A stretch of 32,790 nucleotides of DNA from positions 1 through 32,790 of the IMG/VR virus record IMGVR_UViG_3300031951_000737. One strand, written 5' to 3'. Both the position numbers and the translations under genes were made by a program. Shown piece by piece: positions 1 through 32,790 of the stretch (position 1 is its first letter; each line of letters opens with the position of its first letter). The notes beneath the pieces were generated by a model that worked only from the letters and a program-made list of their open reading frames with translations, was not told the DNA's origin and ran no database searches. The DNA comes from a virus.

Positions 1-105
1 CTGTATAACTTATCCACAGTTTTTAAGTTATTCCCCTGTTTTGGCGGGTTATCCACAGGTTATCCACAGGTTTTATCCACAATCTATCCACAAAATATTT
101 TTTTT
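1..105. other. Putative replication origin: DnaA-box cluster with AT-rich flank
   Basis: Four exact copies of the consensus DnaA box TTATCCACA lie on the plus strand at 10-18, 49-57, 60-68 and 73-81, and a one-mismatch copy (CTATCCACA) at 84-92. The last four start 11, 13 and 11 bp apart, about one helical turn each, so they would present DnaA on one face. An A/T-only run follows at 92-104 and could be the unwinding element. Known: such arrays mark chromosomal and plasmid origins that use host DnaA. Inferred: this is the phage origin or a DnaA-binding control region. No gene occupies 1-151. Confidence 0.72.
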
Positions 106-151
106 GTTGCATCATGCTTAGTTGATAACGTCTGGTCATAGCTTGTACCTA

Positions 152-577
152 TTACCTTGTCATATTGGCACATATACGGATGTAGTCATCACCAGTGTAT
201 TCAGTGATGCCATGCGCTGTGTAATGTAGGTATTTGCCTTTGTTCTCGTCTTGCGTCTTTAGTGTGTGGCAGGCAGTACATAAGGATTGGAATAGGTTTA
301 CTTTGAATGCATCCGCATCTCTACGGTGAGGGAACACATGGTCAACCACATTTGCAGCCGTAATTCTATTTTCACTTTGACATCGAGCGCATAACGGATT
401 TTTGCTTAGTTGCCTTGCACGAATGTTAGCCCATGCCTTTTGACCGTATAGCTTACTGTTAGCTTTACCCTTGTCTGTAGTACCACCGCCATGCTCAACG
501 CAATAGGCAGAACGATTGGTCTTAGGGTTGCGACATTGATACTCTTTGCATTCAGTGTTTAGTGGTGCGGTTGGCAT
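152..577 (-). CDS. HNH endonuclease
   Basis: A 141-aa HNH nuclease. An N-terminal Cys/His cluster (C10, C15, C26, H29) may bind zinc. The HNH core follows: C63-x2-C66, D79-H80, N94, and C100-x2-C103-H104, which gives the H/N/H catalytic residues and a four-cysteine structural zinc site. Phage HNH proteins of this type often sit beside the terminase and assist genome cleavage in HK97-like phages. Here it would be immediately upstream of the methyltransferase-terminase block if the window ends are joined. ATG at 577 has only a weak AAGATAAC-like ribosome site. A packaging role is inferred from position; a homing-type HNH is the alternative. Confidence 0.88.
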   Translation of the reverse strand: MPTAPLNTECKEYQCRNPKTNRSAYCVEHGGGTTDKGKANSKLYGQKAWANIRARQLSKNPLCARCQSENRITAANVVDHVFPHRRDADAFKVNLFQSLCTACHTLKTQDENKGKYLHYTAHGITEYTGDDYIRICANMTR

Positions 578-801
578 ATTGTTATCTTGTAATAGGTTGT
601 TGGTGATCGGTGCTTATCTCCGACATATGAAGTGTCCCATACAGTGTTTGCATCGGCTGGGTTTACCGACTTGCAATTCATGCCCACTGATAAAGCTGCG
701 TATCAGCCTACGCATCCACCAACACGACTGAAGACTAAGATTACAACTGCTTGCGCAAGCTTTCAGGACTTGCCAGTACTCAATCTTCATGCGTCTTGGT
801 G
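578..801 (-). other. 224-bp intergenic region with several hairpins
   Basis: No convincing gene lies here, although the flanking genes are tightly packed. Read on the minus strand it holds a perfect 12-bp palindrome GCTTGCGCAAGC (749-760), a 6-bp hairpin TGCGTA-TCAGCC-TACGCA (plus-strand sequence, 697-714) and the hairpin motif listed separately at 607-623. The words GGATGC, ATGCGTAG and CGGAGATNAGCACCG recur in the intergenic region 6569-6666. This looks like a structured RNA or leader element upstream of the HNH gene. Its function is unknown. Confidence 0.4.
607..623 (-). other. Conserved hairpin motif, copy 1
   Basis: On the minus strand TCGG-AGATAAGCA-CCGA forms a 4-bp stem with a 9-nt loop. 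Copy 2 at 6607-6623 (plus strand) is CCGG-AGATCAGCA-CCGG. The outer pair changes from T-A to C-G while the rest of the stem and eight of nine loop bases are kept, as expected for a folded RNA. Both copies are in the sense orientation of the adjacent genes. Confidence 0.42.
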
Positions 802-1011
802 CTACTTAGTTACTCCACGCCATTCAAGCGTTTGAAAGAAACTGTCATCATCCCACGATAATTCTTGTGCTTTATCGGGCGTGAATGCCATTTGCTTCCA
901 TGCTTTGCCTGTCCAATAACTGTAATGGCTAAAGCCGTATGATGAACGCCTTTCATATACGCCAATTCGAGTGGGCTTAACTTTCCCACTATACCAATCT
1001 GTAAGTGTCAT
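802..1011 (-). CDS. Small phage protein of unknown function
   Basis: A 69-aa protein starting MTLTDWYSG and rich in aromatic residues (W, Y, F), with a central YERR...YSYWTGKAW segment. Proteins of this pattern (Trp-Tyr-rich, 'PxRxGVYER...YWDGK') are common in phage early regions, but I know no function for them. A longer reading from 1077 exists, but its extra 22 residues lie over the tail of the upstream gene, so I prefer ATG 1011. The ribosome site there is weak. It is likely translated with the leftward operon. Confidence 0.6.
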   Translation of the reverse strand: MTLTDWYSGKVKPTRIGVYERRSSYGFSHYSYWTGKAWKQMAFTPDKAQELSWDDDSFFQTLEWRGVTK

Positions 1012-1036
1012 ATCTTGTCTTGTCTTATATTGTATT

Positions 1037-1288
1037 TTATTCAGTAGTTGGTTCTTCAGTTGTTGCAATAGGTTCATTGACCACCTGTGCAGGTTGACTA
1101 TTCTTTAATTGCATTAGGTTGTTTAATTGCTCCAATGCAACATATTCAGCCGTATCTGGTTTGGCTTTCTTTAATGCGGCAGCAACTTCTTTAGCGTCTA
1201 GCGTGTTTATGTATCCGGCAGCCGCTTGTGCTAATGATTGATAAGTGGTTGTTAAATGCTCAATAGCATCATCTAATTGTTTGCTCAT
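1037..1288 (-). CDS. Hypothetical helical phage protein
   Basis: An 83-aa protein, predicted mostly helical for residues 1-65, with a Thr/Glu/Pro-rich acidic tail. ATG 1288 has a good ribosome site (AAGGAATAATT then ATG). It lies 9 nt downstream of the ferritin-like gene and is probably cotranscribed with it. I do not recognise the family. Confidence 0.65.
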   Translation of the reverse strand: MSKQLDDAIEHLTTTYQSLAQAAAGYINTLDAKEVAAALKKAKPDTAEYVALEQLNNLMQLKNSQPAQVVNEPIATTEEPTTE

Positions 1289-1297
1289 AATTATTCC

Positions 1298-1699
1298 TTA
1301 TTTAAATCTGCGTAGTTTGTACATTGTTGAGTCGATCAAATCAGCAATCGCATCAACTAAATTTTGAATTTCTGGGTCAGTACCGAACAATGCACGACCT
1401 TCTGTTAATTCCATGCTTAAATATTCCATGTAAGCAAGTGGTGTCATTTGCTCATATGATTCCGATTCAATTGGGAAATCACGCAATATGATTGTTGTCT
1501 TGCCTTGATATGCTTCAATTACATCATCAATCAAATCAGGAATGTCGCTGTAATACATTCCTAATGCTTGATGTGCAGCATAGGATTCTGTTTGCCAATG
1601 CATAATGTGAGTAACTGTTGCGCTATGCAGCAAACACATTACCAAATCGGTTAGCATTTCTTTTTCTTCAGCTTCTTTAGCAATTTTGTATGTAACCAT
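1298..1699 (-). CDS. Ferritin/Dps-like helical phage protein
   Basis: A 133-aa all-helical protein. Residues 25-66 contain H25, H31, H34-W35, H43, D52, D55, D58-D59 and E62. The arrangement HW...H...D..D..E resembles the ferroxidase half-site helices of Dps proteins, and the segment HWQTESYAAHQALG...EAYQGK matches a family of phage proteins annotated as DUF5856, from memory. Seen: the helix pattern and metal-type residues. Inferred: a four-helix ferritin-like fold that may bind metal or protect DNA; an enzymatic role is not shown. The ribosome site AAAGGATTGAT precedes ATG 1699. Confidence 0.6.
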   Translation of the reverse strand: MVTYKIAKEAEEKEMLTDLVMCLLHSATVTHIMHWQTESYAAHQALGMYYSDIPDLIDDVIEAYQGKTTIILRDFPIESESYEQMTPLAYMEYLSMELTEGRALFGTDPEIQNLVDAIADLIDSTMYKLRRFK

Positions 1700-1700
1700 A

Positions 1701-1991
1701 TCAATCCTTTGTTTGATTCAGTATTTCAAGCCATGCTGATTCAGGCGAATTTACCACAGCAACTTGCCCTTTCCAATCATAATGCCAAATGCGTTGTTCA
1801 GGCGTTAAATTTTGCGCTGATAATGGTTTTGCACCATCTTTTAATTCTAAAAGTACGTTTTTGCCCTTGTAACCACAGACTAAATCGGGAAAACCTTTGC
1901 CTGTCGCACTTGTAATGCTCACAGACACGCCTTTATCACGCAAAAATCGCACAATTTGCTTCTGGTTGTCATCTATTCGGGCGATTCTCAT
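1701..1991 (-). CDS. PD-(D/E)xK (VRR-NUC-like) nuclease
   Basis: A 96-aa nuclease. The catalytic signature is clear: GKGFPDLVCG with P35-D36, then VLLELKDG with E49-L-K51, giving the PD...ExK core. The later segment LTPEQRIWH...W.G.V.VV matches the small stand-alone nucleases in phage replication regions, often named VRR-NUC or Holliday-junction-resolvase-like. A role in DNA recombination or branch resolution is likely given the neighbouring helicase loader and the ERF/SSB genes across the control region. ATG 1991 follows AAGGATAAAATGGT. It overlaps the upstream Cys-rich gene by 23 nt. Confidence 0.8.
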   Translation of the reverse strand: MRIARIDDNQKQIVRFLRDKGVSVSITSATGKGFPDLVCGYKGKNVLLELKDGAKPLSAQNLTPEQRIWHYDWKGQVAVVNSPESAWLEILNQTKD

Positions 1992-2169
1992 ACCATTTTA
2001 TCCTTTTTTCGATCTTTTCCTGTGCCGTTTCTAAGTACATTTGGCAGGCGTGATCTTTCATTAATGCGTAAAACGTAGCATATCTTTCTTTTTTGCATCT
2101 ACCTAATCCAACCTGTGCATGGCTAGGATAATCCTTAATTGCTATGTGTTCGCATTTAATACACTTCAT
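1969..2169 (-). CDS. Small Cys-containing phage protein
   Basis: A 66-aa basic protein with C3-x2-C6 near the start, C25 and C42, compatible with one zinc site. The opening MKCIKCEH followed by GLGRCKKER resembles a widespread family of small phage proteins next to helicase loaders and nucleases. No function is known to me. It overlaps the upstream loader gene by 14 nt and the downstream nuclease by 23 nt, suggesting coupled translation rather than an independent ribosome site, which I do not see. Confidence 0.65.
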   Translation of the reverse strand: MKCIKCEHIAIKDYPSHAQVGLGRCKKERYATFYALMKDHACQMYLETAQEKIEKRIKWYENRPNR

Positions 2170-2845
2170 TTTTCATTGCATCTTTCGCCATACTTAATTG
2201 TATGTGAGTCAATGTTTTATCGCCATCTTTTTCACGTTGCAATATTACCTTTGCCCATCGCTTATGATCGGTCTTTGATTCTTGCTTTTTTATGATCTGT
2301 GTTTCTGCCAGATACTTATCGGCAATATCCTTTGTGGCTTGCGTAGCAGGCGCAGGCAAGGCGATCTGTGCTTTGGGTATATCAGACCATTGACCCTTAT
2401 TTATTTCCTCGTCTAATGCCCTTTCCCATCGCGCTTTGATGTTGCTATACGTCTGGTTCTTCAAATCAAATGAACCAATTTTTACCGATGCCCAAAATAT
2501 AGCCGGATGTGACCATTCGCCTAACTCGCCTTTTTCCCGCGCTATAACACCGTTTAATGCTTCATAGTAAGCAGCAACAGAATCAATATCTGTACGGCAT
2601 AGCTTTATGAATTGCGGCAATGTAGGGCAATATTCTTGATTAACTAATGAGTTTGCACCTTTTGCAATTTCATCACGCGATAGCTTAGACAATTCCTGTG
2701 TCCATACTGCCTTCACATGGTTAATATCTGAATCACCCCACATCAATTTAAATTTGCTGCCATAAAAATTAGCCATCTTTATAAATAGGGCATCAATCCA
2801 TGATGTCGGGATTTGATTATTCTGCATCGATTGTAAATTGCTCAT
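2156..2845 (-). CDS. Lambda P-like replicative helicase loader
   Basis: A 229-aa protein resembling the Replication-P family. The N-terminal half has W-DALF-KM---YG-KF--MW, then VKAVW..EL..L...EI..G...L and CPTLPQFIKLCR, the usual pattern of P-like loaders. The C-terminal half is charged and helical. P-like proteins bring the host DnaB helicase to the phage origin in complex with the initiator. The neighbour just upstream is the DUF1376 replication protein, matching an O/P-type pair. I chose ATG 2845 because AAGGG lies 10 nt before it; ATG 2863 lacks a ribosome site. It overlaps the upstream gene by 29 nt. Confidence 0.78.
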   Translation of the reverse strand: MSNLQSMQNNQIPTSWIDALFIKMANFYGSKFKLMWGDSDINHVKAVWTQELSKLSRDEIAKGANSLVNQEYCPTLPQFIKLCRTDIDSVAAYYEALNGVIAREKGELGEWSHPAIFWASVKIGSFDLKNQTYSNIKARWERALDEEINKGQWSDIPKAQIALPAPATQATKDIADKYLAETQIIKKQESKTDHKRWAKVILQREKDGDKTLTHIQLSMAKDAMKNEVY

Positions 2846-3569
2846 CTTTAACGCCCTTTCCATAAATTTGTTCGTAAAATTCCCTTGTCTTTCTTTCTTT
2901 ATCTGTTTCTACAGGTTTAGATTCAGTAATTTCATCATCCCAACATTTCTGATTAAGCCATGTTGCCGGATGTTTTCTATATTTCTTGTCAGGCGTGTTT
3001 CTCACATAAGCATGAACGGCATGAAGTATTGTTGAAAGCAAAACATCATCAACCCCAATTTGCTTCCATGCCTTTTGCGCTAGTGGTTTTGATTTTTTGT
3101 GATCGTATGCAGACCAAAAATCCTCAAAGCCTAAAAGACTATCTTTATTATTATTCTTTATTCCTAATTCTTTATTATTAATTCTTAATTCTTTATTAGT
3201 TATTAGGGTTATGTCTGGGTTATCAGAAATAACCGACTGGGTTTCTTTTGCTTTCTTTGGTCTGCCGCCCTTTTTACCATTGTTTTTATTGGTATTTCCT
3301 TTGGCGTGATACTCGATTATTTTAGTATCGCAATGCTTTTGATGCCAACCATCATCATGCAATTCAAAAAACTCATTAAGAATTTGCACAACTATTTCAC
3401 TATATTCTGTGAGTCTTAACCTACGAATAACCGATTGGGTTTCTGTTGGGATAGGTGATTCTGTATCGTAATAAAAATTTATAAGCCGGAAATAAACCGC
3501 TTCTTCTATTAACGATAAATGGGAAGTATGAAGATGCCAAACGGCAATCTCAAATTTGTAATAATGCAT
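2817..3569 (-). CDS. DUF1376-containing replication protein (O-like)
   Basis: A 250-aa protein. Residues 1-90 form a DUF1376 domain (YYKFEIAVWHLHTSHLSLIEEAVYFRL core), a winged-helix-like module in phage replication proteins. Residues 91-145 are a basic low-complexity linker (KKGGRPKKAK, then the repeats NKELRIN, NKELGIK). Residues 146-225 carry the conserved tail FEDFWSAY...A.KAW..I...HPATWLN...W. Inferred role: origin binding and recruitment of the P-like loader encoded next. ATG 3569 has a good site (AAGGTAAAA). The linker DNA itself carries 21-nt repeats that could be iterons. Confidence 0.8.
   Translation of the reverse strand: MHYYKFEIAVWHLHTSHLSLIEEAVYFRLINFYYDTESPIPTETQSVIRRLRLTEYSEIVVQILNEFFELHDDGWHQKHCDTKIIEYHAKGNTNKNNGKKGGRPKKAKETQSVISDNPDITLITNKELRINNKELGIKNNNKDSLLGFEDFWSAYDHKKSKPLAQKAWKQIGVDDVLLSTILHAVHAYVRNTPDKKYRKHPATWLNQKCWDDEITESKPVETDKERKTREFYEQIYGKGVKDEQFTIDAE
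3135..3197. repeat. Three imperfect 21-bp tandem repeats in the initiator gene
   Basis: The AT-rich stretch coding for NKELRIN-NKELGIK-NNNKDSL holds three imperfect 21-bp units. The 13-mer TAATTCTTTATTA occurs exactly at 3165-3177 and 3186-3198, and a close variant at 3151-3163. A 21-bp step is two helical turns. Lambda keeps its origin iterons inside gene O, so these could be initiator-binding sites. A simple low-complexity linker is the alternative. Confidence 0.45.
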
Positions 3570-3672
3570 TTTTACCTTTTATCACAGGTTAGTTATCACA
3601 GAATAAAATCAGGCAGGGCGGTGATAAATCGCCTTTTCGGGTTGCACTCCCTAGCCTTCATCGCTAATTATA
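3570..3672 (-). promoter_or_regulatory. Leader of the replication genes with CTGTGATAA repeats
   Basis: A 103-bp gap. On the plus strand TTATCACAG occurs at 3579-3587 and 3593-3601 (14-bp step), with an inverted partial copy GTGATAA at 3621-3627. Together they are a candidate binding site for a regulator or the initiator. A short stem GGCGGT-GATAA-ATCGCC (3618-3634, plus strand) precedes TTTT. I see no clear -35/-10 pair. Confidence 0.35.
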
Positions 3673-3972
3673 TCAAGCAACAACAAGAATGCCTAATTGC
3701 AGCATGGCTAAAATTGTTCTTTCAAACCCTTGTTGCCAATAAAAATACTTATCTTCTTTGCTCATCTTGCCTTGATCTATTTCATAATGGCAAGCACTAC
3801 AAGCCCATGCTATATAACAATCATGCGCTTTAATTCCCATGCCTTTACCATGCAACAATTGGTTGCTATGGGCAGCCACAACAGTATCATTGTTGCCATT
3901 GCATACATTAGGAATTTGAACCGTACATGATTGCCCTTTTGCGGCATTTAATAATCGCTTACTGCGAAACAT
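3673..3972 (-). CDS. DUF1364 family protein (nuclease-like)
   Basis: A 99-aa protein starting MFRSKRLLNAAKGQSC. The pattern C-x(7)-CNGN--TVVAAHSN...HGKGMG-KAHD--IAWACSACHYEIDQG is that of the phage DUF1364 family, which has paired cysteines and histidines (CNGN, AHS, HD, CSACH) like a compact HNH/zinc nuclease fold. Function is unproven; a recombination or nuclease role is often suggested. ATG 4005 is possible, but family members begin near MFRSK, and ATG 3972 gives the same 14-nt overlap with the upstream gene seen elsewhere in this genome. Neither start has a strong ribosome site. Confidence 0.72.
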   Translation of the reverse strand: MFRSKRLLNAAKGQSCTVQIPNVCNGNNDTVVAAHSNQLLHGKGMGIKAHDCYIAWACSACHYEIDQGKMSKEDKYFYWQQGFERTILAMLQLGILVVA

Positions 3973-4192
3973 TGGCACGAATAAATCCGGCAATGGTTCT
4001 ATCATGCTGATCGTCTAGCAGTGATTCCATCTTAATTGCACCATCGCTACCAAATTCAATTGCCGCCGCCGTAGCAAACGTAATTTTCTTTTTGCCAGTA
4101 CGCAGGCGCGATATTTCAGGTGGGCTTATACCTGATTTATCTGCCAATTTTTTAGCTGCGCCATGCTCTTTAAGAAATTCATTTAAATCCAT
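3959..4192 (-). CDS. YdaS/Cro-like helix-turn-helix regulator
   Basis: A 77-aa DNA-binding protein: MDLNEFLKEHGAAKKLADKSGISPPEISRLRTGKKKITFATAAAIE. The HTH spans about residues 12-34 (AAKKLADKSGISPPEISRLRTG). It matches YdaS/Cro-type regulators, which sit beside phage control regions and bind short palindromes as dimers. ATG 4192 is chosen because GAGAGG lies 8 nt upstream; ATG 4198 and 4231 are too close to it or upstream of it. It may act at the palindromes in 4551-4743, which is inference. No separate CI-like repressor is visible. Confidence 0.75.
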   Translation of the reverse strand: MDLNEFLKEHGAAKKLADKSGISPPEISRLRTGKKKITFATAAAIEFGSDGAIKMESLLDDQHDRTIAGFIRANVSQ

Positions 4193-4550
4193 TTTCATAC
4201 CCTCTCTTGTTTCTAAAAAGTTTAGCTTCATAGCCCTTCATTTCAGGCGTAAACACATTTCGATATGCAGGTTGCACTACTTCTTTAGGTTTGTAATTAC
4301 TGTCCATCTTTAACACCGCGTTTATGTGTGCGGCAACATCTAATGTCACTTTGTACTTATCGCCCATCATGTACAAATAGCCCGCATCTAAGGCACTGTT
4401 AAAAAATTTGTTCATTTCCGATGGTGTGCCGCGACTACTAATATTGCCTATTTCGTCTAAAACTTCTTTGTAAGTAGCACCGCCCAATTCATAGATACAT
4501 TCAAGCAAAGTAAACATTTTCATGGTTCTTCTAGGCATAATTCTTGACAT
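4179..4550 (-). CDS. Putative winged-helix regulator, first leftward gene
   Basis: A 123-aa protein and the first gene left of the control region. Residues 10-75 (MKMFTLLECIYELGGATYKEVLDEIG...GTPSEMNKFFNSALDAGYLYMMGDKYKVT) read like a winged-helix domain: helices, a Thr-Tyr-Lys-Glu recognition-type helix, then a beta hairpin. The C-terminal 45 residues are basic. ATG 4550 has a strong site (AAGGAAACAAT). It overlaps the HTH gene by 14 nt, so the two probably form a regulatory pair. The domain call is by eye. Confidence 0.55.
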   Translation of the reverse strand: MSRIMPRRTMKMFTLLECIYELGGATYKEVLDEIGNISSRGTPSEMNKFFNSALDAGYLYMMGDKYKVTLDVAAHINAVLKMDSNYKPKEVVQPAYRNVFTPEMKGYEAKLFRNKRGYENGFK

Positions 4551-4743
4551 ATTGTTTCCTTTTCATCAATTAAAAAATGGTTCAAAGGCAATTATTGTGC
4601 ATTTTCCATCAAAAAAGCAAGTATTTTGTGAAATTTAAATAAATGTACAAAATTAATCAAATAATGCTTGCACAACCCACAATTATCGATTATTGTTCTT
4701 ACATACCGCAGCGATTTAGCGGGTTCAATGTGAAGGAAATAAA
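4551..4743. promoter_or_regulatory. Divergent early control region
   Basis: A 193-bp AT-rich gap between diverging operons. For the plus strand a weak promoter is possible: TTGCAC (4668-4673), 17 bp, TATTGT (4691-4696). For the minus strand TTGCTT, 18 bp, AATAAT is possible (within about 4592-4621). Two symmetric elements are present: 4679-4696, overlapping the plus -10, and ATTTTGT/ACAAAAT arms at 4623-4629 and 4647-4653. The plus-strand leader ends TTCAATGTGAAGGAAAT, almost repeated before the gene at 6667. The promoters are tentative; the bidirectional role follows from gene orientation. Confidence 0.6.
4679..4696. promoter_or_regulatory. Operator-like palindrome
   Basis: ACAATTATCGATTATTGT has ACAAT/ATTGT arms around a central ATCGAT; 16 of 18 positions are symmetric. 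It overlaps the proposed -10 of the rightward early promoter, where a repressor would block RNA polymerase. It is a candidate site for the YdaS/Cro-like protein encoded at 3959-4192. Confidence 0.45.
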
Positions 4744-5013
4744 ATGCAAATCATCCCAATTCAAATGTCCGGCAGCTACAGAACTGGCACATTATCCAAA
4801 TACACCAAGCAGCAAATTATCGATATTTTAGGTTTTGAACCTAACTATGAAGATGACCCCGACAAAGTAGTCAACTCATGGGCTTTTATGGTTGACGGTT
4901 GCGAATGCGCTATTTGGGATTACAAGGGCAGCCACCATTACAACATTTGGTCAACTTATGACCCGCACAATGTTCTTGGCAACCTTTTCAAACTGGAGAA
5001 ATTCCCATGCTAA
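4744..5013 (+). CDS. Hypothetical early protein, first gene of the rightward operon
   Basis: An 89-aa acidic protein with many aromatic residues and the motif DGCECAIWDYKGSHHYNIWSTYD. It begins right after the shared leader GTGAAGGAAATAAA, which gives a strong ribosome site. As the first gene after the divergent control region it should be expressed earliest. I do not recognise the family, and no membrane or nucleic-acid motif is seen. Confidence 0.75.
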   Translation: MQIIPIQMSGSYRTGTLSKYTKQQIIDILGFEPNYEDDPDKVVNSWAFMVDGCECAIWDYKGSHHYNIWSTYDPHNVLGNLFKLEKFPC

Positions 5014-5117
5014 ACAAATTACTTAATCCTAACGATTGGTTGGCGCAGCACCCTAAAGTTTTGTTTGCAGTAATTGCTTTATGTTTTTTAATCGTTGCTT
5101 ATTTTGAAGGAAATTAA
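5007..5117 (+). CDS. 36-aa single-helix membrane peptide
   Basis: A 36-aa ORF starting at ATG 5007 and overlapping the upstream stop by 7 nt. Residues 1-17 are polar (MLNKLLNPNDWLAQHPK); residues 18-33 are a hydrophobic helix (VLFAVIALCFLIVAYF), followed by EGN. The stop lies against the next start, and the ribosome site of that gene (GAAGGAAA) is inside this ORF. Tight packing and a clean membrane helix support a real gene. Its role is unknown; early phage membrane peptides sometimes affect host envelope or superinfection. Confidence 0.55.
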   Translation: MLNKLLNPNDWLAQHPKVLFAVIALCFLIVAYFEGN

Positions 5118-5336
5118 ATGAAAGCATTTCCAACAAGTACAGACAATGGTCATTCAGAAAATCAAGATGGAATGGATTTGCGTGATTATTTTGCATCTGC
5201 AGCAATGCAAGCAATTATTCAAAATTCAGATGGGAAAAGCATTTCTGTAATGGAAGTAGATTTGTGGATTGGGAATTATTCTTACACAGTAGCAGACGCA
5301 ATGATGGAAGCAAGGAAAACAACAATGGGAGATTAA
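5118..5336 (+). CDS. Small conserved phage early protein
   Basis: A 72-aa protein: MKAFPTSTDNGHSENQDGMDLRDYFASAAMQAI...YTVADAMMEAR. The GM-LRDYFA-AMQ...ADAM--AR frame is a very common phage early-region protein of unknown role. A strong GAAGGAAATTAA site precedes ATG 5118, which directly follows the stop of the membrane peptide. Confidence 0.75.
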   Translation: MKAFPTSTDNGHSENQDGMDLRDYFASAAMQAIIQNSDGKSISVMEVDLWIGNYSYTVADAMMEARKTTMGD

Positions 5337-5340
5337 AAAT

Positions 5341-5541
5341 ATGGCATCAAAATCGAGTGAATTTATTTGGACAGGAGCATCTACCGATATAACAATTAGA
5401 TGGAAGTTGTTATATGGTTGGATACCACCATCGGAAAACCCTGAAATACAAAAAAAGTGGGCAGAAGTTAGAACGTTAAGCATCAAAGGTATTGAAAGTT
5501 TGAAAGACCCTAACAAAATCAAAGTGAAGGAAAATACATGA
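5341..5541 (+). CDS. Hypothetical early protein upstream of erf
   Basis: A 66-aa basic protein with Trp-rich beta-like segments (FIWTGASTDITIRWKLLYGWIPP). It starts 4 nt after the previous gene, with GGGAG about 10 nt before ATG 5341, and ends in an ATGA overlap with the ERF gene, so translation is probably coupled. The family is not recognised. Confidence 0.65.
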   Translation: MASKSSEFIWTGASTDITIRWKLLYGWIPPSENPEIQKKWAEVRTLSIKGIESLKDPNKIKVKENT

Positions 5542-6158
5542 AAATCCACGCAGCATTTGTAAAAGCCCAAAGCCAATTTGGTGCAGCACTTAAAACATCT
5601 ACCAACCCGCATTTCCGCAGTCGCTATGCTGATTTGTACGCCTGCATTGAAGCAGTAATAGACGCATTAAACGCAAACGGCATTGCGCTTATGCAACAAA
5701 CATTTGAGTGCGAATCAGGCGTTATGGTTGAAACTATATTTATACATGAATCAGGTGAAACTCTATCGTCTGGAAAATTCCATGTGCCTGCAACCAAGCA
5801 TGATGCGCAGGGATATGGTTCGGCATTAACGTATGCCCGCCGCTATAGCTTAATGTGTGCCACTGGTTTAGCACCAACCGATGATGATGGTAATGCAGCA
5901 ACCAAATCTGCGCCTAAACCTGCGGCAGCTAAATCGGTGACGCAAGATGTATTCGATAAACTATCTACCGCAGACCAAGAACAAATCCGCAGCTTTGCAG
6001 TTGAAGTAATTGCTATGGCAGCAAAAGATGACATTGCGGGATGTGTCGAATATGTAAAAAGTTTGGAATTGGATGCTGATTGGACAAGTGCTTTATGGTC
6101 GCAATTAGATTCAAAAATTCGTAGCGCAATCAAAAAATATAAAGAGGAAAATAAATAA
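5538..6158 (+). CDS. ERF-type single-strand annealing recombinase
   Basis: A 206-aa protein of the ERF family. The N-terminal 125 residues hold the family hallmarks: [11 protein letters not shown] near 23-33, [18 protein letters not shown], and [17 protein letters not shown] followed by [12 protein letters not shown] (about 93-125). The C-terminal 80 residues are more variable and helical. ERF proteins anneal complementary single strands in phage homologous recombination and help circularise or concatenate genomes. The next gene is SSB (TAATG overlap), the usual partner. The start overlaps the upstream stop as ATGA, with AAGGAAAATAC as ribosome site. Confidence 0.93.
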
Positions 6159-6568
6159 TGGCATCCGTAAATAAAGTGATTCTTGTTGGCAATCTTGGTC
6201 AAGACCCTGAAGTTAGATATGCCTCGTCTGGTGATGCTGTGGTTAATCTTAACCTTGCCACTACAAGCAAATGGAAAGATAAAGCAAGTGGTCAATATAA
6301 AGAGGAAACAGAATGGCATCGCGTTTCTATATTTGGTAAAGCAGCCGAAGTTGCCGGACAGTATCTAAAAAAGGGTAGTGCCGTATATGTTGAAGGCAAG
6401 ATTAAAAGCAAAAAGTACACCGATAAACAAGGCATTGAGCGTACTGCGTTTGAAATAACCTGTGAGAATTTTCAAATGTTAGGCGGTAAAGCATCGGGCG
6501 ATAAGCCTGCGCCTAAACAAGAAGCAAAGCCTGCGGATAATATGCCAGAAGATGACATACCGTTTTAA
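6158..6568 (+). CDS. ssb: Single-stranded DNA-binding protein
   Basis: A 136-aa bacterial-type SSB. The OB fold spans residues 1-108: [21 protein letters not shown], then [29 protein letters not shown], then the [10 protein letters not shown] strand. A short flexible linker leads to the acidic tip MPEDDIPF, which binds partner replication and repair proteins. It is shorter than chromosomal SSBs (about 175 aa) because the linker is short. It is paired with ERF by an overlapping TAATG and would coat single strands during replication and recombination. Confidence 0.95.
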
Positions 6569-6666
6569 TTAGTTTACGGGTGAAAGCGGATGCTGTGAAT
6601 GCGTAGCCGGAGATCAGCACCGGACATAGTGCAGCGAGTAGCCCACCTTATTCAATGTGAGGAAAT
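6569..6666 (+). other. 98-bp structured spacer within the early operon
   Basis: The only sizeable gap inside the otherwise overlapping early operon. It contains hairpin motif copy 2 (6607-6623), possible closing pairs GGTG/CACC near 6581 and 6644, and the words GGATGC and ATGCGTAG shared with 578-801. It ends in TTCAATGTGAGGAAAT before ATG 6667; the same 10-mer precedes the gene at 4744. No gene fits here. An RNA regulatory or processing element is the simplest reading. Confidence 0.45.
6607..6623 (+). other. Conserved hairpin motif, copy 2
   Basis: CCGG-AGATCAGCA-CCGG is the plus-strand partner of the motif at 607-623. The four-pair stem differs from copy 1 by a compensated outer pair (C-G here, T-A there), and the loop differs by one base. 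Confidence 0.42.
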
Positions 6667-7005
6667 ATGAAAGAAATTATTACAGATGATGATGTACAAA
6701 AAGCCCTTGATTACTTGCGTACCAATGCGCCTAAAGCAGCACAGGCAAGGGCAAACAAAGTGTACATGGAAGAGTATAGAAAAGTTGTCAAAGCAGATTT
6801 GATTGTTAGATGTGTAAATATGACAATCTTAGAAAAAGAATCTTATGCTTACACTCATCAAAATTATAAAGCCCATTTGGAAGCCCTTAAAGATGCTGTA
6901 TATCAAGACGAATTAAATCGTTGGGGAATGGTTGCAGCAACATCAACTATCGAAGCATGGCGCACTTATAACGCTAATAGACGCGGTGAAGGAAAATTAC
7001 AATGA
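6667..7005 (+). CDS. Hypothetical early protein
   Basis: A 112-aa charged helical protein (DDDVQKALDYLRTNAPKAAQARANKVYMEEYRKVVKAD..). It resembles the phage proteins that follow SSB or ERF genes and have an A-ARA---YMEEYRK-VKA core, whose function is unknown. A good ribosome site (GAGGAAAT) precedes ATG 6667. It overlaps the next gene by ATGA. Confidence 0.75.
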   Translation: MKEIITDDDVQKALDYLRTNAPKAAQARANKVYMEEYRKVVKADLIVRCVNMTILEKESYAYTHQNYKAHLEALKDAVYQDELNRWGMVAATSTIEAWRTYNANRRGEGKLQ

Positions 7006-7295
7006 CAGAAACATTTGAAGAACGCAAAGCAGAATGGGAAAAATATCACAAAGATAATCCTATGGTTTGGCAATACTTTCAAAAGTTTGCATTTGAAGCC
7101 ATAGCCAAGAAACGCAAAAAGATTAGCCATTGGTTAATTATTAATCGAATCCGTTGGGAAGTTTATATTGTGACCACTGGTGAAGAATTTAAAATCAGCA
7201 ATAACTTTATCGCCTTTTATGCCCGCTTATGGCAAGAAACATTTCCCGCACATAAAGAATTATTTAACACTAAAAAAATGATAGGTGAACTATGA
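7002..7295 (+). CDS. Hypothetical early phage protein
   Basis: A 97-aa aromatic- and lysine-rich protein. The pattern W-YF-KFAFEAI---RKKISHWLIINRIRWE---TTGEEFKISNNFIAFYARLWQETFPAHKELF is a recurrent phage family whose fold looks like a compact helical DNA-binding or adaptor protein. I cannot assign a function. ATGA overlaps at both ends show translational coupling with its neighbours. Confidence 0.72.
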   Translation: MTETFEERKAEWEKYHKDNPMVWQYFQKFAFEAIAKKRKKISHWLIINRIRWEVYIVTTGEEFKISNNFIAFYARLWQETFPAHKELFNTKKMIGEL

Positions 7296-7477
7296 CACAT
7301 GAAGAATTTAAAAAGATGATTGAAGAAATAAAAGGTTTTAGCCCATCCGAAAAAAATCTATTAGTGTCGAGTTATGAATTAGGGTTTGTAGCGGGTTCAC
7401 GAGCAATGCGGGAATCAATGTGGGCAGACGAATTGCATTCCTATAATGCTATATCGCAAAGGAAATATGATGCGTGA
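7292..7477 (+). CDS. Small hypothetical early protein
   Basis: A 61-aa helical protein (MTHEEFKKMIEEIKGFSPSE...). It is coupled by ATGA to the previous gene, and its end carries the ribosome site (AAAGGAAAT) and start of the next. The family is not recognised. Confidence 0.62.
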   Translation: MTHEEFKKMIEEIKGFSPSEKNLLVSSYELGFVAGSRAMRESMWADELHSYNAISQRKYDA

Positions 7478-7826
7478 TAGAGAACTATTACAGCAATTGT
7501 TCAATGCCTTAGAAGATGAAGTGAAGATATATTTAGCAAATGATTTTGCGATACCAGAATGGCTTGATAAAACTGTTGCAACCCTCCGCACAAGACTAGC
7601 GCAGCCTGAGCCTGAACCAGTTGCATGGATGGAAGATAATATTGAGTTTTATGCTAAAGACTATAAAACAAATTCTTGCACTATTCCACTCTACACATCA
7701 CCACCAAAAAAAGAATGGGTAGGTTTAACTCGTGAGGAAATATGGCATATGTCGCAATACAATTGCGGCACAAGAGGTGAATTTGCTAAAGCCATAGAAG
7801 CAAAGCTGAAAGAAAAGAATGCCTAA
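7467..7826 (+). CDS. Conserved phage early protein with PLYTSPP motif
   Basis: A 119-aa protein. An N-terminal helix (LLQQLFNALEDEVKIYL) leads to TLRTRLAQPEPEPVAWMEDN, the signature IPLYTSPPKKEWVGLTREEI and a helical end FAKAIEAKLKEKN. This exact order is common in phage accessory proteins of unknown function. Starts at 7446, 7467 and 7470 are possible. I chose the ATGATG at 7467 because AAAGGA ends just before it; 7470 gives the better spacing. The end overlaps the next gene by 8 nt. Confidence 0.75.
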   Translation: MMRDRELLQQLFNALEDEVKIYLANDFAIPEWLDKTVATLRTRLAQPEPEPVAWMEDNIEFYAKDYKTNSCTIPLYTSPPKKEWVGLTREEIWHMSQYNCGTRGEFAKAIEAKLKEKNA

Positions 7827-8064
7827 ACCGGATAAATATGACCCGCAATGGCAAGCCATAATTGACGGTTATCGCGTAGGCGTAATGCGCGTAATCAACA
7901 ACATTAACAAAGGCGAAGTTGAAGAAATTGAATTAGAAAAGTTGAACAACTTTGCACAGTTTGCGCTTGCCCTTATGCAAATAAGTGGGCGTGAAAAATG
8001 GGAGCGTGCAAAATTAAACGCTGAGATGATGTTATATTTAAAAGGCAATAATGGAACTGATTAA
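7819..8064 (+). CDS. Hypothetical early protein
   Basis: An 81-aa charged helical protein (MPKPDKYDPQWQAIIDGYRVGVMRVINNINKGEVEEIELEKLNNFAQFALALMQ). It overlaps the upstream gene by 8 nt and the downstream membrane peptide by 14 nt. No known domain is seen. Confidence 0.65.
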   Translation: MPKPDKYDPQWQAIIDGYRVGVMRVINNINKGEVEEIELEKLNNFAQFALALMQISGREKWERAKLNAEMMLYLKGNNGTD

Positions 8065-8158
8065 ACCTATATATGTTTTGTCTGGCATTTTTTTTGGCAT
8101 ATCATTAACTGCAATTGCTTGCGCTGTTGCAATCATTTATATTTTTAAGGATAAATAA
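8051..8158 (+). CDS. 35-aa single-helix membrane peptide
   Basis: A 35-aa ORF from ATG 8051. It is almost entirely one membrane helix: residues 8-32 (YVLSGIFFGISLTAIACAVAIIYIF) with a KDK end. It starts inside the preceding gene, and its stop overlaps the MazG start as TAATG, so it looks like a coupled operon member. It is a second tiny membrane protein, unrelated in sequence to the one at 5007. The function is unknown. Confidence 0.55.
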   Translation: MELIKPIYVLSGIFFGISLTAIACAVAIIYIFKDK

Positions 8159-8466
8159 TGTCATCATTCAAAGACGTTGAAATGAAGGTTGTTCGTTGGG
8201 GCGAGGATAGAGGCATCATTCAAAACAGTACGCCGCTTGCACAGTTTGAAAAGACCATTGAAGAAGTTGCAGAATTAAATGCTGCGCTTCAGGCAAATGA
8301 TAAAGCAGCAATCATTGACGGCATTGGTGATGTGTTAATAACGCTAACCATGATTTGTGGCATACTTGATTTGGATATGACGCAATGTTATGAAGCAGCC
8401 TATAATGAAATCAAAGATAGAAAAGGTTTTTTGAACAAAGATGGAATCTTTATTAAAGATGTATGA
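8158..8466 (+). CDS. MazG-like nucleotide pyrophosphohydrolase
   Basis: A 102-aa all-alpha NTP pyrophosphohydrolase. The metal-binding residues are E35-E36-x2-E39 (KTIEEVAELNAAL) and D54-x3-D58 (IIDGIGDVLITLTMI), the layout of phage MazG-like enzymes. It would hydrolyse (d)NTPs to monophosphates and PPi, adjusting nucleotide pools; some phage MazG proteins are linked to ppGpp control. The length fits single-domain members. It overlaps the upstream peptide stop (TAATG). Confidence 0.88.
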   Translation: MSSFKDVEMKVVRWGEDRGIIQNSTPLAQFEKTIEEVAELNAALQANDKAAIIDGIGDVLITLTMICGILDLDMTQCYEAAYNEIKDRKGFLNKDGIFIKDV

Positions 8467-8623
8467 GCTTGCAAACACAAGCATGGAAGCAAACCGCTAT
8501 TGCACCAACTGCACATTAGAACGCCCATCGCTAGGCGGTTATTGGAAAATATCTGATAATCGTAAATCTAGGCGATGGGTTTGCAAAGGTTGTTATGATA
8601 AAAAGTTTAAGCAAACGCCCTAG
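8441..8623 (+). CDS. Small zinc-ribbon phage protein
   Basis: A protein of up to 60 aa with two CxxC knuckles (RYCTNC and WVCKGC) separated by about 26 residues, a four-cysteine zinc ribbon typical of tiny phage proteins of unknown function. Starts at 8441, 8459 and 8483 are possible; none has a clear ribosome site, and 8483 (MEANRYCTNC) matches the usual beginning of such proteins. It is the last rightward gene. Its end overlaps the convergent endolysin gene by 17 nt, so the two transcripts meet head-on. Confidence 0.62.
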   Translation: MESLLKMYELANTSMEANRYCTNCTLERPSLGGYWKISDNRKSRRWVCKGCYDKKFKQTP

Positions 8624-9041
8624 TACCTTTTTTATCAATAATCAAAGCCTGCTTTCTTGGTGCAATGTCTTTACCATTTGAAATACTAACGTGTGTCCAT
8701 GAATCAAACTCCCGAATCACTTGGTCATATTGCAAACCGGATTTAATAATTGCTCTTACCACTTGATCGGGGGTCATTCCCTTAACTTTAATATCTGCCG
8801 CAGTACCTCTGCAATGTTGGCTTGTCTTTTTACCGCCAACTGCTTCATTTGCTAATGGTGAACGATAAGCAGAATTTATATGTATTGGCTTATCTAATAG
8901 TTTTCTCACATCCTCTAGGAACAATGCTAACCGTCTAAGATTCATTAGCACATCATTAGATGGTGTTTGGTCAATGTGATGACGTGCTGCCGTTTCACTG
9001 GCAATCATTTCTTCTAACGTGAAGTTTTCAGATAGGTTCAT
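8607..9041 (-). CDS. Endolysin, peptidase M15 (D,D-carboxypeptidase-like)
   Basis: A 144-aa zinc peptidase of the M15 family. The motif SQHCRGTAAD (S74, H76, G79, D83) plus WTHVS (W115, H117) supplies the zinc ligands H76, D83 and H117, with E111 as likely catalytic acid. INSAYRSPLANEAVGG is also typical. It cleaves peptide cross-links in peptidoglycan for lysis. There is no signal peptide, so it needs the holin encoded immediately upstream (4-nt overlap). It is the last gene of the late operon. Confidence 0.92.
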   Translation of the reverse strand: MNLSENFTLEEMIASETAARHHIDQTPSNDVLMNLRRLALFLEDVRKLLDKPIHINSAYRSPLANEAVGGKKTSQHCRGTAADIKVKGMTPDQVVRAIIKSGLQYDQVIREFDSWTHVSISNGKDIAPRKQALIIDKKGTRAFA

Positions 9042-9538
9042 TTTTTCAATGCTAATGCGTCTGATTTATCTTTGCTACCTTGCGAACTACCAAAATAAAA
9101 ACTGATAACTTGCGTTGCAGCACTAGTAAGAAAACCTAAAGCATAAATCACAATGTTTTCTTGTGAATCAGGAATGTTGATAAACATTAAAACACCAACA
9201 AGAGCAAACGCAACGCCTACAATGCCTAATGCAAGGATTGGCAAAACAAGTTTTTCAAGCCAATGTACATTTGCATTTGTTGCCATAGCTAAATGTGCTG
9301 CCCTTGCATCGCCTCGATCTTTTACTTCTTGCTCAAACATGAATTCTTCATGCTTCATTGCTGCTTCTTTTAATGACGATATCTTTTCATCGGATAGTTT
9401 ACCGTCTGCATCCGGCGTTAATGTGATGCCTAATTTATCCTCAACATGAGCAACGCCTTTATCCAATACGGAATCAACAACCTTTTGCATACCTGCGCCT
9501 GCAAGTTGCGTTAGGATTGGCACGAGTAATGGCAACAT
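9038..9538 (-). CDS. Holin (3TM type)
   Basis: A 166-aa protein starting MLPLLVPILTQLAGAG. It has an N-terminal hydrophobic segment (residues 1-17), a soluble middle, then two strong membrane helices (about 99-122 and 129-153) and a charged end (GSKDKSDALALKK). This matches phage holins of the 3TM family related to gene-transfer-agent holins. It would form the inner-membrane hole releasing the M15 endolysin encoded next. A longer reading from 9631 runs through the upstream gene; ATG 9538 has AGGGAG 7 nt before it and overlaps the upstream stop. Confidence 0.8.
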   Translation of the reverse strand: MLPLLVPILTQLAGAGMQKVVDSVLDKGVAHVEDKLGITLTPDADGKLSDEKISSLKEAAMKHEEFMFEQEVKDRGDARAAHLAMATNANVHWLEKLVLPILALGIVGVAFALVGVLMFINIPDSQENIVIYALGFLTSAATQVISFYFGSSQGSKDKSDALALKK

Positions 9539-10158
9539 TAATAACTCCCTTGTTCTAATATCCAAATCATTGCAAGAATAAAACCGTACAAAATGCCAGT
9601 TATAACTATTGCGCCTGTAACCGTATAACAAAAATCATAAATCTTTTGTCGCTTGCGCTTTTCTTTCATTTTCTCGGCAGCAATTTGCAATCTCTTTTCT
9701 GTTTCTTCCCTGCGCTTTGCTTCCGCTTTAGCTTCACGATCTGCCCTAAGTTTACTTAGGCGTGACCAAAATTCATCCCATAAACCTGCTTCATCAAAAT
9801 GATAAATGAAGTAGTGTTTTATTTGATCGTAGTATTGTTTTATTTCCCTATCTATAGACATCATTTCAATGACGTATTCAGCATCGCTGATAGGGTTTTC
9901 TAGTGTCATGCCTTGTTGCAAGGCAATATCTTGAGTGTGCTTTGCTTCTTCTAGTTTTGTTTTATTTATTTCGTATGTACCTGCCAATGAAAAAAACTTA
10001 GTGATGGGTTTCATTGACGCAGATAATTCTTTGCCAGAATTGACACATTTGTTTATCTCATCAAATGTGCCACGCATTAATTCTGCGGTTTGTTTAATGC
10101 CTTCAATCGCTAATTTTGCGCCTTGAATTGCTAATCCTACTGCCGCCAATTCGATCAT
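9538..10158 (-). CDS. Membrane-anchored coiled-coil protein of the lysis region
   Basis: A 206-aa protein. The N-terminus has a small-residue helix (AAVGLAIQGAKLAIEGI). Residues about 133-172 are a strongly charged coiled coil (RADREAKAEAKRREETEKRL...KMKEKRKRQK), followed by one membrane helix near the C-terminus (about 178-201, VTGAIVITGILYGFILAMIWIL). It lies between the XhlA-like protein and the holin, so it likely takes part in lysis or envelope disruption; a spanin-like role is possible, but no lipobox or signal sequence supports it. A 6-bp inverted repeat (CACCAT/ATGGTG) frames its AAAGG ribosome site. Confidence 0.6.
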   Translation of the reverse strand: MIELAAVGLAIQGAKLAIEGIKQTAELMRGTFDEINKCVNSGKELSASMKPITKFFSLAGTYEINKTKLEEAKHTQDIALQQGMTLENPISDAEYVIEMMSIDREIKQYYDQIKHYFIYHFDEAGLWDEFWSRLSKLRADREAKAEAKRREETEKRLQIAAEKMKEKRKRQKIYDFCYTVTGAIVITGILYGFILAMIWILEQGSY

Positions 10159-10203
10159 AAATCACCATTGCATTACCTTTTTTTGTTTCTATGGTGTCTT
10201 ATA

Positions 10204-10386
10204 TTATTTAACGACAAGCGTAATAAGCAGCAAAATAATTGCACCTGCTGCCCCAATCAATCCTGATTCAATGCGTTTTAATCGAGCATTAACGCCACGC
10301 ATTTCACGTTCTATGCCTTCATAACGAACACTGCAAATATCAATGTGAGAATCAATTTTTGCATTCACTTCATTCACCGATGCCAT
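10204..10386 (-). CDS. XhlA-like holin-associated protein
   Basis: A 60-aa protein with an N-terminal amphipathic coiled coil (MASVNEVNAKIDSHI...RYEGIEREMRGVNARLKRIES) and a C-terminal membrane helix (GLIGAAGAIILLLITLVV). This is the shape of the phage hemolysin XhlA / accessory holin proteins. It starts the lysis cassette and lies 2 nt after the tail assembly gene. A second holin or anti-holin role is plausible. Confidence 0.62.
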   Translation of the reverse strand: MASVNEVNAKIDSHIDICSVRYEGIEREMRGVNARLKRIESGLIGAAGAIILLLITLVVK

Positions 10387-10388
10387 AA

Positions 10389-10853
10389 TTATTCAGCCAC
10401 AGTTTCAACTACAGGTAAAGGTTCATTCATTGATGGAAAGTTTTGATTCATAACAACATCAATAAATGTTTCCACTTTCTTTTTTGAAGCAATGTCAGAT
10501 TCTAACCTAACACATTCATCAATAACAGCTTTCCTATAGGCAACAATATTTGCAGGAATATCTATGTTACGTTCTATTTTACGAATGACCATCCAATCAG
10601 TAGCAGCCAATAGTTTGTTAGTTGTGTCTTTAATTTGTGTAATCCATTGTGATTTTAATTGGTCTAAATCTTTTGGATTATCTGCGCTCCAGTAAAAACG
10701 ATCATCCACCATTGGCGCATCATCAACTTCAGTTATGCCGATAGCTTCTTTTTCTTCCGCAGAAGATAGTTGCAACCAATTGGCAGGATATTGCTGTTCA
10801 TTGTGCGTAAATGGTACGCCTACTTGTAATGGATTATTGTCTAGTAAAAACAT
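10389..10853 (-). CDS. Tail fibre assembly-type protein
   Basis: A 154-aa protein. The C-terminal half has the segment I.DTTNKLLAATDWMVIRKIERNIDIPANIVAYRKAVIDEC, diagnostic of the phage tail-assembly chaperone / XkdW-like family encoded after fibre genes. The N-terminal half is variable (VGVPFTHNEQQYPANWL). It probably folds or attaches the 794-aa fibre, whose gene ends 1 nt upstream. It is expressed from the late operon. Confidence 0.75.
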   Translation of the reverse strand: MFLLDNNPLQVGVPFTHNEQQYPANWLQLSSAEEKEAIGITEVDDAPMVDDRFYWSADNPKDLDQLKSQWITQIKDTTNKLLAATDWMVIRKIERNIDIPANIVAYRKAVIDECVRLESDIASKKKVETFIDVVMNQNFPSMNEPLPVVETVAE

Positions 10854-10854
10854 A

Positions 10855-13239
10855 TTACCTCGCTAAAGCAATTTTAAAAGGGTTTTCTGCAAATGCAGCA
10901 TAAATATAAGTTGAGCCAGAGCCATTAAATTGAGTGTTATTTGTTCTTAATTTAAACCCATTAGATAAACTATCTAATGTAACAAAAGATGCTTGCGCTC
11001 CAGTATCATCTGGTCTTAAATATAAATCCATTACATTATAAGTATTTCGAGAAGTATCATAAACATACCAACCAGTACCCGCAAGAGAACTAGATTTTAT
11101 TAAAATCCATCTAGCTCTAAATCCTAAAAACACAAATACACCGTCAGCCGAACCATTGCCAACATAACTTCCAAATCTAGAATAACCTGCTATTTCTGAA
11201 AAAGCATAATTAACATAAGTGCTTGTGCTTCTATTTACATCGGTAACAGTACCTAAACTCCATACGGTAGAAGTTGGCGCAGTGTTATTAAAAAATACAG
11301 CACTAGTTGTTGCTGTACCAGTAGTAAAATTTAAACCTTGAGTTGCACCTAAACTTTTGTGATAAATAACCCAATTGCCAATTGTTCCTGAACGTACTTT
11401 CCAAATGCCAAAGGCAGGCGCAACACCTAATCCATGACCAAATGTTGCACCATTTGTACCTGTTCCTGTATAAGTAACAATTGAAAATCCTGCCGTTGTG
11501 TTAGCACTTACTTGTGATGATATAGTGCCGGATGTATTAGTTACCGCACTAGCATTAGATGCTTTCCATTGCCAACCAACATAAGTATCACCATTGTTGT
11601 TTGAATTTCCATTAGCTAAAACAGTAAAACCATTAGCATTAACGGCATTAACAATAACAGGCGAAGTTGTTGCTTCTGTATTTGTGCTATTTGATATTAT
11701 AAAATTTGTTATACCTCGAACTTGATCTTGCAAAAAATTTGACCATGAAGCAGAACTTCTTGATTTAATCCATACTAAATCAGGCTGAAAAGAAACACCA
11801 TTAACAGTATTATTTATGCTTTGACTTGTTCCATTGCCTGTATATAAAGATGCTGCCATATATGCAGAACCATTATCAATAGTAGGCGTAGGTAAGTTAT
11901 ATGTATTAAGTGCTAAAAATCCTGTAGGCGGTGTGTAGCTAAATGGGCGTTGACCAAAGTTAATATTTTGTGTAGTTACGCCACTATTACCGCAAGCAAA
12001 GAACCATGTGTTTGTTAAGCTAATGCCTGTAAAAGCTGCATTAGTCCCTGCCGCAGGATCACCACTAGCTTGCCAAGTACCATTCTTACTAAACCATACC
12101 CTTCCAGTATTAAGATCAAGAGCTATACCAATAATATCGTTATTCGTATATGAACTTCCATAAGCAGAACCTGCGCCATTAGTATATTTATTACCATCAA
12201 CATAGTAACCATATCCGTTTGCATTACCACCGGGATAACTTGCTGTGGTTGCATTTTCATTGACAATACCAATTAATGCGGCACTACCTGCCGATGTCAT
12301 AAAAATTTCGCAATACCATTTGCCCGATGTAACTCCAATTGTTGATGAACAAAAACTATTTCCACTTGAAGCAGCATATTGAAGATTCCCCGCAGACGCA
12401 GTAATTACACTGCCCAATCGTAAAGGGTTCAACGTAGCATAATTTGATGTTGTTGCACTAGTCAACGTAGGCACATCCGTCATGCTGTCATACGTTGCAC
12501 CAGCAGTTACAGAGATATTATTAGGTGTCCAGTTGTTACCGTTACCGCTTGAATCTTTACCAATAGCTGCGGCAGTTGCTGCGCTGTTATCGTTAAAGTT
12601 TAAATAAAATCCATTAGTGCCGTATGTGCCACCGTATTTTTTAGGTTGCCATACGCCTGTTAATGTATTGAATTCACCAAATGATGTAGGCGTTAATGAT
12701 TGACCGTCAATAAAATTTATTTCTGTTAAATAGCCATCAAAATAATAACCTGCATTTGTCGCCAATGAACCAATATAATGGGCAGTGTTCCTGTTTATTT
12801 CAGTGTTAAAATTTTGCGGTGGATAAGTTGCCGTAGAAAATGCTGTAATTTGTAGTCCATTAACATACAAGCGCACTCTGTTAGATGCCGTTGCTTGCGT
12901 TGTGTCAACTTGCCAAACAATGTGATACCAAGCGGAAGGGTCACGAAACACTTGCGTTGTTATTAAATTATAAGCAGTACCCGCAAACAATTGAGTCCAC
13001 AAAACATCCGTACCCGGATAAAGACGAATACCATCATTAGAATTATTAAACAAAAACCTGTCGGAAGAAAGAACACCAAGTTTTACCCAACTGCTCCATG
13101 TCCATGTTGTTCTATTTCCTGTACTAGCAGGAGTACGATTAAAAAAAGCAGACGCACTTGACCGCAGTCTTACACTACGCTGCAAGAAATAACCGCCTTG
13201 TCCTGATGCGCCTGCTAATATATTTGAGCCTACTATCAT
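10855..13239 (-). CDS. Tail fibre / receptor-binding protein with LamG, SPRY and triple repeats
   Basis: A 794-aa modular surface protein. Residues 42-190 look like a LamG/concanavalin-like sandwich (WTWSSWVK, FDGYLTEINFIDGQSLTP). Residues 300-430 resemble a SPRY/B30.2 fold (KWYCEIFM...GIALDLNTGRVWFSKNGTWQ). Residues 465-560, 586-680 and 691-785 are three diverged copies of a unit with Y-GNG, PD-V-IK, W--YD, NGF and a final YV/IY-AF, resembling DUF7483 repeats of aquatic phages. It is Asn/Ser/Thr/Gly-rich with few cysteines, as usual for extracellular phage parts. Glycan binding at the host surface is inferred. Confidence 0.78.
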   Translation of the reverse strand: MIVGSNILAGASGQGGYFLQRSVRLRSSASAFFNRTPASTGNRTTWTWSSWVKLGVLSSDRFLFNNSNDGIRLYPGTDVLWTQLFAGTAYNLITTQVFRDPSAWYHIVWQVDTTQATASNRVRLYVNGLQITAFSTATYPPQNFNTEINRNTAHYIGSLATNAGYYFDGYLTEINFIDGQSLTPTSFGEFNTLTGVWQPKKYGGTYGTNGFYLNFNDNSAATAAAIGKDSSGNGNNWTPNNISVTAGATYDSMTDVPTLTSATTSNYATLNPLRLGSVITASAGNLQYAASSGNSFCSSTIGVTSGKWYCEIFMTSAGSAALIGIVNENATTASYPGGNANGYGYYVDGNKYTNGAGSAYGSSYTNNDIIGIALDLNTGRVWFSKNGTWQASGDPAAGTNAAFTGISLTNTWFFACGNSGVTTQNINFGQRPFSYTPPTGFLALNTYNLPTPTIDNGSAYMAASLYTGNGTSQSINNTVNGVSFQPDLVWIKSRSSASWSNFLQDQVRGITNFIISNSTNTEATTSPVIVNAVNANGFTVLANGNSNNNGDTYVGWQWKASNASAVTNTSGTISSQVSANTTAGFSIVTYTGTGTNGATFGHGLGVAPAFGIWKVRSGTIGNWVIYHKSLGATQGLNFTTGTATTSAVFFNNTAPTSTVWSLGTVTDVNRSTSTYVNYAFSEIAGYSRFGSYVGNGSADGVFVFLGFRARWILIKSSSLAGTGWYVYDTSRNTYNVMDLYLRPDDTGAQASFVTLDSLSNGFKLRTNNTQFNGSGSTYIYAAFAENPFKIALAR

Positions 13240-13793
13240 GAGTAATTTCCAGTAAATACTGTATGAATAGAAGTTGCTGAACGAACTACATAATCAACAC
13301 GATCAACAGCATTAGCAGCAGTTGATAATGTTGGCGCAATGCCACCATTTGCAAAATCCCAAAAAGAACCCCAAGACAATGTGCGACTACCAGTTGCATC
13401 CTGAACTATAAATATAGAACCTGATTGCCCTGCAACTATATTTGTTGGATTTGCTATTGAACGATTGCCACCTAGCGTTACTGTGAAATTACAGTTAGCA
13501 GCAAAATCAGGCGTAATAGTTGCGCCATCGGTTAATGTAGTAATTGCCCCACGTTGCCCACCTGTAAATGATTGCGCTACATTAGTGAACGCAGTATTAG
13601 CGTTGTATGCTTGCACATCCGTACCAATGACTAAACCTAATGCTGTTCGTGCCGCAGGCGGGTTGCCAGTTAAACCTAGCAATGCAGTTACATATTCCCA
13701 AAGCTGTGCAAAGCCTGCCCTTGCGACCGCATTTGATGGGTTTGGGTAAGTGTCAGAAATAGCTGTTTTGGCGGGCGGTGCTGTGTATGGCAT
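13236..13793 (-). CDS. Tail fibre-associated protein
   Basis: A 185-aa protein between the tail tip gene and the long fibre. It starts MPYTAPPAKTAISDTYPNPSNAVARAGFAQLWEYV (collagen-free adaptor-like), then a beta-rich half GGQRGAITTLTDGATITPDFAANCNFTVTLGGNRSIANPTN...SGSIFIVQDATGSRTLSWGSFW. This beta module is frequent in fibre and tip proteins. It is probably a short fibre or an adaptor linking tip and fibre. It overlaps the fibre start by 4 nt. Confidence 0.65.
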   Translation of the reverse strand: MPYTAPPAKTAISDTYPNPSNAVARAGFAQLWEYVTALLGLTGNPPAARTALGLVIGTDVQAYNANTAFTNVAQSFTGGQRGAITTLTDGATITPDFAANCNFTVTLGGNRSIANPTNIVAGQSGSIFIVQDATGSRTLSWGSFWDFANGGIAPTLSTAANAVDRVDYVVRSATSIHTVFTGNYS

Positions 13794-13796
13794 GAT

Positions 13797-16718
13797 TTAA
13801 TATCCTTGCAAAGTAATGTCGGCTTTTGCGCCTGATGTTGCGATTTGACTAGAATTATAACCTGTGATAGTTGGTGCAAGTGGGTTTGTTTTATCAACCC
13901 GCAATGTAACAACTCCCACTCCATTTTGCTGCAATGTTGCTTGTACGTTAGTTATAGATGTGAAGTTTTTTGTGTACGCAATTGCACCGCCTGTGACAGT
14001 GTAATTAGGTAAAACTTCAATAATGTCTGGCGCATCAACCGCAAAATTAAATTGAGTAACTTTACCAACTGCGCCTGTACCCAAAGAGATTCTAAATTGA
14101 TAATATCCGTTTTGTACAACTATGCTTGAAGGCATTGGCAAGAATGGCGTATCACCACCACCATAAAATGACGCATTATCATCTATGCCATATTTTGAAT
14201 CGCCATCTGCACCGTAAAATGATGGGGCATTAACTTGCCTATATTCAACAATTGGATTATTGCCTTCCGCAGTCCAATATAAAACGCCTACTGAACCTGC
14301 TAAAGCATCACCAATATAAGTTTCTAAAGTTGTATAAGTTAATGCCTTATAAATGTCTGCATCATAAAAAGATTCTGCATCACCATGATAAAAGGTTTGG
14401 TCATCCTCGCCATAAAATGATGTGTTTAAATCGGCAACTAAATCACCGCCAATAACTGAACAATTTACTTTATCGCCTAACCAACCATCGGCTTTAAAAT
14501 CAATTACATCAATTACATTAGCAATCAAATTACTGTCAGACACATTTAAATTAATTGCCGCAGCATTAACTGATTCATGTCCTTCAGTATCAACTGCTTT
14601 AATTAATACCGTTACAATCAGCGCAGTTAAGCCTGTGGCAGCATAAACTGTATCTGTAACCAATCCGCTAAACAATGGTGATGCAGTACCCCAATCGGTA
14701 TTTGCGCCATATTGATAGCGGATTTTGTATCCTGCTAACCGCCAGTTTGAAACTGGATTCCATGATAAATTTATACCGTTACCAGTTGCGCCAGTAACAT
14801 CATCAATGTAAGTCGGATTCCAAATAATTTGTGTGCCGCTAGAAAACAAACTTATCTTTAGCGCATTACCTACACGCACAAAAAAGTAATATGTACCCGC
14901 TTCAAATGTAGCAATTTCAAATGCGCTTAATGCTGTGCTTAGATTAAATCCTTGTCCATTTGTTGACGTATAAGTTGTAAGCAAACTTAATTGTGCGGTT
15001 GTTGGATTTGCTACAGTGGAATACCATATTTCTAAAAATTCAATAATGCCACTTTCACTAGTAGTTGGCACAACATCAAATTTTGGTTTAAACCCTGCAT
15101 TAACAATTCCGCTAATTACTGGCGCAGGTACAGTGCCAAAAATAGTAGGGTCTAAGAATCCGCTATTAGGCGCAGGCGTAAATTGAGTAACATTAGTATC
15201 AGCAAAAACGGCAGGATTAAATTCTGTAAGAATTAAACTTGCTGTAACCGAACCATCATCAGCAAAATTTTCTGTTACCTTTTGAACTCTAAATAACTTG
15301 TTAGTAAAGGCATAATTTGTATTTGTTAATTCTACAATATCGCCTGCTTCTAATTGAATTCCAACATAATTAATGACGCATTGAATTTGTAAATCTTCTC
15401 GGCATGATTTTAAAAATCTGTTTGCTAATACTTGCGCTCTTACATTGTCATTAACTAAAGGCAGTGTAATGGTCTGTTTGTTTACTGGTTCATTTGGATA
15501 CAGCAAAGATGGTGCAACTTGTGCAAGGTCAAATATAGAACTTGCAAAAGTATCTTGTTCGGTATTATCAATAAATTTAACTTCAGCAATATTAAATGTA
15601 TTGGATATGTCTAATGGCGAAACACTAATTGCGCCAATTAAATTTGAATCGTCAATTTGTAGTGCAGTTGTATAAGTTGGTTGCTGAATTATTACGCCCC
15701 ACTTGCTTGTTATCTCATTATATTTAACTAAACAATCACAGCAATTAGCCATCATTTGAATGTTAGCCATAATTGGTTGATCAGTTAAAATAACCCCATC
15801 AAACCTAAATCTAATTATGCTATTTGTGCCGCCTGTATATGGCGTGAATGTTATAACTTGTGAGCAATAAGCATTTAAAGCAGTTAAACTTGTGGTATCT
15901 ACATTAGCCAATGCTAATGCAGCACCGTATCTTGATGATCTAAAATAATCTAAGAAACAATCTCCCGGATTTGATCTAGGATTAATTACTTGAAATCTTG
16001 TTTGTTGAATTCCAGTAATATTTGCATCACTTGAATAAGTTAATTTAATAATTAAAAATGCACAATTAGTCATTAACTTAGTGGCATCCCATTGATATGA
16101 TAAATTAGGGTCACTCATTACAGTTATTGCAGATAGTGCGCTATTTGTTGGAGTATTTGAACCATTGCGGTAAAAATAAAACTCCATTAACCCTGCAACA
16201 GACGTATCAACCAATCCACTAGATTCATCAAGCAAGCCAGTTACTTTATAAGTTTGTCCAACTGTTGTGCTAAATATTACTTTCTTACCGCCCCAATAAA
16301 CATCGCCAAAACTAAACACATCACCAGTATTTCCATTTTCTGAATTGGTTACTTCAGATAATGCCATTACATAATAAATTTGCTGATTATTATTTGTAAT
16401 AGATAAATCAACAATAGTGCCGCCAACATAAGCAGAGCCATAAATTACTGGTAATTTATTATCAGTTGCAGGCGGTATCTGTTGACGATTTCCCGGATTA
16501 GGATAACGTGTGCCATCAAATGAAGGCATATCAGGCGCAAATACTCGTGCCAAAACTGCTGAAACAACCATATTAATTGCAAAGGCAGCAACAGCAATTG
16601 TTGTTGCTGATGCGCCAACAAAAAGTGCGGTTGCAATAATTGTTCCAACAGCAAAAGCAGGCGCAGTAAATGTTAATAGCGCAATAGCTAACCAAATTTT
16701 ATTGAATCCAGTTTTCAT
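13797..16718 (-). CDS. J-like central tail tip protein
   Basis: A 973-aa protein. The order is: a signal-peptide-like start with APAFA at about 19-23; glycine/alanine-rich hydrophobic segments to residue 60; a tip domain with PVIYGSAYVGGTIVDL and WGGKKV; a hub-like region with CCDCLVKYNEI and GDIVELTNTNYAFTNKLFRVQKV (typical of J/gp27-like hubs); fibronectin-like segments; acidic aromatic repeats (SFYGEDD, FYHGD, SFYGAD) at about 766-856; and a beta-rich end. It follows the tail hub genes and precedes the fibre genes, as gpJ does in lambda. It would bind receptor and close the tail tube. Confidence 0.85.
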   Translation of the reverse strand: MKTGFNKIWLAIALLTFTAPAFAVGTIIATALFVGASATTIAVAAFAINMVVSAVLARVFAPDMPSFDGTRYPNPGNRQQIPPATDNKLPVIYGSAYVGGTIVDLSITNNNQQIYYVMALSEVTNSENGNTGDVFSFGDVYWGGKKVIFSTTVGQTYKVTGLLDESSGLVDTSVAGLMEFYFYRNGSNTPTNSALSAITVMSDPNLSYQWDATKLMTNCAFLIIKLTYSSDANITGIQQTRFQVINPRSNPGDCFLDYFRSSRYGAALALANVDTTSLTALNAYCSQVITFTPYTGGTNSIIRFRFDGVILTDQPIMANIQMMANCCDCLVKYNEITSKWGVIIQQPTYTTALQIDDSNLIGAISVSPLDISNTFNIAEVKFIDNTEQDTFASSIFDLAQVAPSLLYPNEPVNKQTITLPLVNDNVRAQVLANRFLKSCREDLQIQCVINYVGIQLEAGDIVELTNTNYAFTNKLFRVQKVTENFADDGSVTASLILTEFNPAVFADTNVTQFTPAPNSGFLDPTIFGTVPAPVISGIVNAGFKPKFDVVPTTSESGIIEFLEIWYSTVANPTTAQLSLLTTYTSTNGQGFNLSTALSAFEIATFEAGTYYFFVRVGNALKISLFSSGTQIIWNPTYIDDVTGATGNGINLSWNPVSNWRLAGYKIRYQYGANTDWGTASPLFSGLVTDTVYAATGLTALIVTVLIKAVDTEGHESVNAAAINLNVSDSNLIANVIDVIDFKADGWLGDKVNCSVIGGDLVADLNTSFYGEDDQTFYHGDAESFYDADIYKALTYTTLETYIGDALAGSVGVLYWTAEGNNPIVEYRQVNAPSFYGADGDSKYGIDDNASFYGGGDTPFLPMPSSIVVQNGYYQFRISLGTGAVGKVTQFNFAVDAPDIIEVLPNYTVTGGAIAYTKNFTSITNVQATLQQNGVGVVTLRVDKTNPLAPTITGYNSSQIATSGAKADITLQGY

Positions 16719-17133
16719 CTATTTTCCTAAACCCTAACTTTTCATATTTTAAATTTGGGCTAGTTGCAATTTTGCTCAAAGTAAAATATTTAATTTTGCC
16801 GCTATTTTTTAATTCGTTTGCATATTCTAAATATGCTTTCAATAATTTATAACCTGAAGTGCCGTTTCTATATTGTGGCAATACATACCATGCAATTTCG
16901 TGAAGAACAAATGTTTCATGATTCCAAATGCTAGGCAATGTTAAACACATAAAAAATCCAACATTGTCTTTAATAAATATTCTGCCTTGTCCTGCAAAAA
17001 TGTTATTTATTAAATTACTTAGTTGGGTTTCATCATTGCTTGCAAATAATTCTTTTAATGGGCTTTCATCTCGAAAGCATTTCATAAATTCTATTATCTG
17101 TGTCTTATCGTATTTGTTTGCTTGTCTTATCAT
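16699..17133 (-). CDS. GNAT-family acetyltransferase in the tail module
   Basis: A 144-aa GNAT fold. The central beta strands and the acetyl-CoA region VLPQYRNGTSGYKLLKAYLEYA (a divergent R/Q-x2-G-x-G/A loop, here RNGTSG) are followed by the closing YEKLGFRKIDENWIQ. It lies between the tail hub and tip genes with overlaps of 4 and 20 nt, so it is cotranscribed with structural genes. The substrate is unknown; modification of a tail protein or a host target during late infection is inferred. Confidence 0.8.
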   Translation of the reverse strand: MIRQANKYDKTQIIEFMKCFRDESPLKELFASNDETQLSNLINNIFAGQGRIFIKDNVGFFMCLTLPSIWNHETFVLHEIAWYVLPQYRNGTSGYKLLKAYLEYANELKNSGKIKYFTLSKIATSPNLKYEKLGFRKIDENWIQ

Positions 17134-17720
17134 TCTTTACCAAAAGCATAATTAATAGTTTGAATAAACGCTACTCGATTCATGCTTGTATCATTTGGGG
17201 CATAAAATTGCCATGAATTATTATTTGTATATCTACCTGCTAACCTGTTTTGCAAAATCAATTGTATGCTTGACGCACTAACTGTAATAGTGCCAAGATA
17301 ACCACGCACTTCTTCATACCATTGCTCACTAATACCAAATGAATTGACGTATCCATTAAAAAATTGATATAACCCGCCAGTGCCACCAGTGGTTAATAAT
17401 TCCCCATTTGCATTAAAAAACCCATGCCACATTTCAAGTTGTGCGCCTTTTATTTCCGTACCTAATACAAGCGCAAGCATTGTTGGGTCAATACCTGTTA
17501 ATGTTACTGTGGTTTCATTTGCAGTTGATTTAATATCTCTAGTTGCATTCCCAACTTTTACTAATTGCCCTAATGCGGTAAACGGCAATGCATCAACTGC
17601 CGGAACTGTTATTGCTGTTGGCGTAGTAGCAAAACGATAAGTTGCAGAAGGCGTAGTCATACGCACAAAATCCGCATAACGAATTGTGTTTGTATTTTGT
17701 ACTGGAGCAATGTTATTCAC
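17130..17720 (-). CDS. Tail hub-like protein
   Basis: A 196-aa beta-rich protein. VKVGNATRDIKSTANETTVTLTGID...GAQLEMWHGFFNANGEL...FFNGYVNSFGI.. and the end SSIQLILQNRLAGRYTNNNSWQFYAPNDTSMNRVAFIQTINYAFGKE resemble phage hub proteins of the DUF2163 / lambda L-like type (late LQNR-GR-T, YP-D---RV--IQ motif). The position after the tape measure and before the J-like tip supports a baseplate or hub role. I cannot see the usual C-terminal iron-sulfur cysteines of gpL. Confidence 0.6.
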   Translation of the reverse strand: MNNIAPVQNTNTIRYADFVRMTTPSATYRFATTPTAITVPAVDALPFTALGQLVKVGNATRDIKSTANETTVTLTGIDPTMLALVLGTEIKGAQLEMWHGFFNANGELLTTGGTGGLYQFFNGYVNSFGISEQWYEEVRGYLGTITVSASSIQLILQNRLAGRYTNNNSWQFYAPNDTSMNRVAFIQTINYAFGKE

Positions 17721-18397
17721 AGCACAACCTCATATCCTCTAAACTGTCCATTCCATTGAATGAATGAATCATTGGTCATTGGGATTAATGTGTAATCAGG
17801 ATAATCACGCAGCACTACTGGAAAAGTAATGCCTGTGTAATTGCTACCACCAATTGGTTGCGTTGTGCCATATTGCCCAATAACCGCTTCCATTGTTGCG
17901 CCTAATGTAGTCAATATGGTTCTATGCACTGGAATATTAACCGTTGTATCAACTCCACGTTGCACATCGGCAGTTGCTATATATGAATAACGATCAATCT
18001 GCAAAAAATCGCCTGTCTTTACAATGTATGCACTTGCAGAAATAGAAGGCAAACTTCCCAAAACAATAGTTTTATTTGCTGATGCTGTTTGGTATCTGCA
18101 AGCTGCAATTTGACCACTAGTCATATCGCCACGATAAGCAATATAGTTAAGCCATCCAGTAGTGCCAAAATTTAAATACTGTTCAGTGATTCTATCCGCT
18201 TCACGCAAACTAGATAACAAGCCACGATTTTGCGAATACAGCAAATAATTCATTGGCTTAATTGTGAATTCAAATGGTTGCACCGTTAAAACTTCGGCAG
18301 TGCTTATACGCATATTGCGTGACAGCATTTGCCCTGCAAATTTATGGTCATTAATACCAACCGATTCAGCAACAGATAAGATTGTTTGCAGCGACAT
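17717..18397 (-). CDS. Distal tail protein-like
   Basis: A 226-aa beta-rich protein directly after the tape measure, in the slot of the distal tail protein (Dit) or lambda M. The N-terminus is helical (LQTILSVAESVGINDHKFAGQMLSRNM), then an FEFTIKP strand and many short beta segments ending FIQWNGQFRGYEVVL. I do not recognise a named domain. The function rests on gene order and beta content. It overlaps the hub gene by 4 nt. Confidence 0.6.
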   Translation of the reverse strand: MSLQTILSVAESVGINDHKFAGQMLSRNMRISTAEVLTVQPFEFTIKPMNYLLYSQNRGLLSSLREADRITEQYLNFGTTGWLNYIAYRGDMTSGQIAACRYQTASANKTIVLGSLPSISASAYIVKTGDFLQIDRYSYIATADVQRGVDTTVNIPVHRTILTTLGATMEAVIGQYGTTQPIGGSNYTGITFPVVLRDYPDYTLIPMTNDSFIQWNGQFRGYEVVL

Positions 18398-18399
18398 AA

Positions 18400-20430
18400 T
18401 TACCTCGAAATTGGTACACTACGATTGGCAGATTGATATGATGCCCAAATCGCATTTTTATTTGCAGCTAAAAACTGTGTGGCAGATTGTGTGTCTATTG
18501 CACTCATATTTGCAATGTAATTGCCGTTCACTGTTATGCCATTATTGCCACCGCCTGCCGCAGCCATTTGTTGCCATGAGCCATTAGGTATAACAGTGCC
18601 AGAAGTTTGTGGAACAAATAATTCTGCGCCATTTTCACCAACAATAGTAGGTGAATCAATACGACCGCCAGATGCTTTTTTACCAACACCACTCATAATA
18701 AGACTTGCGCTAGGATTTGCACCACCGCCTGTAGGCATTCCACCAAAACTACTTATTATTGATCTTAATATCATGGATGCTTGCGCTCTCATTTCCATGA
18801 CAAGCAAATCTTTAATTACACTGCCGACAAAATCTTTAAACGCAAATTTACCTGTATCTACAAACCTGCGAATGGCAGTTTCCATATTAGATGTTACTGA
18901 TTCAAATGCAGCACGACCACGCAATGATGCTTTTTCAGCCGTTTCTGTATATTCCTTCATAGCTTCAGACCAACCTGCCGACCATGATTTTTGTCGCTCA
19001 ATAGATTTCTGCAAATTTTCATCTTCCATTTGATTCAATTGCAGAAAATAATCTCTTCTATTTGCTAATTCGGTTTCTATATAATAAACTTTCTTATCGT
19101 AAATTTCTTTTGCTCTAACTTGTTCAGAAGAATCTGCCCTTTCAAATTCTGCCAATGCAACTGCTTTAGCTTCCGTTGCTCTTTGCTCGATGTCTTTTAA
19201 TTTTTGCGCTTGGTCAATATTTAATTTGCGAACATTGTATTCATTCTCAGAAATTTTATATCGCTCACCCTCTAATTCAAGCAATTGCTTTTGATTGTCA
19301 AATTCATTTGACATTAACTCTGTATTAAGTTTATGCAATTCAAACATTTCTTTTAATTGAGCATTATATTTTGCTTGCCTGTCATAAGCCTTTGCAAGTA
19401 ATTCTTGAAATGCTTCTTCTAATTCTTTTGCTTTCTCTGCTTCTTTTTTTCTTTTTTCGGCAGCTTTTTCTGCATCTCTTTCTGCTTTTTCTCTTGCTGA
19501 TTTTTGTGCAGCTAATTGTTTATCGCTTAACTTTTTGTAGTCTGCACTTATGTCAGGAATGCCGCCTGCATTTTGCGGGAAAGATTGACCAACAAAAGAT
19601 TCTTTTTTTCTACTTGGTAAATTTAAATCTTTTAAAATTAAATCTTGTTGTGCTTGCTGTTTAGCAAACCAAGACATATCAGATTTTTGTATCTTATCTA
19701 ATTCTTTACCAAATTCTGCGGTGCTATTTATCCATGTGGCAAATGGTTGCGCTAATTTCTGCATCATCAAGCCAATGTTTTTCATTGCCTTTTCGATGTT
19801 TTCCCATGCCGCAGCATTATCCTCAATTGATTTAACTAATTCAGGGTCTTTAAATTCTTTGTATTTATCAACAAAATCATCCCAATTAACTGTCTTAATT
19901 GATTTGCCTAATAAATCTTGACCAAGAGAAAGCCGTTCGGTTGCTGATCTTGCTTCAGTTAATGCAGAAGCAACACGCCTAAATAATTCATCAAGTTTTA
20001 ATCTATCAACTTCCGCACCAGATATACCAAGCCGTTCAAATGATTTACGCATTTGATCGTTGCCTTCTCTTGCGGCATCTTGGGCGTTAGCAAGTTTTTG
20101 AAACATTGTTGACGCATCTTCAGCGTTACCGCCTGCGCCTTGCAATGCTGCTTGAGTAGCAAGAACTGATTCAACTGTTATATCTAATGCTTTTGCTAAA
20201 TCAGAATATTCATCTGCCTTTTGAAATGTTTTTGCTAGTGCTGCGGTTGTTATGGTTGCGGCAATGCCAACTTTTGTAAATGCGTCTGCAACTGCGTTTT
20301 CCCATTCGCGCATTTGCTTTTTTTGCTGATAAACAAACTCTCTTGTTTTACCAGTGGCATCATCCATGCCTTTAAGAAATTCGGAAGTGTTTATACCAAG
20401 ATAAACACCAAGACGCGCAATCAATGACAT
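18400..20430 (-). CDS. Tape measure protein
   Basis: A 676-aa protein. Residues 1-280 match phage tape measures (LGVYLGINTSEFLKGMDDATGKTREF; EYSDLAKALDITVESVLATQAALQGAGGNAEDASTMFQKL; RSATERLSLGQDLLGKS). Residues 290-490 are a charged coiled coil. The end has GGRIDSPTIVGENGAELFVPQ, a common tape-measure C-terminus. It sets tail length; at about 0.15 nm per residue it predicts a tail near 100 nm. It follows the chaperone G/GT genes, with HK97-gp10-like protein between, and precedes the distal tail genes. Confidence 0.92.
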   Translation of the reverse strand: MSLIARLGVYLGINTSEFLKGMDDATGKTREFVYQQKKQMREWENAVADAFTKVGIAATITTAALAKTFQKADEYSDLAKALDITVESVLATQAALQGAGGNAEDASTMFQKLANAQDAAREGNDQMRKSFERLGISGAEVDRLKLDELFRRVASALTEARSATERLSLGQDLLGKSIKTVNWDDFVDKYKEFKDPELVKSIEDNAAAWENIEKAMKNIGLMMQKLAQPFATWINSTAEFGKELDKIQKSDMSWFAKQQAQQDLILKDLNLPSRKKESFVGQSFPQNAGGIPDISADYKKLSDKQLAAQKSAREKAERDAEKAAEKRKKEAEKAKELEEAFQELLAKAYDRQAKYNAQLKEMFELHKLNTELMSNEFDNQKQLLELEGERYKISENEYNVRKLNIDQAQKLKDIEQRATEAKAVALAEFERADSSEQVRAKEIYDKKVYYIETELANRRDYFLQLNQMEDENLQKSIERQKSWSAGWSEAMKEYTETAEKASLRGRAAFESVTSNMETAIRRFVDTGKFAFKDFVGSVIKDLLVMEMRAQASMILRSIISSFGGMPTGGGANPSASLIMSGVGKKASGGRIDSPTIVGENGAELFVPQTSGTVIPNGSWQQMAAAGGGNNGITVNGNYIANMSAIDTQSATQFLAANKNAIWASYQSANRSVPISR

Positions 20431-20433
20431 AAT

Positions 20434-20982
20434 TTAACCTGTGTTTTTAGCCCGATATTTATTCAAAGCAATTTGTATTTCTTGCTTTAATTTTTCAGTA
20501 ACTTCATGTTGTTTGCTTTCCAATGCAGGGCGCAAATATGGTCTAGCTGCCATGCGTACAGTACCAAATTCTCTTTGCACTGCTAATGCTGATCGTTTAC
20601 TCATACCTTTAACATCAACAGTTTTGTTTTTATTTTTTGTACCAAACTCAACTGCCATTGCTCGCGCATCCGAAATATCACCAACATTCAATTTTGCGGA
20701 TACAGTAGCCATTATTAAATCGCCTTTTTGCACATACTTTGATCTTAAATCTTTTGGTCTAACTGGTCTTGCTGTTATTTTAAGTGTTCTTTTTAGTTGC
20801 CCTGTATCCTCACCATGCCCATGATATAAATTATCTTTTGCTTTTTGCAATACAACTTGCATGGATTTTCTAGCGGCAGGCACTAAAATATTTTTACGCG
20901 CATCTGTAACACCAAATTCTTTATTTATTTGGTCTAGCAAATATTCAAATTCTGCAAATCCAACTAAACTAGTTTTTGACAT
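20434..20982 (-). CDS. HK97-gp10-like tail completion protein
   Basis: A 182-aa protein. It has ILVPAARKSMQVVLQKAKDNL and HGEDTGQLKRTLKI near 30-72, then a beta segment, and REFGTVRMAARPYLRPALES--HEVTEKLKQEI near 136-170. This is the HK97-gp10 family layout (helix, GxLrxSi, AxPFlrPA). Such proteins join or complete the head-tail interface. Usually the gene sits between the head-closure and tail-terminator genes; here it lies after the tail chaperones, next to the tape measure. Confidence 0.8.
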   Translation of the reverse strand: MSKTSLVGFAEFEYLLDQINKEFGVTDARKNILVPAARKSMQVVLQKAKDNLYHGHGEDTGQLKRTLKITARPVRPKDLRSKYVQKGDLIMATVSAKLNVGDISDARAMAVEFGTKNKNKTVDVKGMSKRSALAVQREFGTVRMAARPYLRPALESKQHEVTEKLKQEIQIALNKYRAKNTG

Positions 20983-21322
20983 TTGTAAGGTTCTTATGTG
21001 AATCAGGCATCATTGAAATAAAAGCAAGCAACTTATTATTTACATCATTGCGTTTTTGTTCTTCAGTTAATGGCGCATAAATGTAATCATAAGCCAGACC
21101 AATTACATTTTGTAATTTATATGGTTGCTGATTTTGCGCTCTAATATAATTAAACACACCCGCAGTTAAACTACCAATAGAATTCAATACTTGCTTATTG
21201 CCAATAAACCCATCATTTATTGCAACCATTACTAACCTGTAATCATCCTCGCTCATTGCGTCTGGATTTGCACCATGCGCCAACATATATGCCCGCGCCT
21301 GTAGTCGCAATGAGCCAATTAG
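20969..21322 (-). CDS. T domain of the G/GT tail chaperone, made by -1 frameshift
   Basis: A 117-codon extension (first codon CTA at 21322-21320) in the -1 frame of the upstream G gene. It has no ATG start or ribosome site at its front; the only internal start candidate is a TTG inside the predicted stem. Fusion at the slippery site gives about 270 aa, close to lambda gpGT (279 aa). The sequence (LQARAYMLAHGANPDAMSEDDYRLVMVAINDG) is helical. In lambda the T part binds the tape measure or tube subunits during tail assembly. It overlaps the HK97-gp10 gene by 14 nt. Confidence 0.8.
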   Translation of the reverse strand, partial: LIGSLRLQARAYMLAHGANPDAMSEDDYRLVMVAINDGFIGNKQVLNSIGSLTAGVFNYIRAQNQQPYKLQNVIGLAYDYIYAPLTEEQKRNDVNNKLLAFISMMPDSHKNLTNVKN

Positions 21323-21328
21323 TTTTTT
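21251..21328 (-). promoter_or_regulatory. Programmed -1 frameshift signal
   Basis: On the minus strand the heptamer A AAA AAC (21328-21322) is in the correct frame (AGA AAA AAC TAA) at the very end of gene G. After a 6-nt spacer a perfect 10-bp stem is possible: GCTCATTGCG (21315-21306) with CGCAATGAGC (21260-21251), enclosing 45 nt. Heptamer, spacer and stem fit the known rules for -1 ribosomal frameshifting. Confidence 0.85.
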
Positions 21329-21780
21329 CTTGTTTCCTCATAATTTGGCGAAATTACTTCACCAATTTTTTTTGATATTTCTAATTGAACTGAAAACGGA
21401 AATTCAGTTTCAATTTCTTCATAAGTTAATTGCGACAAATCCGCGCCATCAATTACAGGCACTAGCAATTTAAACATTTCAACAATTCGCGCATTTGTTT
21501 GTGCTGTAATCTGCGCCATTTCTTTCATTGATTTGTCGTTAAATATTATGTCATCATCTAAAAATTTAAAATTTTCACCTTCTAAAGTGTCTTTTTTTTC
21601 TAGCAAAGGCGCACATAATTTATCGTAATGGCTTTGCCATTCAGTATTTTTAATGCGTGTATTCATTTCTTCATACTCTGAAGCAAGCGGAACACGCACC
21701 CGCAACTTTTGCCCCGCCATCATAAAGTCACGAATTCTTATGTTTTCAGTATTAATTTTTAGGGATTCTGATAGTTTCAT
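21319..21780 (-). CDS. Tail assembly chaperone G
   Basis: A 153-aa helical protein (lambda gpG is 140 aa). MKLSESLKINTENIRIRDFMMAGQKLRVRVPLASEYEEMNTRI has the beta start and E-rich helices of G-type chaperones, and EMFKLLVPVIDGADLSQLTYEEIETEFPFSVQLEISKKIGEVI is a typical end. G and a minor GT product coat the tape measure and recruit tube subunits before assembly. The last codons hold the slippery site. The gene sits between the tail tube and tape measure genes, as expected. Confidence 0.82.
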   Translation of the reverse strand: MKLSESLKINTENIRIRDFMMAGQKLRVRVPLASEYEEMNTRIKNTEWQSHYDKLCAPLLEKKDTLEGENFKFLDDDIIFNDKSMKEMAQITAQTNARIVEMFKLLVPVIDGADLSQLTYEEIETEFPFSVQLEISKKIGEVISPNYEETRKN

Positions 21781-21783
21781 GTC

Positions 21784-22011
21784 TTATCCTTTTTTAATAA
21801 TGACTGTATATATTTCATTGTTTAGCCGTACTACATAATCGACTATTTCTTGTGGTGACATCTTATCGGCATGGTTAGCTGCAATTGAATGAGCCAATGC
21901 AATGCCAGTAAGTTTTTGCTGCGGAAATCCAAACCAACTTTTAGGCGCAGTTAATGATTGCTCTAATAAATAGCCTAATAAATCATTGCTTGATTGAATG
22001 TTTGTTGTCAT
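21784..22011 (-). CDS. Small hypothetical tail-module protein
   Basis: A 75-aa helical protein (MTTNIQSSNDLLGYLLEQSLTAPKSWFGFPQQKLTGIALAHSIAANHADKMSPQEIVDYVVRLNNEIYTVIIKK). It follows an intrinsic terminator 12 nt upstream and precedes the G chaperone gene by 3 nt. The family is not recognised; a minor tail or assembly role is inferred from position. Confidence 0.62.
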   Translation of the reverse strand: MTTNIQSSNDLLGYLLEQSLTAPKSWFGFPQQKLTGIALAHSIAANHADKMSPQEIVDYVVRLNNEIYTVIIKKG

Positions 22012-22023
22012 ATATTTTAATGT

Positions 22024-22043
22024 AAAAAAGCCCCCGAAGGGGC
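22024..22043 (-). terminator. Intrinsic terminator with TTCG loop after tail tube genes
   Basis: On the minus strand GCCCC-TTCG-GGGGC (22043-22030) is followed by six T (22029-22024). The TTCG tetraloop makes it very stable. It sits 6 nt past the second tube gene stop. Downstream tail genes would need readthrough or antitermination. Confidence 0.85.
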
Positions 22044-22049
22044 ATTGTT

Positions 22050-22568
22050 TTAGTTGTTAGACCAACCGTATTGGTTACCTCTAGGATGTATCGTAAATAC
22101 ACATTTAGCTTCTGCGCTTGGGTCTGATTGAATCTGGAATTCAGACACGCGACCATTGAACGCATAAGCAACTGTGTTTGCTCCATCAACCGCAGCAATT
22201 ACAAATGTGCGATCAATGATGCCGCTTTGTGAATCACCACGAATCAGCAACAATGCAGCATCCGATGGATTCCACGCAGCAGTTACAGATAACGAAGTTG
22301 GTGCAGATTGCACAGGAATTTTATCGGATTGGCGTGAACCCGCGACAGCATAGTTTACAACGCCATCATCTTGACCAAACGCAGGTATGCTTTCAACTGG
22401 AACTAAAACGCCTGCCGCGCCTGTACCGCCTGCGCTAGTGCCAACAATAGTCGCAACTTGTGCAGACCATACAGATAGATTTGCAGTTGTTAATGTTGTT
22501 GGGTTTGCGCCTGTTTGCATAAATAGCGAAGCAGCAAAGCCGGGAAGAACTCTATTAGGTAACGCCAT
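22050..22568 (-). CDS. Major tail tube protein, copy 2
   Basis: A 172-aa tail tube-type protein starting MALPNRVLPGFAASLFMQ. It is a paralogue of the next gene upstream: from PVESIPAFGQDD to the end about 110 of 116 residues are identical, while residues 15-58 differ and this copy is 9 aa longer with a Gly/Ala-rich insert (GTSAGGTGAAG). Seen: near identity in protein but many silent DNA differences. Tube proteins stack in hexameric rings to form the tail. ATG 22568 follows AAGGAAATTTATC. An intrinsic terminator follows its stop. Confidence 0.8.
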   Translation of the reverse strand: MALPNRVLPGFAASLFMQTGANPTTLTTANLSVWSAQVATIVGTSAGGTGAAGVLVPVESIPAFGQDDGVVNYAVAGSRQSDKIPVQSAPTSLSVTAAWNPSDAALLLIRGDSQSGIIDRTFVIAAVDGANTVAYAFNGRVSEFQIQSDPSAEAKCVFTIHPRGNQYGWSNN

Positions 22569-22580
22569 GATAAATTTCCT

Positions 22581-23075
22581 TTATACGTTATTTGACCAAC
22601 CGTATTGGTTGCCACGAGGATGAATAGTAAACACGCATTTTGCTTCCGCACTTGGGTCACTTTGTATTTGAAATTCTGATACGCGACCATTGAAAGCATA
22701 ATAAACAATGTTGCTGCCATCTACTGCGGCAATAACGAATGTGCGATCAATAATTCCACTTTGTGAATCACCGCGCATTAAAAGCAGCATTGTGTCGGAA
22801 GGATTCCATGCGGCAGTAACAGATAAAGATGTTGGTGCTGATTGCACTGGTATCTTGTCTGATTGACGAGAACCTGCAACTGCGTAATTAACAACACCGT
22901 CATCTTGTCCAAATGCAGGTATTGATTCAACTGGCAATTGATTTGCACTAATAGCAATTGCAGCCACATTAGCTAATGTCGATAATTGAGTAACTGTTAA
23001 TGCAGTAGGGTTTGAAGTTGGTTGTGCGTAAAGTATTGCAGCAAATCCGGGTAGAACTCTATTTGGTAGTGCCAT
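22581..23075 (-). CDS. Major tail tube protein, copy 1
   Basis: A 164-aa tail tube-type protein starting MALPNRVLPGFAAILYAQ. It shares the sequence VNYAVAGSRQSDKIPVQ and SGIIDRTFVIAAVDG with copy 2, which lies 12 nt downstream. Its variable segment (residues 15-47) lacks the Gly/Ala insert. It lies after the tail terminator-type gene, where the major tail protein is expected. A strong ribosome site (GAGGAAAAATC) suggests high output. Which copy dominates the tube cannot be told from the sequence. Confidence 0.82.
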   Translation of the reverse strand: MALPNRVLPGFAAILYAQPTSNPTALTVTQLSTLANVAAIAISANQLPVESIPAFGQDDGVVNYAVAGSRQSDKIPVQSAPTSLSVTAAWNPSDTMLLLMRGDSQSGIIDRTFVIAAVDGSNIVYYAFNGRVSEFQIQSDPSAEAKCVFTIHPRGNQYGWSNNV

Positions 23076-23106
23076 GATTTTTCCTCGAAAAAGTTAAAAG
23101 TCTGTC

Positions 23107-23523
23107 TTATGTCGGAATATCCATTGTGCAATCAAGATAAACTGAATGTAAATTTATATCGTTCTCGTATGAATTATAAAGAAAATCAATATCAAGTTTA
23201 CTAATATAAAAACCAGTTACCCCACCGAACTGCCCAGAGTATCCATGCAATGCTTGTATTATCGTGTTTGCTATGCCGAACGCATCTTGCAATGTTCCGG
23301 CATAAATATTGGTTTGGAATATAGGTCTGTCTATACCCTTCACCGATTGCGTTGTGCCTGTATAAACATCTTGATGCACATTACGCAAATTCCATGTTAT
23401 AAACTTTTGCTGTGACGCAAAGTTTCTATTGAAAGACGCATACACTGGCACAGGACTAGCAGTAGTAGTTAGCTGCGCTTGTATTGCCTTTGCATAATCT
23501 AATACGTTATTTTGTGTAGCCAT
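23107..23523 (-). CDS. Tail terminator-like protein
   Basis: A 138-aa protein in the position of lambda U / DUF3168-type tail terminators: helix (VLDYAKAIQAQLTT), VPVYASFNRN strand, FITWNLRNV, then DAFGIANTIIQALHGY helix and a beta pair ending VYLDCTMDIPT. Such proteins cap the tail tube and join it to the head. The call rests on the alternating helix and strand layout and gene order (between head closure and tube genes). No exact family match is claimed. Confidence 0.65.
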   Translation of the reverse strand: MATQNNVLDYAKAIQAQLTTTASPVPVYASFNRNFASQQKFITWNLRNVHQDVYTGTTQSVKGIDRPIFQTNIYAGTLQDAFGIANTIIQALHGYSGQFGGVTGFYISKLDIDFLYNSYENDINLHSVYLDCTMDIPT

Positions 23524-23526
23524 TTT

Positions 23527-23868
23527 TTACACCGAAGTTGATGGGTCATTGTGGTAACACAAAAATGTAACGTGCATCCTATCATTTGATTCAATCGCAC
23601 TATCAATACGCCAATCTAAATTGCGCCATGTGATTGAATACAAATTTTGATTATCGTAAATATCTCTTGTATATGGCGTGAAATTAAAAGTTAAATTAAT
23701 CATGCCTGCATAAACACGATATTTGTCGGTAATCTTTAAATCGTTTTTTACTTCCTTAACTTCAGCTTTACTATTAAATTTTAAAGTTTTAGTTGTAACT
23801 GCTTCACCATATTCATTAGTAGCAAATGAAAGGTCATAAACATTTACATCTTCATATCTTTTTACCAT
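23527..23868 (-). CDS. Head closure-like protein
   Basis: A 113-aa small beta-barrel-like protein (VNVYDLSFATNEYGEAVTTKTLKFNSKAEVKEVKND...DIYDNQNLYSITWRNLDWRIDSAIESNDRMHVTFLCYHN). This follows the phage head-tail joining / SPP1 gp16-like pattern, with the late Y.V.w....I..i...dr....f.C motif. It stops the packaged DNA leaking out before tail attachment. It overlaps the connector gene by 1 nt (ATG inside the stop region). Confidence 0.68.
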   Translation of the reverse strand: MVKRYEDVNVYDLSFATNEYGEAVTTKTLKFNSKAEVKEVKNDLKITDKYRVYAGMINLTFNFTPYTRDIYDNQNLYSITWRNLDWRIDSAIESNDRMHVTFLCYHNDPSTSV

Positions 23869-24527
23869 TACATCACCAATGGTTTATATGGTCTTAATAA
23901 AGTATCAACGCCTAATGGTATTTGTGCAAGTTGACCAACTGTTTCACCAACTGCGGAACGGTTATTATATAAATGCGTAAACCACAATAAACCTGCTTGT
24001 TTAATAACTGGATAAGTTGCTAATGGTGATGCGGCAAGCGTATAAGTTGCAATGACAGGTGAAGTCATTTGCGGATTAATTGCGCTCGGCAAATCTGTAA
24101 CAATTATCTTTTGTCCAGTTGGGTCATAATAATAAGCAGATGGATTTACTGTAGTTAATACTGTTGGCGTTGAATCATTGTAATAAGCAACTGAATTAAT
24201 TGTCACTCCACCTTGTGATGTTTCAGGCAAATCAAGTGACAATGGTGAACCATATAAAGCAGACGCACCATAATAAACTTTGTATTGAACGCTAGTAATG
24301 GACAATCCTAGATAATCCTCAATAGCCATTCTTATAGCTAACTCTAATGCAGTTAGGTATGTGTCTTGGCTAGTGTCAGAATACAGGTTTAATTGATTTC
24401 TAATTTCAGTAAGCGTCAACCACGCAGTCGCAATATTACGGTTGGTCTGTTCAAACCAATCATAATTGAACGGATTGCGTGTAGGCGCAAGCTGTACAAA
24501 TCCTAAACCTGTTTCTTGGGATGCCAT
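23868..24527 (-). CDS. Head-tail connector (gp6-like)
   Basis: A 219-aa protein. It has the HK97 gp6-like connector pattern: LTLTEIRNQLNLYSD--QDTYLTALELAIRMAIEDYLGLSI, then a beta insertion (VTINSVAYYND; YYYDPTGQKIIV) and VIKQAGLLWFTHLYNNRSAVGE at the end. These proteins form the ring under the portal. The N-terminal 36 residues are an unusual extension. It lies directly after capsid gene 2. Confidence 0.8.
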   Translation of the reverse strand: MASQETGLGFVQLAPTRNPFNYDWFEQTNRNIATAWLTLTEIRNQLNLYSDTSQDTYLTALELAIRMAIEDYLGLSITSVQYKVYYGASALYGSPLSLDLPETSQGGVTINSVAYYNDSTPTVLTTVNPSAYYYDPTGQKIIVTDLPSAINPQMTSPVIATYTLAASPLATYPVIKQAGLLWFTHLYNNRSAVGETVGQLAQIPLGVDTLLRPYKPLVM

Positions 24528-24532
24528 AATTT

Positions 24533-25585
24533 TTAAGTTTCAATAGAACGAACACCTGCAAATGGGTCACGAACTGTGCTTACCATACGTTTTTCGCCAT
24601 ACATTGTCACAAAACCGGGAGCTGTTTGTTCCATAGCTTGAATAGACATTTCTTCTACATCAGCAATAGATAAGAACCTTGCCCAATCAGCGAGATAAAC
24701 AGATTTATTTCCTACTGTGCCAATCGGACTAAGGTAAGGATTTGGTATTACAGGAAAACCAAATACATGAGTTAATGAGCCTGCATTATCTGCGCCATTT
24801 TCTACAAACGCATAACTTGCACCATTGCCGCCACCGCCATGAACGTAATTGCGCAAAGCAACAATTGCTGTTGGATGCATCATCCATGCAGTAGTTGGTG
24901 ATGACCAATATTGACTAGGTAGAGCATTAGCCATATCAACTAATGTTTCATGTTCAAGTGCGCCAGTGTTATAACCTACAGTCGCAATAGTATGCCGACC
25001 ATTTGTAATTGCTGTGCCACTTGTACCAAATGCAGATACAGCACCCGCAGCACCAAGATATGAATTTAAACCACGTAAACCATTTACGCCACCAGTGCTT
25101 GTAGTTGTGCTACCTGCTTGATCGTTATTTAAGCCCATTGATGCGCCTTCAATCTGCGCAAATTCAAGTGCTAAATCTTGAATCAATTCTGCTTCTAATC
25201 CGTTTACATCCGATAGCACAGCAGTACGAACTGGGAATTGCGCTGTTATAACTCTAGTCGGCAATTGCCAAATGCTAGTGTTAATGTTTGGTGAACCACT
25301 ATCAGGCGTGAACACATATCCAAAAGGATTTGTGCTATTAGCTGCATTACCTGTCTTTGCTACAAATTGAACGTCAGACATATTTGGCGTTTTAATATTG
25401 CGAGCAAATTTTCTAAATGGGTTTGCATAACGATATGCAGCAAACACATCATCAAAATATGTACGACCACCAACGCCTGAACCACTGCCAGTAAGTGCCG
25501 ATGCTTCACGCAAATCAATGGTGACCTTATCGCCTGTTTCAAGCGTATGTTTAATACCTGCAATGATTTTTTCGTTGGCTTTCAT
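24533..25585 (-). CDS. HK97-fold capsid protein 2, lacking the delta region
   Basis: A 350-aa capsid paralogue. From EASALTG (residues 27-33) onward it aligns with capsid 1: GGRTYFDDVFAAYRYANP, IWQLPTRVITAQFPVRTAVLSDVNGLEAEL, LNNDQ, GVNGLRGLNSYLGAA, VYLADWARFLSIAD, and TAPGFVTMYGEKR...DPFAGVRS. Only 26 residues precede that point, against 108 in capsid 1, so the scaffold/delta region is missing. I chose ATG 25585 because GGA lies 5 nt before it; at ATG 25594 the AGGGA touches the start. It follows an intrinsic terminator, so expression likely needs readthrough. Possible roles: minor vertex or facet subunit, or co-assembly. Confidence 0.85.
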   Translation of the reverse strand: MKANEKIIAGIKHTLETGDKVTIDLREASALTGSGSGVGGRTYFDDVFAAYRYANPFRKFARNIKTPNMSDVQFVAKTGNAANSTNPFGYVFTPDSGSPNINTSIWQLPTRVITAQFPVRTAVLSDVNGLEAELIQDLALEFAQIEGASMGLNNDQAGSTTTSTGGVNGLRGLNSYLGAAGAVSAFGTSGTAITNGRHTIATVGYNTGALEHETLVDMANALPSQYWSSPTTAWMMHPTAIVALRNYVHGGGGNGASYAFVENGADNAGSLTHVFGFPVIPNPYLSPIGTVGNKSVYLADWARFLSIADVEEMSIQAMEQTAPGFVTMYGEKRMVSTVRDPFAGVRSIET

Positions 25586-25603
25586 ATATTCCATTCCCTA
25601 AAC

Positions 25604-25636
25604 AAAAAAACCCCCACCAGTACATTCTGGTAGGGG
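25604..25636 (-). terminator. Intrinsic terminator between the two capsid genes
   Basis: On the minus strand CCCCTACCAG-AATGTA-CTGGTGGGGG makes a 10-bp stem (one T-G pair) with a 6-nt loop, followed by seven T (25610-25604). It begins 11 nt after the capsid 1 stop and ends 19 nt before the capsid 2 start. It would favour capsid 1 transcripts. Confidence 0.9.
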
Positions 25637-25646
25637 CAAACCGCTA

Positions 25647-27002
25647 TTAGGTAGCTGTACCAGTTGAACGGTAACGAACACCCGCAAATGGGTTGACTAC
25701 ACTGGTTGCTAGACGAGTTTCGCCAAAGAAGGTTATGAAACCGGGCAACGTCTGATCGTATCTACGCAATACCATGCTTAGACGATCAACGATAGTGTGG
25801 AAACGTGACCAATCAGCAAAGTACATTGGGTACAAGCTGTTTGTGCCTGCGCTACCAGTTGTTGCTTGTGATGGATTATCAACATACTTATTAACAACAA
25901 CATCAAAGCCAAGCAATTGACCAACAATACCATCAGCACGAGCCAAACCATCTACATAGATTGGGCGACCTTGTGTATCTACTAAGCCACGAATCTGTTG
26001 CAGCAATACAGGATTAATTACAAACTTAGTTGTAGGTGTCCAATATTCCTGTGGCAGAGAGTAGATAAAATTAACTACGTCTTTGTAAGTGATGTTTGCA
26101 GCACCAACAGTATTTGCATTGGTAGTAAGCTGATCATAAGTAGCAAGCGAATGCAAACCACTAGTAGAGCCAGTGCCACTATTGCCAAAAGCTGCGGTAG
26201 TAACTGAACCGCCTGCATAAGTAGCTGCCGCACCTGCGTATTGATCCAAACCTCGTAAACCATTCGTTCCCCCAAATGGGTTATTAACACCTTGTGCAAC
26301 TTGGTCATTATTTTGAATCATTGATTGTGCTTGTGATTGTGAGAATTCAAGCAGCATATCGCTAACAACATTAGCTTCTAAGCCATCAATATCATCTAAA
26401 GCTGCGGTACGGATTGGGAACTGTACGTTCAAATCTTGCAGCACTAATTGCCAAATGGTTGTATCTTCAGTGGTTGCTGCACCATTGTTTTGAATAGTGT
26501 AACCCCATGCTGCTCCTGCATTACCAGTTTTAGCACGGAATTGATAAGAAGAACCATCGGTTGCAACTTCACGAGAAACGCCACGCATAGGATTAGCTAA
26601 ACGCAGTGGTGCGAATACAGGGTCATAAGCAGTACGACCACCTTGATTGTTACCGCCACCTGTCAGTGCTGATGCTTCTTTTTGGAAAGCAGCATATTGT
26701 TCAGCATCTTCAAATAGCTTAACTTCTTTTTCTACACGAGAATTTGATTTGTAGAATGAAGAAAGTTGTTCAGCAACTTTACGATTTACGTCAACCATTA
26801 CGCCTGCATTTGCACGAATGATTGAAGGCGCACCAACTTGTGCAACCTTTGCTTCTAGTGCAGCAACTTTTTCTGCGAACTCTGCTTTAGCAGCTTCAAC
26901 TTGTGCAGTTGCTTCAGCAATTTTTTCTGTTACCAGTGCTTCGGTTTCAGATTTAACTTTAGATTCAATTGAATCTAGCTTTTCAGTGATTTTATCTAAC
27001 AT
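25647..27002 (-). CDS. HK97-fold major capsid protein 1 with N-terminal scaffold domain
   Basis: A 451-aa capsid precursor. Residues 1-55 are an Ala/Glu/Lys coiled coil and residues 56-108 complete a delta (scaffold) region of about the same length as in HK97 gp5 (about 103 aa). The shell domain starts near EASALTG (109-115), close to a likely protease cleavage point. Features include the N-arm, GGRTAYDPVFAPLRLANP, WQLVLQDLNVQFPIRTAALDDIDGLEA, GTNGLRGLDQYAG, FADWSRF and LPGFITFFGETR. It follows the protease gene by 18 nt, the usual order. It probably forms most of the shell. Confidence 0.93.
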   Translation of the reverse strand: MLDKITEKLDSIESKVKSETEALVTEKIAEATAQVEAAKAEFAEKVAALEAKVAQVGAPSIIRANAGVMVDVNRKVAEQLSSFYKSNSRVEKEVKLFEDAEQYAAFQKEASALTGGGNNQGGRTAYDPVFAPLRLANPMRGVSREVATDGSSYQFRAKTGNAGAAWGYTIQNNGAATTEDTTIWQLVLQDLNVQFPIRTAALDDIDGLEANVVSDMLLEFSQSQAQSMIQNNDQVAQGVNNPFGGTNGLRGLDQYAGAAATYAGGSVTTAAFGNSGTGSTSGLHSLATYDQLTTNANTVGAANITYKDVVNFIYSLPQEYWTPTTKFVINPVLLQQIRGLVDTQGRPIYVDGLARADGIVGQLLGFDVVVNKYVDNPSQATTGSAGTNSLYPMYFADWSRFHTIVDRLSMVLRRYDQTLPGFITFFGETRLATSVVNPFAGVRYRSTGTAT

Positions 27003-27020
27003 GATTATTCCTATTAAAAA

Positions 27021-27818
27021 TTAAGATAGACGTGCTTCTAAAGCCTTGAGCAATTCCTTTTGTTCAAGATACTCTAAAAACTCTTTTGCCGCATCCGATT
27101 CAGCATCTCGCATTTCGGTAGTCGGTTCGACATTTACAGTTTCAACGTCACGTTTAGCTGTTGCCTTGCCAAAAATGGAAGCGGCAGTTGTCGCATCCTT
27201 TTTCGAAATCCCCGCTTCACGCAGAGCTTTCTCAAATACTTTTAGATTGAATGAGCCATCATCCCTAAAAAATTCTAATTTGTTGATGTTGGCTTTTGGA
27301 TTGTTTGGGTTCATGACAATTGACACTTCAGCCAATCCACCCTTAGTAATGCTGAAATAACCTTCTTCATCGGCATCAATGCCTGCTTGCAGCATATTGC
27401 CTTCAGCATCAACCATGCAATATTCGTCAGCGTATGCGCCAACAGAAACACCACCAACCATCATTGGCGATTCTTTCATGATTGTGTATAAATCTTTGCC
27501 TGCGCTTGTATTAACAAAGATATTTCCTTTGCCGATCATGCCTTCATCGGTAAATTCAAACTCATCCCATTGCCCTACAGGCATCGACATATCGTTATGT
27601 TGGAAATACATTGGCAGTGGTTTACCCATTGCGGCAAATTCTTTTGCCCACTGTTTAAATGCTTCAGGTTGATAATTAAACTTGCGACCGTCTGCGCCTT
27701 CTCTTGCGCCCCAAGTGGTAAGCATTGCTTCAATCTTGCCCATTGAATCCATTGATTCATCGGCAGATATGCCAAGCGCAACTTGGGATTCAAAAATAAA
27801 TGTGACATTTTTAGTCAT
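27021..27818 (-). CDS. Prohead maturation protease (HK97/U35 family)
   Basis: A 265-aa serine protease. The catalytic triad appears as H74 (YFQHNDMSMPVGQW), S125 (VGGVSVGAY) and E164 (GGLAEVSIVMNPNNP), matching the H/S/E pattern of the HK97 protease. Residues 185-265 are a helical, charged tail typical of the segment lost by self-cleavage (FNLKVFEKALREAGISKKDA). It cuts the delta region of capsid 1 during head maturation. The start at 27818 has AAGGTGA about 8 nt upstream and overlaps the 43-aa gene. Confidence 0.93.
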   Translation of the reverse strand: MTKNVTFIFESQVALGISADESMDSMGKIEAMLTTWGAREGADGRKFNYQPEAFKQWAKEFAAMGKPLPMYFQHNDMSMPVGQWDEFEFTDEGMIGKGNIFVNTSAGKDLYTIMKESPMMVGGVSVGAYADEYCMVDAEGNMLQAGIDADEEGYFSITKGGLAEVSIVMNPNNPKANINKLEFFRDDGSFNLKVFEKALREAGISKKDATTAASIFGKATAKRDVETVNVEPTTEMRDAESDAAKEFLEYLEQKELLKALEARLS

Positions 27819-27942
27819 GGAAAATCACCTTTTTTTGTTTCATGCCATTTGCCTGCATTGGCTTTTTAACTCGCTTATCCGCAGCTTGTTTTATTTTGTC
27901 GGCAATCTGTTTTTGCTTTGATTGCGATTGATTTGGTTTCAT
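27811..27942 (-). CDS. 43-aa basic protein between portal and protease
   Basis: A 43-aa ORF not part of either neighbour. The start overlaps the portal stop as ATGA, and its stop overlaps the protease start by 8 nt, so translation is coupled on both sides. It is rich in Lys, Gln and Arg (MKPNQSQSKQKQIADKIKQAAD, then KRVKKP), with no membrane segment. AGGCAAAGC precedes the ATG. A DNA- or scaffold-binding head protein is possible, but the function is unknown. Confidence 0.6.
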   Translation of the reverse strand: MKPNQSQSKQKQIADKIKQAADKRVKKPMQANGMKQKKVIFHD

Positions 27943-29345
27943 GCTTTGCCTGCTCTACCAGTTTTACCAACTGAACTAGTATTGCCGCCACCGCCTGTAT
28001 CTTGTGATGAAGAACCTGATATTGGTTCTTGTTTGCTGCCAGATTTATTTAAACTGTTGGCAATACTATCATCAATTTCTGCAAGCCCCAAATACTTTCT
28101 CGCTTCATTTGGTGTAAAAATTCCTGCGTTGACACCCGCCACAGAATAATTCATCTGGTCAAGTGGCGCACCTTTTAAAAAGTTTTCGGTTTGGAATTGA
28201 ATGTATAAGTTTGGGAATCCTTGCAACAAACTCATTTTTAGTTTTTGTTCTATGTTAGTCAGCAATGGTGACATTGTGCTTTTATAGAATTCATCTAGCA
28301 TTGATTGTGTATTGTTAAACTTACCTTCACCAACACTAATCATTTGTGGCGGTACACCAAACACGCCACAGATTCGTTTCATGGTTTGTTCTTTAAGTGC
28401 TGCTATATCTGCATCCTGAATTGAAAGCATATCGACAGGCATATATTTCATGCCATTATCAAGCAACATACCTTGACCGGGTTTTGATGGGTCAGTTGGT
28501 CTTGAGCCTGTCAATTGTGACCAACCTTCTTTTAATCGTGCAGCAATCTCTTTATATTTTGAATCAGGAATTACTTGATCAGTGACAAACAATCCGCTTG
28601 GCTTTGCACCATTCTGCATAACGTAGTTTGCATACAAATCAATGTCTTGATCTAAGCCGATCAACTCTGCAAGCAATGTGCCTTTATTCCAACCGCCTGA
28701 ACCTTGCCAACCCATTTCCATCAAATGTATTACCTGCCAATAATCTAATGGTTGATTCTTTGAAAAACCATAAGTAGGTGATGACAGCACATACATTGGA
28801 TAACGTGTTTCCGTTAATTGTGTAGTGATTAAAGTTGCATCTAATACATACATTTCTAATGGCGTTTGATCTGATTTGTTTTGATCTTTACGCCACAGCA
28901 CTGTGTAGCATTCGCCTGCCATATCTAACCACATCGAGAACTGATACCAGAATTCGTATTGGCTTTGGAAGTTGTTTGGGTTGGTTAATAAACTATAAAC
29001 TTGTCTAGCTTTAATTTTGTCACGTTGCCCGATTGATGGGTCATGGCAAGCATTAACCAATTGGTCTTTATCGTTGTATGCCATGATCTGAATTGGCAGT
29101 TGCGAAATTGCCCTTGCTTTAACTGCTAGGCAAGCCATCACCGTACTATTGCGGGACAGCACCGACATATCAACGGTTCTACCTGCTTGCGTTGCGCTAG
29201 ATGTGGTGACATACAGCATTTGCTGCAATGCTTGTGATGCGCCTGTATTACGCAGCACATTATTACCAAGCGCAGTTTGTCCGAATAACGTATTAGATTC
29301 TTTTTGGTTCTTATTTTTTCTATTAAAAATATCTAATAAAGCCAT
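27939..29345 (-). CDS. Portal protein (HK97 family)
   Basis: A 468-aa portal. Markers include VMACLAVKARAISQLPIQI, LLTNPNNFQSQYEFWYQFSMWLDMAGECYTVL, YWQVIHLMEMGWQGSGGWNKGTL, GAKPSGLFVTDQVIPDSKYKEIAARLKEGWSQLTG, ICGVFGVPPQMISVGEGKFNNTQSMLDEFYKSTMSPLLTNIEQKL, and GIFTPNEARKYLGL. The dodecameric portal is the vertex through which DNA enters and to which connectors bind. The last 40 residues are low-complexity Ser/Gly. It lies 10 nt after TerL. Confidence 0.95.
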   Translation of the reverse strand: MALLDIFNRKNKNQKESNTLFGQTALGNNVLRNTGASQALQQMLYVTTSSATQAGRTVDMSVLSRNSTVMACLAVKARAISQLPIQIMAYNDKDQLVNACHDPSIGQRDKIKARQVYSLLTNPNNFQSQYEFWYQFSMWLDMAGECYTVLWRKDQNKSDQTPLEMYVLDATLITTQLTETRYPMYVLSSPTYGFSKNQPLDYWQVIHLMEMGWQGSGGWNKGTLLAELIGLDQDIDLYANYVMQNGAKPSGLFVTDQVIPDSKYKEIAARLKEGWSQLTGSRPTDPSKPGQGMLLDNGMKYMPVDMLSIQDADIAALKEQTMKRICGVFGVPPQMISVGEGKFNNTQSMLDEFYKSTMSPLLTNIEQKLKMSLLQGFPNLYIQFQTENFLKGAPLDQMNYSVAGVNAGIFTPNEARKYLGLAEIDDSIANSLNKSGSKQEPISGSSSQDTGGGGNTSSVGKTGRAGKA

Positions 29346-29355
29346 GATTTAACCC

Positions 29356-31017
29356 TCAAAATGTTCTGAATCCATACCCGCCATGATCAACTGGATGATC
29401 TAATGAACAATGCATGGCAATAATTAGCGCAATAATACCATCAACTTTCGCAGATTTATCAGCTTCATTCTTACGAATTTTTATGTTTCCGTTTACATCT
29501 TCATACACTTCGCAGTTACTTAGCTGCCAACCGACAAATGGGTTGCCATCATGTTTAATACTTTTGCTTAAAATTAATTTTTCTAAATGCTTTGATGGGT
29601 TGCTTAGTACCGCCATGCCCTGTCCAACTTTTTTAACTGGCATTGCTTGATCATGTAATCGTGCAATTAAACTTGCTGCATTATAGGCATCATAACCAAT
29701 TTCTTTAGGGTCATGCTTTGCTGATTGCTCTCTAATGTAATCGCTGATTTCTCGATCATCCATTACATTACCTTGTGTCAAATGCAATATTCCTGAATCT
29801 TTAGCGTTTCTAAATATATCGTGATAATGCTGCGGCACATGATTCAATGCTTCTTCAGGTAAGAAGAATTTAAACTCTGCAAAGTAATCATCTTCTGCAT
29901 ATCTTTTTAATGTACAAACTGCATTTAAATCTCGCGTTGCTGCTAAGTCAAAACCAATAAACACTGCTTCAGGTTCTCGTTCATCTTTGCCTGTTGTGCA
30001 TTCATCCCAATGTGTACGATCAAGCCATGCTGAATTTGCGCTTACAAATACATTAAGAGTTTTGCAAAGGAATTCATTTAGCGTTGCAGGTTTAAATTTA
30101 GCTTCATTTGCCCTTGCAACAATAGCTTCTTCAAACACAGATATGCCATGCATAGGATTTGCCTTTGCCCATATTGCAGGGTTTTGCCAATCATCTTGCG
30201 GGTCTAAACCGTACAGCAAACCAAACCATTTAGGGTTATCTGGTGCTTCGCCAGATAGCATGGTTTGAAGCATCAATAAATCCTCATGAAACTTTGTGTC
30301 TTTAGTGAAACTTGCGGTAGTAATGTAAATGCGTAGTGGGTTCTTCCTTGCCACCATACCTGAATGCAAAACCTCGATTGAGTTTCTATCTATGATCTGT
30401 GCAGCTTCATCAATAATGGCGCACGATGGATTTAAACCATCACCACTCTTTTTGGTATCTCGTGACAATGCTTTAAACATTGATTGCGAATCACCTATTT
30501 TTGTAATGTGATGTTTTTGTACGTTATACAATTTCTGCACTTCTGTCGGCATGGATTCAATCAAACCTAATGCGCTAGTAAATACAATGCTTGCCTGATC
30601 TCTACTTGTCGCTAGTGTATAAACCTCTGAACCTTTTTCACCAAACATCAATTCATAAAGACCAATGACAGCAATCAAAGTTGATTTGCCTGCCTTGCGA
30701 GGAATGAAAACAATCACATCCGACACCATGCGTTTATTCTTATCCTTCTTAGACCAAAAGCCATATATGCCGCAAATTAGTAGGATTTGAAATGGTTCAA
30801 GTAAAAGTGGTTTGCCTGCGTCTGCACCTTTAGCGTGTTTAAGCAGTGATGCAAATTGCAGGAAATGATCAACTGCCGCAGGTTGAAACTCCCATTTCCA
30901 CTCTTTATTTTCTATTTGATTAAGGAATCGTTGACACGCAAGCAGCACATTCCGGCAAACTAGTATTTCGCCCTTCACTACTTGTGTGGCGTAGATAACG
31001 CCATCTTGCCACTTCAT
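29356..31017 (-). CDS. terL: Terminase large subunit
   Basis: A 553-aa packaging motor of the HK97-like Terminase_1 group. The ATPase has a variant Walker A PRKAGKST (about 106-113), Walker B CAIIDEA (about 199-205) and coupling motif ITTAS (about 232-236). The RNase H-like nuclease has GFDLAATRDLNAV (about 355-367), YDAYNAAS, and a late KVDGIIALIIA acidic position. It translocates and cuts concatemers. I chose ATG 31017, which overlaps the TerS stop as ATGA; a TTG at 31029 would add 4 residues. Confidence 0.96.
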   Translation of the reverse strand: MKWQDGVIYATQVVKGEILVCRNVLLACQRFLNQIENKEWKWEFQPAAVDHFLQFASLLKHAKGADAGKPLLLEPFQILLICGIYGFWSKKDKNKRMVSDVIVFIPRKAGKSTLIAVIGLYELMFGEKGSEVYTLATSRDQASIVFTSALGLIESMPTEVQKLYNVQKHHITKIGDSQSMFKALSRDTKKSGDGLNPSCAIIDEAAQIIDRNSIEVLHSGMVARKNPLRIYITTASFTKDTKFHEDLLMLQTMLSGEAPDNPKWFGLLYGLDPQDDWQNPAIWAKANPMHGISVFEEAIVARANEAKFKPATLNEFLCKTLNVFVSANSAWLDRTHWDECTTGKDEREPEAVFIGFDLAATRDLNAVCTLKRYAEDDYFAEFKFFLPEEALNHVPQHYHDIFRNAKDSGILHLTQGNVMDDREISDYIREQSAKHDPKEIGYDAYNAASLIARLHDQAMPVKKVGQGMAVLSNPSKHLEKLILSKSIKHDGNPFVGWQLSNCEVYEDVNGNIKIRKNEADKSAKVDGIIALIIAMHCSLDHPVDHGGYGFRTF

Positions 31018-31490
31018 TGCGGTTGCCAACCTTTTAAGAAATCAGCAAGTGGTGATGCATCCTCTAACTTGTTTGCCGCTAATCTTGATTTAGGAGTTAG
31101 CCCCAATTCATTCATTAGCTTAATGCAATTTTCCATAGCCTTATTTGAAATTGCAATATAAGGATTTGGCGCAAGGGTTTTGCCATTATTTATTTTAATA
31201 ACCAATGGATGTTTGTCTTGCTGTACCTGTGCATCAACATAAACCTGCATTTGATTTGCAAGCATAGCAAGCGTATGACGATCTTGCTCAGAACCTATTC
31301 CGTAAACATCGTAAAGATAATTTGCTGTTTCTTTTACAAATTTCTCTTTATTAAATAATTCAGGTTGCGACACCCATTCAGCAAAAGGAATTCTTGCTTT
31401 GATTTTTTCAGGCAGCATGATTCCAACATTCATGCCTTTGCTGCCATGAACGCCATGCACCTCTGGCGGTAGTTTATTGTGTGCTGCCAT
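31014..31490 (-). CDS. terS: Terminase small subunit (P27-like)
   Basis: A 158-aa protein. The C-terminal half TLAPNPYIAISNKAMENCIKLMNELGLTPKSRL is diagnostic of phage P27-family small terminases, with a helical N-terminal DNA-binding part. It recognises the packaging site and recruits TerL. It overlaps the methyltransferase gene by 17 nt and TerL by 4 nt. The site it recognises may be near the repeats at 32702-32737, which is inference. Confidence 0.9.
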   Translation of the reverse strand: MAAHNKLPPEVHGVHGSKGMNVGIMLPEKIKARIPFAEWVSQPELFNKEKFVKETANYLYDVYGIGSEQDRHTLAMLANQMQVYVDAQVQQDKHPLVIKINNGKTLAPNPYIAISNKAMENCIKLMNELGLTPKSRLAANKLEDASPLADFLKGWQPQ

Positions 31491-32670
31491 TAATTAACTC
31501 TGCTTTCTTGCCGGTAAATTCTTCCCATCGTTTGACTATAACGTCACAATACTTTGGGTCTAATTCCATCAGTCTAGAGTAACGACCATTTTTTTCTGCT
31601 GCTAATAATGTTGTGCCGCTACCGCCAAAACTATCCAAAACAATATCACCGCCTTTTGTATTATTAAGCATTTGATATTCAAAAAGCGCAACTGGTTTCA
31701 TTGTTGGATGTTCGCCATTTCTGCTTGGCTTATCAAACTCAAGAATAGTTGTTTGTTTTCTATCTGTTGCCCAAAGATGCCCCGCGCCTTCTTTCCATCC
31801 ATAAAGACAAGGTTCGTGCTTCCAATGATAATCCTGCCGCCCCATAACCATTGTTGATTTTTTCCAAATAAGGCATTGGCGAACTTTCCATCCCGCATCG
31901 GATGCTGCACCACGAAAGTTATATCCTTCAGAATCTGCATGCCAAATATAAAATACAGCACCAGCCTTCATTACAGTATCAGCGGTTACATAAGCATCAC
32001 GTAAAAATTGTCGAAATTGATCGTTGCCCATGCTGTCATTTTGAATTTTTAATGCATCTTTAGTTTTTCCTTCATACGCTACATTATAAGGTGGGTCAGT
32101 TAACCACATGTCAACAAGTTGACCATCACACAATTTTTCCATGTCTGTAACGCTACAAGAATCCCCGCACATTAATCTATGTTTGCCAAGTTGATAAATG
32201 TCACCTAATTTTGTTTTAGGTTCATCAGGCACATCAGGTACGGCATCCTCATCCGTTAAACCTTCATTTATTTGTTCAGGCGTTAAGGCATCAATCTCTT
32301 TTTCATCAAAGCCAGTAAGCGCAAGATCAAATCCTTCTAATTCCAATTCTTCAAATTCAAGCGCAAGCATATCGTTATCCCAACCTGCATTTAATGCAAG
32401 TTTGTTATCCGCAATAATTAATGCTTTCTTTTGCGTTGGCGATAAATGAGATAACTCAATCACAGGAATTTTTTTAAGCCCAAGTTTTCTGGCAGCAGCC
32501 AAACGCCCATGCCCCGCAATGATGCCTGCTTCGCCATCCACCAAGATTGGGTTAGTCCAACCAAACTCTTTAATGCTTGCCGCAATCTGAGCAACCTGCT
32601 CATCGCTATGCGTGCGGGAATTCCTTGCGTAAGGAATTAATTTTTCAATTTCAATTTCTTGTATTTTCAT
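31474..32670 (-). CDS. ParB-DNA methyltransferase fusion
   Basis: A 398-aa fusion. Residues 1-95 are a ParB/Srx-like nuclease-type domain (IEKLIPYARNSRTHSDEQ, then IIAGHGRLAAARKLG). A linker rich in acidic residues follows. Residues 155-390 form an N6-adenine/N4-cytosine methyltransferase with DPPY at 192-195 and the SAM site DSFGGSGTT near 343-351, plus the HPTMKPVALFEYQM motif. There is no matching restriction enzyme nearby, so it is probably an orphan phage methylase protecting DNA or marking packaging sites. AAGGTAAAAA precedes ATG 32670. Confidence 0.93.
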   Translation of the reverse strand: MKIQEIEIEKLIPYARNSRTHSDEQVAQIAASIKEFGWTNPILVDGEAGIIAGHGRLAAARKLGLKKIPVIELSHLSPTQKKALIIADNKLALNAGWDNDMLALEFEELELEGFDLALTGFDEKEIDALTPEQINEGLTDEDAVPDVPDEPKTKLGDIYQLGKHRLMCGDSCSVTDMEKLCDGQLVDMWLTDPPYNVAYEGKTKDALKIQNDSMGNDQFRQFLRDAYVTADTVMKAGAVFYIWHADSEGYNFRGAASDAGWKVRQCLIWKKSTMVMGRQDYHWKHEPCLYGWKEGAGHLWATDRKQTTILEFDKPSRNGEHPTMKPVALFEYQMLNNTKGGDIVLDSFGGSGTTLLAAEKNGRYSRLMELDPKYCDVIVKRWEEFTGKKAELINGSTQ

Positions 32671-32790
32671 TTTTTACCTTGCGTCTTAAAAAAATTTTTC
32701 ACGTTTAGGGAAATCCTTTTTGCGTTTAGGGAATTCCCCATGACCAATTTTAACCTCCCCATAGCCTAGCTCTATATGCACCAAATTGCA
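32671..32790 (-). promoter_or_regulatory. Upstream region of the late operon with direct repeats
   Basis: The end of the window, without a gene. CGTTTAGGGAA occurs at 32702-32712 and 32723-32733; extended to 15 bp the copies differ by one base (CGTTTAGGGAAATCC and ...TTCC). The 21-bp step is two helical turns. On joining the ends this lies between the DnaA boxes and the methylase-TerS genes. It could be a late promoter element, a terminase recognition site or an initiator site. No clear -35/-10 pair is seen. Confidence 0.45.

Follow-up and report, generated by a model that had tools for sequence, protein, structure and literature searches.

Nearly all tailed phages have one capsid gene. The phage considered here has two, C1 and C2, in tandem, and the locus raises the question of whether the two proteins divide the work of building the head and, if so, how. 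The window, the whole stretch of DNA analysed, is the linear IMG/VR record IMGVR_UViG_3300031951_000737 (positions 1-32,790; 32,790 bases), from a freshwater-type phage whose closest isolate is Methylophilaceae phage P19250A (KX815270). Its structural genes are encoded on the minus strand, and their order is the usual one: terminase, portal, S78 protease, C1, C2, head-tail adaptor, further connectors, and two tail-tube-like genes (Table 1).

Table 1. Head genes of the window, parts of the capsid proteins, and the intergenic hairpin
Feature	Coordinates	Strand	Basis and remarks
Terminase large subunit	29356..31029	-	PF20441 / PF03354
Portal protein	27939..29345	-	PF04860, E 2.1e-60
Prohead serine protease	27021..27818	-	PF04586 (Peptidase_S78), E 2e-8; expected remover of scaffold parts
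C1, major capsid protein of the HK97 fold, scaffold domain at the N-terminus, 451 aa	25647..27002	-	PF05065, E 6.7e-25
C1 tower (helical), residues 1-56	26835..27002	-	AF2 helix 2-55; columns present in C1 only, in no C2
C1 spoke, residues 68-97	26712..26801	-	AF2 helix 68-85, strand 92-95; counterpart of HK97 76-103
Intrinsic-terminator-like hairpin	25600..25637	-	11-bp stem, 6-nt loop, T run; in the C1-C2 gap
C2, tower-less second capsid protein of the HK97 fold, 353 aa	24533..25594	-	PF05065, E 4.9e-17
C2 spoke, residues 6-28	25511..25579	-	Helix 6-20, turn, predicted strand KVTIDL; sequence conservation, AF2 helix
Head-tail adaptor, directly after C2	23868..24527	-	phrog_442, E 1.8e-11

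Both genes encode capsid proteins of the HK97 fold. The Phage_capsid profile PF05065 (curated cut-off 24.2 bits) matches C1 with 88.5 bits and C2 with 62.7 bits, and the two proteins are 38.8% identical over their aligned core in a pairwise comparison; alignment of a C1 profile with a C2 profile spans 317 columns at 41% (E 2.9e-82). The initial annotation had described two tandem HK97-fold capsid genes of 451 and 350 aa, with 108 and 26 residues, respectively, ahead of a common EASALTG motif. These matches and alignments confirm the pair, and the lengths hold as well, 350 aa (the numbering used for the 26 residues) corresponding to a C2 start at the ATG at 25585 and 353 aa to a start at the first ATG. 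The C2 open frame comprises 354 codons, so no start codon can add much length. A longer C2 made from an upstream start or by readthrough is unlikely, as the C2 frame is blocked a short way upstream, and TAATAG ends C1 ahead of the hairpin. An artefact of gene calling or assembly was rejected because many independent contigs and one isolate carry the same pair, and the arrangement is not due to chance because it is present in every relative examined that has room for it.

Loss of core HK97-fold elements from one copy, named by the initial annotation as a point that would tell against two functional capsid proteins, is not seen. The AF2 model of C2 (mean pLDDT 67.8, above 90 in the A-domain) shows the HK97 fold from residue 56 through to its C-terminus (Z 22), and structural matching finds it complete, with N-arm, E-loop, and P-domain segments of the shell type. 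Among solved structures C2 is closest to the RcGTA capsid (Z 22.2, rmsd 3.1 over 251 residues), followed by a cf-PICI capsid, Mycofy1, and HK97 (prohead II, Z 17.6). The C1 model, for which mean pLDDT is low (54), matches HK97 prohead I (8fqk, Z 15.2) and the RcGTA capsid (Z 14.7). By sequence, the closest solved relative of both proteins is the RcGTA capsid Rcc01687 (E 1.5e-8 for C1 and 2.2e-5 for C2). This complete fold makes a role for C2 as cement or decoration on the outside of the shell very improbable. Decoration proteins are often encoded beside the capsid gene, which would agree with the position of C2; those of known structure, however, have small unrelated folds, such as the Soc-like protein of JBD30 (PMC11445458).

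The pair is strictly conserved. IMG/VR holds 587 stretches that encode a C1 relative and 157 that encode a C2 relative, counts that overlap because the two families cross-recognise. C2 follows C1 directly in 206 of the 220 loci examined, a set that includes some contigs twice and yields 137 distinct C1 proteins (443-462 aa) and 147 distinct C2 proteins. Ten of the remaining 14 loci are truncated at a contig edge, one (L130) has a frameshifted C2, and three are distant single-capsid outgroups; outgroups and L130 aside, C1 and C2 are adjacent in every relative with enough sequence. The annotated phage collection contains one relative, P19250A, which carries both genes (62% and 54.5% identity) with the gene order and hairpin of the window. 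In this reference isolate C2 bears only the label "hypothetical protein", although it is probably a shell gene. A further cultured member is Venkman, which belongs to the same genus-level cluster as P19250A (PMC8163748).

Both genes are under purifying selection, with median dN/dS of 0.09-0.12 for C1 and 0.12-0.15 for C2; C2 evolves faster (median pN ratio 1.4). In the tree, C2 forms one clade with 100/100 support and a long stem, which together with the selection on both genes indicates that the duplication is old and that both copies have been kept. Rooting C1 against C2 was attempted with the single-capsid outgroups Bcep176, RHph_X2_25, and NatCom_9287, which are too distant. That C2 is a redundant or decaying duplicate is extremely improbable and is already contradicted by the evidence: its faster evolution and the frameshift in L130 would fit such a duplicate, but C2 is unbroken in every other relative examined that has enough sequence for it, its dN/dS is about 0.12-0.15, and it has an old single origin. 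The initial annotation had asked whether one copy is decayed in close relatives, and L130 is the one exception to an intact pair.

The C2 of L130 (5800-6752 of that contig) is broken by one frameshift in a single metagenome contig and reflects either real decay or sequencing error. Across phages, the distances of C1 and C2 correlate at 0.53 (partial correlation 0.20), with no excess over neighbouring genes, a point against the division of labour favoured below. C2 distances (entries L116, L112, and L126) correlate at 0.52-0.61 with those of other head genes, compared with 0.82-0.88 among those genes; this lower correlation may reflect separate exchange or the faster evolution of C2. In L026 (2197-2889), and in the same gap of L056, a frame judged by sequence to be a GIY-YIG-like homing endonuclease lies between C1 and C2. 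Relatives also occur in metagenome-assembled genomes (MAGs) labelled Alphaproteobacteria, Betaproteobacteria, Gammaproteobacteria, Rhodocyclaceae, and the archaeon Nitrosotalea (L154-L159), probably because phage contigs were assigned to the wrong bins. A search of 274 bacterial genomes for adjacent PF05065 pairs gave no other among 18 places, in a survey too insensitive to give a base rate, since it missed the second copy in G001 that a single-genome search recovered.

The N-termini distinguish the two proteins. In the cryo-EM structure of HK97 prohead I, scaffold residues 2-66 form trimeric coiled-coil towers, two per hexon, which also touch the portal; residues 76-103 form the spoke, a helix-turn-strand module lining the subunit and contributing a strand to the sheet of the P-domain, and the scaffold is cleaved at K103/S104 (PMC10275583). 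The AF2 model of C1 has the same layout, so that C1 carries an HK97-type scaffold in cis, with tower and spoke ahead of the N-arm; its structural alignment with HK97 prohead I begins at C1 71 / HK97 76. Heptad bias in the first 56 residues is 0.73, compared with 0.42 +/- 0.11 in shuffles, when 28-residue windows are scored for Ile/Leu/Val/Met/Phe only; a cruder score, in which the whole segment is taken and Ala counted, is not above shuffles.

C2 does not carry this complete scaffold, and the tower columns are empty throughout its 147 sequences. Its short N-terminus is nevertheless conserved (consensus MxITExILxGIKQTLETGDKVxIDLREASALTGSG): a helix, a GD turn, and the KVTIDL stretch lead into the EASALTG segment common to C1. 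Structural alignment of C2 starts at C2 7 / HK97 79 for HK97 prohead I and at C2 5 / D3 81 for D3 prohead I; pLDDT is about 50 in this N-terminal part, and the AF2 model leaves the spoke strand unassigned. What C2 lacks is thus the tower and not the whole scaffold, of which it keeps the last, spoke-like module. The initial view that only one of the two proteins has a scaffold domain was right for the tower and wrong in leaving C2 scaffold-free.

From these sequence features we consider it somewhat probable that C1 provides the hexons and the scaffold and that C2 is present in the shell as a minor component, most likely in the pentons. C1 would be the abundant hexon subunit and the sole carrier of a coiled-coil tower. 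With it C1, as the scaffold domain does in HK97, would form the inner scaffold, gather hexon subunits into groups of three, and bring in the portal. C2 would enter the virion in small numbers with the spoke, the part that locks the HK97 subunit in the prohead state, but with no tower. A protein of this kind would suit the pentons because towers that form trimers go evenly into the six subunits of a hexon (2 x 3) and not into the five of a penton. The mismatch is an argument of fit and not of need, since HK97 places one tower-bearing protein in both hexons and pentons. The S78 protease would then clip tower and spoke from C1 and perhaps the spoke from C2. For scale, JBD30 has a 37-kb genome and a T=7 head of 415 capsid subunits (PMC11445458); with the same T-number, the phage studied here would have 360 hexon and 55 penton subunits.

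The main rival to placing C2 at the pentons is a mosaic shell, in which C1 and C2 would mix within capsomers at variable positions and C2, by thinning out the scaffold, would adjust shell stability or the internal volume. A natural precedent is found in the Family 2B encapsulins, two-component shells whose HK97-fold paralogues are encoded in a single operon (PMC12407261), and C1 and C2 have in common not only the fold but many residues, 49 columns being at least 95% identical across both families together. We regard free mixing as unlikely, however, in view of differences that are fixed over the 137 C1 and 147 C2 sequences and that argue for distinct roles: three loops of 7-8 residues specific to C1 (259-265, 294-300, and 380-387), a 3-residue insertion (TNP) specific to C2 in the E-loop region, seven sites fixed for different residues, and a tower found in no C2. 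The proposal of two intact, specialised capsid paralogues made by the initial annotation is supported, and its interpretation as a whole partly so.

The gap between the genes, mostly 50-67 nt long, contains a GC-rich hairpin with a T run behind it; in the window the hairpin spans 25637-25610, and no other terminator-like site in 16000-32790 has as long a stem or as many G-C pairs. Stems of 7 pairs or more occur in 105 of 110 different intergenic sequences of relatives (3.7% of shuffles), and 102 of the 110 have a T-rich tail as well (1.0% of shuffles). The hairpins comprise 70 distinct stem-loop sequences, and the mean folding z-score over 82 different C1-C2 intergenics is -3.6. Double-sided changes occur at 61 of 158 stem positions in a crude covariation count that groups stems by length only; an Rfam search gave no match. 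In T7, terminator T-phi follows the major capsid gene 10, with readthrough into later genes (PMC5592923). The C1-C2 hairpin may likewise terminate most of the transcription, or shield the C1 mRNA, either of which would lower the output of C2 and of later products, and its conservation predicts C1 in excess over C2. As a penton protein C2 would need such a lower output, about 55 copies against 360 if T=7. The hairpin by itself indicates "less than C1" and gives no penton ratio, because the connector and tail genes sit behind the same hairpin.

A position behind this hairpin, at the expression level expected of connector proteins, and directly ahead of the head-tail adaptor gene could also be read as a sign that C2 acts elsewhere in the head: as a ring at the portal vertex or neck, in control of head size, or as an assembly factor not kept in the virion. 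We judge such a role quite unlikely, as C2 keeps the spoke and the fold elements for lattice contacts in the shell. We also know of no tailed phage in which an HK97-fold paralogue serves as a neck protein.

In the open-access literature, a hexon/penton arrangement of two paralogues has so far been demonstrated only in T4, in which gp23 (960 copies) has a 65-residue propeptide and gp24 (55 copies, at the vertices) a short one of 10-20 residues (PMC5694885). The initial annotation had set T4 apart in that both of its proteins are processed, a contrast weakened by the shortness of the gp24 propeptide. T4 and the phages described here (206 loci) resemble each other in encoding together two conserved HK97-fold paralogues, one with a long and one with a short propeptide or scaffold part, and the copy-number asymmetry of T4 agrees with that predicted for C1 and C2. 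The differences are that gp23 and gp24 are 17% identical (PMC12407261) and C1 and C2 39%, which points to a separate duplication; that T4 has a separate scaffold protein, gp22, whereas here the scaffold is in cis on C1; and that the C1/C2 phage has a genome of about 39 kb and roles predicted from sequence. If confirmed, C1 and C2 would follow the same principle as T4 with an origin of their own and the scaffold in cis on one partner. More tentatively, and with confidence a little short of even, we propose that the split of the scaffold (tower and spoke in hexons, spoke only in pentons) would set hexon or penton identity and the attenuator the copy ratio, making this a second, independently evolved two-protein HK97 shell.

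Other known systems share single elements of this arrangement. The in-cis delta domain of HK97 and D3 is the counterpart of the C1 N-terminus: tower, spoke, and core come in the same order, the S78 protease and portal genes lie directly upstream, and HK97 prohead I is the best structural match of the C1 model. Here, however, a second, tower-less paralogue follows, and in sequence there is very little resemblance to HK97 (about 13% in the structural alignment). The RcGTA capsid, closest to both proteins by sequence and to C2 by structure, differs in forming its shell from one capsid protein, and full-length similarity is weak. Family 2B encapsulins (Streptomyces lydicus) have two adjacent HK97-fold paralogues that form one shell (PMC12407261), but this is a cellular compartment with no scaffold, portal, or protease, and its components mix irregularly; C1 and C2 have neither the cNMP-binding insertion nor the cargo enzyme operon of that family, and match only Phage_capsid within a phage head operon (portal, protease, terminase). 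The SEA-PHAGES label "major capsid hexamer protein" on actinophage RazzB (PMC13014141) suggests that other such cases may be annotated. A small lineage with a tower-bearing and a tower-less capsid protein offers a compact natural test of how hexon or penton identity is chosen and of the purpose of the trimeric towers seen in HK97, and the cultured phages P19250A and Venkman make direct testing possible.

The same phages contain a second duplicated structural protein. Two adjacent tail-tube-like genes (22050-22568 and 22581-23075, minus strand) have a mutual identity of 80%; the gene is present in two copies in 114 of 174 matching loci and in one copy in 60, some of which may be truncated, and P19250A, judged from gene order, apparently has one. 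Right after the tail-tube pair, at 22030-22043, comes another terminator-like hairpin, again GC-rich and with a T run, so that such hairpins trail both C1 and the tail-tube genes, the products of which are expected to be the most abundant.
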